The notes beneath the pieces are model-generated. The model was not told the origin of the DNA, searched no databases, and saw nothing but the letters and a program-made list of their open reading frames with translations. Both the position numbers and the translations under genes were made by a program. A stretch of 64,000 bases of DNA from Zanthoxylum bungeanum (lineage: Eukaryota; Streptophyta; Magnoliopsida; Sapindales; Rutaceae), in contig SKCR01035597.1 of NCBI GenBank assembly GCA_019454045.1, positions 17,366-81,365 of the forward strand, written 5' to 3'. Positions within the stretch are counted from its first letter, which is position 1. Each line of letters opens with the position of its first letter. Below, piece after piece: positions 1 to 64,000 of the stretch.

Positions 1-1067
1 TAAATAACTGAGAATTATTTATTGATATAATTATTAATTTGATTAATAATTATATAATGTCACACATTTAAATTATATATTACAATGTTTAAGATATATT
101 TTTTATATGAATGATTATTAGATAATCATTTAATATGGGATTTGATTTTTAAATTAAATTTGATTTTATTCAAAATCAAATATGTAATTTATATCATGAC
201 ATAAGTTACATGTTAAATTTTAATTTCAAATTAAATGATATTTGATATTATATTTAATTCCGAAATTAATAATTTTATTGTGACAAAAATGTCATTTGCC
301 AATATTTATATGTGTGATTAGGGCCATGGTTAATTTTATAAATGTACATTTAGTTAACCTAAACCCTAGATATAAATATGAAGCTTTTCTCTTCATAAAC
401 TAACCCTAGCCACTCTCTCATCCTTTCATTGAGATTGAAATTGAGAGAAAAGAGAGAAAGCACAAGAGAAAATTTTCATCAAGTGCTTCGATCCAAGCCC
501 ACCCCATGAATTTCTGGTGGTGAGTCATAACACGGAAGATCGAGTAGTTGACCCGACCCGATTCCTTATGCACGCTTACGGTAAAATCCAAATATTGTCA
601 GTGTCATCCTATATGCGAAAGTGATATGCGTGGCTTATTCATATGTTATATATATTTATGTGCTGTTACTTTGATGATTAAATAATGAATATGACTTGAG
701 TGAGCAGCGCACACATGGGAGATGAACAGACGAAAGGCTGGTACATTTGTGAGCAAAGGTCGTGGACTGTTCAAAATCAAATTAAAGTGCACAGGATGCC
801 TTTGAGCATTACAAGCGCATGATTAAAGATTAAAGTTTGATCATGATATGGCTATGTGCGTGACTGGTCTTGGTTCCATGGCTTTGCGCGTGACTGGTTA
901 TGGGTTCAAGGCTTGAGCATTTGGTAGTGAATAAAATACGGGGCTGTTCAGATTTGAATTTTTGAAAGAAAAATTCTGGATTAAGATAAGGAAAGCAGAA
1001 AAATTTTCAAGGTCGATCTCAGGTGTCCTAAGCCGCTTTCGCTGCGCGAGAGAAAGCGTTTCCTACA
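1..1067 (+). mobile_element. C1 copia 5' LTR, 3' part only
   Basis: The first bases of the window are already inside an LTR. Its last bases (about 1008-1067, ending TTTCCTACA) match the ends of the two other LTRs of this family at 15946 and 18897. The stretch around 30-380 also aligns with them, including the TATA box. The middle (about 540-980) is clearly different from the 3' LTR, so the two LTRs of C1 are not a tidy pair. No primer-binding site follows the LTR: gag-like sequence begins within about 80 bases, which suggests that the leader and the 5' part of gag were lost. The LTR start lies outside the window. Confidence 0.8.
355..378 (+). promoter_or_regulatory. C1 LTR promoter: telo-box and TATA box
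   Basis: AAACCCTAG sits directly upstream of TATAAATA (371-378). The same pair is found in the other LTR copies of the family (TATA at 15465-15472 and 18264-18271), so it is a conserved core promoter of this LTR family. Transcription would start roughly 30 bases downstream. The promoter role is inferred from motif and position. Confidence 0.6.
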
Positions 1068-1109
1068 CATATTTGATGATGAAGTCATTGTAGGGCTTGT
1101 TCGGGCTGC

Positions 1110-2480
1110 CTTCAGAACGACATCATGAGGCTTTGGTCTCAGCGATAACTGCAAGGATAAAGGAATGGACATTAGTCCGAGAGCACATCTTAAAGATTAT
1201 GACCTATCTCAACACGGCCGAAACTCATGAAGCTCGTATTGACGAGCGTAGCTAGGTGACCATGATCATGGAAACTCTTCCGATGAGTTTCTTACAATTT
1301 AAAAGTAACTATGTTATGAACAAGTTGACTTTTACTTTGACTCAGCTACTTAATGAGCTCACCCATTACGAGTCCATGCTAGTAGATCCTTGTAAGCCCA
1401 ATGGAGAGGCAAATGTTGCCGAATCTTCTAAATCTGCAAAAATAAAGAAGAAAGACACTGGGAAGGCTAAGGCAAAGCTCATGAAGAAGAACAAGAGAAG
1501 CTCCAAGGATGCCAAGCCCGAAGGAAAATATTTCCATTGCAACAAGGATGGAAATTGGAAAAGGAACTGTCCTAAATACCTTGTTGAGATGAAAGAGAAG
1601 AAGGCCACATGTAAATACGATTTAGTTGTCATTGAGTCTCTTTTAGTAGATGATGATAAATCTGCATGGATTGTTGATTCTGGAACCACTAACCATGTTT
1701 GTTCTTCTTTACAGCTACTTGACTCATGGATGGACCTTGCTGAAGGTGACTATACCATGAGGGTCGAGACAGGGGATGTCGTTTTAGCTAGAGCAGCAGG
1801 AGTTTCAAGTTTAAATATTTTAAATAATATTTATTTACATTTAAACAATGTGCTGTTTATTCCTGGTTTTCGCAGAAATTTGATTTATATCTTTAAACTT
1901 TTAGAAGAAGAACAGGAGAAGCTCCAAGGATGCCAAGCCCGAAGGAAAATATTTCCATTGCTACAAGGATGGAAATTGGAAAAGGAACTGTCCTAAATAC
2001 CTTTTGAGATGAAAGAGAAGAATGTCACATGTAAATACGATTAACTTGTCATTGAGTCTTTTTTAGTGGAGGATGATAAATCTGCATGAATTGTTGATTC
2101 TGGAACTACTAACCATGTTTGTTCTTCTTTACAGCTACTTGACTCATGGATGGACCTTGCTGAAGGTGACTATAACATGAGGGTCGGGACAGGGGATGTC
2201 GTTTCAGCTAAAGCAGTAGGAGTTTCAAGTTTAAATATTTTAAATAATATTTATTTATATTTAAACAATGTGTTGTTTATTCCTGATTTGCGCAGGAATT
2301 TGATTTCTGTCTTTAAACTTTTAGATGATGGTTTTTCTATTTCATTTAATAATAATTCAATTATTATTGCTAGAAATGGATTGACTATATGCACAGGAAA
2401 TTCAGAAAATAATTTATATGTGTTAAGGCTGTTGACATATAACTCACTGCTCAATAATAAAATATTTAAGGTTGAAAAAC
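1110..2480 (+). pseudogene. C1 gag and protease region, internally duplicated
   Basis: This is Ty1/copia polyprotein in broken frames. A gag core with a VREHILK-like stretch (about 1170-1195) leads into a Lys-rich linker, then a CCHC knuckle at about 1530-1565. The knuckle has lost two ligands: the first Cys reads Tyr (YFHC) and the His reads Asn. The aspartic protease motif DSGTTNHVC follows at about 1676. A block of about 420 bp covering linker, knuckle and protease is repeated in tandem; in the second copy the Trp before the protease motif is a TGA (about 2087). A gag-pre-integrase segment follows from about 2330. Stops and frame changes make it non-functional. The copia assignment is secure. 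Confidence 0.88.
1490..2331 (+). repeat. 420-bp tandem duplication in C1 gag/protease
   Basis: Positions 1490-1910 and 1911-2331 are near-identical copies running head to tail. Both start at AACAAGAG or AACAGGAG followed by AGCTCCAAGG and end at TTTAAACTTTTAGA. Both share the same lost zinc-knuckle ligands, so those substitutions came before the duplication. Confidence 0.85.
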
Positions 2481-2490
2481 CTAAAACAAA

Positions 2491-2870
2491 ATGCAAAAGA
2501 TTTCTCATGATGACACATATATGTGGCAATTTAGACTTGGTCATATTAGCCTTGACCGGATAGATAGGTTGATAAAGAACATAGCTTTAAACCAGTTAAA
2601 GCATGGAACTTTACCAGTTTACGAATCTGATCTAGAAGGAAAGATGACCAAGATACATTTTACTAGAAAAGGTATAAGAGCCAATCAACAACTTGAGCTA
2701 ATACATTCGGACGTTTACAGACCGATGAATGTAAAATCCCGATGTGGTTATAAATACTTCATCACATTTATTGACGATTATTCTATATATGGGGACGTTC
2801 ACCTAATGCAGCACAAGTCAGATACCTTTGAAAAGTTCAAAGAGTATCGTGCTGAGGTTGAGATTCAATC
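2491..2870 (+). pseudogene. C1 pre-integrase and integrase, 5' half
   Basis: The segment reads as the copia HHCC zinc-binding domain (WQFRLGHISLDR...) followed by the first part of the DDE integrase core. LIHSDV carries the first catalytic Asp and FIDDYS the second. The HHCC Cys pair that normally reads CxxC appears as YESD, so zinc binding is lost. The frame runs without stops to 2870, where the LTR of G1 begins. The rest of the gene resumes at 11719, more than 8.8 kb away. Confidence 0.88.
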
Positions 2871-5430
2871 TGTAATACCCCGATAATCCCGATGAATACT
2901 AAGTTATGGATGGCATAATATATTATGTAAATCATGTTTAAGCATATACGTGCTCATGAAATGACTTTTGAGACACTCGGTAAATTCCTTGCAGTTCCGA
3001 TGTAGAATTTAGCATACATTCCATTCTGAACAACCTTTAGTATTTACGTTCCATTCCGAACATCCTTTAGTATTTGGGGGGTAAAATTTTCATACTATCT
3101 CTTAATTTTATAGATTTTATATTGTCAGAAAGGTAAGACCGAGACCTACAACTTCCTAGTTGAATAGTTTTCCAAATTCTAACCAGAAATTGGTCACAAA
3201 CGCAGCTCAATAATTCTGATGAATAGTACCCGAGGACTAATCTAGAGAGTTCTCAAAGTTTCTAATTTTTCTTACCATTAAATCATTTTTTCAATCAGTC
3301 CCTAATATAAAAAGAAACTATCATTCACTCATCTCTCAAAAATATGAAGAATGAAGAAAATGTGGAGGAGAGGAAGAAAGAAAAGAGGGAAATAGGAAGA
3401 AGGGAAGCCATTTTCTCACTTAAATTAAAGAAGAATTAGTGCAAAATAACCCCCAACAAGCTAGGAAGAGGAATATCAAACCTAAAAAGACTTGAATTGT
3501 GAAGGAAATCAAGTGAGTAAGGTAAGAAGAGACTTGGCCAAAATTTTAATATGTAGATTTTTGATGATTTGATGATTAATTAGTGTTATTGGCTTGAGGT
3601 TGATGATGTATAGATAACTATTTTGTTAAGAAAATGATATTGTGAGGAACCCTATACATTGAACTAAATTGGAGTTTATGGAATTGGATATTGTGATGAT
3701 GATAGAAGGACAAAATTATGATGATTTTAATATGTGTAATTAATCGAGTTTGTATGAATATGAGGGTGTTGGGTTTGCTTTGGGGTATGTCATGGAAGAG
3801 TTGATTCTAGGCCATGAAATCGGCTTAGCGTAGCGACACTCTACACCAAGCATCGCGACGAGTAAGAATCAAAGGCTTACTGTCTCGGGCCTGATTGTGT
3901 GAGCGTCGCGACCCTCAGAATTTGATGTCACTAAGCGTAACAAGCAGAGGCTTTATCTCGGGTCTGATCAGGTGGGCATCGCGACTCGTAGCATCTGGCA
4001 TCGCGATGTGAAATAGAGCATGCTCTTTACCAGAGTTTTATTGCGTGAGAGTCACGACGCGCCAGACCTGGCATCGCAATGCGAGACAGAAATAATTTCA
4101 TTCCATTTTATAATCATCATAGGAAGTTAGAGGGAACCCTAAAGGTTCTGTATACGATATGTATAAGCATATACTACACCAATGATCATGATTAACTTCC
4201 TATTGTAAATATGCTAATCATATTCGAATACATGATGAATTTATTTTCCGCAGGGGACTCCCCTGTCGCATCTAGGAATCAAGGGCCATATAGATTAATC
4301 AGAGAGTGGACCTTTTTTTTTCAAAGTTGATTTTACTTAATTGTTTTGATTCAAGACTTTCTTTTCAGCATATAGGGCATTATCCAAATTTATTTCTAGT
4401 TTTTTTTTTTTATAAATAAGAATGTTTTGAGAAATGTTTTAGAAAGTTATGATTTTTAAAGCATGATTTTACGGTTTTTGGAGGCATGATGGAAAAACCC
4501 ACCTCAGTTGTAACTTGGTACAGATATGGAATTGACAGATTCAGAGAACATGTGCACACGTATTTCAGGACTAGGGATGACAGATGCCTGTAGATCCTAG
4601 ATTTCAGGGCTAAGGGGACGGCGAGACATAACACCCATAGACCTCAGATTCAGATTCGAGATGATAGCATTGATTCGCACATCTGGCTCCAGTTCAGTGG
4701 CTTGGGGGACGGCGAGACGTAACACCCTAAGACTGCCAGTTATGGGTATGAGGGGACGGCGAGACGTAACGCCCTCATACATCAGGTTTTTAGAGACAAA
4801 TATACAAAGACAGATTTTTAGAGAAAAGATTTTCAGAAACATGGTTTTCGGAGATAATGGTTTTTGTGAAAGATATTTCATGAAGAACAAATATATTAAA
4901 GAATTTTGGAAATAAATCAGTTTTACAGAAAACCTCAGAGTTTCATAAATAGAAAATATATTTTGGAAAGGATAATTTCAGTGTGATGATAGTATTTCAG
5001 TTTCATTTTTCAACTGTCCACTCAATAAGTCGTTCAAATGATCTAACCCCACAGTCCCCGTTTCTTATTTTGTAGGTATACACGAAGGACAAGCTCAAGA
5101 GGATGGATACTGATTGCAGTCACTAGGGTATTGGTTCCACTGGGACAAGTCAGAGATGAAGTTCGACCAAAGGCAAATAAAGTAAAGTATCAGGTATTTG
5201 TATAATTAAGTTTGTGTGTGATAAGTTATATTTTCGTAACATGGGTGTAAAATGTATTATATTTGAGTATACAGTTATGAATGTCGAAGTACATTTTATG
5301 TTGTTGAGTTGGGCAATGGTCTCGTGTATGGGATCATGTTTAAGGTGAGATTATTAGTATTGATCAGAGGTTCAGGGGGATAGGGTGGCATATTCCCTGC
5401 CGGTAGCATCTTCGAGGAGGGGATGTTACA
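2871..5430 (+). repeat. G1 5' LTR
   Basis: The LTR is 2560 bp with TG...CA ends. It holds several imperfect GCGTCGCGACGC-type palindromes (about 3825-4085) and three copies of GGGGACGGCGAGACGTAAC-like sequence (about 4614-4770). A pyrimidine-rich acceptor-like stretch ending TTTTGTAG (about 5075) matches the 3' part of Tekay-type LTRs. It is clearly diverged from its partner at 9222-11718. Confidence 0.88.
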
Positions 5431-8400
5431 AAGATGGTATCTTAGCATGGTCTAGGGAGTCATTCACTGCAGTGGGTAGAGTGTTGGGGTCTTGTATATG
5501 TAGTATGCTTGAGATAAAAGTATGCAAGACATTATCTCTCCAGTATCCGATCCTCGAGTACGTCTTCGAGCCCTATAGACAAATTAGTAAGAATTCTCAA
5601 CCATCTGAATATTCTTTCTTATTAAAGTGACCACAATCTTTGTTTAAGTTGAGAATCCTTCTGTAGTTATCCTGGATTATTATCAGAAGATCAAGATAAG
5701 CTATGAGAACAAATAGTAAAGTTCTAAGAATATCCACCCAAGAGAGTAAAAGAGAAAAAGAAAGCTATAAGGAAGTAAAGAATGATGCATAGATCCTTAA
5801 AGCAACCAGAGGTGATGAGATATAGAGGTACGAAATCAGATAGATAAGAATGTGCCAGAACTTATAGTAGGCTAATCAAGAGTAAAATGTTACATAGACC
5901 GAAGTAAAGATCCTTCCCTCCAAATATGATTCATTTGGACTTTTCAAGCAGATCTTATAACCCTTGAGCACATTGTGTAAATAGCAAGTTTCTTGAATAA
6001 CAAAAGATGATCAGAAAGGCAAAAGGAGCAAGAAATTTGGATTATTCGTGGGAGTTTCCGATAGACATGAGATGTCATAAGGGATATGGAGATTCTAGAC
6101 ACCCAAACCCATGCCTATAAGCAAACAAAATGAATGTCATAAGGAAAATGATTGTTGCCTCAACCAAGAAACCTGATATAGATACGACCCTAAGCTATCT
6201 AGATCTCAAATCTCTCAGTAATACTGGCTAAGGAAAATTGTCATGACAGAGCCTATCACATATCTATCTTACAAGAGTAACAAACTCTATTAGGACATAG
6301 AAGATTAGAACGAGGACGCCGACATCCATTGAAATGTAAATTCTCGTCTCATCCTTTACCAGCATAGATAGGATAACCATAAGGAAGCCCGACGATGGTG
6401 TATCCTAAGACAAATAGAAAACACTGAAAGATAGATTACTCAGAAAAGATCTAGGGAAGTTTTTGAAGTTAGAAAGAAAGAACCTGACATTATCCTAGAT
6501 AGGCAAGTTGTAGTACCAGTAAGAATCCACTAATAAGACCCATGAGAATTGGAGACACTCAGGATTTAACAAAAGTGCCAGTACAGACAGTAAGGATTAA
6601 TGTCGTGGCAAAAGTCTATAGAAGGAGAAAAAAATCTCGAAATAGTCAATAAAGATGAATCATCACTAGCCTTGGCAGCACAACTTAGAGCCAAGAGATA
6701 TGATATGAGATAATATAGAACGATGCAGAAAGTAACAAAAGAGTTCAGTATGTATAGTAGCATAGATAAAGTAGCCTGAAGGCAGTAACATGGATGGATA
6801 CCTCAGCATCGTCGATAAAAGTTGTGGAACCCTAAGATAAAGAGGAGTCGATGCAGATTCCAATAGAATGAATGATAAATATTTTTTCTAGTAGCCTTAC
6901 TCTAGTAAGTATAGAGACATCAAACCAAACACAGAAAGCATAAATTCACCCCTCAACTTAAAGCCCAACAAGGACTTGAGCAAGTAAAGAAGGATACCTA
7001 TGGGACAGATAAATCATGAGAGAGCAAGATGGTCGAACTAAGGAATTCTAGAGAATCTAGATAGAAATCATAAGATAGATTGATATGAATTCACAGTAAG
7101 TCTAGCCAAATCTAGAAGTAATAATTTGCCTATCATAAGATAGATTGATATGAATATCAGACATGCAAATGAGAGAGGCCTAAGATTATAAACGAGCAGC
7201 ATATGCAACTGCAGCACGAGAAGCTAGTGTGACCACCTTAACCAAAGAAGATTTCAGGACCATCCCCACCCTCCCAACTCTCATAAGAAAATTGCAGTGG
7301 TGGTAGACCTTGATGTTTGTCCCGACGATATTCCAAGAAATAAGAAAATCCAAGGTGTAGTTTAGTAGCCTATAAGACAGGGTAAGAACTAAAAGATAAT
7401 ACCCTTCAAATAAGGAAACAAAAGATATCAATCACAAAAGTTTCAGGTATATAATAGAATAGTAAAGAAGAAAAAAATGACTCTAAAAAAAAGGATTTAG
7501 AAGAGGAGTTGCCTGGATGTAACTATGAAAAGAGTAGGTATTAGTCAACCGAGGACAAGTATACATGAGTGTCAGTGTTCGACATGACTAAAGATCTATA
7601 GCAACAAACTTTTCCATTTAAGAATTCAAGAAAAATGGATATCAACAAATATATTGTGGAAGGTATAATAGTGAGCCCTTGGGTGCTAGTATAAGACCGA
7701 AGTCCTATTAAATATAGATTGGGAGGAAAATAACAAGAATAGCTCATATATTTCCTTTCCTAGCACACCGCTATGAATAATGCTTAGGATGACTCGAAAC
7801 AGATTTATTGAAGTGTAACATAAAGACAGCTAACGAAACTAAGTATATGATATTGTTGAGATTGAAACGACACTTGACATAGCAAGATTATGGAACTGAA
7901 AGTAGGATATTCTGGAGTGTGATCAGGCGGCGAGAACAAGTCAATACAAAGGATGATTAGCCAGAGTTATTCTAGCCACAAATTTCAAAAGTACGAAAAG
8001 GGTATGAATAGTACACAGAATCAAATCGCTAGCGTCGATGTTAATCGTAAGGAATATATTGTAAGCACAAGTATACATAAACTTAAGCCTAATATAGGTA
8101 CCTCATATTTTGAATATAAGAGGCATCAATAAACAATAATAGTAATCTAGAAGTACATGAACAATTTGACTAGGAACTAAGAAGTCTTAAGCCACACATA
8201 TAAGTATAATTAAGAGAACATGAAGGGCGGAGCCAATTGCAGTTGAAACTTAGCAATGAAGAAGTAGAGAGTTGAATAGTTAAGTTCTGAGAATGAACAT
8301 TAGATCAGATCGAACATGTAGAACCAAAAATGTATCAATCACGATCAGTTGCAATAGCATCAAGGATTACCCTTATATACAATTACCCTAGAGTTAAGGT

Positions 8401-9221
8401 AGAACGTGAAGAGACCTAGCTATAGGAGACATATGCATTCTTTGAGATGTGAAAGCATTATCAGCGAAGAATTCTGATGTATAGTCATTAATGTCATATG
8501 ATATCAATACAACTTAGGTGCGAGAGTGCTTCTTAAATGAGTATTGGTATAATTCCTATATAGATTAAATACTGCTAATGAGGACTAATGATGCAATTGG
8601 AGTAGTTGTAGGTACGACCATATTAGCACGTGTGCATCACATTCGGTCATGACCTTACAAGTTAAGTGTGCTTGGGTGGAAGTAATAATAAGATGAGTCA
8701 CCGTCTATAAAATCTTAAGAAGTATTAGATATTTAAAGAATAGAACGAGATAAAGTAAAGTTCAGTCAAAGAGTATCAGATAGAAAAAAAAAGGTGATTC
8801 ACTTGGGCACCAGTTTGAGAAGGACTTAAGCTCAGACCATAAGAGATTGAGTATATCTAGCACACTCTATGGGATGTCATGAATCGTAAAATAAGAGATA
8901 GATAAATTTTATAGATGATAAGTTATGTGAAGGAATACATATCTGAATAGATAATATATATTATACAGACTTAGTTTCCACACTAGAAAAGGGTTGCTGA
9001 ATGAACTATTAAGGATTAAGCATTCTGCTATAAGAATCGAATAGAGTATATCAAAATAAGAGATTTTCATAAGTCATATTACTTTATTATCAAGCAGAAT
9101 AATAGAAATGAAGTAAGGAGGATAACGACAATAGAGACCAGATGTCTTCAAACCAAGACAGACCTAAGAAGTTCAACATCCTAAGTGATTCGATGACGAA
9201 TCCTATTTAAGGGGGGAGAAT
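5431..9221 (+). pseudogene. G1 interior: heavily decayed gag-pol
   Basis: The 3.8 kb interior has no ORF longer than about 80 codons in any frame and dense stop codons. No gag, RT or integrase motif could be assigned with confidence. The last 60 bases read in parts like the conserved chromovirus polyprotein tail that runs into the polypurine tract. The polypurine tract AAGGGGGGAGAA is at 9209-9220, directly before the 3' LTR. Shared short deletions or large gaps relative to a full element cannot be mapped by eye. Confidence 0.6.
5435..5446 (+). other. G1 primer-binding site
   Basis: TGGTATCTTAGC lies four bases after the LTR end and resembles the tRNA-iMet complement TGGTATCAGAGC with two changes. 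Spacing and motif are those of a plant gypsy/copia PBS. Confidence 0.75.
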
Positions 9222-11718
9222 TGTAATACCCCAGTAATCCCATGACTACTATTTTATGGATGGCATAATACATGATGTAAATCATGTTTAAGCATATATG
9301 TGCTCATCACTCGGCTAATTTCTAGTAGTTCCAATGCGGAATTTAGCTTACATTCCATTCCGAATAGCCCTTAGTATTTATGTTCCACTCTGAAAAACTC
9401 TTAGTATTTGGGGCATAACCTTTTCATACAATCTCTGATTTTTATGAATTTTACATCGTCAGAAATTAAAGATCGAGACCTATAACTTCTGTTTTGAATA
9501 GTTTTTCAAATTCGAACCAGAAATAGGCAAAAAATACAGCTCAAAAATTTGAATGAATAGTACCCAAGGACTAATATAGAGTGTTCTCAAAGTTTCTGAT
9601 TTTTGTTACCATTAAATCATTTTTTCAATCAGCCCCTAATATAAAAAGGAACTACTATTCACTCATCTATAAAAAATAAGAAGAATAAAGAAAACGTGGA
9701 GGAGAGGAAGAAAGAAAAGAGGGAAAGAGGAAGAGAGAAAGCCATTTTCTTGTTTAAATTAAAGAAGAATCAAAACAACCCCGAACAAGCTAGGAAGAGG
9801 AATATCAAGCCTAGAAGACTTGAATTGTGAAGGAAATCAAGTGAGTAAGGTAAGAAGAGACTTGACCCAAATTTTAGTATGTAGATTTTTGATGTTTTGA
9901 TGATTAATGAGTGTTATTTGCTTGAGGTTGACGATGTTTAGATAACTATTGTGTTAAAAAAAATGATGTTGTGATGAACCCTAGACATTGAACTAAATTA
10001 GAGTTTATGGAATTAGAAATTGTGATGATGATAGAAGGTTAAAATTATGATGATTTGAATATGAGTAGTTGATCTAGTTTGTATGAAGATGAAGGTGTTG
10101 GGTTTGCTTTGGGTTATGTCATGGAAGTGTTGATGCTACGCTCTAAAATCGGCTTAGCGTCGCGATGCTCTACACCCCGCGTTGCGACACGTAAGAACCA
10201 GATTCTTTCTGCCATGTGCCTGATTGTGTGAGCGTCGCGACGCTCAACATTTGACGTCTCGAAGCGTAACAAGCAGAGGCTCTACCTCCGGTCTTATCAG
10301 GTGGGCGTCGTGACTCGTAGCATTTGGCATCGCGATGCGAAAAAGAGCATGCTCTCTGCTTGAGTCTGCTTGTGTGGGCATCTTGACGTGCCAGACCCGG
10401 CGTCGTGATGCGAGACATAAACAAATTCATTCCATTTCATAATCATCATAGGAGTTAGAGGGCACCCTAAAGGTTCCGTATACGACATGTATAAGCATCC
10501 ACTACATCCATGATAATGATTAAATTCCTAGTGTAAATATGCTAACCATACTCGAATATAGGACGGATTTGTTTTCCAAAGGGGACTCCACAGTCGAAAC
10601 TAGATATCAAGGGCCATGGAGATTAATCAGTGAGTGAACCTTTTTTTCAAAGTTGATTTTGCTTAATTATTTTGATTCAAGACTTACTTTTCATCACATA
10701 GGACATTAGCCAAATTTATTTCTAGTTTTTTTTATAAATAAGAATGTTTTAGAAAGTTGTGATTTTTAAAGCATGATTTTTTGGTTTTTGGAGGCACGGG
10801 GGAAAATGCCACCTCAGTTGTAACTTGGTACATATATGGAATTGAGGGATTCAGAGAACATGTGCACACGTAGTTCAGGACTAAGGATGACAAATTCCCA
10901 TAGATCCTAGATTTCAGGGCTAGAGGGACTGCGAGACGTAACGCCCCTAGACCCCAGATTCATAGTCGAGATGATAGTATTCATCCGCACATCTGGCTCT
11001 AGTTCAGTGGCTTAGGGATGGCGAGACGTAACGTCCCAAGACCACCAGTTTAGGCGTATTGGGGGACAGCGAGACGTAACACCTTCATACGTCAGGTTTT
11101 TCAGAGACATACATATAGAGACATATTTTTAGAGAAAATATTTTCGGAAACATGGTTTTCAGAGATAATGGGTTTTATGAAAAAGTTTTTAGGAAGAATA
11201 GATTTAAGAAAGAGTTTTGGAAAGAAATCAATTTTACAGAAAACCTCAGAGTTTCACAAATAGAAAATAGTTTTCAGGAAGGATAAATTTAGTGAGATGA
11301 TTTCAGTTTTAGAATACTAAAATTTTTATAAAGATTTTCAGTTTCATTTTTCAATTGTCCACTCACTAGGTTGTGCAAATGATCTAACCCCCCACTCCCA
11401 GTTTCTTTGCTTTGCAGATATACCCGAAGGATAAGCTCGAGAGTATGGATACTGATGGCAGTCACTAAGGTATTGGTTCCACCATGTCAAGTCAAAGATA
11501 GAGTTCAGTCAGAGTCAAATAAATTCATGTATCAAATATTTGTATAATTAATTTTGTATGTGTCATAAGTTATATGTCCATAACATGGGTGTAAAGTGTA
11601 TTGTATTTGAGTATACAGTTATGAATGTCGAAGTACATTTTATGTTGTTGTATTTGAGTATTGTTGATATGGTGGCCTATTCCCTACCGGTTGCATCTTC
11701 GAGGAAGGGGATGTTACA
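9222..11718 (+). repeat. G1 3' LTR
   Basis: The LTR is 2497 bp and matches the 5' LTR from TGTAATACCCC to GATGTTACA. Near its end (about 11650-11680) it lacks roughly 100 bases present in the 5' LTR. The palindromes GCGTCGCGACGC (about 10150-10410) and the GACGGCGAGACGTAAC repeats (about 10925-11080) are retained. Confidence 0.88.
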
Positions 11719-12600
11719 CAATTAGGTAATACGATCAAAATTCTGCGATTGGATCGTGGATGAGAATACCTTGATAGTGATTTCAAGGAATTCTTGGTTG
11801 AGCATAGGATAATAACCCAGCTCACAACACCTGAAACACCACAGCAGAATGGTGTTGCAGATAGGTTAAATTAGACCCTACTAGACTTGATGAGATCTAT
11901 GTTTAGTTACAGTTCATTGCCTAGTTCATTCTGAGGATATGCATTACAAACAACATTTTATATCCTTAATGTAGTTCCATCTAAGTCTATTTCTAAAACT
12001 CCCTTAGAGTTGTGGAGTGGTCGTAAAGCTATTTTAGGACATTTTCGCATATGGGGTGTCCAGCACATGTGCGGAAGAATAAGACTACAAAGTTGGAGCC
12101 ACGTTCTCAGGTGTGCATATTTGTAGGCTATCCTAAGGAGACTATGGGTGGGTTCTCTTATAGTCTGAAAGATAGTAAAGTGTTTGTATCGACAAATGCT
12201 ATTTTTCTTGAGGAGGATTATATGAGGGAGTTTAACCTCGAAGTATTGTGTTATTCGAGGAGTTACTTGCTGGTTCAAACAACACAACATCGTCAATAAT
12301 AGTTGATAAAAACATAGCACCTTCGACATCTGAGCATCAGATGCAAGTATGTTAGAATGATATGCCACCTAGATGCAATGAGAAGGTTGTACGACAACAT
12401 GATCTCTATCTAGGAGTTGGAGAGACACAAGTTGCCACATCCAGTGATGGTGTAAATGATCAATTGACCTATTGTAATGTAATGGATGATTCTGATACAA
12501 AGGAATGGCTAAAATCCATGAACATCGAGATAAAGTCAATGTACTCCAACTCAGTCTGGGAACTTGTAGACCAATTTGATTTGAGTAAAACCCCTAGGTT
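11719..12600 (+). pseudogene. C1 integrase, 3' half, and linker to RT
   Basis: Copia integrase resumes right after the G1 target duplication. It shows the TPQQNGV motif (about 11840), in the region of the catalytic Glu, then PLELWSGRK (about 12001) and the C-terminal GCPAHV and IFVGYPKET motifs (12055-12145). In-frame stops (for example TAG at about 11870) and frame changes break it. The following linker (about 12300-12600) leads into the RT with EWLKSMNIEIKSM (about 12505). Confidence 0.88.
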
Positions 12601-13200
12601 GCAAGTGGATCTATAAGAGAAATATGATAGCATATGGGAAGGTACAGACCTTCAAGGATAGGCTAGTGGCCAAGGGTTATACTCAGAAAGAGAGAGTTGA
12701 CAGTGATGAGACTTTCTCGCCAGTAGCCATGCTAAAATCCATCCGCACTCTCTTTTCCATCGTCGCATATTATGACTATGAGATTTGGCAGATGGACGTC
12801 AAGACTGTATTCTTGAATGAAAATCTTGATGATGTATCTATATGGTACAACCAGAGGGGTTCGTAGCCCAAAGTCAAGAGTAAAAGGTTTGTAAACTGCA
12901 AAGGTCCATTTATCTATTTAAGCAGACATCTCAATCTTGGAACATAAGATTTGGTACCACGATCAAGTTTTATAATTTTAAGAAAAACGTCGATGAGCCT
13001 TGTGTATACAATCGCGTCATTGACATAAATGTGGTTTTTCTCATTTTATACATCGATGATATTTTACTCATTGGAAATGATGTAAAAATATTATCAGACG
13101 TGAAATACTGGCTAGCTAACCAAATCCAAATGAAAGATTTGGGAGAGGCTAGTTATGTACTTGGGATCCAGATTCTTCGGGATCGCAAGAGATGACTATT
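12601..13200 (+). pseudogene. C1 reverse transcriptase
   Basis: Copia RT motifs appear in order: KDRLVAKGYTQ (about 12652), ETFSPVAMLKSIR (about 12708), the QMDVKTVFLN segment with the first catalytic Asp (about 12790), and the YIDD catalytic box (about 13048). LGEASYVLGIQILRDR (about 13140) closes the domain. At least two frameshifts and several stops interrupt it, so no active enzyme is encoded. Confidence 0.9.
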
Positions 13201-13960
13201 AGCTATGTCTCAAGCATCATATATCGACAAGATCCTTGTGTGATTTGGGATGCAGAATTCCAAAAAGGCAATTTACTTTACCGATATGGAATTCATTTGT
13301 CAAATGAACAGTCTCTTAAGACATCTCAAGAAGTCGGGGAAATGAGACATATCCCATATGCCTTAGTAGTTAGTAGTCTCATGTATGCTATGTTATGCAG
13401 TGGGAGTAGTCAGTAGGTATCAGTCTAACCCAGGATTAGATCATTGGGTGGCTGTGAAACATATTCTCAAGTATCTTAAGAGAACGAGAAATTATATGCT
13501 TGTATATTCTGGTGAGTATATAATACTCATGAGGTATACAGACTCTGATTTTCATACAGATATCGATTCTAGGAAATCAACATCTGGATCAGTGTTTACC
13601 CTAGATGGTGGGGCCATTTTATGGAGGAGCATAAAACAATCTTATATTGCCGACTCCACCATGGAGGCTAAATATATAGCAGCTTGCGAAGCAGCTACGG
13701 AAGCAGTCTGGCTCCAAAATTTATTGGGAGATTTGGAAGTTGTTCTAGATATGGATAAACCATTCGCACTTTATTGTGATAATAGTGGTGCAGTGGTGAA
13801 TTCCAAAGAACCAAAAAGCCGCAAAAAGAGAAAACATATAGAGAGAAAATATCATCTCATAATAGAGATAATGCAGATATGAGACATTTATGTCATGAAG
13901 ATTGCATCTGCAGAGAACCTGGCTGATCCATTTACAATGACCTTGTTGATTAAAGTGTTT
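13201..13960 (+). pseudogene. C1 RNase H
   Basis: The longest open stretch (13385-13882, 165 codons) carries copia RNase H motifs: YTDSDF, STSGSVF, the TMEAKY segment with the catalytic Glu, and YCDNSGA. It continues in a broken frame (TGA at about 13880) to the usual C-terminal KxADPFT-like tail. It ends just upstream of the polypurine tract GTGGGAGATT (about 14017-14026). Confidence 0.9.
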
Positions 13961-14025
13961 GAAGCTCACCTAAAGGGTTTAGGATTACGTGACATATCCC
14001 ATTTGCTCTAGTGCAAGTGGGAGAT

Positions 14026-15946
14026 TGTTGTGATATATGCCCTATATCTTAATGTAATGTAAACGAAATTATTTATGATAAAATAAAAGATACATTGTTC
14101 ATTTATCAAATGTTTTGGTTTAAATTACATATTGTAAATTATCGTATTTACCCTAGATTACTTATATGCCTTCAGACTTAGTATATGCGTGTCATACACA
14201 AGAGGATTGAAGTATGAAATTAGTACTCTGAAATAGTCCATAGAGAGTAAACAAAATGGTACATTATTTATGGTTTATCTATAGCTATTGTCCATTCGAT
14301 AATTGTATGGCGACCTTGATCTGGGATCGTCAAAGTGGTGACATGAGAATGAAGGCAGCTTATATGATGTGATCATATAAGACTGGACCAAAGTAGAATT
14401 AAATTTCTCATAATATCTGTTAAATAAAGAAATTAATTTCAATCTACTAGATGGTAATATATGGATTGATTTGAATCTTGAGTGTACTGCGAACTTCTGC
14501 ATGATAGGCTATGTCATTTGATTTACAAAGGTGAGGTTGGTGTTGCAGCCTCGGCCAATAGCTACGTACTTTGGGGACATGGTTTGGTGCGTAACTGGGG
14601 ATGTTTTACATAGATATGGAGTTCACTCTTTCTTACGAGAAGTAGAAGAGTATCTTTCTTAATGGTTGATTCGGTACTTGAATGATTAGAGCGCTCAAGT
14701 CTTTCTACTGCGATTAGAAAAATTAATATTCATAATGGTTATGAATAAATCATTCATTAGAGAATCAATGGTATTTAAGGTAAAAATAATTAGAGGGGTA
14801 TAACAGACATTATGACTCGGCTATAATTATGAGATACTCGTGAATGGCCAATCTATATTTAATGATTTTATCGATGGACACCGACATAGTTCGGCTTATA
14901 TTATTTATCTATGGCAACGAGAGTACAACTTTGGGTTTTTAGTGGAATAACCTAAAGTTAAAAATTCATAATATTTAATTAAAAAGGTTTAATTAATATT
15001 TCGGGATTATTGGAGATTGGAACTGTAGGTCCATTTGGTCCCCGTTCTAGCTCGATATACTATAGCAAATTAAATGTAATTAGATAGTCTAATTATATAC
15101 TCACATATACATATATTATTATTAATACGATTAATAATATTTATTGTCACACTTGAAACTATATATTATTTTTAATATATGATTTTTATATAAATGATTA
15201 TACGATAATGATTTATTATGAATCATTTTATTAAATTATATTGTATAATTTAATAAAGATTTGGATTAATGAATTTCCAAAAGTACACTTTGGAAACTCT
15301 TGGTTTGGAATGGAAGTTACATAATTTTCTTTTGCCAACAAATTTGTGTCTTTATGAAGACATTAAAAAAAAATTATTTTTTTGCCGCCAATAGGCCTAT
15401 GGTCGAAATTTAGCAAGGGGATGGGAAGGGTTTTTTTTTTTTTTCGGATAACCTAAACCCTAGGTATAAATAGGAAAATTGTTTTCCCATTTACTTGAAC
15501 TTAGTCTTTACAAACCCTACTCACCTTCTTTGTTTTTCAAGTTCTCTCAAAAGTTGAAAGAAAAAAGAAAAACAAGAAATTTTTTTTGTGATAAAAATTT
15601 TATTTCTCTAAAAGTGTTTAGAGATTTTGATTGTTCTTGGGGCTCAGTTTATGACTGTTCTAGACTCATTATTTTTTCTAAAATAGTGGTAGAAAAATCA
15701 GTGAACAGCCAGCACAAAAGCAGTGAGCTGTGAATGCGTAAAGGGTGTTTTCGGTGTGCAAAACAGTCCAGTTTTTGGGTTGATGTTCGAGGCTGTTCAT
15801 GGCTAGAAAATTATTCAAAAACAGAAGAAAAACAAGTCATAAAGGGAATATCATATTTGGCTAAGAATGGATAATGGTAGAAAAAAATTTCAAGGTCGAT
15901 CCTGGAGCCTAACTCGCTTCCACCGCGCGGGAAATCGTTTCCTACA
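14026..15946 (+). repeat. C1 3' LTR
   Basis: The LTR is 1921 bp, TGTTGTGATATATGCC...TTTCCTACA, starting at the end of the copia polypurine tract. TATAAATA is at 15465-15472. It lacks about 165 bp (after about 15635) that its tandem copy keeps at 18438-18600. It is followed by TTAAG (15947-15951), the presumed target site. The matching undisturbed site, TTAAG, is in the S LTR copy at 43307-43311. Confidence 0.9.
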
Positions 15947-16160
15947 TTAAGATAAAATGCATTAAATCCAAAACTAATTTTCAACTTGTTTTAAGCACTG
16001 GAACCGACATACCGGTTACTAGGAATCGACATATTGGTTATTGGAAGAATGAGACTAAAGGTCTTTGGATACTTTCATTCAAACGACATGTCGAACATTA
16101 CTCGAATGTGAAGTCTTTAGACGGTTTCATTTGAAGGACATGAAATACAAGCAACAAATT

Positions 16161-16800
16161 ACATATCCCATATGCCTTAGTAGTTAGTAGTCTCATGTAT
16201 GATATGTTATGCAGTGGGGGTAGTCAGTAGGTTTCAGTCTAACCCAGGATTAGATCATTGGGTGGCTGTGAAACATTTTCTCAAGTATCTTAAGAGAACG
16301 GGAAATTATATGCTTGTATACTCTGGTGAGTATATAATACTCATAGGATATACAGACTCTGATTTTTATACATATATCGATTCTAGGAAATCAATATCTG
16401 GATCAGTGTTTACCCTTGATGGTGGGGCCATTTTATGGAGGAGCATAAAATATTCTTATATTGCCGACTCCACCATGGAGGCTAAATATATAGCAGCTAC
16501 AGAAGCAGTCTGGCTCCAAAAATTATCGGGAGATCTATAAGTTGTTCTAGATATGGATAAACCATTCACACTTTATTGTGATAATAGTGGTGCAGTGGAG
16601 AATTCCAAAGAACCAAAAAGCCACAAAATGGGAAAACATATAGAGAGAAAATATCATCTCATAAGGGAGATAATGCAAATATGAGACATTTATGTCACGA
16701 AGATTGCATCTGTAGAGAACCTGGCTGATCCGTTTATAAAGACCTTGTAGGTTAAAGTGTTTGAAGGTCACCTAGAGGGTTTAGGATTACGTGACATATC
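16161..16800 (+). pseudogene. C1 RNase H fragment, second copy
   Basis: This repeats 13347-13990. It keeps YTDSDF, SGSVF, TMEAKY and YCDNSGA, but drops three residues before ATEAVWLQ and has a stop at 16538. It belongs to the tandem duplicate and has no upstream RT of its own. Confidence 0.88.
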
Positions 16801-16827
16801 CTATTTGTTCTAGTGCAAGTGGGAGAT

Positions 16828-18897
16828 TGTTGTGATATATTTCTTATATCTTAATGTAATGTACACGAAATTATTTATTATAAAATAAAAGATGCATTGT
16901 TCATTTATCAAATGTTTTGGTTTAAATTACATATTGTAAATTATCGTATTTACCCTAAATTACTTATGTGCCTTCAGACTTAGTGTATGAGTGTCATACA
17001 CAAGAGGATTTAAGTATGAAATTAGTACTATAAAATAGTCCATAGAGAGCAAATAAAACGGTACTTTATTTATGTTTTATCTATAGCTACAGTCCATTCG
17101 ATAATTGTATGGAGACCTTGATCTAGGATCGTCAAAGTGGTGACATGAGAATGAAGACAGCTTATATGATGTGATCATATAAGACTGGACCAATGTAGAA
17201 TTAAATTTCTCATAATATCTGTTAAATAAAGAAATTCATTTCAATCTACTAGATGGTCATATATGGATTGATCTAAATCTTGAGTGTACTGCGAACTTCT
17301 GCATAACAGGCTATGTCTTTTGATTTACAAATGTGAGGTTGGTGTTGCAGTCCCGACCAATAATACGTACTTTGGAGACATGGTTTGGTGTGTAACTGGG
17401 GACGTTTTACATAGATATGGAGTTCACTCCTTCTTACAAGAAGTAGAAGAGTTTCTTTCTTAATGGTTGATTCGGTACTTGAATGATTAGAGCGCTCAAG
17501 TCTTTCTACTACGATTAGAAAAATTAATATTCATAATGGTTATAAATAAATCGTTCATTAGAAAATCAATGGTATTTAAGGTAAAAATAATTAGAGGGGT
17601 ATAACAGATATTATGACTCGGCTATAATTATGAGATGCTTGTGAAGGGCCAATCTATATTTAATGATTTTATTGATGGACACCGACATAGTTCGGCTTAT
17701 ATTATTTATCTATGGCAACGAGAGTGCAGCTTTGAGTTTTTAGTAGAATAACCTAAAGTTAAAAATTCATAATATTTAATTAAAAAGGTTTAATTAATAT
17801 TTTCGGGATTATTGGAGATTGGAACTGTAGGTTCATTTGGTCCTCGTTCTATCTCGATATACTATAGCAAATTAAATGTAATTAGATAGTCTAATTATAT
17901 ACTCACATATACATATATTATTATTAATACGATTAATAATATTTATTGTCACACTTGAAACTATATATTATTTGTAATATATGATTTTCATATAAATGAT
18001 TATATGATAATTATTTACTATGAATCATTTTATTAAATTATATTGTATAATTTAATAAAGATTTGGATTAATGAATTTCCAAAAGTACACTTTGGAAACT
18101 CTTGGTTTGGAATGGAAGTTACATAATTTTCTTTTGCCAACAAATTTGTGTCTTTATGAAGACATTAAAAATAAAATTAATTTTTTGCCACCAATAGGCC
18201 TATGGTCGAAATTTAGCAAGGGGATGGGAAGGTTTTTTTTTTTCGGACAACCTAAACCCTAGGTATAAATAGGAAAATTATTTTCCCATTTACTTGAACC
18301 TAGTCTTTACAAACCCTACTCGCCTTCTAGGTTTTTCAAGTTCTCTCAAAAGTTGAAAGAAAAAAAAAAACAAGAAATTTTTTTTTTGTGATAAAAATTT
18401 TATTTCTCTAAAAGTGTTTAGAGATTTTGATTTTTCTTGTGAGTCAAGCCCACTCTTGTTTTTGTTGGTGGCGAGTCATAGCACGAAAGACCTTTTGGAA
18501 CTCAACACAAAATCATCTTCTCCCATCTCTTTTTGTACTCGGCAGTGAGCAGAAAAATCTACTTATTGCCGCTCCTTATAACATTTTTTGGGGCTCAGTT
18601 TATGACTATTCTGGACTCATTATTTTTTCTAAAACAGTGGTAGAAAAATCAGTAAACAGCCAGCACAAAAGCAGTGAGTTGTGCACGCGTAAAGGGTGTT
18701 TTCGGTGTGCAAAACAGTCCAGTTTTTGGGTTGCTATTCAAGGCTGTTCTGGGCTAGAAAATTATTCAAAAACATAAGCAAAACAAGTCATAAAGGAATT
18801 ATCATATTTGGCTAAGAATTGATAATGGTAGAAAAAAATTTCACGGTCAATCCTGGTGCCTAACTCGCTTCCACCGCGTGGGAAATCTTTTCCTACA
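16828..18897 (+). repeat. C1-type LTR, duplicate copy
   Basis: The copy is 2070 bp with the same TGTTGTGATATAT start and CCTACA end as 14026-15946, and TATAAATA at 18264-18271. It is longer because it keeps a 165-bp block (18438-18600) that also has a counterpart in the 5' LTR of C1. Unit 1 therefore lost the block after duplication, or the units were mixed by recombination. Confidence 0.88.
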
Positions 18898-20194
18898 TTA
18901 AGATAAAGTGCATTAAAGCCAAAAAATCATTTTCAACTTGTTTTAAGCACTGGAACCGACATACCAGTTACTAGGAATCAACATATTAGTTATTGGAAGA
19001 ATGAGACTAAAGGTCTCTGGATACTTGCATTCAAACGGCAGGTCGAACATTACTCGAACGTGAAGTCTTTAGTCGGTTTCATTTGAAGGGCATGAAATAC
19101 AAGCAACAAATGAACCTCGTTCGAACCTGATTAAAGCGGCAACAAGACCAGTATACTTGTACCACATTGGTTCCCATTTTGGTTAACCTAAATGTTTTAA
19201 ACATATTATGGAATCAGAATAATTCATACGGTGTCCATACCAGCCATCATAACGATCAATAATTTATTTGAATACATAACGATCAAATTTTTAGGAGCCA
19301 TTTAAAATGCTAGACCGGCATACTAGTGATTCAGACCGGTATACCGGTCCCCGTACAGTATAACATGAAATTCAGTTTTCTCAATATAAATTGAAGCAAA
19401 AATTTCATTTTTCATGGGGGAATACAAAGAAAATTATTTAAAGAAAAACTACACTTTCATATATCATTTACATCTTATATTCTCTTAATTGAAAAGTTCA
19501 TTCTTTCATCTTCATATTCATTTTAGATAGCTTATTATATTTTAGTATTTCTCACACTTGTAAAATCTTTGTAATACTTATTGGTGAGAAATCTTTATAC
19601 TTATTTGTAAGAAACTTTTGTGTTTCAAATTCTTCACCATTGTATAAAGGTTTAGGGAACTTTGAAAACCCAAAATTAAAAACCTTGAAAGTTGGCAAAA
19701 CTCTAAGGTGTGTGAAGTCTGTTGAAGCTTAAGGTAAGAGAGCATTTGAAGAAAACCTCATTAGAAAATTAGGAGTGAGTCCGAAAAACTTTCGTTGTAA
19801 AGTGTGGATTCATTTTACATAGTAAAAAAACTTCAATCGTGTCTTGGAGTAGTGAATGTAGGCAAGGAGTTTTCCAAACCACTATAAATCTGGTGTCAAT
19901 TTATCTATCTCACTTATTTGCAAGTTTATATTATTTTTCCATATCATATATTAAACCTGTCATTGTTAAATTAATATTGATAATCACTTTTTGACAATTA
20001 AAGTAAAATCAGTATTTTATTTATTGTTCATTGTTGAATATATTAGTGGGAGAAATTGAATTCCAAGCATAATTAGTAAAGCTACTAACTAAGTAGCTTA
20101 ATATTGAAAAGATTTTTAATTCTACATTATTTTTGAAGTACTCAATTCACTCACTCTTCGGTTTAGATTGTTTAAGTGCTTGTAGGTAATTTCA
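18898..20194 (+). repeat. S element 5' LTR, 3' portion
   Basis: The stretch is closely related to 43312-44648, starting at TTAAGAT and ending GTAGGTAATTTCA. It is followed at 20197 by a PBS, so it is the 3' part of a 5' LTR. The 5' part was separated by the C1 insertion and lies before the window. A short copy of its first 214 bp is at 15947-16160. It contains ACCGGTATACCGG-type palindromes (about 19310-19350). Confidence 0.8.
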
Positions 20195-20936
20195 ATTGGT
20201 ATCAGAACAATCATGTTTTATTGATTACCTTTTGCTTCTCACGGCTTGTTGGTGATGCCAAAAGTGGAAAAATTGTGTGTTAAATATTGTGCTATATATG
20301 TTTTCCTTTATATGTTTAGCAAATTGGGAGAATTGTCTAATGAGGAGAAATATTTAGATCAATTTGATGAAAATATCAAATGCGCTACCTTAATTTAACT
20401 GATCTTTCTTGTTGAGTTTTAACTATCTATTTATTTAGATCAAAGAAAGATAACACAACTTGAGGGGGAGCTTTATGGTTATACAAGTCATCATCAAGTC
20501 AAATTGGTTGGAATCTTTAGCGCTTATAATGTTTTATTGCTTCTAGTCTATATGATTGAAATGCTATATTGTTTTCTTTGGTCTATTTAAGTTTTGGAAA
20601 ATTTACATAATCTCATGCAATTGCTAAGCTTAAATGAGAAAATTTTATTTGCAATTGTTATGCTTAAATGAATATACTACTTATATGAGATAATACGCAA
20701 ATTGAGTTCATCATGAATAATCCATGTTGCTTTTTTTGGGGAAAACTTTTTATAAATTATATGCATAATCACATATGCATAATCACCTTTTTGCTAATGG
20801 CAAAGGGGTAGAGAAAGTAAAGGGATGCACATCAAGCTAATCTTTCTTTTTGAGTGTATTTTGCCTAAATCTTATTCCAAAGAAAGATGCACATGTTGTG
20901 GTACATGAAATTTTCATCATAAAAAAAGGGAGATTC
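20195..20936 (+). mobile_element. S element interior remnant
   Basis: Only about 740 bp separate the PBS from a polypurine tract AAAAAAAGGGAGA (20924-20936). TTGAGGGGGAGC (about 20460) is another purine tract typical of SIRE-like copia elements. No gag-pol motif is readable, so the coding region has been deleted. The SIRE-like label rests on the GGGGGAG tracts and the TTTTGATGATGCC start of the LTR. Confidence 0.65.
20197..20208 (+). other. S element primer-binding site
   Basis: TGGTATCAGAAC begins two bases after the LTR end and matches the tRNA-iMet complement TGGTATCAGAGC except for one base. Confidence 0.8.
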
Positions 20937-21023
20937 TTGGTACCATAATTTTGATGATGCCAATGAAGCAAAAAGACTCAAAGATAAGAAGTTCAAAGAC
21001 ATGAAGACTTTGATAAAGATAAT
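20937..21023 (+). repeat. S element 3' LTR, first 87 bp
   Basis: After the polypurine tract the sequence TCTTGGTACC...TTTTGATGATGCC starts a 3' LTR (canonical TGTTGG start with one change). It breaks off at ATAAT|TGTCACATCCC, where G2 begins. The remainder is best placed at about 42898-44648. Confidence 0.65.
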
Positions 21024-22582
21024 TGTCACATCCCGGTGTATCCGTAACGTGACCGGCAGGGATAACATAACCGCCCCTAAGCCTATGACATGCAAATGCT
21101 GCCATGTGATGATTTATGCATCATATCTTAAATCTAATGGATGAACCTATAATGCATGATCTCCGTCTCAAATAACCATAAGTAAATTAACCATGTCAAA
21201 GGTAAGCATTTATATTTATTACGAGTTTTATATTTATAGATATCCAACATATAAATCATTCTAAGTATTTATATACACCCAATTGTACTACAACAAAATA
21301 TATGTTCGACCTTATGGCTTAATACAAAATATTAAAATGCCTGGACCCGTGACATGTATGGCATCTATGACTGCAACTGGTGTACCATCAACTCCATACT
21401 GTCTGCACGAATCAAAAGGGGAGTCTCACCAAAGGTGCCAAAAGCTGGGCCTACAACCAAAAATTGAATAGTGAGGGGTAAGTCATTGAAGACTTAGTGA
21501 ATGAATGTTGAAAGGGAAATAAATAGAAAAGAATAAGTTCATCATTGAAAACATAACTATCAAATCTGATAAAGTATACATAAAACATAATACAAAATAC
21601 CATTTCCTGCCGATAATCAATGATTAAAATAGAAAACGTAGTTTGAAATTTGCTCCATCTTCATAGCCAGAGGGCATGAAATCTACTTAGCGGGACCTAG
21701 CACCGTGTAAGAAGGGGAACATGAAACATGAACATGAAATGGCTTAAGAGGATTATGAGAACCATTAGGCAACATGAGTAAGCTCGAGCTGCTAAACATG
21801 AGAGGGTGGCCACCCGCTGGTGTTTGAAAATATTTAACTAACAATTATTTTGATAGTAATCGGAACATGTTACAAATTACATGGAAACTAAATCACAAAG
21901 TCATGAAAAGCTACTAAAGTTCTTAAAAGCAAATCCATATCAAAAGTGGACAATAATGGTACAAAACCTCTAAATCGTAATCACAAAGCTATTCAAGTTA
22001 ACAATTTTTGAAAGTTCATTTTAAAATGAAATCACTTTAAATAAGAAAGCATGAAAACACAACATCCACTCACAAAGTTATGACACGGCTCAAGGCTCTG
22101 GTGGTCAGGCTGAGCTCGAAGGACGATCTTGCGCTGACTCAACAAATGTGAGAGCCAACAAACATTAATCTCATGAATGCATGTTACCAATAAATCATGT
22201 TCGAACACGAACACCAGCCAAAGGTAGGTTAAAGCGAGCCGTGAGGTACACTGTTATAATCTGCCGATATCGACCATATACTTAGTTTTTGGTTCAAGTC
22301 TTGATTTTAAAAGAACAACTATATGACATTCTAAGGTTCATCTATACGACATTCTAAGGTTCATATCTCAAGCAACAACTCGTATCATTCAGACCATTAA
22401 AACACTTAAGCCTACAATCACCTCTAATCAGAACATCAATATATATAACCCGGCTACACCATTCCCATTCTTACTTAATATGCTTATTACCCATTAAGCA
22501 TTAACCGTTGTTTATAATATGATTAAACCAAAAATTTTCACCACCTCTATAGCCTTATTTTCGGCCATAAGCATCATCCACC
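21024..22582 (-). repeat. G2: minus-strand gypsy LTR, segment 1
   Basis: TGTCACATCCCGG on the plus strand is the reverse complement of a CCGGGATGTGACA LTR end. Read on the minus strand, about 21450-21400 shows a pyrimidine-rich acceptor-like stretch before GGTTGTAG, as in the G1 LTR, so the LTR points left. The segment stops at the CCACC target site of C2. No coding sequence was seen in this 1.5 kb. Orientation and family are moderately supported. Confidence 0.6.
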
Positions 22583-24724
22583 TGTTGGACAATTATGACC
22601 CATAGCGTCACTATTTGTACAGATCACGGTGTTGTTATACAAATTAACTATGTGACAAAGGAGATTGCACTCTTATCATTTGTGATTAGATCACCTAGAT
22701 ATATAAATGATGAGAGGTCCCTATGATTTGTTCCTGGACCGAGAATGATATGAGACAGTATCAGTCCACGAAGGATAAATCATTAAATATCCCTAGTCAG
22801 AGTATTATCGAGATTGAACATCGATAAATACGTAAAAGACTAGTATTACACTTGTGCGCGTTTGTGAGGGCACAACGGCATAGTTCTCATATATTTGGGT
22901 ATAGGATACTCATGCAAGTGTAGTATGAGGTTGTGTTTCACCGATGGTACGGGAAACAGCTTCGCTCTGGATAGACCCCCCGCGGAATCCCATTGGTAGT
23001 ATGACTATGTGTCTATGGGAGTCTGCAATCAGGGTAGGTGTATTTGGTCTTAACTTGAGACTTGCACCGCTAATACATACGACAATCAATATACTTTAGT
23101 TGAGGTCGTCCAGGGCTTTAACCGATTCTGTGTACGCCGATACTGGGTATATTGGGAATCGTAGTGTGTTGGGTGTGATGTCAAGATGGAAGTATCACTC
23201 CAGTCATAGTGGAGATGATGGTCACGTAGGATACGGAACTCGTTCTATTAAATGATCGAGCTATCGGGATATTATGACTAGGTCATATATATCCGATTGT
23301 AGAGACTAGTTACCAGACATTCGATATGTGCTTCGTACGGGGCAGACACAATTCCAGCCCCAGGCCTTGCACGTGACAATCCGATACTGGACAAAATACG
23401 CAATACTTCGGTATACTACACTTGATATAGATCACATATTCCTATAAGAATATTTCCGGAGAATTGGGTAGGCATGATGCTTTGCTAGAAGCCAACCTTG
23501 TCTTGTAAATCGGCATAAACGTAGTACGAGGTACTTACGTGTTCGGATAGTCCGACGACCGCATTTACTGCCAACATATCCGGGGATCTCATGGGTCGCT
23601 TCCCAAAGATTCACCGATGACGTATGACTCGCATTTTAATTAATCTGGGATTAATTAGAAGAGAGAGAAAATTAATCTGGGATTAATTACGGAGATAATT
23701 TATCTGGGATAAAATATTAATTAAAGAGAGAAGAACGATTAATTTGGAATTAATCGATGAAATAATATATTTGATATATTATACGAAATTGGATTTCGAC
23801 GCGGAATTAAAATTAGATTTTAATTTGGGCGAACGAATTAATTTAGAATTAATTCGTTAGCGACGTGAATAGTGATTTCGCTAGGCGTAATCATTTAATT
23901 ATGACGCGACGGAAAATTCGTTAATTCAGAATTAGCGAACCCGAGCCCGAGAGTGGTTGCGAGCGCATTCGCATTTCGAATTCGAGTACGGCACGCAAGT
24001 CACATCAAGCGTCAAATCGCTTGTCGCATCAATTGTCAAATCACATGTCACTTTGAGTGATGTGACATGACATGTTGTCACTTTAATAAAGTGACTTGAT
24101 GTGAAAAGTAAAAGTGATGGGTAAAAGGTGAAAAGCATTTATTGATTTTTGTTTTTTGACTTTTTGGAATAAAGAAAATGTTTGATATATATATTTATTT
24201 GTTTTTGGAAAATAAATAAAAGATATATGTATTACTTTTTCTCTTCCCTCCTATATTTTTTCGTTTTCTCTCCCTGGAAGCAAGGGTTCACGTTTTTGTG
24301 AACAAAATATTTCCCTCTCATTTTTCTCTTCTTCCTCACATGGCTTGGAGCCGATTCTTCTCTCCATTTTCTGGTTTTGGCCGAATCAGTGAGAAGCAAT
24401 GAAGAAGAAGAAGTGCTAGCACACACCATGGGTCAATACAAGGTGATAGGTAGTGAACACATGAGCATGGAAGCTTGAAGCTTGGAGCTTCAATGGAGTC
24501 TTTCATGGCCGAATCTTGGAGACACAAAGACACTCAAAACACCGACCCAACCTACTGCTCTTGGAGGCTTGGCCGAATGCTCCTTCATGGTGGGAGAGGC
24601 TTGTTTTGTTTGATGCATCAAATCCATTCAATGTGAGTATGTATTCCGCCTTATTCCTTTGATGTATTCATGCGAATTTTATGCTTGATTTGTTGATCTT
24701 GGGACCTATTATAGAAACTCAACA
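22583..24724 (+). repeat. C2 5' LTR
   Basis: The LTR is 2142 bp, TGTTGGACAATT...CTCAACA, and continuous, unlike its partner. Its last 700 bases contain purine-rich leader-like sequence with GGCCGAATC repeats. Short ORFs in it on either strand recur in the partner LTR because the DNA is duplicated; this is no sign of coding function. Confidence 0.92.
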
Positions 24725-24725
24725 A

Positions 24726-24737
24726 TGGTATCTTGAG
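24726..24737 (+). other. C2 primer-binding site
   Basis: TGGTATCTTGAG one base after the LTR matches the tRNA-iMet-type PBS (TGGTATC core) of plant copia elements. Confidence 0.8.
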
Positions 24738-27560
24738 CTATTATCAAGCATGAAACTTTTAGGGTTTGAAATTGGGGATAATCAATTGAAGCGTGATTTG
24801 GTTTGGTTAAATTGGATGATTAAGTATGCTTGTATGTTGATGAATTGAATTGGGGATAATCAATTGATGAAATTGGATTGGATTCAATTTTCCCCAAATT
24901 TTGGGCATGACAAATTGGGGTAAAAATCAATTGAAGCATGATTTGGTTGAATTGATTGATTAAGTATGCTTAAATATTGTTGAATTAATGATTCATTAGA
25001 TCAATTTGAAGAAATTGTGTTTGGAACAAATTCCCCAATTTTTTTGTGTTGGCCTAAAGTGACAAATTGGGTAAACTTGATTTTGAGCATATTTTGTGAA
25101 ATTGGATGAATGAGAATGCTTAAAGTATGTTTAATTTAAGATTGATTGGATCAATTGTTGAAATTGTGTTTGGAACAAATTTCCCCAAATTGCTTATGTT
25201 GGCCGAAATTAAAGAACCCTAAATTTCTTGATGATTTTGTTTGTTTGATCATTGGATGACTTAAAACAAGTGGGTAATGTTGTTTTGAAGTTTAATTGGA
25301 TTGAATTTTGATTTGGAACATTTTTCCCAAATTAAAGTAGGCTTGGCCGAATTCAATTGGATATGAAATTCATTGTGTTTTTTTTCTATTTTGATTCATT
25401 GGATGAGTTTAATTGATTTGGGAAATGATGATTTTGGATTCAATTTGATTGAAACCGAATCGGATTGAAAAACCCCTAATTACCGAGACTTTAAGCATGT
25501 AAATTGGGTTTGATTTTGATAGAATTGTGTTGGACACTATTTGTATTAAAGTGCATGATTAATTAGGCTAATTGATGTTTTAGGAATGTTAATTGGGTGA
25601 TTAATTGTGTATTACACTTAGGTTAATTAATTATGGAATTTGAGATTTTATAGTTAATTATTTTGGCTTATTTTGGAAATTGGGCCTTATAGGTTGTAAT
25701 TGGGCTTTTGGGCTTGGTTGTACCAAGTTAGGTTTAGGCCAATTTGGTTGGATCCAATTGGGCCCAAAACCGCATCCAAAAAGTCCAATTATGACTTAAT
25801 GGACCTTAATTATTTAATTGGGCCTAATGGGCCAAAATTAATTTAAAGGCTTATGGGGTAACTCCTGGATTGGATTTTGGTTATTCGGTTTGACCCGAGT
25901 TGACCAAAAGTCCCACGCCTTATAGAAATTAATTAAAAGCCCATTGGACTTTAATTAAATAAACATTAGATGTTAATTGGGCTTGAGACCCAAAACGATT
26001 AAATTTGAAACTTAAGTCGTAAAAGGTTTATTAATAAAAGTGTAATTTTTAATTTGGAATTAAATAGTGAATTAGAATTAAATGCGTATTAAATTGGATT
26101 TAATAATGTAGTTTAATTTAATTCAAGAATTCGTACTTTGAGTACTTATTCGCCAAAAACGAGTTGACTCGAGCAAAAATCAAATCGTGTTTTGAACATT
26201 GGATGATCACTAATTATCAGATTAATTAATTGGATTAGATTGATTGATAACATGCTTGTATGAATACATGGTTGCGTTGCATGAATAATGTATATCGGAT
26301 GGATTAGTCGGGTGAGACAATTTTGGAAATTTTAATAAAATTTTTGATTTATTAATTGGACTGCGTGTCCAGCCTTATCACCTCTACACTCTTGTATTCT
26401 CTTCTCACCTATTCCCCTCAATGTAAATGAGGTTTCTTTAGAAGTGTAGTGTAACGGGTAGAAGAAATACATGTGCTAGCTTTGGAGAGAGAAAATGAGA
26501 GATTTGATCTAGGATCAATGTAAAGTATCCATCCGCATATCATTATTATTTATTTTCATATGCGCTTTATTATGTGTTTAGAATGCATGTTTTAGGGTGT
26601 ATGATGATGAGACCTTAACAAAGATAATAAATTGGTTGCCAATTTGCACGCGAAAAACCCTCGCCCAATATAAGCGTCTTTCCTTCCATTGAGTGATTCT
26701 CACTCAAGATCCGAGACTGGCATTGGGTTGTTGGCCAAAGTTAAGCCCTTTGTCCATCGAAGATGTGTTTGAATCACGAGAGTTTTGTTCCATATTGGTG
26801 TCATGTCCAAGTTGTGGTTTGTTGCCAAAGTCAAGACACTTCTTGTCCATCGACATTGATTACGAGCTTTCCATGGTCAATGGTCGCGTTTGACTGGGAT
26901 CACTAAGTTTGTTGTGCCAAAGCCAAGGCTTAGTTGATTCAGAGGAAATAGGTTAGGTAATACATTGGATGTATTGGCATATATAAGATATATGTTTCGG
27001 ACTTGGATGTCCCCCTACCGGATCTAGGAATTGGATTGGATCCAATTGATCTTAGAGATCTACCTAGTTAATTATCATACAATTTGTTGGCCAAAGTCAA
27101 GATGTTTGATATTTAACGGGATCCTAGCCCACTAGGAAACGCGGTTTCCCGAGTACTCGACAGAGGGTTAGAGGCTCGCCGAAATAGTGGGAGGCAAGAA
27201 TTGAATTTGCAATATTCGTTCAATACTCGCCGTACGCGCTCATTCAATTATTTCGTCGTTAGATTAAATGTTAGTTGGACTAATATTTAAATTGTTTTTT
27301 TAATTAACAGTTGGACTGTATTATAGTTGATTATATATAATTGGATTATATTAATCAATATATTGAATTAATTAATTTCAGTTTACAGTTGATTTTATAA
27401 TTGATTATAGTAATAAATGTAATTGAGGTTAATTAATTTGATTATATTTGATTATATAGTTGGACTATTATAATCATTATAATAAATAGTACCACAAATC
27501 GTTGATTAAATAGTTGGACTATTAGAATCAAAATATAAATGAAAAATTAGTGTTTAAGAC
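24738..27560 (+). other. C2 long non-coding leader with diverged repeats
   Basis: About 2.8 kb without recognisable protein. Between 24780 and 25450 a block of roughly 110-180 bp recurs three to four times with heavy divergence (GGATGATTAAGTATGCTT, TTGATTAAGTATGCTTAAA, GGATGAATGAGAATGCTT). From 26730 to 27100 a GCCAAAG motif recurs four times (26734, 26824, 26916, 27090), each near a TTGTTG. The region lies between the PBS and the first gag/protease-like codons. Confidence 0.6.
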
Positions 27561-28540
27561 ATAATCCTGGGAGAAAATGTATTTAAAAACGACTTTAATT
27601 TTCAAATTGGGAATAAATTTCAGGATGGTCCTGGAAAAATAATAAGTTTTTTATATGATAAAATAATATATTAAGCTTAAGCTTGGAGTTAAGCAATAAG
27701 TGGAACATAATATTTGGAATATTCATGTAATGAAAACTTTAGTGCTTAATCCGTAATACTTGTCATATAGACTCTTAATTTCTTTATCAGAACTAAGGAT
27801 TAAATTCTTAAAGTATGATATTGAAATTGAAGGATATTCAATAGATTAGATCTTATAAGTACTTTTAAAATTGCAATAAATAATTCTTGGAGAATTAATG
27901 ACTATTCTCAAGGAGACAAAGTCAAAGTTTGCAATTAGGCAAGTAGTGCAAGGCACACCTTACTTCAATATTCTAGAAACCCGAGGCTTGGCCAAAGGCG
28001 ATCGGAATATTGAAAATGACAAAAGGCAAAATCATTATTATCTTCTAGGAAGATAAAAGGACATATCCCAAGAAGGAATTGAAGACGAGCAATGCTCTGA
28101 CTTCAAAAATGATTGTCATAATTATGTTCACAACTAGTATTAAAATTAGATTTTAGATACTTAGAGTGGTACATAAAATAAATATATTGACGTTCAGAAT
28201 CTGTTTTGAACATGATATTGACATCATTAGAGATTTATCTGCGAATTGAAAACATGACGAAAGTCGCTGTTTTAACCGTAGATACCTAAGTTTAGGAACT
28301 ACCCTTAGGTTTGTACCTAAATTTGGAAACTGTTATAATGTAACTAGTTTGACTAGAAACATTATCTTCATATCGCGTATAACCCACTATGGGTGTACCT
28401 TTATATTCTAGAACACTAAAGTGTTTCATTATATAAAAATGATATTGAGATAAACACATTAGATGTGAATAACATAATTATATTTTGAATATAAATAAAA
28501 TCTCAAATATAAACATGACAATTAAATAGCTCAAATTGAT
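27561..28540 (+). pseudogene. C2 gag/protease remnant
   Basis: The sequence is poorly readable until about 28250. There a protease-to-pre-integrase stretch resembling copia ...ALxVxTxxLxLPxGL... (about 28265-28320) is followed by NI(I/F)SYRV-like codons, each broken by stops. Assignment depends on position and this single motif. Confidence 0.55.
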
Positions 28541-29165
28541 TTGATCAATTGAGAAACTTAATTGTGGCATAGTTGTCAGGGACACTATTAAACAAGACTC
28601 GTATATCCGCACTTTTGAAGAGCGAGTACCAGGACTAATTTGATTATATTCAAATAAAGTCTACGAATCTAGTTTATTAGGCAAAGCGCCTAAAACACTA
28701 TTTACTTGGTAAAAGTGTAAGTGCCACCGACCTGCTAGCCCTACTTCATAGTGAAGTAAGTGGGCCCATGTCTAGTTAGGCTAGATATGGATATGAATAT
28801 TTCGTGACCTTTACGGATGTGGCATCGCGTTATGGTTATGTGTTTCTAATGAAACACAAATCGGAAACTTTCAAGTTTCGACACGAAATACACAAACAGA
28901 TCGGCTAAATTATTAAGTCGTTACGGTAAGACCGTATGGAAAATACTTAACCAATAAGTTTCTAGTATACTTGAAAGAGTATAACATTCTTTCAATGAGG
29001 ACTCCTTCTGGAACACGTCAGTTTAACGGTGTGTCCGAACAGATTAACCGAATTTTATTAGACATGATAAGGTTAATCACGAGTCGCTCTGAGCTACCCA
29101 TTCCTCAACGGATAAGCTTTAAACCCAAAATGATATGTTCCAATTGTAGGTCATCCTAGGGATAC
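28541..29165 (+). pseudogene. C2 integrase
   Basis: The core domain is recognisable from codons for TDVASRYGYVFLMKHKSET (about 28815-28870). The segment GTRQFNGVSEQINRILLDM (29010-29065) covers the usual GTPQxNGVxERxNRTLLDM block that carries the catalytic Glu, here with several substitutions. Stops and frame changes occur throughout. The longest open piece is 62 codons (28971-29159). Confidence 0.8.
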
Positions 29166-30600
29166 CATAAGTATTGTACTTATACGCCTCACATGAGAAC
29201 GTTAGATTGTTGCTCACCATGCGTTTTTCCTAAGAGGAATACCGATATGCAGTGGTAAGTGGGGGGATAGTATAACTCGATGAAAATCGGAGTGATACTA
29301 TTCAAGGCATTGAATCCTAATGGAACACAAATGGTTCATCAAGGATGAAACTATTACTATTATCTTCGAATACACAAGAACCGCGTAAGTCGGAGAGAGT
29401 CAGAAAACAACCTGGGGTATGGGTTTCTGATCTAACCTCATAAAGATGTGAATCTTATTGAGGAATACCAACTGACTACGTATGAGGAAGTGATACAAGG
29501 TATCAACTCCCTAATTGGCAAAGTGCCATATAATCCGAAATGGATTCCATGTATATCAACCAGTTTGGATACTAGTTGATGTACCACAAGGCATTGTGCC
29601 TAATGGTACTTAAAAGTCTTCTAGGAAGACATACATGGATGGCAACATACCAATGTATAAAGCAAGGCTTTAACGGAAAGGTATATTATCAACATTGTGT
29701 TGATTACGATTCAACCTTTTACCTGTTGCCACGGTAAATCCATTGGATAATGCTTGTTATTCGATCCATGATTGGATTGAAGCAAGCATTAGGTTCTTTG
29801 AATTATCGTTTTGATATAATCATAATGGTGTACGATTTAATTCAAAACAAAAATAATTCTTGTGTATATAAGGAGTGTAGTGGGAGCGCACTGACAGTGG
29901 CTGTCCTATAAAATAATGATAATATGTCATTTCTTGGAAATGATATTCCCATAAAATAAAATATCGGCGAAAGCTTGGCTTCCGAAATACACTCCGTGGA
30001 ACTGTACATTAAAAAAAAATGTACAAGACCTGGTGTATCATACGCTTTGAGCATATGGATTCACAAACAGGCTAATCCGAGTGATAGTCACTGGATTGAT
30101 GTTAAGAACATCCGTTAGTATCTTAGAGAACTAATGATGCCATCTTAGTCTATGGAGAAAGAGAACTTGAAGTGACTGGAATCACTGTAGCAAGTTTCCT
30201 GTAACCGATAAAGACGACTAACACTCGCAAACGGTACTATACAGTTTGAATAACGGTACAGTGAGCGGGAAATCTTCCAAGCAAGATACTGTTACCGAAT
30301 AAACAAAAATACGGGTTAATTGCAGCAGCTGAAGCAGCAATTGAAGCCATCTGGGTCAATAACAAATCTATTTAGATTAGATATAGTTCTGTTAGCAGCT
30401 GAGCTAAGCGTCAACACAGGCTAAAGAATTATTGGTCTCATCAACGATCCAGATATATACTTCGATATTCATCTGATTTGTTCGGATCATACATCGTGGC
30501 GATGTGATGATCGAATAAATCGCATCAGACGAAAGCTTTTCTCAGCAGTTTGAGCCAACCGTACATAGTTCGGGTGTCAGAGACTCGAGTGACTGGCTAT
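29166..30600 (+). pseudogene. C2 reverse transcriptase and RNase H
   Basis: RT fragments include VDYDSTFYLLP (about 29698, corresponding to VDYxETFSPV) and GLKQALGSLNYRFD (about 29770-29815). An RNase H-region fragment with a KQANPSDSHWIDVKNI-like reading follows (about 30065-30112), then AAEAAIEAIWV-like codons (about 30325-30355). All are separated by frameshifts and stops. The purine tract GGGAGATT at 30611-30618 ends the interior. Confidence 0.78.
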
Positions 30601-31202
30601 AGGCCAAGATGGGAGATTGTTGGACAATTATGACCCATAGCGTCACTATTTGTACCGATCACGGTGTTGTTGTACAAATTAACTATGTGACAAAGGAGAT
30701 TGCACTCTTATATTTGTGATTAGATCACCTAGATATATAAATGATGAGAGGTCCATATGATTTTGTTCCTGGACCGAGAATGATTATGAGACAGTATCAG
30801 TCCACGAAGGATAAATCATTAAATATCCATAGTCAGAGTATTATCGAGATTGAACATCGATAAATACGTAAAAGACTAGTATTACACTTGTGCGCATTTG
30901 TGAGGGCACAACGGCATAGTTCTCATATATTTGGGTATAGGATACTCATGCAAGTGTAGTAGGAGGTTGTGTTTCACCGATGGTACGGGAAACAGCTTCG
31001 CTCTGGATAGACCCCCCGCGGAATCCCATTGGTAGTATGACTATGTGTGTCTATGGGTGTCTGCCATCAGGGTAGGTGTATTTGGTCTTAACTTGAGACT
31101 TGCACCGCTAATACATACGACAATCAATATACTTTAGTTGAGGTCGTCCAGGGCTTTAACCGGTTCTGTGTACGCCGATACTGGTATATTGGGAATCGTA
31201 GT

Positions 31203-33841
31203 TGTAGGCACTGCATTTTTACACATAAGTCCCTTAATGAGTCTCATTTTGGAGACACTACCTTTTAAGTCACGGAGGTCACGGAAAACGGACATCGGAA
31301 GGGAATTCAGAATAAACAAGGTTCACTGTTTTCGTTGGTGCTGCGTTCGTTACTTCGTTTCGAACGTAAGGCAGATTTCGGACGTTGGTGCCGCGTTCGA
31401 TTAGGCGTTCGAACGGTGTCGGTAATTCTGGTTTTGCTGCTAGCCTCACATTAAGCCCAATTCGCCCAACCTTGGCGCCCACGCCCAGCCCACTTAAAAC
31501 ACATATTTACACATGGTGAAATCAAAACAAATCTAAAAATCACATACCAAATTAAATAAAATACTTACACAAATTAAAGAAATTGCATGCCTAATTAAAA
31601 TCAATCAACAAACTAAATGCCTAATCCAAGCCAATCAAATATTCAACATGCCTAATCCAAGCCAATCAAATCCCTTGCTTTCCTTGTCCAACACCAAATC
31701 ATATCCCTTTTTAAATACACAAATCCCTTCCTCATCAAGCCTAACCCTTTGCCTATAAAAAGAACCATTCACCAACCTTCTCAAGGCTAGCTAGCTCATT
31801 CACACAAAAAGCCTCCTCTTTCCACTCTCTCTAGAGTTCACGCCCATTACAGAAAAAAAGAAGAAAAGAATCCCCAACCCTTTCCCCTAGCTCACATACA
31901 AAAACACAAAAACACACACAACAACCCTTCCCTCACCAACTTAACAAGAACAACACACAGCAGCCCCTAACCCTTGAACAGCCCCTTCACCTCACCGAAA
32001 AACACATCCCAAACAGCCTTAAAAACACGCATACAGCAGCCCTAAACAGACACATAAAACAGCCCCCGAACCACACATAACACCACCGAAAATAACACCC
32101 AAAACAATAGCCAAAAACATCCCAAAATAGTAACTAAAATACAGCAGCACAACGGTAGCAGCGGCAGCGAATCGGAGTCAAAATAACAGCAAAAGACGGA
32201 GGACGACGACCCAAAACAGTAAGACAACGAACGAGAGCAGTGAACCAGTGAACCGGAAGAGTTGCGGAGCTTTACCCCTTCCGATCTTCGTGAAACGCGA
32301 GTCCGAGAGACGACTTAAAAGGTTAGACCTGAGGGCACTTTTTCTTTAGTTTATATTCGTTTCTTTTATGATTGAATTCTATTCGCATGAAAGTCGTTTA
32401 TGGATGCATGTTGTGGCTTGAATGAAATGGAAGAGTGTCGTCTCTTGTGGTATATAGGATGGAAACCCAGACGTAAATTCCGTAGCCGAATCCGAATGGA
32501 CGGTAGTGTGGTCTGTACTTGGGACACAACTCCACGTACCACTTGAGTAAACGGCACCTTCTCTTGTTTTGTGTTGCTTTGGTTTATTTAATTCTTGTTA
32601 TTTAAATTCTGCATGTTGTCTATTCCCGTATGATACGATCGAGTGCATGGGCTTAGTAAGTGCGATGTGAGATCCCCTATGGGGAGGGGCTAAAGCCCTT
32701 TACCACGAGGCTTTGCCGCGCCGGTTGATGTGTGTTTGGTTGGATACAAGATACGTTCAATCAGGCACACTATGTTTAATATTATTTCTTTTCATTCTAT
32801 GTATGCATGATTCAGTCGAGCGCATGGGCTTAGTATGTTGGTCTAAAGGTCCTCTCTTTGAGAGATCAAGAGCCCCAAAAGGCCACCTTTACGGCAATAC
32901 TTCGCCGCGCCCCCTTTATATTTGTTGTATTGTGTCTCATTTCATGCATCAGGTATGTTCCCGTTCGAACGCGTTTACGAATGCAACTCTAACGCGCATG
33001 CATTTTGCCTTATCATGCATCAGGTCTCATCTCTGTTCGAACGCGTTCACGAACGCCACACGAACGTGAGTGTTCTGTTTCATTTCCGTTCGCACGCGTT
33101 AACAAACGCCACACGAACGTGAGTATTCTGTTTCTTTTACGTTCGAACGCGTTCACAAATGCCACACGAACGTGAGCATTCTGTTTCATTTCCGTTCGAA
33201 CGCGTTTACAAATGCTACTCGAACGAGAACCTTCTGTTTAACGTTCGAACGCGTCTACGAACGCTTCACGAACGCACACGGTAAACAGATCCTCTTGCAT
33301 CACATTATGACATGTCCATCTTAGCATATGGTTACCTCTTTGTACGCCATGCATTTGTATTACCTCTCTAGTTGTCTGTGCCTACAATGTTGTTTATCGT
33401 CATTTTGATTTCCTTTACATTACATGCAAATGTTACCATGGCTGTTTGTGTTTATACTTACATGAATGATTGAATTCTTATGACGTTATGTGCTTGTTGT
33501 TGCAAAGGCCTACTTTTGAGCATGTGAATTGGGCAATAAGGTTTGGTTTCATGTATGTTAGATGTAAACTATACTTTCAAGCATGTGAATTTAGGATTGT
33601 GTTGCACTTGGAAATATATGTCATAGGCTTGGTTGGATTATTGCATAAATCTTTACATTACAAGTTGCATAAGTAAGGGACCATTCTGAACCCAATGGTT
33701 TGAGGTCTTCCCTTGCGAGGGGTGAGTGCGGCCTTAAATCTTTGTCCCGGTTCACACCGGGTGGCGACTCCATGTTATTTCGTAATTCCCAACTAGTGCC
33801 GCGAGCCTAGAAACGGCGTCGCCCAGGTCCTGTTGTCTACA
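31203..33841 (+). mobile_element. Solo LTR inside C2 3' LTR
   Basis: The block is 2639 bp, starts TGTAGGCACTGC and ends GTTGTCTACA, and is flanked by perfect GTAGT duplications (31198-31202 and 33842-33846). The 5' LTR of C2 has an uninterrupted site. No gag-pol motif or internal LTR pair is present, so it is a solo LTR left by intra-element recombination. TGTAG...CTACA ends point to a gypsy lineage, but the exact one is not clear to me. Strand is assigned by convention only. Confidence 0.85.
32959..33290 (+). repeat. 53-bp minisatellite in the solo LTR
   Basis: Six units start with GTTCGAACGCGTT-like sequence (32963, 33035, 33088, 33141, 33194, 33242). The core ACGAACGCCACACGAACGTG is followed by TTCTGTTTC in most. 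The central spacing is 53 bp and the first interval is longer (about 72 bp). GTTCGAAC is itself palindromic. Confidence 0.85.
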
Positions 33842-35411
33842 GTAGTGTGTTGGGTGTGATGTCAAGATGGAAGTATCACTCCAGTCATAGTGGAGATGAT
33901 GGTCACGTAGGATACATAACTCGTTCTCGTAAATGCTCGAGCTATCGGGATATTATGACTAGGTCATGTATATCCGATTGTAGAGACTAGTTACTAGACA
34001 TCCGATATGTGCTTCGTACGGGGCAGACACAATTCCAGCCCCAGGCCTTGCACGTGACAATCCGATACTGGACAGAAATACGCAATACTTCGGTATACTA
34101 CGCTTGATATAGATCACATATTCCTATAAGGATATTTTCGGAGAATTGGGTAGGCATGACGCTTTGCTAGAAGCCAACCTTGTCTTATAAATCGGCATAA
34201 ACGTAGTACGAGGTACTTACGTGTTCGGATAGTCCGACGACCGCATTTACTGCCAACATATCCGGGGATCTCATGGGTCGCTTCCCAAAGATTCACCGAT
34301 GACGTATGACTCGCACTTTAAATAATCTGGGATTAATTAGAAGAGAGAGAAAATTAATCTGGGATTAATTACGGAGATATTTTATCTGGGATAAAATATT
34401 AATTAAAGAGAGAACGATTAATTTGGAATTAATCGATGAAATAATATATTCGATATATTATACGAAATTGGATTTCGACGCGGAATTAAAATTAGATTTT
34501 AATTCGGACGAACGAATTAATTTAGAATTAATTCATTAGCGATGTGAATAGTGATTTCGCTAGGCGTAATCTTTTAATTATGACGCGACGGAAAATTTGT
34601 TAATTCAGAATTAGCGAACCCGAGCCCGAGAGTGGTTGCGAGCGCATTCGCATTTCGAATTCGAGTGCGGCACGCAAGTCACATCAAGCGTCAAATCGCT
34701 TGTCGCATCAATTGTCAAATCACATGTCACTTTGAGTGATGTGACATGACATGTTGTCACTTTAATAAAGTGACTTGATGTGAAAAGTAAAAGTGATGGG
34801 TAAAAGGTGAAAAGCATTTATTGATTTTTTGCTTTTTGACTTTTTGGAATAAAGAAAATGTTTGATATCTATATTTATTTGTTTTTGGAAAATAAATAAA
34901 AAGATATATGTATTACTTTTTCTCTTCCCTCCTATATTTTTTCGTTTTCTCTCTCCTGGAAGCAAGGGTTCACGTTTTTGTGAACAAAATATTTCCCTCT
35001 CATTTTTCTCTTCTTCCTCACACGGCTTGGAGCCGATTCTTCTCTCCATTTTCTGGTTTTGGCCGAATCAGTCAGAAGCAATGAAGAAGAAGAAGTGCTA
35101 GCACACACCATGGGTCAATACAAGGTGATAGGGTAGTGAACACATGAGCATGGAAAGCTTGAAGCTTGGAGCTTCAATGGAGTCTTTCATGGCCGAATCT
35201 TGGAGACACAAAGACACTCAAAACCGACCAACCTACTGCTCTTGGAAGGCTTGGCCGAATGCTCCTTCATGGTGGGAGAGGCTTGTTTTGTTTGATGCAT
35301 CAAATCCATTCAATGTGAGTATGTATTCCGCCTTATTACTTTGATGTATTCATGCGAATTTTATGCTTGATTTGTTGATCTTGGGACCTATTATAGAAAC
35401 TCAACACCACC

Positions 35412-35855
35412 CCCAATGATACAAAATCCACTCAACACACATATCTCATTCACAATATTCATTCAGCCATTTCCCTAGCTCACTCATTCATTAACAACAC
35501 AACATAACAACATAACATCGAAGCCACAACCTCCTAGGATTCATCCAAACAACGAAATTTTTTTAGATTTGTACACTTTAACAAATGACACCCAAACTCA
35601 TGCTAATAGGTTCCTTAATGCATATATAATCATTTAAGTCCACTAATTACATGCAAAACATGCCATAACCACTCTAAGTTTCATGATTTTGAAAATGATC
35701 ATCTAGATTTATGCTTATAGTTTGCCAAATAACCATAAAAAAGAAGAAGAATACTTGCTAGGAGGGTGATTGGGCTTGAAAATGTGAAGATATTTCTCTA
35801 AATGATCAAGAAATTTGGCCAAGAAAAATGGTTGATAATGGCATGGAAGAGAGGA
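35412..35855 (-). repeat. G2 LTR, segment 2
   Basis: Continues segment 1 after the C2 target site. From about 35440 to 35855 it is closely related to 42128-42536, from CATTCACAATATTCATTC to GGAAGAGAGGA. It stops abruptly at CTCCCAC, where C3 interior sequence begins. Confidence 0.65.
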
Positions 35856-38800
35856 CTCCCACAGATTTCAAGGAGAAAATAAGACTCGGGTAAACCTTTT
35901 ACCTCATAAACATCACATTATTACCTTAATAATGATAATGTCATTATGATGTAAAATACTAGAAAGAAATTTGTACGCTCCCACTTTCTTTTCTATTACA
36001 TATGTATTATCTATGCTTTGATAAAATCAGACAATCTGACTGATATCAAAATTAGAGAACATAAATTTCTGGACAGCTCATCTGAGTCCAAAATAGGCTT
36101 TATAAGCTAGTATATCAAAATAAAATCTTATTAGAATACAAACTCCAGGGTTATTCCAAAACGAACTCTTCAAACAAAGAAATCACAATGGATCTCTTAT
36201 CTGAAGAAACCATTCAGAAACACCACTTTGTATTCTAGCTAAAATACACAGTTTAATATTAACCAATAAATCTTTAATTGTTCAATAAGTGCGACTAGAG
36301 ACAAGTTTCCTCAGAATCTCCAATAGATTGTTGAGTAAAACTTTTCACACTATCGTAATATAAAGGTCAAACCTTTAATAAGCTCACTTTGCTTTTGCTG
36401 CGCAAACCATTTCCACATTTTATGAACGATTCATAATGAAAGCTTAATCAAGTTCCAAACTTAATCGTAGTAAGCTATGAACCAATCTTAGATCTATGGT
36501 TTAATGCTAATTTTCGGAATCGATATCAAATATCGTTCCCATTATAAGTTATATGATAAGTTTCTTCAATAAGAAAACAACAGAACCTTTAAGTATCAAA
36601 TACTTTACAAATGATTCTGACATCCTATTGAAGTTATGTGGAAGTAATTAAAGGGTATTTTCATCCTATTAATTATGTAGTTCCATTTATAGTTTATCAC
36701 TACGACATTTGACTTTAATAAGTCAAGTCTTTTCTACAAAGGTCAACATCTGATGTTACGCACTAAGTGATAAAATAATTTTATTACTCATGATCGTAGA
36801 AAAGATATTCTATCAAATAGAATATAATATTATATTAAATATAATAAATGATAAACTTCTAGTCGTACCTTCGAGGTGCAAGTACTTTCAATTATATAAC
36901 CATTATACAAAATAAAGATTCAAATCTTAAACATTTCAAAATTCAAATTTTCTACTTGTACATATCATATACGTAACTGTAGAAACTAATGGAACCTTAA
37001 TTAAATGGATGAATTAGTATTTCTGGAGCATATCCCCAAGAGGATTGAAACTAATTCGGTAACACTCAATATCAAACAAATCAAATAGTATAAGATTCGA
37101 TTTCTCCCACTAACCAATTCCATTAAAATGGAATCGTAGAAGAATAATATTGAGTAAGAATCATGTTCATTCAATAACCTTAGAACTAATTGCCATAAAT
37201 TCATATGTTTGATCATATTAAACATCTTTGAAAAATTCAAAGACTCACGATGAATTTTAAAGATACAATTTTCAAAACTTCAGATCGAATATCTTTGAAC
37301 CAGTCAAAAATATTATATCCGTGTTTCATCAGAAAAACGTAACTAAGTCACGATAATTCATTGACTAAGTTACGAAGTAAGGAAAACTACCTTAAGAAAT
37401 TTACAACTCTTTAAAATACATACATCTAATGTATCAGTTTTATAAATTTTCTGGTCCAATGACAATCATTGGTTAAATGAGATTTAATCACCTTCCCGAA
37501 TACAATATTCATTAAATGGATAATGATATGTTGTGTGATATCATATCAGACCATCATTTACCATATGGATTAAGCATCTAATACTTAATAAAGGTAAAAT
37601 CTCATAAAATATTTTTCTAAGTTATTTACCTAACTGACTATTTTTCTTAATGTTTATCTATTTGTTAATGATACTAATAGTCGTATTAAAAAAATGTAAC
37701 AATTGTTTACAAAGAACAAGTAACTATCCAAGAGTCGCAAGTTCTGATATCAAATATCAAAACAATCATTCAATACGAATATCTTTGAACCAGTCAAAAA
37801 TAATATATCCGTGTTCATCAGAAAAACGTAACTAAGTCACGATAATTCATTGACTAAGTTACGAAGTAAGGAAAACTACCTTAAGAAATTTACAACTCTT
37901 TAAAATACATACATCTAATGTATCAGTTTTATAAATTTTCTGGTCCAATGACAATCATTGGTTAAATGAGATTTAATCACCTTCCCGAATACATATTCAT
38001 TAAATGGATAATGATGTTGTTGTGGATATCATATCAGACCATCATTTACCATATGGATTAAGCATCTAATACTTAATAAAGGTAAAATCTCATAAAATAT
38101 TTTTCTAAGTTATTTACCTAACTGACTATTTTTCATAATGTTTATCTATTTGTTAATGATACTAATAGTCGTATTAAAAAAATATAACAATTGTTTACAA
38201 AGAACAAGTAACTATCCAAGAGTCGCAAGTTCTGATATCAAATATCAAAACAATCATTCAATAATATTTTAAATAACTAGACGGCAGATCTGGTATCCAA
38301 TACCTATAGTTGTCGTGTTTGTAACAATCTATATTTTCTACACACAACTACACACATCTTCTTTCTTTAGCTTTATTATTTTACCTTCAACTATTTACAA
38401 CAATTGTAAATAATTGAAAAGTAAATAGTGTCGGACACGTGACCTCTTAATATCACTAAAGCCAAGAAACGTCATTATCAGATAAGCAAATACCTAATGG
38501 GATTTTCTTAATGCTAGTGTCGAATCTCGAGACATAAACCAATTCATGTCAATCTTGACTGCATAAGAAACTATTCTCACTATAAGAGTATATCACAACC
38601 TATTCCAATCTAGAACCTATTCTAGAAATCTGCAACGATAAGTCAAGTCAGAAAACATATATATAAAATATGCATGCAGTGGATGAAAGTTTAATTCTAT
38701 CTAAATATTAGAATAAGGAAAACACAAGCGGTAATTTTCACAATATTACACACTACCTTAGTTATGGTTTTTTAACACAGCAGTGCCTCCCACTACTTTA

Positions 38801-39408
38801 CGTAATACCGTAATCCCCATTGGAAAAATGAGAATTCAATAATTAAATCAAATTCCCGAATGGGAATTTGACCCCATGAATATATTTCGACTTACTGCTT
38901 TGACACGTTCTCGCCTTCGTATTTTCACGGGTAGACTACTCATTGTCAATCACACTCGCTGTGACTCCCGATTTTGGTCCTAACCGTTTCTCATTGTGAC
39001 AGCTTTGGCAAGTTCATAGGAGGCCTATCAAGTCTTCACTTGTCAATGACAAACTCAAGATACCGATGTAGTCCTGACAGCTTTGGCACGTTCAAGATTT
39101 CCACTTTCACTTGAATTTGTCTCTTATCATATAAATTCTATCGACGCAAATGAACTACCATCAGCCATAACTGCACATCTTTGGCACGATAAAGCTATAG
39201 CATCAGGAAATCATTCACATCCATACTGACAAGGCGGACCAAGAAACAAGTATTCATAATACTAGTTACTATAAAACCTTATTTAACGGGGATTTTCCTA
39301 AAAGATGTAATTCACTTTATTTAATCAAATTAAATAAATATGTAAAAAAGTAAAGATTAGATTAAATATCAAATTTAAAGAGTTAATCATATCATGGGTT
39401 CAGATTCA
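35856..39408 (-). pseudogene. C3 decayed copia polyprotein
   Basis: On the minus strand, codons near 37328 and 37818 read as the copia integrase FLMKHxY...F stretch, twice because of a tandem duplication. The rest is too broken for firm domain calls. On the plus strand the longest opposing frames are under 90 codons and carry no motif. The leader side (38880-39200) has four CTTTGRCACG/CTTTGGCA copies, i.e. GCCAAAG on the coding strand, recalling the leader of C2. Confidence 0.65.
37288..38263 (-). repeat. 490-bp tandem duplication in C3
   Basis: 37288-37778 and 37779-38263 are near-identical, starting AATATCTTTGAACCAGTC and ending AACAATCATTCAATA. They differ by a few substitutions and single-base indels, so the duplication is fairly recent relative to the decay of the reading frame. 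Confidence 0.88.
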
Positions 39409-39425
39409 GAGTCACTATGATACCA
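39409..39425 (-). other. C3 primer-binding site
   Basis: TGATACCA on the plus strand (39418-39425) is the reverse complement of TGGTATCA. It lies three bases from the LTR edge TGTTGGG at 39429. This fixes the orientation of C3. Confidence 0.8.
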
Positions 39426-39428
39426 TTT

Positions 39429-42127
39429 TGTTGGGTTTGTTTTAGGAGCAGCGGAAGAAGCGCGATTCAAACGAAATCGTAGTTTAAATTTTTTAAGCTT
39501 ACGAATAAATTATTCAATTTCCAATATTAATAATTCATTCATATTTCACCTAAACATATTTATTCGATATCAAATAATGACATAAATAATATAAAAACAC
39601 CGCAAAACTTTTACGAAAATAGTTTTCCGTAAAATAACATAAAACGCCTTTCCGACCAAACCGACCAACCAATGCATATGGGGGCTGCCCAGGTCAGTCC
39701 CAATAGCACTTGGACAGCTCGTGGGCTGCCCGAACAGTGACCAACTCACTTTTTGGGCAGCCGTTACCCGGTAACACCGTTTTTCATCGTTTTCCCGTAT
39801 ATTCACTCCGAAATAATTTCCGATAATTATTTTTCTTGGGCATTTAAAATAAACTAATATATTGTAATTACAAAATACTCAAAAACAGATTTTTTTATCC
39901 CAAAAATTAGATTTTTCTCATAATTACCGTGAGACCCCAATAGTTTATGTTTTGATCATTTTAGTCCTAATTTGTCAAATACAAATTTAAGTGATTTCAA
40001 ATCACTACCAAAATAGTTATACATATCATATACATCAAAATACAACTCACAACAAAAATCCCAAATTTCTTGCAAATTGCCGAGAACACCATCATGTTTG
40101 GATTTTGATCAATTTGGTCCAAATTTGTTCAAAACAAGTTTAGATGATGAAAAGCCCCAATTTTAGTTTAGGTAAAGAACCCTAATTTCTCAAATTAGTC
40201 CAATTAATAAAATTAACCAAATTTAATACTTTAATCTAATCTATACAATACCAAATAAGTCTCACTACTTTGAAACAACTCAAGAAAAATTCTAGGTCAT
40301 CTATGAGTGACCTAAAAAATCTAGAATGGCAACAAGATCATCAAATGATCAAAAGTGTGCTTATTAACCATTAATAAGCTTACTTTGATTTCATACAAGC
40401 ATACATCTTTCATTCAAGCTTCCAAACAACCCAACACTAAACTAAAAGAGTCGAAAAAGATGTGAACGTAGCTAAGAATATAAGAAACATTTTTCCTTCT
40501 AAAGAAAAGTTGAAATTATTTACTAATTTGTAAGTTTTCTTCAAATTTTGCCTTATCTCTTCTATTTTTCTCTCAAGTATTTTTGTTTATATTTTTGTTG
40601 GAGACTTCAACATTAGGAAGCAAATGAAAAAAGTGAAACCCTTAAATACTTAGGGTATGGCCGGAATTTTGGAAGAAAAAGGCAAATAGATATTTTCCAA
40701 TTTTAATCAAATTAAAGAAGACAAAATCAATTTGATAACCTTTTATTTAAATGCAAAAGTCAAACAATTATTCTTTAATCATTTCCTTTAATAAATATCA
40801 AATTAGATATTTTATGTTTGTAATTACTTTAATTATTTAACAATTAAATAATTATTTAAATACAAATATCCAATTATATGTATTATATTTACTTTAAATA
40901 ATCCAAATACATATATTAATGATATATGTCAAATATCATAATTTTATAATTAATTAATGTGTATTTAATAAAATCAAGTATTAAATACAAAGACACATTA
41001 ATTAGGAAATGACCAAAAGGCCCCCTATGAAGGTATCTTTCGTCGTTCAACGATTTATAAATAATCAGTATTATTCGTAAAAAAATTTCTAGTACTCTAC
41101 GAGTATATTTCATTAGTAAGACTCTCTAGGTTCAGGCATATCCGTCACGAAATCTAATTTCGTGTCCATAATTTATCCACTCGTAAATTATGACGACCAT
41201 AGAAAAACTTTTTGAACTATACACGTTGAGGTCATCGCATACGTATAATCCTTTCGTCACAGGTATTCAGATTATTCCTGAGATATAGATATTAACGTCA
41301 AATCTCTATATGTATAATCTCGTGGATGATTCTATTAGCAATATTATAATAACACTCATAACTCACTATACAGTGCACCACAGATCCATTGATTTAACGG
41401 ATTGCTAATCCCATAATGAATACCTATGCTCTGTACATATAACTGACAGATCCTATCTTGATACACAAATGATATCTTGAGGATCACTCCACACCCAACG
41501 AACATGCGGAGGTCTGATCTAAATAGATCGGTGATGTGACTTCCATCAAAGTGTGAATGATACCTCATATATTCACAGTGATATCTAAAGTCAAAGAATC
41601 ATTATGCTACTCAACCCGAGAAGATTCCAATTGATGATGGTGAACTGTCTATTAGGTAATCTTTGGTGAGTCATTAATCATTTATCAATTAAATACATAT
41701 ACGTCTATACGAGTCTCCCGAGACTTATTGTTCATTGAGATAAACTATCGGACCAAGTCACGATATACGACATGTACTGGCCTCAGCAGATTTTTCCTAG
41801 CTGATCCATGTCAGTAAATTTTGACCAGAAACTTTATTTGATAATATATATATATATATATATATCTAGTAGTGATACTTTTCAATGTCAATTACAAGCT
41901 ATGTTGTAATTGAGCAATACATTATATATTATCGGGTATTTGTCTAATATATATATATATAACTAAACATGATTTAGTTTCAATCTAATGAATTAGATCG
42001 AATTTATATAATAAAAAACAAGAGGTGCAACCATAAATAATTAATATTATGGAAAAATATATTGCTCGTATTCATGAATTGGACATAAATACGATCTGGA
42101 TTGGCGCTCCGAGCACCAACCCTAACA
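39429..42127 (-). repeat. C3 5' LTR
   Basis: The LTR is 2699 bp; on the plus strand it runs TGTTGGGTTTG...CAACCCTAACA. It contains a (TA)n tract (41843-41866). The flank is TCATT (42128-42132), which matches CTCATTCAC in the uninterrupted G2 copy at about 35440. No coding sequence was seen. Confidence 0.85.
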
Positions 42128-42897
42128 TCATTCACAATATTCATTCAGCCATTTCCCTAGCTCATCATTCATTAACAACACAACACAACAACATAACATC
42201 AAAGCCTCAAACTCATAGGATTCAGCCAAGCAGTGAAAAAAGTTCAGATTTTTACACTTTAACAAATGATACCCAAACTCATGCTAATAGGTTCCTTAAT
42301 GAATATATAATCATTTAAGTCCTCTAATTACATGTAAAACATGCCATAACCACTCTAAGTTTCATGATTTTCAAAATGATCATTTAGATTTATGCTTATA
42401 GTTTGCCAAATAACCATAAAAAAGAAGAAGAATACTTACTAGGAGGGTGATTGGGCTTGAAAATGTGAAGATGCCTATCTAAATGATCAAGAAATTTGGC
42501 CAAGAAAAATGGTTGATAATGGTGTGGAAGAGAGGAGAAATTTATGTGGTTGCTTCTTTTTTTATGAGATAATGAATATTGTTAGGCTTTTATAACAATG
42601 GGAGATTTTCTCTAAATAAAATATTATTAATGTTTTTAGTCACATGTCAAATTATACTATTCTCATACTATGCAGATGTTCCCTGGAAAATGGTCATTTT
42701 GACCTATTTCAAGTCCAACTTTGAGAAAATATTAAACACAAAAGTTATAGGTCTATGTCTAAGCTTTCCAATGGTACTAAGATCCCTAAAAATGGACATT
42801 GGTAGCTCATATTATTTCTGAAATATCGAAAGTGTCTGGATTTTGATAAAATTTAAATGTATTGTGAAACTAAAAATTTTTATTTCGTGTTCCCAGA
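42128..42897 (-). repeat. G2 LTR, segment 3
   Basis: Repeats segment 2 (to about 42536) and then continues into sequence not present there. On the minus strand the part around 42790-42690 has the cell-lysate-like wording of Tekay LTR starts seen also in G1 (ACCATTGG...TTATAGG-type blocks). The right edge is uncertain: ATAAT at 42898-42902 equals ATAAT at 21019-21023 and is the best candidate TSD. Confidence 0.5.
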
Positions 42898-44648
42898 ATA
42901 ATTTATATGAATAAAAAACATACTGATAATGCATATTTGAATACTTAAAGATGTCTCGAAATGCACGAATAAATTTTATGGTTGTACTGTGATTATTAGA
43001 GGGTGTTAAATGATCAAATTTAGCGACTTGGTTTCTATGAAGTGAAAACGTCTAAATATTAGCGAATCAAGTTCGATAAGGCCAAATAAGCAAAATATTG
43101 ATGACAAAGCCAAAATGTTAATGAAGAGCGCAAATGAGCTACAAGATGATCAAGAGAACAAAGATGATAAAGAACCAAAAAGAGAATGAAAAGCCAAAGC
43201 AAGTTGAAAATCAAATATGATTATTAAGAGCTAAGAATCAATGTAAATGAGTTCTTATTCAAGCGTTTCTAAGCTCATCAGAATCATGCATCATTATTTG
43301 AAGCTTTTAAGATCAAGTGCATTTAAGCCAAAAATTATTTTCAACTTATTTTAAGCACTCGAACCAGCATACTGGTGTCGAGACTGGCATACCAATGACT
43401 AGGAATCGGCATACCAGTTATTGGCAGAATGAGACTAAAGGTCTCTGGACACTTGCGTTCGAACGACATGTCGAACACTACTCAAACGTGAAGTCTCTGG
43501 ACGGATTCATTTGAACCTCATGAAAAACAGGCAACACAAAAATCTCATTCGAACCTGACTCAAAGAGTAGCAAGACCGGCATATCGGTACCATACCAGCT
43601 AAGCTAATTAGTTTAACACATTCTGAAATCGAAATAATTCATACTGATTTCCATATCGGTCACCATACCAATTAATATTTTGTTTGAATGCATAACGGGT
43701 AAATTTTTAGGAGACTTTTGAAATGTCAGAACAATATACCGATCCCTGCACAGTATGACGAGAATTTCAATTTTCTCAAAATAAACTGAAGCAATAACTT
43801 CATTTTTCATGAGGGGAATACAAGGGAAACATATTCAGAGAAAAACTACAATTTCTTACATCTTTTAAAAAGTATTCAACAAAAATTAAAGAGAGATCAA
43901 ATATTCAACATCTTTTACGCTCTTTATTGAGAAGTTCATTCTTTCATCTTCATAATCATTTTAGAGACCATTTGAGTATTATATTTGAGTATTTCTCACA
44001 CTTGTAAAATCTTTGTAATACTTATTGGTGAGAAATATTTATGCTTATTTGTAAGAAACCATTAATTTTCAAATTCTTCATTATTGTATAAAGGTTTAAG
44101 AAATCTTGAAAACTCAAAATTGTAAACCTTGAGAGTTGGCAAAACTCGAAGGGGTGTGAAGCTTGTTGAAGTTTAAAGTTAGGGAGTCTTTGAAGAAAAC
44201 CCCATTGGAGGTTTGGGAGTGAGCCCGGAAAATTCTCGTTGTAGGGTGCAAATTCATTTTATATAGTGGAAAGCTTCAAGCATGTCTTTGAGTTGTGGAC
44301 GTGGACAATGAGTTGGCCGAACCACTATAAATCTGGTGTCAATATCTCTATCAATATCTCACTAATTTATTGCAAGTTTTATATTATTTTTCCATCTCAT
44401 ATGTTAAACTTGTCATTATTAAAATTAATATTGATAATTAATTTTGGACAAATAAAGTAAAATCAGTATTTTATCTATTGTTCAGTGTTTAATATATTAA
44501 TTATGGAAATTGAATGCTAAGCATAATCGATGAAGTTACTAACTAAGTAATAAAATATTGAAAAGATTTTTAATTCTGCATTATTTTTAAAGTACCCAAT
44601 TCACCCCTCTTTAGTTTATATTGTTTAAGTATTTGTAGGTAATTTCCA
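42898..44648 (+). repeat. S element 3' LTR, main portion
   Basis: From about 43307 the sequence is colinear with the S 5' LTR piece (18898-20194) and ends GTAGGTAATTTCCA. It is not followed by a PBS, as expected for a 3' LTR. Because the S 3' LTR was cut at 21023 by G2, this block is the natural continuation. Palindromes of the ACCGGYATACCGGT type recur (for example 43350-43420 and 43570-43600). The left edge is uncertain by about 100 bp. Confidence 0.65.
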
Positions 44649-45679
44649 AGTCTTAGATATTCTTAACCAGTTATTTGACCTTATAATTATGTCGTTTACG
44701 ATAATTTATGATTGAGTCCTCTGACATTATTTATTCAATGCATCTTAAAAAAATATATATATGAGATTGCCTCTTTCAAAAAAAATAAATAAATAAATAA
44801 AAATATGAGCTTGCCATTTCAATTTAACATGTGCCATGGCGGGATGATAAATCAAGACTCTGGCTGCACTGCAGGTCTTGTGTGAGAGAATTGGGATTTG
44901 CATGGGATAAAGGTGAAGTGGTTCGCGGGAGTCAGGTTGCGAATGGCAGTACAACATGTGAAAGTTGAAATTCATCTCGTGAAAATCAAATTTTTTTTGT
45001 GATTTGATGTGGTGATAAAATTCAATTCATCTGATTTCTATTTATAATAATGTACAAATAGAATCCGAGGGAGGGGATAACAATCTCACTATTAGACCTT
45101 TATTATTATTTTTATTATTAGACTTTGTTATTATTATTATTATTAGACCTTTATTATTATTATTTTTATTTTTATTTTTATTTTTATTATTATTATTATT
45201 TTTTATAACTCACTGTTATACTTGAGTAAAAGCAATCAGTTTTATACCTAAAATAAGGGTAAGCATAGCTCTTTTGGGTACAATAAAAGCATTGGATGTG
45301 CTTTATAAAGTGATGATTTATCTTCTTAACAAGATATCTTTTTGATAAATTTAAGCCCGCAAGAATAATATCTTGATAGGCCGGTCTTTGGGAACAAAAC
45401 ATATGACTTAACCCCATTCTCAGAAATTTGTAATTTGTTTGTTTAAGCTTAAGATATCCCATATGTACAACCAGGCAAGTGGGATTTGGTTTTTCTAAAA
45501 TCATAGATTTGAAATTAATCCAACGGTCGCATGGGGGCTTGAAAAAGCTTACGCAAACGTGACAACATTTAAACCAAATTGCTCTCTCACTCTACATATG
45601 CCGCGCCTTCTTTCCCATTTCTTCACTCACCTCACTAGTTCACTAAGCTTTCACTCACATTCCAGCTCCCAAAATCCCA
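44649..45679 (+). promoter_or_regulatory. DREB2F upstream region
   Basis: About 1.03 kb between the S LTR and the DREB2F start. It contains a TTA/TTTTA-rich low-complexity tract (45097-45206) and a pyrimidine-rich 5'UTR-like stretch of CTTTCACTCAC type (about 45580-45670). I see no convincing TATA box at a good distance and no CCGAC element. All cis-control sequence between the transposon and the gene must lie here. Confidence 0.55.
45097..45206 (+). repeat. TTA/TTTTA low-complexity tract
   Basis: Runs of TTATTATTA and TTTTTATTTTTA, with three copies of ATTAGAC(C)TTT inside, about 470 bp upstream of DREB2F. Confidence 0.9.
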
Positions 45680-46561
45680 ATGGAGAGTTACCAAAAATCT
45701 CCATTAAAGCCGTGGAAGAAAGGTGCAACAAGAGGCAAAGGTGGTCCTCTCAATGCTTCTTGCCAATACCGAGGAGTTAGGCAAAGAACATGGGGCAAAT
45801 GGGTGGCTGAGATCAGAGAGCCAAAGAAAAGAACTAGACTTTGGTTGGGTTCTTTTGCGACAGCTGAAGAAGCTGCCATGGCTTATGATGAAGCTGCAAG
45901 AAGATTGTTTGGCCCTGATGCTTATCTCAATCTTCCCCATCTTCAGTTGCCTGACTCCATTAACAATAATAATCTTTTAAACGAGTCACACAATAAATTC
46001 AAATGGGTACCTTCGAAGAATTTTTTTTCAATGTTTCCTTCTAGTGGGTTGCTCAATGTAAGTGCTCAACATAGTGTTCATGTTATTGACCAAACGCTAC
46101 AGGATCTTAAGAAAAATGGGGCTTTGATTCAAGCTTCTTCTACAGCTTCATCTTTATGTAGAGGATCAAAAACTGAAGCTCCAAGCATTGGTGGCAAAAC
46201 TCTTGTAGAGGATCTTTCGGTGAAGGAGAAAGAGGTTGAAATTTCATCTGGGAATATGCTGGGGTGTCATGAAGAGAAGAAGCAGATTGATCTGAATGAG
46301 TTTCTGCAGCAACTGGGCATACTGAAAGAAGCGAGTCATGCTGAGGGAACTGATGGGACAGAGTGTTCTGCTTCTGTAGCAGTAGAATCAGAATCGTTAA
46401 TGAAAGATTATGGTGAACTTGACAGGAGTTTCAATTGGGATGCACTTATTGAGAGGCATGAAAATGGCATTGGAGTTCATCAAGGAGCAGAAGCTGGTTG
46501 CTTCCAGCTTTATGAAGTTCAAGAAGAGGAGACATTGCCTACTTCCATTTGGAATTTCTGA
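45680..46561 (+). CDS. DREB2F: DREB2F-like AP2/ERF transcription factor
   Basis: This intron-free gene encodes 293 residues. One AP2/ERF domain spans about residues 28-86, with [19 protein letters not shown] and the [15 protein letters not shown] and LNLP blocks. Val42 and Glu47 sit at domain positions 14 and 19, the pair that marks DREB proteins, which bind DRE/CRT (A/GCCGAC). A basic region precedes the domain ([13 protein letters not shown], residues 10-22). [14 protein letters not shown] (about 108-121) and [15 protein letters not shown] (about 203-217) are motifs I associate with the DREB2F branch of group A-2, as is the short SIWNF-type C-terminus. The AATGG start gives full-length homology. 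Group A-2 factors act in the nucleus in drought, heat and salt responses; the role of this copy is inferred. It looks intact and is the only clear host gene here. Confidence 0.93.
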
Positions 46562-47200
46562 TTTTGAACTTGGGAGCTAGCTTCACTAATCACTATATTG
46601 TAATAGAAATATTTTATGTTATGAGTTAAACTAGGCGATAGAGTTCTTGGTTCTAGATCTACTGCAGGCTATATATGCTTTTAATTTCTATACGATAGTA
46701 CTAACTAGAGAATCGCATGGGGAAATTTCTTTACGTTGACCATTTGAAAGAGACTTGCTGTGGAAGCAGTTTTAGTAATGAACTTGTCTTCAGTCTTATA
46801 TTGTATTCCGCTGCATGAAGAAAAATGAGCATAAGAACAAACAATGGTTAGCCAAGAACTAGTGAGAAGAACAAATAGTTAAGAGTTGTATCTTTAAGTC
46901 GAGATGACGTAATACGATTTCGTACATCAAGAAATCATACGAATAATATAAAAAGATATCGATCTCATGAGAAATTATTATTAAAGTCAAATATCAAATA
47001 GTCTCAATCCTAATCTTATCTACACTAACAATTATAAATAGTAATGAGAACATGAGATCTAATTAATTTAAACTAAAAGACAAATTTTAAACATACGATT
47101 AACAAGATGAGAAGAATTTAGGATCACAACTTCCTCACAATATTCGCTTAAATTTTCTCATATCTTTATAACTGGTCAATTGGGATGAATTGTTAACTAG
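46562..47200. other. DREB2F 3' flank, unassigned
   Basis: Contains the 3'UTR and AT-rich DNA. No ORF, tRNA or clear LTR edge was found. From about 46870 the text looks retroelement-like, but I could not assign it. Confidence 0.4.
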
Positions 47201-48440
47201 AACATGAAATTATCTACAACTCTCTGTCGATGGCAAGTAAAAACACTCTTATCCTAAATCAAACTCATTAAGGTCAAGTTCTACATATAGTACAACCCAA
47301 ATTTGGGCTAAGGACCCAAACGATATCGTGTCTCAATCAACACTAAAAGCTGAAACGACACATATTGGCATCCAACATGCCCACACGACAAACTCATTTG
47401 AGATCATGTCCCATGATCTTCATCTGGCTTAAATGACACCATTGGCTGTTACCGAAGCCCAATTAATACGGGCTCCAAACACATGGCATTCCAGTAGGCA
47501 TGGATATTCCAGTCGACACCCTGTCTACTGGACTGAGTAACGCTCAATGCGAGGCTATCGATAACCAAGCTTTCTTCAGCATACCATTTGGGCCTAATCC
47601 TAGGAGTAAATCTAGTCGACGCCTATTGGAATTGGACTACTTATCGCATGATTATCAATAATTAGGCTATCCATGGTTATGAGTCTATGCGTGAGGCTCA
47701 ATGTATAGGCTCGCGAGCCTATACAAAACTAAACCACGAGGGTGAAAAGTCTATACGAACAACAAAAGGTCTCTAGCAGACCCTAACCATAGCACTCAAT
47801 GTCCCAGTAAATATTATATTATATCATACAATGTCCTAGCCGACATTGCCTCAAGTTATACAATGTTCCAATAGAAGTTGTCTGACAGTCTACAAACAAC
47901 AGATTCATTTTCTACAAAGGAAACTAAATATTTAAATATAAACAAACTTCCTGCAAACACCGTAGCCGAATTTAAATACAATAAGGATTACACCTAATCT
48001 CGGATACCTAGGCACTTATGATTCAATCCAAACTCATCTATCGACTCATAATAGGATTGGAATTTAATTTTATCAAGGTTTCATAATTCAAGTGAGAGGC
48101 TACATCTACAACGTATAATAGAAAGGGAACCCATGAGACTGATTTATTCAACAATTCAACTTTGGCTCTCACACTCGAGTTCTCAAAGCACATCACTCCT
48201 TAAATACTCTAGCCTACCTTCCTCACAATAACAAACTATGAAGATCGAGGTAACATCTTGCCTCGTTCTTCCATTTTTTTCCTGATCATCACCATGCTAA
48301 CTTGAGCGTCGAAGTCCCTACGTCGTCTACCACATTACTGGGTAATTACTTCACGTTGTTTGCTTTTATTTTGCAGGATCATCTGTGCCCCATCCTAGGA
48401 AATCTCAATTGTGGACTGAAGGATAAATTCACTATCTAAA
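47201..48440 (+). repeat. T: Tat-like gypsy LTR, left edge uncertain
   Basis: The right end is set by a PBS at 48444. The last 250 bases show the Tat-type arrangement: CTAACTTGAGCGTCG (about 48297), then a pyrimidine tract ending TTTTGCAGG (about 48370). The left end could not be seen; the figure given is approximate. Confidence 0.6.
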
Positions 48441-48443
48441 ATT

Positions 48444-48455
48444 TGGCGCCCACCA
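48444..48455 (+). other. T primer-binding site
   Basis: TGGCGCCCACCA matches the TGGCGCCCACC PBS that is characteristic of Tat-lineage plant gypsy elements. Confidence 0.8.
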
Positions 48456-50025
48456 TAAGACCCCATCAATCTTTAGTATCAAAGCTCTCTGTCAGTCTAT
48501 GACTAAACTCTCAAACCACCCATGGCTTTCGGAAACGGAGAAACCCCTGGAACCACGTATTCTCAACCGGCCGCTATATAAAAATGATTGCGGGATTACC
48601 AGCACCAGTCTTAAAAGATAGTTAGAGTAGGTGACCTCACCTTCTCAACGTCGGGAACTCCACAGTCATCCCAATAGCCTCATCATCTAGATCAATATGT
48701 TACGGGCCTTTTGATGATGCTGCAGATTATGTTTATCCCTCAGTAGACCACTAACAGAGGTGTCAGCCGCCCAACAACCTTCCCCAGAGGACCCTACCCA
48801 ACATGTCATCTCCAGCATACACAAAAAGATGGAAACGTTCAAAGAATCAGTCTTCTCTAGCCTATTTGGTGTAAGATTTTCGATAAAGAGGAGCTGAGCT
48901 AGAATGATCTCATATACACCCTTTCTCTAGTCTATCACTTCGGTGGAACTCCCACGTAAGTTCAACCCTCAAGATATGAGATTTTATTAGGGGTCTACCG
49001 ACACTGAAGACCATGTAATCCATTACAAGTACAAGATGATGAATGTGTCCCTCGCACCACACCAATGAGCGTCTAGCATATGTGGAGGATTTAGAGAGAC
49101 GCTAGCAGGCCCAACCATCCCTAGTTTATTGATCTCTCATATCGATCTAAAGGATCCTACTAGAAACTATTAGAAAAATTTATAGAGAACTTTACAAGCT
49201 ATTTCAAGTTCGAGAATACCACAGATGACTTTAATTCGATCTAGCAGCAGAAAGAGGAATCCTTACGAAGCTACGTCACCTATTTCAATAAGGAAATGTT
49301 TTCCATACCTGACCTCCACCAGCCAAAAGTAGTCGAAGATTTATGTAATGGTCTACTGAAAGACAGTGGACTATATAATAATTTGACTAAATTAAAGTGT
49401 TACAACTTGGATCAAGCTATGGCCAGCACAAGCTGAGATCTGGGAAGAAGATAAGTGGAACAAGAAACATGATCGTCCATGTAACTGCCATAAAGAGAAG
49501 AATTAAAACCCTCCCAAATGGTTGAAGGATTATGACATGAGGACCAATCAGCCAGCAGACAGAAGGATCCCACAAGTAAGAGACTATCTTCTTATAAACA
49601 AGGATTTTAAGCATAGGCCTTCAGTCTACACGGTACGATGTCAGTCTTCATCCAGCTGACCAAGGATCCCAAACTACAACTTTACTGTGTCATCTGGGGA
49701 TTTGGTCTCCATTTTGAGGAAGATGAAATGATCAGTACGATGGCTAGAACATCCAAGGGAAGGGTCATCCAAAAAGGACATGATGAAATGGTTTGAATTC
49801 TATCGAAATTATAGGCATCTGACTTCTGATTGTGTATCCCTGAGATTGGAGGTACTCGAACTACTGAACAAAGGCTACCTCAGGGACCTTCATACGAAAA
49901 AAAATGCAATAACACATAGGCAAGAAGAGGGGAAAAAAATCAAAGAGATGATGGACCTTTTCCACCACCCCTAATCGACAGCACAGTCAACAACATCATT
50001 AGAAGTTCTAAAATCAGTGGAGTTA
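48456..50025 (+). pseudogene. T gag pseudogene (Tat-type)
   Basis: Broken-frame gag. A DPEDH-like YKYKM start (about 49000) leads into the RESLRSYVTYFNKEMFSIPDL segment of the retrotransposon gag domain (about 49256-49315). A LNKGYL stretch (about 49865) belongs to the gag C-terminal zinc-binding region, whose Cys ligands are partly lost. INxI(I/V)-type linker codons follow (about 49980-50010). The element is cut at 50025 by U. No pol sequence remains. Confidence 0.75.
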
Positions 50026-50906
50026 TGATATGATCCGAAATTGGTTTGGTCAGATTTGGTGTATTTGAGGCATTTTGGTGGATTTGGAAGATTCATTGGG
50101 TTCTAGAGCTTAGGCTATGCATGAGACTTTATATGAAGGCTTTATTATGTCTAAGGCTTGTATGAAATGGGTATTGGACATGCATGGGCTGTCTTGATTG
50201 ATTTTGGGTTTAATTCTCGATTGGTGCATTTTTAGTGGAAGGATTTGCAAAGCATTCGTATCTTAGCTTCAACTATCTCATCTGATATATGATTTTGGTG
50301 ATTCAAGTTGCGCTGGCAAGTAGACTCAGTAATCTACAACTTTATGGTTCACATCAAAGTCAAATTTATAATCTTTCTCCGTCAAAATGCAAACTCAATT
50401 TATCCATACACCTTTTACGTTTTATGTTTTTAAGATTATATTACGTTTAAGTGTTAGGATGAACTTTAATTAAATTAAAAAGCCCATGCACGAAAATTTG
50501 AAGGATTTTATGTGTTATATGGTTTATTTTACAGGGGTTTTATTATGTTTGGGCAGAATTAGGATAAACCACATATTTAAAAAGGCATTATTCATTGCAA
50601 TTGATAATTAATTAAGAACTTTTTCTTTTAACAAAACAAAGTGACTTGTGTCATCTTGAGGCTGTGGATTCTTCTTTGGTTCTAAGGAAAAAAAAACTTA
50701 TTAACGTGTGGCAAGCGTTGTGGCGCTGTATCGCTGTTCAATATTCTGTAAAGTAATAAAGAAAGGTTCTTAAGAGCCAGGTTCCTTAAGAGTTGGACTT
50801 GATCTTGGACGAATTTTATTCTTACAAAATCAAGATTTCCCGATTCTTGGGGCTTAGAACACGTGGAGGATCCTTCTTGGAATCAAACTCAAGAAGGTTC
50901 TTATCA
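50026..50906 (+). repeat. U: 881-bp LTR
   Basis: TGATATGATCCG...GTTCTTATCA, with TG...CA ends, followed two bases later by a PBS. AGTTA (50021-50025) would be the left target site; the right partner is not seen. Confidence 0.75.
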
Positions 50907-50908
50907 TT

Positions 50909-50920
50909 TGGTATCAGAGC
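50909..50920 (+). other. U primer-binding site
   Basis: TGGTATCAGAGC, an exact tRNA-iMet complement, directly after the U LTR. Confidence 0.92.
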
Positions 50921-52169
50921 TCAGGGTTCCAAGATCAAAATTTTATCTATCCTTATCGTTCTATCAAGTCTTTATCTTTCTATTTTTTTCGACTTTTTTT
51001 CCCAATTTTGGCCAGTTCTATTGTGCTCTTATTGAGTCTTGCATGAAATATAGACTAAAAAATAAAACAAATCCAGATTTGCATAAGTTTCAAAATATGT
51101 CTAGATTTAATTTTTTTATGTGTTATTCTATTTATGTTTTGCATGTTTATGACTGAATCTTTGATGTTATTATAATGTTCTTGCATGATAATAGCATATA
51201 GGATTCAATTCTTGAAATTTGTGAGTCATTAAAGTCAAAAATTCTAAAAACAAATCAGTTTCATTTGTCCAGAATTCTCAAACTGCACACCAAATTTCAA
51301 ACAGTCATAACTTTTTATTCATGATGGGTTACGGGATCCATAATATATAGATTTCATAGCACTCCATGAGTAGAAGTTGATAGTAGATGTTCTAAGGCCT
51401 TTTGTGCGCATTTCGAGTCCCAAATTCGTTATCAAACATTAGTTATAGGATTAATGTTTTTATTTTATTTTTTTGTGTTTATTTTCTTTATTTGTTAGTT
51501 AAAACAAGAAAAATATTGGGATTGATGACTTAACTTGTGAGTTGAGATTTCTAGTGCTCTTGCTTGGGTCCTAGTAATCCTCAATCAAAAAGGTTGATTC
51601 TTGTTTTCTTAAATATGGTAAATGAATTGGTTAATATTATGGGCATCCAAGAGTTAATATCTTTCGTATTAGAGTATTTCTATAAGATGAGGTGTGTAGT
51701 GTGATTATTAATGGGGAACATTGTTTAAATTTACTTAATACCAGTCTCGTGGAGAAATTGAGTTTATCCTAAGCCTTATGTGTTGTGAGGTTTACCTAAT
51801 TGTGATGAGGTTTAGGTAGAGTATCATGTTCTGGTTGCATTTACTAATAGGAGGTTTCATGATGAGGTATTGTGTGATGTGGTGCCTATAATGATTGTCG
51901 TATATTATTGGGTGGTTCATGGAGTATGATAGGAAAGTGTGGCATCATGGTGATAGGGATACGTATATTTATGTCACAAAAAGGAGGTAAGTGATTCTTT
52001 TTCTTTTAAGACCACAACAAGCCTATACAGATCAATTAATAATGAAGAGTGGAAGTAAGGTTAACTTACTATTGAATTTGTGAATGAAAAAGAAGAAAAT
52101 ATGGGAATTGTAGTGAGTGAGCAAGTAGTGAAGTGTGAGTGTGATGCAGAGGTTGTTGCTATTGCTGAG
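50921..52169 (+). mobile_element. U interior remnant
   Basis: About 1.25 kb after the PBS with only ORFs below 100 codons and no gag or pol motif that I can name; probably the non-coding leader. It is truncated at 52169 by an Athila-type LTR. Confidence 0.55.
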
Positions 52170-53250
52170 TGATGAGCGGAAAATATATCACTATTTACCG
52201 CCCTTTCGACCTAATATTTTGTATGGTTTCTTGGGTTTTATGAACGTTTTGATGCGCTTTTATTTATTTTACAGATAAAATAAAATCGGGACTCAATGGA
52301 ATCATTCGGGACGAAATGTGGAATAAATAAGGGCAAAAATTGGACTTGACATTTGAATTTTGGAGGTTTGAAACTTGAAATGACATTCTAATAAAATACA
52401 ATTTCAGAAATTTCAACTTTACGTAATATTCATATTTTGGCCATAACGTTCTATGCCGATATCGGATTGAGATGAGTCAAGTTCCAGATTAAAGAATACC
52501 CAAAGATCTACAACTTTGACGTTCATAATAATTTCGAATTCTGAATTTTACATGACCGAATTTGATAAATCATCCAAAAGTATGTTAAGTGTAATTATTA
52601 AAGTCATTTTCAAAACCAAAAATAAAATAAAATAAAAGAAAAAATGAAAATTGTCAAACTCCACCAAACATGGTTGCATGTTTGGTGGAGAAATTAGTGG
52701 AGACAAAATTTTTCCTGTAAATACCAAGCCATTTCATTTGTAAATTTCATACTTTCCTTGGTTTCTTGAATAGGAATTAATGATTGTATCTTGTGTGTTT
52801 TATTTAGTAGTTTTGTAATATATTTTTATTTTATTTTTAGTAGTAATAATAGTTTGAGTGTTGTTATTTTCTTTTATGTTAGTAATTAATTTTCGCTGGG
52901 GGAATGGTGAAACCTTTAATATGATAAGGTAGATTAATCTCACTTAATTTATAAATTATAATTTAATAATATGGACTAAAGTTGATATCACCTTAATGGC
53001 TAGTTTTATTTATTTCACATAATGTGACACCGCATATATGGTCGGTCTTTAGGTGACAGATGATTACCGCCTATATTGCTGGTTTATGGACAAATAATAA
53101 CACTGCATTTATGGCTAATTTGACTTAATTGGGTAACACTAATAATTTCTATATTATAATAAACTGAGATTTCTACATTTGAAATATTAAAGGTGGATCC
53201 CTTAACCCCAGCATTTTATTTTATTCTAGGGAAGTGATGAAACACAATAT
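52170..53250 (+). repeat. Old Athila-type LTR, truncated
   Basis: Begins TGATGAGCGGAAAATATATC, a diverged version of the element A LTR start. It retains ACCGCCTATATTGCTGG-like repeats (about 53065) and CTAGGGAAGTGATGAA (about 53226), which align with the LTR of A at about 55500. It stops at 53250 where a C3-family LTR has inserted. No coding sequence. Confidence 0.75.
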
Positions 53251-53511
53251 TGTTGGGGTTTTGGGCGCAGGCGCGGCGGAAGCGCGGTTCGGGCGAAATT
53301 ATAATTTTAAAGCTTTTTCAAATTACCGAACAAATTATTCAATATCTAATATGAATAATTTATTCATATTTCACCTAAACACATTTATTCGATATCAAAT
53401 AACGACATAAATAAGGTAGAAACTTCACGAAACTTTTACGAAAAATGTTTTTCCGTAAAATGACGCAAAACGTATTTTTGACCGAATCGACCACCCAACA
53501 CTTATAGGGAC
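53251..53511 (-). repeat. C3-family LTR, first part
   Basis: Starts TGTTGGGGTTTTGGG and matches 39429-39680 closely. It is cut at 53511 by element A; the TSD GGGAC is at 53507-53511. It resumes at 63920. Confidence 0.85.
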
Positions 53512-53869
53512 TGATGAGTGGTAATTATATCACTATATCTCACTCATTTAACTTAATATTTTGATAGTTTCTTGAGTTTTGTGATTATTTTGATGTGTTT
53601 TGTGTTATTTTGTAGATAAATAAAGTTTCAGGACTTTCTGGAGGTGATTTGGAGCCAAAACAGTGAAAATTGGACAAAAGGGCATTTTGGTCATTTAGCG
53701 CGTCGCGACGCCTAACATGCAGCAAGACTTGCTAACGTGCGCCGGGTTTACAAGTCAGAATCTGAGAAGTTTGACTTTGCTATCGTGCGCCGTGCCATGT
53801 GTCACCATCACAGCCGGTCTGCTAACGTGCGCCTCATCCTACGGTGCCGACAATCGCCATCACCACGTG

Positions 53870-54160
53870 TTACTCTACGTTCCTGCCACGTCATCATCCA
53901 CATCACTGGTTGACCGAGTCAAAGTGGCACGTCATCATCAACCAATCACAGCGTGCCATGTGTCATAATCTTATGGTGCCGACAATCCCTTTCGCCACGT
54001 GTCGCCACGTCAGCACAATTATTGAATCAAATTATCCGCAATCACCACGTCAGTAGATAAGAATCTCAACCGGCCAATCACGTGTTGACACGTCACCGCA
54101 TCGCGGTGCAGGAACAAACTTGGCGTCGCGACGCGGGGAGCTTATTGGGGCCTATAAATA
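53870..54160 (+). promoter_or_regulatory. Element A LTR promoter: G-box/ABRE cores and TATA box
   Basis: CACGTG occurs at 53874, 53996 and 54079, amid many CCACGTCA/CACGTCA (bZIP TGACG-type) motifs. TATAAATA is at 54153-54160. The 3' LTR has five CACGTG cores (62138, 62219, 62229, 62241, 62445) and TATAAATA at 62519-62526. G-box and CACGTGTC elements are bound by bZIP and bHLH factors in light and ABA responses. That they act here is inference. Confidence 0.6.
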
Positions 54161-54500
54161 GAGCTAGGAATTTCAGTTTCAAATGTACCTTCCTCTCTAA
54201 TTTCTCTGATGTAAATAGGGAGTTTTCTATCTAGTTTCTTTTAATTTCAGTTTTGTAATTAAATTTTAATTACGTTCTGTAATAATAGTAATATACTTTC
54301 TTTACTTTTTACAGTTTTTACTATTCAACCATGATGAGGTAACTTCCCAATGCTAGGGTGAAAAGTAATTTTTTTACTATTCTATTTAGATTAATCTCCC
54401 TTAAAAATAATATATTCACTATTTAAAATTTGACTTAAACTATATTGGTCGGTTGGTAATTCATTTTAAACTGGTTTAAACTAGACTAAGCAAGGATACC

Positions 54501-55487
54501 GCCAGATTGGTCGGTTGGTAATTAAATTTTCTTACCGCCTATATAGCAGGTTATTTTGGTTCCGCCTTTATGGCTGGTTGGAATTAATTTGACTTAATCA
54601 GGTTACCGCCTATATGGCTGGTTGGTAAAATAATCACAAGTTAATATATTATATTAAGAGAGATATCTAAATTAGTAGTTGTAAAAGTTGATCATTTTAC
54701 CTTAGTATTTTATTTTATTGTAATTTACTTTTCAGCTTTTACTTTACTGCATTTACTTTTCAGCATTTTTACTTTATGTCTTTTATTTTACTAGCCCTAG
54801 TTATGTGCTGTAATTAGCCCTAATTACAACCGCCAGATTGGTCGGTTGGTAATTAAATTTTCTTACCGCCTATATAGCAGGTTTATTTTGGTTCCGCTGG
54901 TTGGACTTAATTTCACTTAATCAGGTTACCACCTATATGGCTGGTTGGTAAAATAATCACAAGTTATATATTATATTAAGAGAGATATCTAAATTAGTAG
55001 TTGTAAAAGTTGATCATTTTACCTTAGTATTTTTTTATTGTAATTTACTTTTCAGCTTTTACTTTACTGCATTTACTTTTCAGCTTTTACTTTACTGCAT
55101 TTACTTTTCAGCATTTTTACTTTATGTCTTTTATTTTACTAGCCCTAGTTATGTGCTGTAATTAGCCCTAATTACCAACCGCCAGATTGGTCGGTTGGTA
55201 ATTAAATTTTCTTACCGCCTATATAGCAGGTTATTTTGGTTCCGCTGGTTGGACTTAATTTCACTTAATCAGGTTACCACCTATATGGCTGGTTGGTAAA
55301 ATAATCACAAGTTAATATATTATATTAAGAGAGATATCTAAATTAGTAGTTGTAAAAGTTGATCATTTTACCTTAGTATTTTATTTTATTGTAATTTACT
55401 TTTCAGCTTTTACTTTACTGCATTTACTTTTCAGCATTTTTACTTTATGTCTTTTATTTTACTAGCCCTAGTTATGTGCTGTAACTA
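54501..55487 (+). repeat. Three-copy array in element A 5' LTR
   Basis: Units begin GCCAGATTGGTCGGTTGGTA at 54501, 54832 and 55181 (periods 331 and 349) and end CCTAGTTATGTGCTGTAA. Units differ by small indels. Inside each are shorter ACCGCCTATAT(G/A)GC repeats. Confidence 0.9.
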
Positions 55488-56157
55488 AATTAGTTAGCTA
55501 GGGTTGTGATGAATTCTAATATCACCGGTTTATAAGGGGTTATTTTATATTTTGGGTAATTTAAAGGTTTACTTATTAAGTCTTAAGCTTAATGCGTCTT
55601 CTTAATTGGCCACTAATAAGATAGATCTGGTATATCTAAATTAAACTTGACAAAGGAATTTTAGGTTTCAGCCTTAGACTTAATAGCCCACGATTTTCCT
55701 TGAGTATAGCTAATCCTTTAATAGATTTCCTTACAGGATAGACATATGGTTAACATAGACATATGGTTCAATTGGGTTAAACTGGGTATTTGCGTCTGAC
55801 GATCGACATAGTTTTTCGCATAATTTCGTGTTCCAGGTTAGTAAACCGATAAATTACACAAACATAAAATAACCACTTCATCTTTAAAATGATATTGGAA
55901 GAAATCACAACCCTAGATAGTTTTTAATATTGAATTTTCTTAAACCTACTTTCGAACAATTTTATTTACTTGTTTTTAAATTTAAAATCTTCACCATTTT
56001 AAATCAATCAATCAACCTGTTAGATACTAGTAATCATTTGACCTCATAAAATTAATAGATTAGGCATTAAGTCCTCGTGGGAATGATACTTTTTATACTA
56101 CTTGTACGATACGTGCGCTTGCGTTATACGCGTGTGTGTAAGCACCAGTCAAGTTTT

Positions 56158-56175
56158 TGGCGCCGTTGCCGGGGA
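56158..56175 (+). other. Element A primer-binding site
   Basis: TGGCGCCGTTGCCGGGGA, complementary to the 3' end of plant tRNA-Asp, is the standard Athila PBS. It starts seven bases after the LTR end. Confidence 0.93.
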
Positions 56176-56248
56176 CTTATTTATCTTTCACTTTTAGTTT
56201 TGAGGTTAGATACATTTACTTGTATCTAATTTCTTTTTACTCATTGTT

Positions 56249-56268
56249 GTTGTTTTCTTTTGTTTCAG
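56249..56268 (+). promoter_or_regulatory. Splice-acceptor-like site before gag
   Basis: A pyrimidine-rich tract TGTTTTCTTTTGTTTCAG ends at 56268, 15 bases before the first gag ATG. It resembles a 3' splice site; use is not shown by sequence alone. Confidence 0.4.
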
Positions 56269-56283
56269 GTTCTCAGAAACTTC

Positions 56284-57446
56284 ATGAGACGAACCAGAAG
56301 CTTTGAACTCCGACCGCTTGACCCAGAAATTGAAAGAACCATCAGACAATTGAGAAGGGAAATGTGAGAAGGCCAATAAGCTTTAGTCAACATGGACCAT
56401 GAACCTTTGGAAGTTGCACCACCAATACCCATTTGAGACAGAACCATTCCTGTGGTTGACAGACTCATTTCTTGTATTATACTTCCTCCATTACCAGCAA
56501 ATGCGGGAGACATCAAAACATGCATACAAATGATTCAGCAGTCAGTGTAGTTTGGGGGAAAGCAACTGAAGATCCTAATACCCACATCAGCAACTTCCTG
56601 GAAGTTTGCGGCACTTTCAATTACAACCGAGAAGTTGAAGAAGCAATGAGACTGCGTTTTTTTCCATACTCCTTGAAAGACAGAGCTAAAGCTTGACTAC
56701 ATTCACTACCAGCAGGTTCCATCACAACTTGGAACACTTTAGCCACCAAATTTCTTGCAAAGTACTTTCCATCAGCCAGAATTGGAAAGCTGAGGAATGA
56801 CATCACATCCTTTGTACAACAAGACTTGGAAACTCTCTACGAAGCTTGGGAAAGGTACAAAGATTTGCTCCGGAAATGTCCTCACCATGAGATTCCAAAA
56901 TGGCTTCAAGTCCAAACTTTCAATAATGGACCTTCTGGACTGATGAGAACCACAATCGATGCTGCTGCTGGAGGAGCTTTAATGGAAAAATGAGAAGATC
57001 AAGCCTGGGACCTAATCGAAGAAATGGCCAACAACAATTCCTTGTGGCCAACAGAAAGGAGCATGATCCAAAGAATTGCAGGAATTTATGAAAGTGGAGC
57101 CAATACAGCAGTCAACGCCAAGCTGGATCAGATATTCAAATTCATGGAGACTCTTACCACTGGATCCACAAATTCACCATATGGAGGAGCACCAGAGCCG
57201 AACCAACTTGAAAAGACGGTGAATTTTGTCAACAATTTCAATAGACAGGGGAACAATCCATATTCCAACACCTACAACCCAGGGTGGAGGAATCATCCTA
57301 ATTTTTCATGGAGCAACAATTCAGGGCAAAAGAAAAATCCACCACCTGGATTCCAACAGCATAACTATCCACCACCTGGATTCCAGCAACAGAACAACGG
57401 ACATGAGCAGGCAAATGAACCAGGAATAACAGAAGTGCTGACTTAG
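56284..57446 (+). pseudogene. Element A gag
   Basis: Starts ATGAGACGAACC, but stops follow within 30 codons and a frameshift lies at about 56550. The Retrotrans_gag core is clear: DPNTHISNFLEVC (about 56573), the LP..SI.TW..L...F...FP segment (about 56700-56770), and YEAWERYKDLLRKCPHH (about 56838). The last 140 codons (57024-57446) are open, with the Athila-type NTYNPGWRNHPNFSW stretch and two PPPGFQQ repeats. It would have formed the capsid; now it cannot give one protein. Confidence 0.92.
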
Positions 57447-58420
57447 TTAAAAAAGTACGATGCTATGTTTCAGAGCCAATCTGCTTCCATAAAAGTAATG
57501 GAGAATCAAATCGGATAACTGGCAAATGCTCAGAGTTACAGACCGCCAGGGAATCTTCCCAGCAACACAGAACCAAATCCAAGGAACATAGGGAATGAGC
57601 AGTGTCATGCCATAATGTTAAAAAGTGGTACTGAAATCAACAAAGATGTTGGAGCCAAAACAACTGCTGAGGAAGTTCGAAAAGAAACAAAGCAACAGAT
57701 GGAGGAAAAAGAAGCAAAGGAAAAAAAACAGATCACTCCACCTCCACCTTTTCCTCAGCGTCTTCGGAAAAAAAACTGGACAAACAGTTTGCTCGATTCC
57801 TGGAGGTGTTCAAAAGCTTCACATCAACATTCCATTTGCAGAAGCCTTGGAACAAATGCCCAGCTATGTAAAATTCATGAAAGACATTCTTTCACGAAAA
57901 CAGAGATTGGGAGATTACGAGACAGTAGCATTGACGGAAGAATACAGTGCTATCATTCAAGGGAAGCTTCCCCCAAAGTTGAAAGATCCTGGCAGTTTTA
58001 CCATTCCATGCATCATAGGAGAACATAACTTTGGTAAGACGTTATGTGATTTAGGTGCAAGTGTTAACTTGATGCTTTTTTCTATTTTCAGGAAACTGCA
58101 GATTGGAGAAACAATGCCCACTTTAGTCTCTCTACAACTTGCTGATAGAACGCTCATATTTCCAAGAGGCGTAGTTGAGGATGTGCTGGTCAAGGTTGAC
58201 AAATTCATTTTCCCAGCAGATTTTATTGTCCTTGATATGGAGGAAGACGCGGACGTGCCAATCATCCTCGGGAGACCATTCTTGGCTACAGGACAAACCA
58301 TTATTGATGTATAAAAAGGAGAATTAACCATGAGGGTACATGACCAAGAAGTAACATTCAATGTTTTCAAGGCCATGAATTTCCCATAAGATGAAAAGAA
58401 GGAGGAATGTTTCAGACTTG
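57447..58420 (+). pseudogene. Element A protease region
   Basis: A linker with stops is followed by an open stretch (57625-58314, 229 codons; about 57770 shows a likely frame change). The retropepsin motif CDLGASVNLM has its catalytic Asp at about 58047. LADRT and IILGRPFLAT (about 58262), the second conserved protease block, follow. A TAA at 58312 replaces the codon after IIDV, and the text then continues as the usual KGELTMRV linker to about 58400. RT should follow but does not. Confidence 0.9.
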
Positions 58421-58923
58421 ATGTGATACATAGTACCATTCAGAACTCCAATGCAATGCAAAGTTCTATTGACAAACTTAAAACATGTCAATTGCCTGTG
58501 GAGCCTGAAGATAAAGCATCTTTTGCACTGAAAAAGCCAATTCTTGCACTACAAGCAACAAAAGAGAAAAATTTCCACCAGCTCAACGAATTGGAGGAAT
58601 TTCACAATCAGCCTTTTAAGGATGCCAAATTGTACAAAGAAAAGGCAAGGAAAAGACATGATGAGAAGTTAGTATGCATACAACTGGAACCATAACGAAA
58701 TGTACCGTTAAACAAATCAAGGGTGAAATTATTCCCATGGAAGCCAAAATCACGGTGGTCAGGTCTATTTGTGATCACCAAGGTTTTACCAGATAGATCC
58801 GTTGAGATACGTGATCCTGACTCCAACAAAACATTCAAGGTTAAAAACAAGTGTGTCAAGCACTACTGGGGAGAATCATTTGAGCGACAAAAAGAAAATG
58901 TCACACTTTCAGATCCAGCTTAA
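58421..58923 (+). pseudogene. Element A integrase C-terminal remnant fused to protease linker
   Basis: Near 58530 the protease linker passes straight into integrase C-terminal text: QLNELEEF (about 58579), YKEKARKRHDEK, and after a TAA at 58693 the KLFPWKPKSRWSGLF and VEIRDPDSNKTFKV blocks, ending KHYWGE. The entire RT, RNase H and integrase catalytic core between them is missing, an internal deletion of roughly 2.5-3 kb if compared with a typical Athila pol. Confidence 0.88.
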
Positions 58924-58961
58924 CGTTCGAGAAGTCACATCTAGCTGACGACGTTAAACTT

Positions 58962-58985
58962 AGCGCTCGCAGGGAGGCAACCCAT
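58962..58985 (+). other. Athila post-pol signature
   Basis: GCGCTCGCAGGGAGGCAACC follows the pol stop. A sequence of this type (AGCGCT..TGGGAGGCAACCCA) is a hallmark just downstream of pol in Athila-like elements. Confidence 0.8.
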
Positions 58986-59028
58986 GCAATTTGTGTATAT
59001 ATTGTGATCTGGTGTATTTTATTTTTGT

Positions 59029-59045
59029 GCGTTTAATTTTTGCAG
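59029..59045 (+). promoter_or_regulatory. Splice-acceptor-like site before the 182-aa ORF
   Basis: GCGTTTAATTTTTGCAG ends at 59045, 16 bases before the ATG. It resembles a 3' splice site and could yield a spliced subgenomic mRNA. Confidence 0.4.
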
Positions 59046-59061
59046 GTAAAGTCATATCACG

Positions 59062-59610
59062 ATGGAAGAAGCTCTCGCAAATCTTCGCAAGCAATTTCCT
59101 TTTCTCCCTAAAAAATCTCTGATGAAAGTCTACAAAGTTCGCTTGGAATGGATGAGGTTACTGATGATCAAAGGTATTCCTACTGACATTCGTTGGACTA
59201 TTGAAGCACGGGTCCGATTGGCAGGTGAGTCTTCAGACTCTTTTATTTCACATCTGTCTGGTTTAAGAAGGAGTACCTATGCTAAAAAGAGAAGAGCCAA
59301 AAGAATGTGTGTTTGTTATAAATGTGCTCGTATGTTTTGTGATACTCGTTGTCGTTCTTTAGGAATGGTGTCTGATAACCGCGAAGATAAGATTAATTTC
59401 ATTAAGGATGGCTTGAGTAAGGAGTCTTTGGATGATATATCTAAAACTCTTGAGACGCATCCCAATGGATATGTGTATCACGAAATTCGTGTGTTATATG
59501 CACAATTTCCAAAAGAAAGACAACAATTAAGTCTTGGGAATCTGACTCAAAAAGACCCATTTTACCAATTTATAAGAAAATTGGATGGGAAGCTTGTCCC
59601 TGACGCATAG
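59062..59610 (+). CDS. 182-aa ORF of unknown function in element A
   Basis: I do not recognise this protein. It is open from ATG to TAG with no interruption, unlike gag and pol beside it. A basic patch KKRRAKR (residues 75-81) looks like a nuclear localisation signal. It is followed at once by a Cys cluster, Cys83, 85, 88, 93 and 97 (CVCYKC and CDTRC), which could bind zinc. The C-terminal half is hydrophilic, with FIKDGLSKESLDDISKTL and RVLYAQFPKERQQL. No signal peptide or membrane span is apparent, which argues against a classical Env. It sits 138 bases after the pol remnant and 250 before the LOG copy, in the same orientation. It could be a captured host gene fragment or an old Athila accessory ORF. 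Confidence 0.75.
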   Translation: MEEALANLRKQFPFLPKKSLMKVYKVRLEWMRLLMIKGIPTDIRWTIEARVRLAGESSDSFISHLSGLRRSTYAKKRRAKRMCVCYKCARMFCDTRCRSLGMVSDNREDKINFIKDGLSKESLDDISKTLETHPNGYVYHEIRVLYAQFPKERQQLSLGNLTQKDPFYQFIRKLDGKLVPDA

Positions 59611-59860
59611 ACGTCAATCAAGCCGCTACTTTTCTTATACATATTATATCTCTTTGTATTTTCCTAATAATTGTGATTTGTTTTGTTGTTTTCTTTTATT
59701 TTCTCCGACAGGATCTAGACCTTTTTGACTATCACGATTTATTTTACTATTAACTAATAATTATCATTTGGCACGTACTAGTGCTATTATTTTACTAACC
59801 CTTTTCAGGTGTTATAAATTCAACTCATCATTGCACTTTAGAAGACATCCAGAGTAAAAC
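59611..59860. other. Spacer between the two accessory ORFs
   Basis: AT-rich, no ORF. It ends with TACTAAC (59793-59799) and CCCTTTTCAG (59799-59808): a branch-point-like and acceptor-like pair 52 bases upstream of the LOG ATG. Confidence 0.55.
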
Positions 59861-60523
59861 ATGGAAGCCACTTCAAGAAGACGAGTTGAAAACATATGTG
59901 TGTTTTACGGTACTAGTGTTGGTACTAAGCCACAATACGTAGAAGCAGCACATGAATTGGGTCGAGTCTTAGCTGCAAGGAATATGCACTTAGTATATGG
60001 CGGAGGCAATCTTGGACTAATGGGGATCGTTTCAAAGGCCGTACATGAAGGAGGCAGTCACGTTTTGGGAATCATCCCAAAACTTTTGGTGGAGGAAAAT
60101 CTTATAGGACAATCAAATGGAGAGGAAATGATTGTGCCAGGTATGTCTGAATGATTGGTAGAAATGATTAACCGTGCTGATGCTTTTATTGCTTTGCCAG
60201 GTGGCTTGGGTATATTTGAGGAAAGTTTTACAGTGTTATCTTGGGCGAACCTGAACATACACCAGAAACCGCTTGGACTATACAACGTTGAAGGATTTTA
60301 TGATTTTCTTTGTGTGTTTTTTGATGATGCTCAGAGAAATGGGTTCGTGTCAAAACATATGAAAGAACTTATATTTACTGCCAGAACTGCTCCGGATCTA
60401 ATTGACCAAATCTTATCTCCGGATCTATATGAACCACAAATTGACCCTATCCTTTCAAATATAAATTGGTCTGAGGATGATCGTGGTAAGAGGCCCCGGA
60501 TTAATCTAGATCTTAACCTTTAA
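59861..60523 (+). pseudogene. LOG: LOG-family cytokinin phosphoribohydrolase homologue with one stop
   Basis: LOG enzymes release active cytokinin bases from their riboside 5'-monophosphates in the cytosol and nucleus. This copy spans 220 codons, the family's usual length, without introns. Residues 12-19 (ICVFYGTS), 44-55 (LVYGGGNLGLMG), HVLGIIPK (about 67-74), ADAFIALPGG (106-115), a GIHDKP-like NIHQKP (132-137) and NVEGFYD follow the family order. The only break is TGA at 60152-60154 (codon 98). In alignment it occupies the conserved Arg of MHxRK; neighbours His and Lys read Ser and Leu. PGGxGTxxE reads PGGLGIFEE. The tail GKRPRINLDLNL ends in an EAR-like LxLxL. Host LOG genes have several introns, so a spliced mRNA was probably captured. 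Cytokinin activity is unlikely as written. Family identity is secure; the branch of LOG is not resolved. Confidence 0.93.
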
Positions 60524-60585
60524 CTTTTCGCGTAGAATTTAAGTTAACCAGGTACTATCTTCCAAGCTCTTCTTCTATTATTTAA

Positions 60586-60621
60586 GACATTGGGGACAAT
60601 GTCTCATTTAGGTTTGGGGGA
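60586..60621 (+). other. Conserved Athila hairpin and purine tract after the accessory ORFs
   Basis: GACATTGGGGACAATGTC (60586-60603) is a perfect 7-bp inverted repeat with a 4-base loop. GGTTTGGGGGAG (60610-60621) follows. Such a GACAATGTC...TTTGGGGG block is a common feature of Athila 3' regions and may be a secondary polypurine tract. Confidence 0.65.
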
Positions 60622-61054
60622 GGGAATTAATTGATCAGTATCTTGTTTTTAGTTGTGTTTTTTTTTTTTTTTTTTTGGCCAATTTTTTTTCGAAAAATAC
60701 AAAAAAAATTGAAATTTTTTCAACAATTACAAAAATATTTTACGTTTTTTTTTTTATTTTGACTAAAAAGGTGAAATTGGTAAGAGATAGCTGTGTAAGG
60801 AATTTCCACTCCTGAGACGTATGTCAAACCATTTTTTGAAACAAGTTAATTTTTGTTTATTTCATTTTAAATTATTTAATTTGTAAATTCTCCATAAAAC
60901 TGAATAAAATGGATCTTCAAATGCTCAGTTGGCAGATATTTTCAACATGCATGGTAACATACGGACATGAGCTAAAATTGAAAATTTTGTAATATTCAGT
61001 GCTCTAGTTTAATTGGAGGAAGCATCTCAAAAAGTGATAGAGTAAAAAGAAAAC

Positions 61055-61291
61055 GTCTGAGATCCGAGTTATTAAGTCCGTATGGGTGTTTTAACACTTA
61101 GTGCCCTAAAACCAACTGGTTTGGGAGTCACTGGCCCAAAGCTCGCTACATAGATCAAAGATGCTACAAAAATATATATATCTGAAATCTGAGTAATTAA
61201 GTCCGTAGGGGTGTCTTAACATCTGATGCCCTAAAGCCAACTTGTTTGGGAGCCACCGACCCAACACTCGCTACATAGATGAAAGATATTG
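61055..61291 (+). repeat. Two 112-bp direct repeats
   Basis: 61055-61167 and 61181-61291 share TTAAGTCCGTA, GTGCCCTAAA/ATGCCCTAAA, TTTGGGAG and CTCGCTACATAGAT in the same order, spaced about 126 bp apart and diverged by roughly 15-20%. Confidence 0.85.
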
Positions 61292-61841
61292 TATATAAAT
61301 AAAAAAAAATCCAAGAAAAAAATCAGAAAAATCAGAAAAATTATTCCATTGCTACAAAAAGGTGTGAATTCTGATAAAACTTTAGGAAAAAAATAATACT
61401 CTCTTATCAACTGCACTTGTGACTGTTGTGAGCAAAAATGAGTTGATTTATATTTTGTCGGCTGTGCATATGGAGAATGGTAAATATAATCGGAGAATTT
61501 ACTTATTCGGTAATTTAGAAAGAAAGAAAACAACTAGTAACTTGTAGTAGAAGTTTCACCTGAATAGTCACTAATTTCTTTATTCTCTTTTCTCTTGTCT
61601 TTTTGCTTTTGTGTGCATTAGTTTCACTACCTTTTTACTTTTGTAATATGTTTGTGGGTATCATTGCTGTAAACCCTCACGAGACTACAACTTGTCCACT
61701 AGGGACACCTAGGGGTTTAAAGACTTGTTGCATACGCTAAATGCAACCATGATCCCTACGAAAGTGGCTTAGTTAAATTTCATTTTAAAGATATTTATGT
61801 TATTTTATTCTCTGTTTTGCTCGAGGACTAGCAAAAAGTTA

Positions 61842-61852
61842 GGTTTGGGGTG
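61842..61852 (+). other. Element A polypurine tract
   Basis: GGTTTGGGGTG lies directly before the 3' LTR start TGATGAG (61853), as expected for plus-strand priming. Confidence 0.75.
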
Positions 61853-63914
61853 TGATGAGTGGTAATTATATCACTATTTCCCACTCATTTAACATAATAT
61901 TTTGTATAATTTCTTGAGTTTTGTGAATATTTTGATGTGTTTTGTGTTATTTTGTAGATAAATAAAGTTTAAGGACTCTCTGGAGGGGATTTGGAGCCAA
62001 AACAGTGAAAATTGGACAAAAGGGCATTTTGGCCATTTGGGGCTTCGCGACGCCTATCATGCAGCAAGACTTACTAACGTGCACCGGGTCCACAAGTCAG
62101 AATCTGAGAAGTTTGACTTTGCTAACGTGCGCCGTGCCACGTGTCACCATCACAACTGGTCTGCTAACGTGCGCTGTGCCATGTGTCATCATCCTACTGT
62201 GCCGACAATCGCCATCACCACGTGTTGCCACGTGTCACTCCACGTGTCTGCCATGTCATCATCCACATCACCGGTTGATCGAGTCAAAGTGCCACATCAT
62301 CGCCACGTCATCATCAACCAATCACAGCATGCCACATGTCACAATCTTATGGTGCCGACAATCCCTTTCACCACGTCAGCATAATTATTGAATCAAATTA
62401 TCCGCAATCGCCACTTCAGTAGATAAGAATCTGAACCGGCCAATCACGTGTTGATACGTCACCGCGTCGCGACGCAAGAACAATCTTGGCGTCGCGACGT
62501 GGGGAGATTATTGGGGCCTATAAATAGAGCTCGAAATTTCAGTTTCAGATGTATCTTCCTCTCTAATTTCTCTGATGTAAATATGGAGTTTTCTATCTAG
62601 TTTCTTTTAATTTAAGTTTTGTAATTAAATTTTAATTACGTTCTGTAATAATAGTAATTTACTTTCTTTACTTTTTACAGTTTTTACTATTCAACCATGA
62701 AGAGGTAACTTCCCCCCGCTAGAGTGAAATGTAATTATTTTACTATTGCTATTTAGATTAATCTCCCTTAAATATAATATATTCAATATTTAAAATTTGA
62801 CTTAAAAAGCATACCGCCATATTCGTCGGTTGGTAATTCATTTTAAACTGGTTTAAACCTGACTAAGCAAGGATACCGCCAGATTGGTCGGTTGGTAATT
62901 AAATTTTCTTACCGCCTATATGGAAGGTTTATTTTGGTTCCTCCTTTATGGCTGGTTGGACTTAATTTGACTTAATCAGGTTAACCACTATATGGCTGGT
63001 TGGTAAAATAATCATAAGTTTATATATTATATTAAGGGAGATATCTAAATTAGTAGTAGTAAAAGTTGATCCTTTTACCTTAGTATTTTATTTTATTGTA
63101 ATTTACTTTTCAACTTTTACTTTACCGCATTTACTTTTCAGCATTTTTACTTTATGTCTTTTATTTTACTAGCCCTAGTTATGTGTTGTAACTAAATTAG
63201 TTATCTAGGGTTGTGATGAATTCTAATATCACTGGTTTATAAGGGGTTATTTTATAGTTTGGGTAATTTAAAGGTTACTTATTAAGTCTTAAGCTTAATG
63301 CGTCTTATTAATTGGCCACTAATAAGATAGATCTGGTAAATCTAAAATAAACTTGACATAGGAATTTTAGGTTTCAACCTTAGACTTAATAGCCCACGAT
63401 CTTCCTTGAGGATAGATAACCCTTTAATAAATTTCCTTACAGGATAGACATATACCTGTCGGGCGGGGGTAGCCATAATTGGAACTTAAACTTAATAAAT
63501 CCAGGTAATTTGGTTGACATAGACATATGGTTCAATTGGGTTAAACTGGGTATTTGCATCTGACCATCGAAAGAGGTTTTCACATAATTTCGTGTTCCAG
63601 GTTAGTAAACCGATAAATTACACAAACATAAAATAACCACTTCATCTTTAAAATGATATTGGAAGAAATCACAACCCTAGATAGTTTTTAATATTGAATT
63701 TTCTTAAACCTACTTTCGAACAATTTTATTTGCTTGTTTTAAATTTAAAATCTTCACCATTTAAAATCAATCAATCAACCTATTAGATACTAGTAATCAT
63801 TTGACCTCATAAAATTAATAGATTAGTTATTAAGTCATCGTGGGATCGTTATTTTTTATTCTACTTGAACGATACGTGCGCTTGCGTTATACACGTGTGT
63901 GTAAGCACCGGTCA
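61853..63914 (+). repeat. Element A 3' LTR
   Basis: The LTR is 2062 bp, colinear with the 5' LTR but with one copy of the array unit (about 62880-63200). It has five CACGTG cores and TATAAATA at 62519-62526. It carries one small block absent from the 5' LTR (about 63450-63515, CCTGTCGGGCGGGGGTAGCC). Confidence 0.92.
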
Positions 63915-63919
63915 AGGAC

Positions 63920-64000
63920 TGCCCAGGTCAGCCGCAATAGTGTTAGGGCAGTTCATGGGCTGCCCGAACAGTGAAAAATTCACTGTTTAGACAGCCGTCA
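63920..64000 (-). repeat. C3-family LTR, continuation to window end
   Basis: CTGCCCAGGTCAG and CTGCCCGAACAGTGA match 39686-39745 of the C3 LTR. This is the other side of the LTR begun at 53251 and shows that element A sits inside it. The LTR runs past the window edge. Confidence 0.85.

What the first reader, a model, noticed from the sequence alone, without database searches (positions are those of the whole stretch)
59861..60523. A LONELY GUY cytokinin-activation gene carried inside an Athila-like retrotransposon
Between the pol remnant and the 3' LTR of element A lies an intronless, sense-oriented LOG homologue of normal family length. Two LTRs with a matching TSD (GGGAC/AGGAC) enclose it, so it belongs to the element; it is not a host gene the element landed beside. 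Host LOG genes are multi-exon, so an mRNA was probably captured. It sits where Athila elements carry an env-like ORF. Capture of a hormone-activating gene by an LTR retrotransposon would give a mobile, LTR-driven effector of cytokinin level. I do not know of a described Athila family with LOG, but I could not search.
Basis: partly seen in the sequence, partly recalled or inferred. Interest (0 to 1): 0.92.

Follow-up and report, generated by a model that had tools for sequence, protein, structure and literature searches.

The report
Retrotransposon carrying a captured LOG gene
A family of jumping genes in a plant genome carries, in thousands of copies, an old captured version of the enzyme that plants use to activate the hormone cytokinin, next to a gene resembling one from plant RNA viruses; the copy in this window is broken, but the family has kept the catalytic residues while changing residues thought to recognise the hormone.

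Summary
The LOG homologue is real, intronless, sense-oriented and inside the element, but this copy is dead: an in-frame stop after codon 97 and an altered PGGxGTxxE motif.

It is a standing element gene, not a one-off. The same genome (3.96 Gb) holds 12,863 exact copies of the element LOG's 24-base 3' end, against 26 of a host-type LOG motif. Of 20 NABP-selected copies, 19 carry LOG ~250 bp downstream. Host LOG exons in this genome have introns where the element has none. LOG shows purifying selection (dN/dS 0.34 in NABP-selected copies) and persists in two pol-deleted classes. Gene models join LOG to NABP or pol in Orobanche, Citrus and Acer.

Most interesting: 86 of 97 homologues keep both catalytic residues, but 82 of those 86 lost two residues of the proposed prenyl pocket (Lys100, Glu125), and 81 of 97 end in LxLxL. 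So a simple "cytokinin effector" is doubtful.

LOG (YgdH) in Ty3/gypsy elements of Citrus and Populus is already in print; the paired ORF, pocket loss and tail I did not find described.

The parts
53507..53511 (.). 5' target-site duplication GGGAC
53512..56151 (+). 5' LTR (TG...CA), with an internal duplication at 54829-55161
   Evidence: self-comparison; K = 0.0585 against the 3' LTR, ~2.2 My at an assumed 1.3e-8 per site and year
56158..56175 (+). primer binding site TGGCGCCGTTGCCGGGGA (tRNA-Asp type by recall)
   Evidence: same site with 0-2 mismatches in 15 of 20 other copies
56265..57446 (+). gag remnant, broken by stops
   Evidence: the corresponding ORF of relative L015 (589-1605) hits Retrotrans_gag
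57625..58314 (+). protease-region ORF
   Evidence: no Pfam hit in the window copy; relatives in other copies; RVP_2 sub-threshold in L015
58445..58480 (+). junction of the pol deletion (RT, RNase H and most of integrase missing)
   Evidence: deletion ends at 2800-2827 and 5476-5547 of L015 in the 8 class B copies (the window included); no RT match
58480..58923 (+). integrase C-terminal remnant
59028..59045 (+). 3' splice-site-like sequence before the NABP ORF
   Evidence: TTTTTGCAG in 10 of 10 rows aligned; splicing itself not tested
59062..59610 (+). intact 182-codon ORF, carlavirus-type zinc-finger (Viral_NABP / Carla_C4)
59793..59808 (+). branch-site-like, polypyrimidine and AG, 3' splice-site-like, before LOG
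   Evidence: AG kept in 36 of 37 readable rows (lost in L038), of classes A, B and C; splicing itself not tested
59861..60523 (+). LOG homologue, broken by an in-frame stop at 60152-60154
60488..60520 (+). C-terminal tail, basic residues plus LxLxL (EAR-like by recall)
   Evidence: predicted disordered in the family model
60524..61852 (+). 3' untranslated region with a repeated ~107-bp unit (61056-61162, 61181-61287) and polypurine tract next to the LTR
   Evidence: matched downstream of LOG in 20 of 20 copies, in L016 only in part
61853..63914 (+). 3' LTR
63915..63919 (.). 3' target-site duplication AGGAC

Best explanation
A non-chromovirus, probably Athila-like, Ty3/gypsy lineage captured a spliced host LOG mRNA, most likely once and long ago, and kept it as an accessory gene between a second accessory ORF (carlavirus-type zinc finger, NABP) and the 3' UTR. 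Shown: the position, multiplicity, lack of introns, linkage to NABP, purifying selection, presence in pol-less classes, catalytic pair kept, proposed prenyl-pocket residues lost, widespread basic-LxLxL tail. Inferred: NABP and LOG are made from spliced subgenomic mRNAs using the acceptor-like sites before each ATG; the LOG protein is still a phosphoribohydrolase of a nucleotide 5'-monophosphate but with a shifted substrate, acting for the element (possibly in the nucleus) rather than as an ordinary cytokinin activator. The window's own copy makes no working LOG; any function there would have to come from other copies in trans.
For: Multiplicity: 12,863 exact hits of the 24-base LOG 3' end, reversed control 0, against 26 hits of a host LOG motif, control 0; 150 of 150 scored LOG domains over the Pfam cut-off, 3 of 150 with an inner stop (the best-scoring 150 of 47,331 first-look candidates). 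Position: LOG as one alignment without intron-like breaks in 20 of 20 fetched loci, though in 3 it ends at residue 201-208 of 217 and stops may lie within; 3' UTR downstream in 20 of 20 and 3' LTR in 18 of 20; NABP-selected copies have LOG ~250 bp downstream in 19 of 20. Capture of mRNA: host exons end near positions 69, 79, 113 and 137 of the AtLOG3 query. Selection: dN/dS of LOG 0.34 (CI 0.26-0.42) in 19 NABP-selected copies; in pol-deleted class B 0.30 (0.23-0.41) against 0.55 (0.38-0.83) for the IN remnant of the same 8 copies; in class C, without pol and NABP, 0.25 (0.18-0.32) (classes B and C are LOG-selected samples apart from the window). Depth: gene models NABP+LOG in Orobanche gracilis, RT+integrase+LOG in Citrus sinensis, NABP (70% identical to an Acer NABP)+LOG in Acer yangbiense; one clade, 98/94, apart from AtLOG3/AtLOG8. 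Fold: AlphaFold2 pLDDT 84.6 for P0121, best PDB match AtLOG3, TM 0.94 by target. Residues: Arg99 in 87 and Glu122 in 95 of 97 homologues, Lys100 in 4 and Glu125 in 4 of 97; 38 of 47 own-genome copies have the catalytic pair and all 38 have His97, Lys100 and Glu125 changed; roles of residues from PMC4979012 (passages).
Against: Most copies decay: only 2 of 20 NABP-selected copies have a single full-length stop-free LOG match, and dN/dS of the closest fifth of pairs is 0.45 in NABP-selected and 0.43 in all copies (0.28 in LOG-selected). The intervals for LOG and the IN remnant in class B overlap slightly. Copies carrying the window's stop exist in numbers: 13 of the first 100 listed of 2,858 matches at that site, and 5 of 7 nearest copies, so LOG is dispensable for a given copy. 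Prenyl-pocket roles were inferred by the authors from structure superposition, and M. marinum LOG, which differs there too, is thought to make another cytokinin type; so pocket change does not prove a shift. Two Citrus models lost Glu122 and one Acer model lost Arg99, so those may not be catalytic at all. Only two host plant LOGs and two bacterial LOGs were in the tree, and the genomic context of most of its rows is unknown. No expression, splicing or activity data.
Confidence: 0.6

Rival explanations
1. The captured LOG is still a cytokinin activator: it raises active cytokinin in cells where the element is transcribed, favouring dividing or meristematic states in which new copies reach the germ line.
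For: LOG fold, Arg99 and Glu122 kept in 86 of 97 homologues, dN/dS well under 1. Four of 97 family members, P0250 of Acer and two Xanthoceras models keep the whole canonical pocket.
Against: 82 of the 86 with the catalytic pair have lost both Lys100 and Glu125, and all 38 such copies of this genome have lost His97 too. The window copy is broken.
Confidence: 0.2
2. The LOG fold is now mainly a carrier for the C-terminal basic-LxLxL tail: a nuclear protein that recruits TOPLESS-type co-repressors or decoys them from silencing of the element.
For: LxLxL in the last 22 residues of 81 of 97 homologues and basic-plus-alternating pattern in 89 of 97; tail kept in 17 of 17 NABP-selected copies readable there although PGGxGTxEE is kept in 12 of the 17; two Citrus models keep the tail while losing Glu122; tail predicted disordered.
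Against: Within this genome the last 8 codons are not unusual: 58 of 210 eight-codon windows are as conserved or more. EAR and its TOPLESS partner are named from recall; no binding test. The catalytic pair would not need to be kept in 86 of 97.
Confidence: 0.15
3. Passive passenger: LOG was transduced once and only rides along.
For: The window copy and many others are dead, and copies sharing the window's stop are numerous.
Against: dN/dS 0.25-0.34, lower than the IN remnant in the same copies; presence in pol-less classes; related LOGs of 217 aa in 72 of 120 listed relatives, from several named plants.
Confidence: 0.08
4. A host gene beside or inside which an element landed.
For: None beyond the LOG homology itself.
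Against: Same surroundings in 20 of 20 loci, thousands of copies, no introns, host LOGs separate and multi-exon.
Confidence: 0.01

Closest known systems
Ty3/gypsy elements with a YgdH (LOG-family) domain in Citrus sinensis, C. clementina and Populus trichocarpa (PMC9289625, citing Steinbauerova et al. 2011, Genetica 139:1543)
   Same: LOG-family ORF inside plant Ty3/gypsy elements; my Citrus sinensis model P0247 joins RT, integrase and LOG.
   Different: The passages I read report the domain only; they say nothing of NABP, active-site changes, tail, non-autonomous derivatives or selection. Steinbauerova 2011 itself is not held, so it may say more.
Athila lineage (OTA, non-chromovirus Ty3/gypsy; PMC6317226, passages)
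   Same: Gypsy domain order, accessory ORFs between pol and the 3' LTR, PBS of tRNA-Asp type (by recall).
   Different: No Athila ORF-1 domain (PF03078) in the eight L015/L018/L019 ORFs scanned; ORFs of 182 and 217 codons fall under that survey's 250-codon cut-off for extra ORFs.
Plant LOG cytokinin riboside 5'-monophosphate phosphoribohydrolases (AtLOG3, AtLOG8)
   Same: Fold and catalytic pair.
   Different: No introns, His97/Lys100/Glu125 replaced in most members, basic-LxLxL tail, element-borne.
Carlavirus / mandarivirus cysteine-rich nucleic-acid-binding proteins
   Same: Viral_NABP and Carla_C4 profiles reached by 22 and 21 of 25 family members at E <= 0.01. Mandarivirus CRPs are pathogenicity determinants and one suppresses silencing (PMC12172455, abstract).
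   Different: Match covers only the basic-zinc-finger part; AlphaFold model of the whole is poor (pLDDT 54); function in the element unknown.
Orchid Ty3/gypsy elements with a captured m6A RNA demethylase (PMC9289625, passages)
   Same: Gypsy element with a retained host-derived nucleotide/RNA-modifying enzyme.
   Different: Other enzyme, other element family; there activity was shown in vitro.

Membership tests
LTR retrotransposon | two LTRs with TG...CA ends, PBS, polypurine tract, target-site duplication | tested here: met
   TSD 4 of 5 bases; polypurine tract read by eye
LTR retrotransposon | own reverse transcriptase (autonomous) | tested here: not met
   window copy lacks ~2.65 kb of pol and has no RT match; relatives L013, L015, L018 have RT and integrase. 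Window copy is a non-autonomous derivative.
Ty3/gypsy | PR-RT-RH-IN order | tested here: met
   in relative L018: RVT_1, RT_RNaseH, then rve
Athila lineage | RT/RH/IN phylogeny | not tested
   no named reference RT set at hand
Athila lineage | tRNA-Asp type PBS | tested here: inconclusive
   site found; its tRNA type and link to Athila are from recall
Athila lineage | Athila ORF-1 domain (only 16% of Athila elements, PMC6317226) | tested here: not met
   no PF03078 in eight ORFs of L015, L018, L019
type-I LOG | LOG fold | tested here: met
   family member P0121
type-I LOG | PGGxGTxxE motif and catalytic Arg99/Glu122 | tested here: met
   family: Arg99 and Glu122 in 86 of 97. Window copy itself: not met (stop and altered motif)
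cytokinin-activating plant LOG | prenyl-pocket residues His97, Lys100, Glu125 | tested here: not met
   kept in 18, 4 and 4 of 97
cytokinin-activating plant LOG | phosphoribohydrolase activity on cytokinin riboside monophosphates | not testable with these tools
   needs an enzyme assay
LOG/YgdH-bearing Ty3/gypsy (Citrus, Populus) | LOG ORF inside a gypsy element and same LOG clade | tested here: met
   Citrus and Populus LOGs fall in the same clade; Citrus model has RT and integrase; context of the Populus rows not seen
Carla_C4 / Viral_NABP | profile match over the curated cut-off with the cysteine cluster | tested here: met
   window ORF 28.6 and 23.5 bits against 23 and 20.9; three cysteines invariant in 25 members
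EAR repression motif | LxLxL and binding to TOPLESS | tested here: inconclusive
   motif in 81 of 97; binding not testable here

The most novel reading that the evidence does not exclude
A eudicot retroelement lineage carries a two-gene accessory module, like a retrovirus: a viral-type zinc-finger protein (silencing suppressor or RNA chaperone) and a captured LOG that lost its cytokinin pocket, kept its nucleotide-cleaving site, and gained a nuclear, co-repressor-binding tail. The module works on host nucleotide signalling or silencing, has been kept since before the split of the rosid and asterid hosts (or spread between them), and is also carried by pol-less parasitic derivatives, of which one kind has LOG without NABP.
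Probability: 0.25. Interest if true: 0.92.

Novelty: new variant of a known kind. Interest (0 to 1): 0.74.

Why it matters
Most accessory ORFs of plant retrotransposons have no known origin or job. Here one has a clear origin (a hormone enzyme), a clear change (catalytic pair kept, proposed hormone pocket replaced), measurable selection and a frequent partner gene with a plant-virus relative. That makes the question 'why do plant LTR elements keep extra genes?' testable with a single enzyme assay and a localisation test. It also warns annotators: 'LOGL10'-type gene models in plant genomes can belong to this clade and should not be counted as host cytokinin genes without checking.

Tried and rejected
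Host gene next to an insertion: rejected by collinear copies. Passenger: disfavoured by dN/dS. Looking for plant-element contigs in IMG/VR with the NABP protein and with alignment A1 found no relatives. The NABP AlphaFold model was too poor for a fold search. The tail as an unusually conserved segment inside this genome: not supported. The window's stop as a marker of one subfamily: it is in 5 of 7 nearest copies and 0 of 38 other copies readable there, but 13 of the first 100 listed exact matches genome-wide carry it, so recurrent mutation is also possible. Copy counts may include alternative haplotypes of one site (L033 and L035 have identical LOGs). LOG-selected samples are biased to good LOGs, so selection is quoted first from NABP-selected copies (20 that I chose from the 150 listed; 19 entered the dN/dS count). 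I did not identify the species. A count of PBS sites was asked twice and not answered.

Full report
WHAT IS THERE. The LOG homologue lies at 59861-60523 (+). Its two halves hit LDcluster4 and Lysine_decarbox. The frame is broken by a TGA at 60152-60154, and the PGGxGTxxE motif is altered. It is enclosed by LTRs 53512-56151 and 61853-63914, with a PBS at 56158-56175 and a 5-bp target-site duplication matching at 4 of 5 bases. LTR divergence is K = 0.0585, about 2.2 My at an assumed 1.3e-8 per site and year. Pol is a remnant: relative to L015 about 2.65 kb holding RT and most of IN is missing, and an RT query finds nothing in the element.

A SECOND ACCESSORY GENE. At 59062-59610 lies an intact 182-codon ORF that passes the Pfam cut-offs of Viral_NABP (28.6 bits, cut-off 23) and Carla_C4 (23.5, cut-off 20.9). 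A protein search gave 348 relatives at E <= 0.01, 120 listed, 88 of these 180-186 aa long, among them named proteins of Xanthoceras, Populus, Acer, Orobanche and Rhamnella. Of 25 members scanned, 22 hit Viral_NABP and 21 Carla_C4 at E <= 0.01. Its AlphaFold model is poor, so I draw nothing from structure.

COPIES IN THE SAME GENOME. The assembly has 3.96 Gb in 51,709 contigs. An exact 24-base pattern of the element LOG's 3' end occurs 12,863 times (6,393 + 6,470), reversed control 0; a host-type LOG motif occurs 26 times, control 0. I fetched 20 of the 150 listed LOG hits with 10-kb surroundings (one cut at a contig end). LOG is one alignment without intron-like breaks in 20 of 20, in 3 of them reaching only residue 201-208 of 217; the window's 3' UTR follows in 20 of 20 (in L016 in part) and its 3' LTR in 18 of 20; the PBS is present with at most 2 mismatches in 15 of 20. 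By content (L020-L028 read in the sense direction): class A with RT and integrase (L013, L015, L018) or integrase and the end of RT (L016); class B, pol-deleted with NABP and LOG (L010, L011, L012, L014, L020, L022, L026 and the window), whose deletion ends lie at 2800-2827 and 5476-5547 of L015 in all 8 (the class is defined by this gap); class C without RT, integrase or NABP matches inside the element (L009, L017, L019, L021, L023, L027), with LOG and, in L017, L019, L021 and L023, another ORF bearing a zinc-knuckle-like stretch (L027 shows the start of the same ORF); three unclassified (L024, L025, L028). The IN remnant of class B is only 46-59% identical to L018's integrase, while LOG and NABP are far more alike, so classes A and B may be mosaics rather than simple parent and deletion product. 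One class C copy, L019, has LTRs differing by K = 0.0077, about 0.3 My at the assumed rate, and an open 217-codon LOG.

LINKAGE IN COPIES NOT CHOSEN BY LOG. Of 20 copies chosen from 150 NABP hits, 19 carry LOG about 250 bp downstream; only 2 of 20 have a single full-length stop-free LOG match.

ORIGIN. In three host LOG loci of this genome (of the 26 motif places) the match to AtLOG3 breaks near query positions 69, 79, 113 and 137; the element LOG is continuous across them. So an mRNA was captured. In a tree of 44 sequences the 40 LOGs of this family form one clade (98/94) apart from AtLOG3 and AtLOG8; host sampling is thin and the genomic context of most rows is unknown. A search that admitted only long proteins returned 45 hits. 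Seventeen are from Xanthoceras (4), Orobanche (4), Acer (4) and Citrus (5). Among them: NABP+LOG in Orobanche gracilis (two), RVT_1+integrase+LOG in Citrus sinensis, Carla_C4 (20.5 bits, just under the cut-off 20.9)+LOG in Citrus x changshan-huyou, and a stretch 70% identical to an Acer NABP, lacking the zinc finger, +LOG in Acer yangbiense. Against this, two Citrus sinensis models fuse LOG to non-element domains (LRR; BED) and one Orobanche model to a Copia gag, so such models also contain annotation accidents. The other 28 hits (unnamed or algal) were not used.

SELECTION. Nei-Gojobori dN/dS (codon bootstrap): LOG 0.34 (0.26-0.42) in 19 NABP-selected copies and 0.26 (0.20-0.33) in 20 LOG-selected copies. 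In class B: LOG 0.30 (0.23-0.41), protease 0.28 (0.18-0.41), NABP 0.39 (0.28-0.56), IN remnant 0.55 (0.38-0.83). In class A: LOG 0.19 (0.11-0.30). In class C: LOG 0.25 (0.18-0.32). Close pairs give higher values in the NABP-selected and pooled sets (0.45, 0.43), as expected from decay after insertion. The window's stop is in 5 of 7 nearest copies and 0 of 38 others readable there, and in 13 of the first 100 listed of 2,858 exact matches at that site.

ACTIVE SITE AND TAIL. PMC4979012 (passages) proposes Arg99 and Glu122 as catalytic and Met96, His97, Lys100, Glu125 and Trp129 as prenyl pocket, the latter inferred by superposition. In 97 family homologues of 205-260 aa (of 120 listed) Arg99 is kept in 87, Glu122 in 95 and Trp129 in 96, but His97 in 18, Lys100 in 4 and Glu125 in 4. 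Of the 86 with both catalytic residues, 82 have lost Lys100 and Glu125; in this genome 38 of 47 copies have the pair and all 38 have lost His97, Lys100 and Glu125. P0250 of Acer and two Xanthoceras models keep the canonical set, as does P0164; the Acer/Xanthoceras group (95/59) is sister to the other 36, and P0164 branches next. This suggests capture as an ordinary LOG and later loss of the pocket. Two Citrus models lost Glu122 and one Acer model lost Arg99. LxLxL is in the last 22 residues of 81 of 97 and a basic-plus-alternating pattern in 89 of 97; the tail is predicted disordered. Matches of AtLOG3 and AtLOG8 to the family end before the tail. Inside this genome the tail is not unusually conserved (58 of 210 windows as conserved or more).

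EXPRESSION. Upstream of both ATGs lie 3' splice-site-like sequences: before NABP in 10 of 10 rows aligned, before LOG with AG kept in 36 of 37 readable rows across classes A to C. Spliced subgenomic mRNAs, as in retroviruses, are the likely route; this is inference.

WHAT IS KNOWN. PMC9289625 (passages) reports a YgdH domain in Ty3/gypsy elements of two Citrus species and, with a looser filter, Populus trichocarpa, in line with Steinbauerova et al. 2011 (not held). PMC6317226 (passages) counted only extra ORFs of 250 codons or more, so both ORFs here fall below its limit. In-text term searches for LOG-type words found none in PMC7264820, PMC11963269, PMC11728184 and PMC13317346 (the terms differed between papers, and the three hits of 'log' in PMC11963269 are other words). 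Library searches 'Viral_NABP + retrotransposon' (0 papers), 'YgdH + retrotransposon' (1 paper), 'LONELY GUY + retrotransposon + Athila' (1 paper), and those (listings only, top rows) showed no description of the NABP-LOG pair, the pocket change or the tail; the library holds open-licence papers only.

VERDICT. Real, element-borne, old and selected; the window copy is dead; the hormone-effector reading is weakened by the active site; the kind (LOG in gypsy elements) is known, the variant appears new.

Noticed in passing
   Followed up: yes
L009, L017, L019, L021, L023, L027: Derivatives without RT, integrase or NABP matches inside the element that keep LOG; in L017, L019, L021 and L023 an unrelated ORF shows a zinc-knuckle-like C-x2-C-x3-H-x4-C stretch (no Pfam hit in L019).
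   Followed up: partly
58480-58923 and class B copies L010-L026: The integrase remnant of class B is only about 46-59% identical to the integrase of class A copy L018 although LOG, NABP and 3' UTR are much more alike; possible mosaic origin by recombination.
   Followed up: no
58960-58990 and same site in other copies: Sequence AGGGAGGCAACCCA just before NABP is almost invariant in the 10 rows aligned; role unknown.
   Followed up: no
45680-46561: Open ORF with an AP2 domain (PF00847), a likely host ERF/DREB-type gene.
   Followed up: partly
1256-13882: Broken Copia-type pol pieces (Pol_BBD at 1256-1996; RNase H-like letters at 13385-13882 without a Pfam hit).
   Followed up: no
L025 (G000:C45283:54116-64115): Tandem duplication of a ~3.5-kb LOG-to-LTR unit (98.5% alike).
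   Followed up: no
P0258 (Orobanche gracilis): Gene model joining LOG to a Copia-type gag (PF14223); nested insertion or annotation artefact.
   Followed up: no
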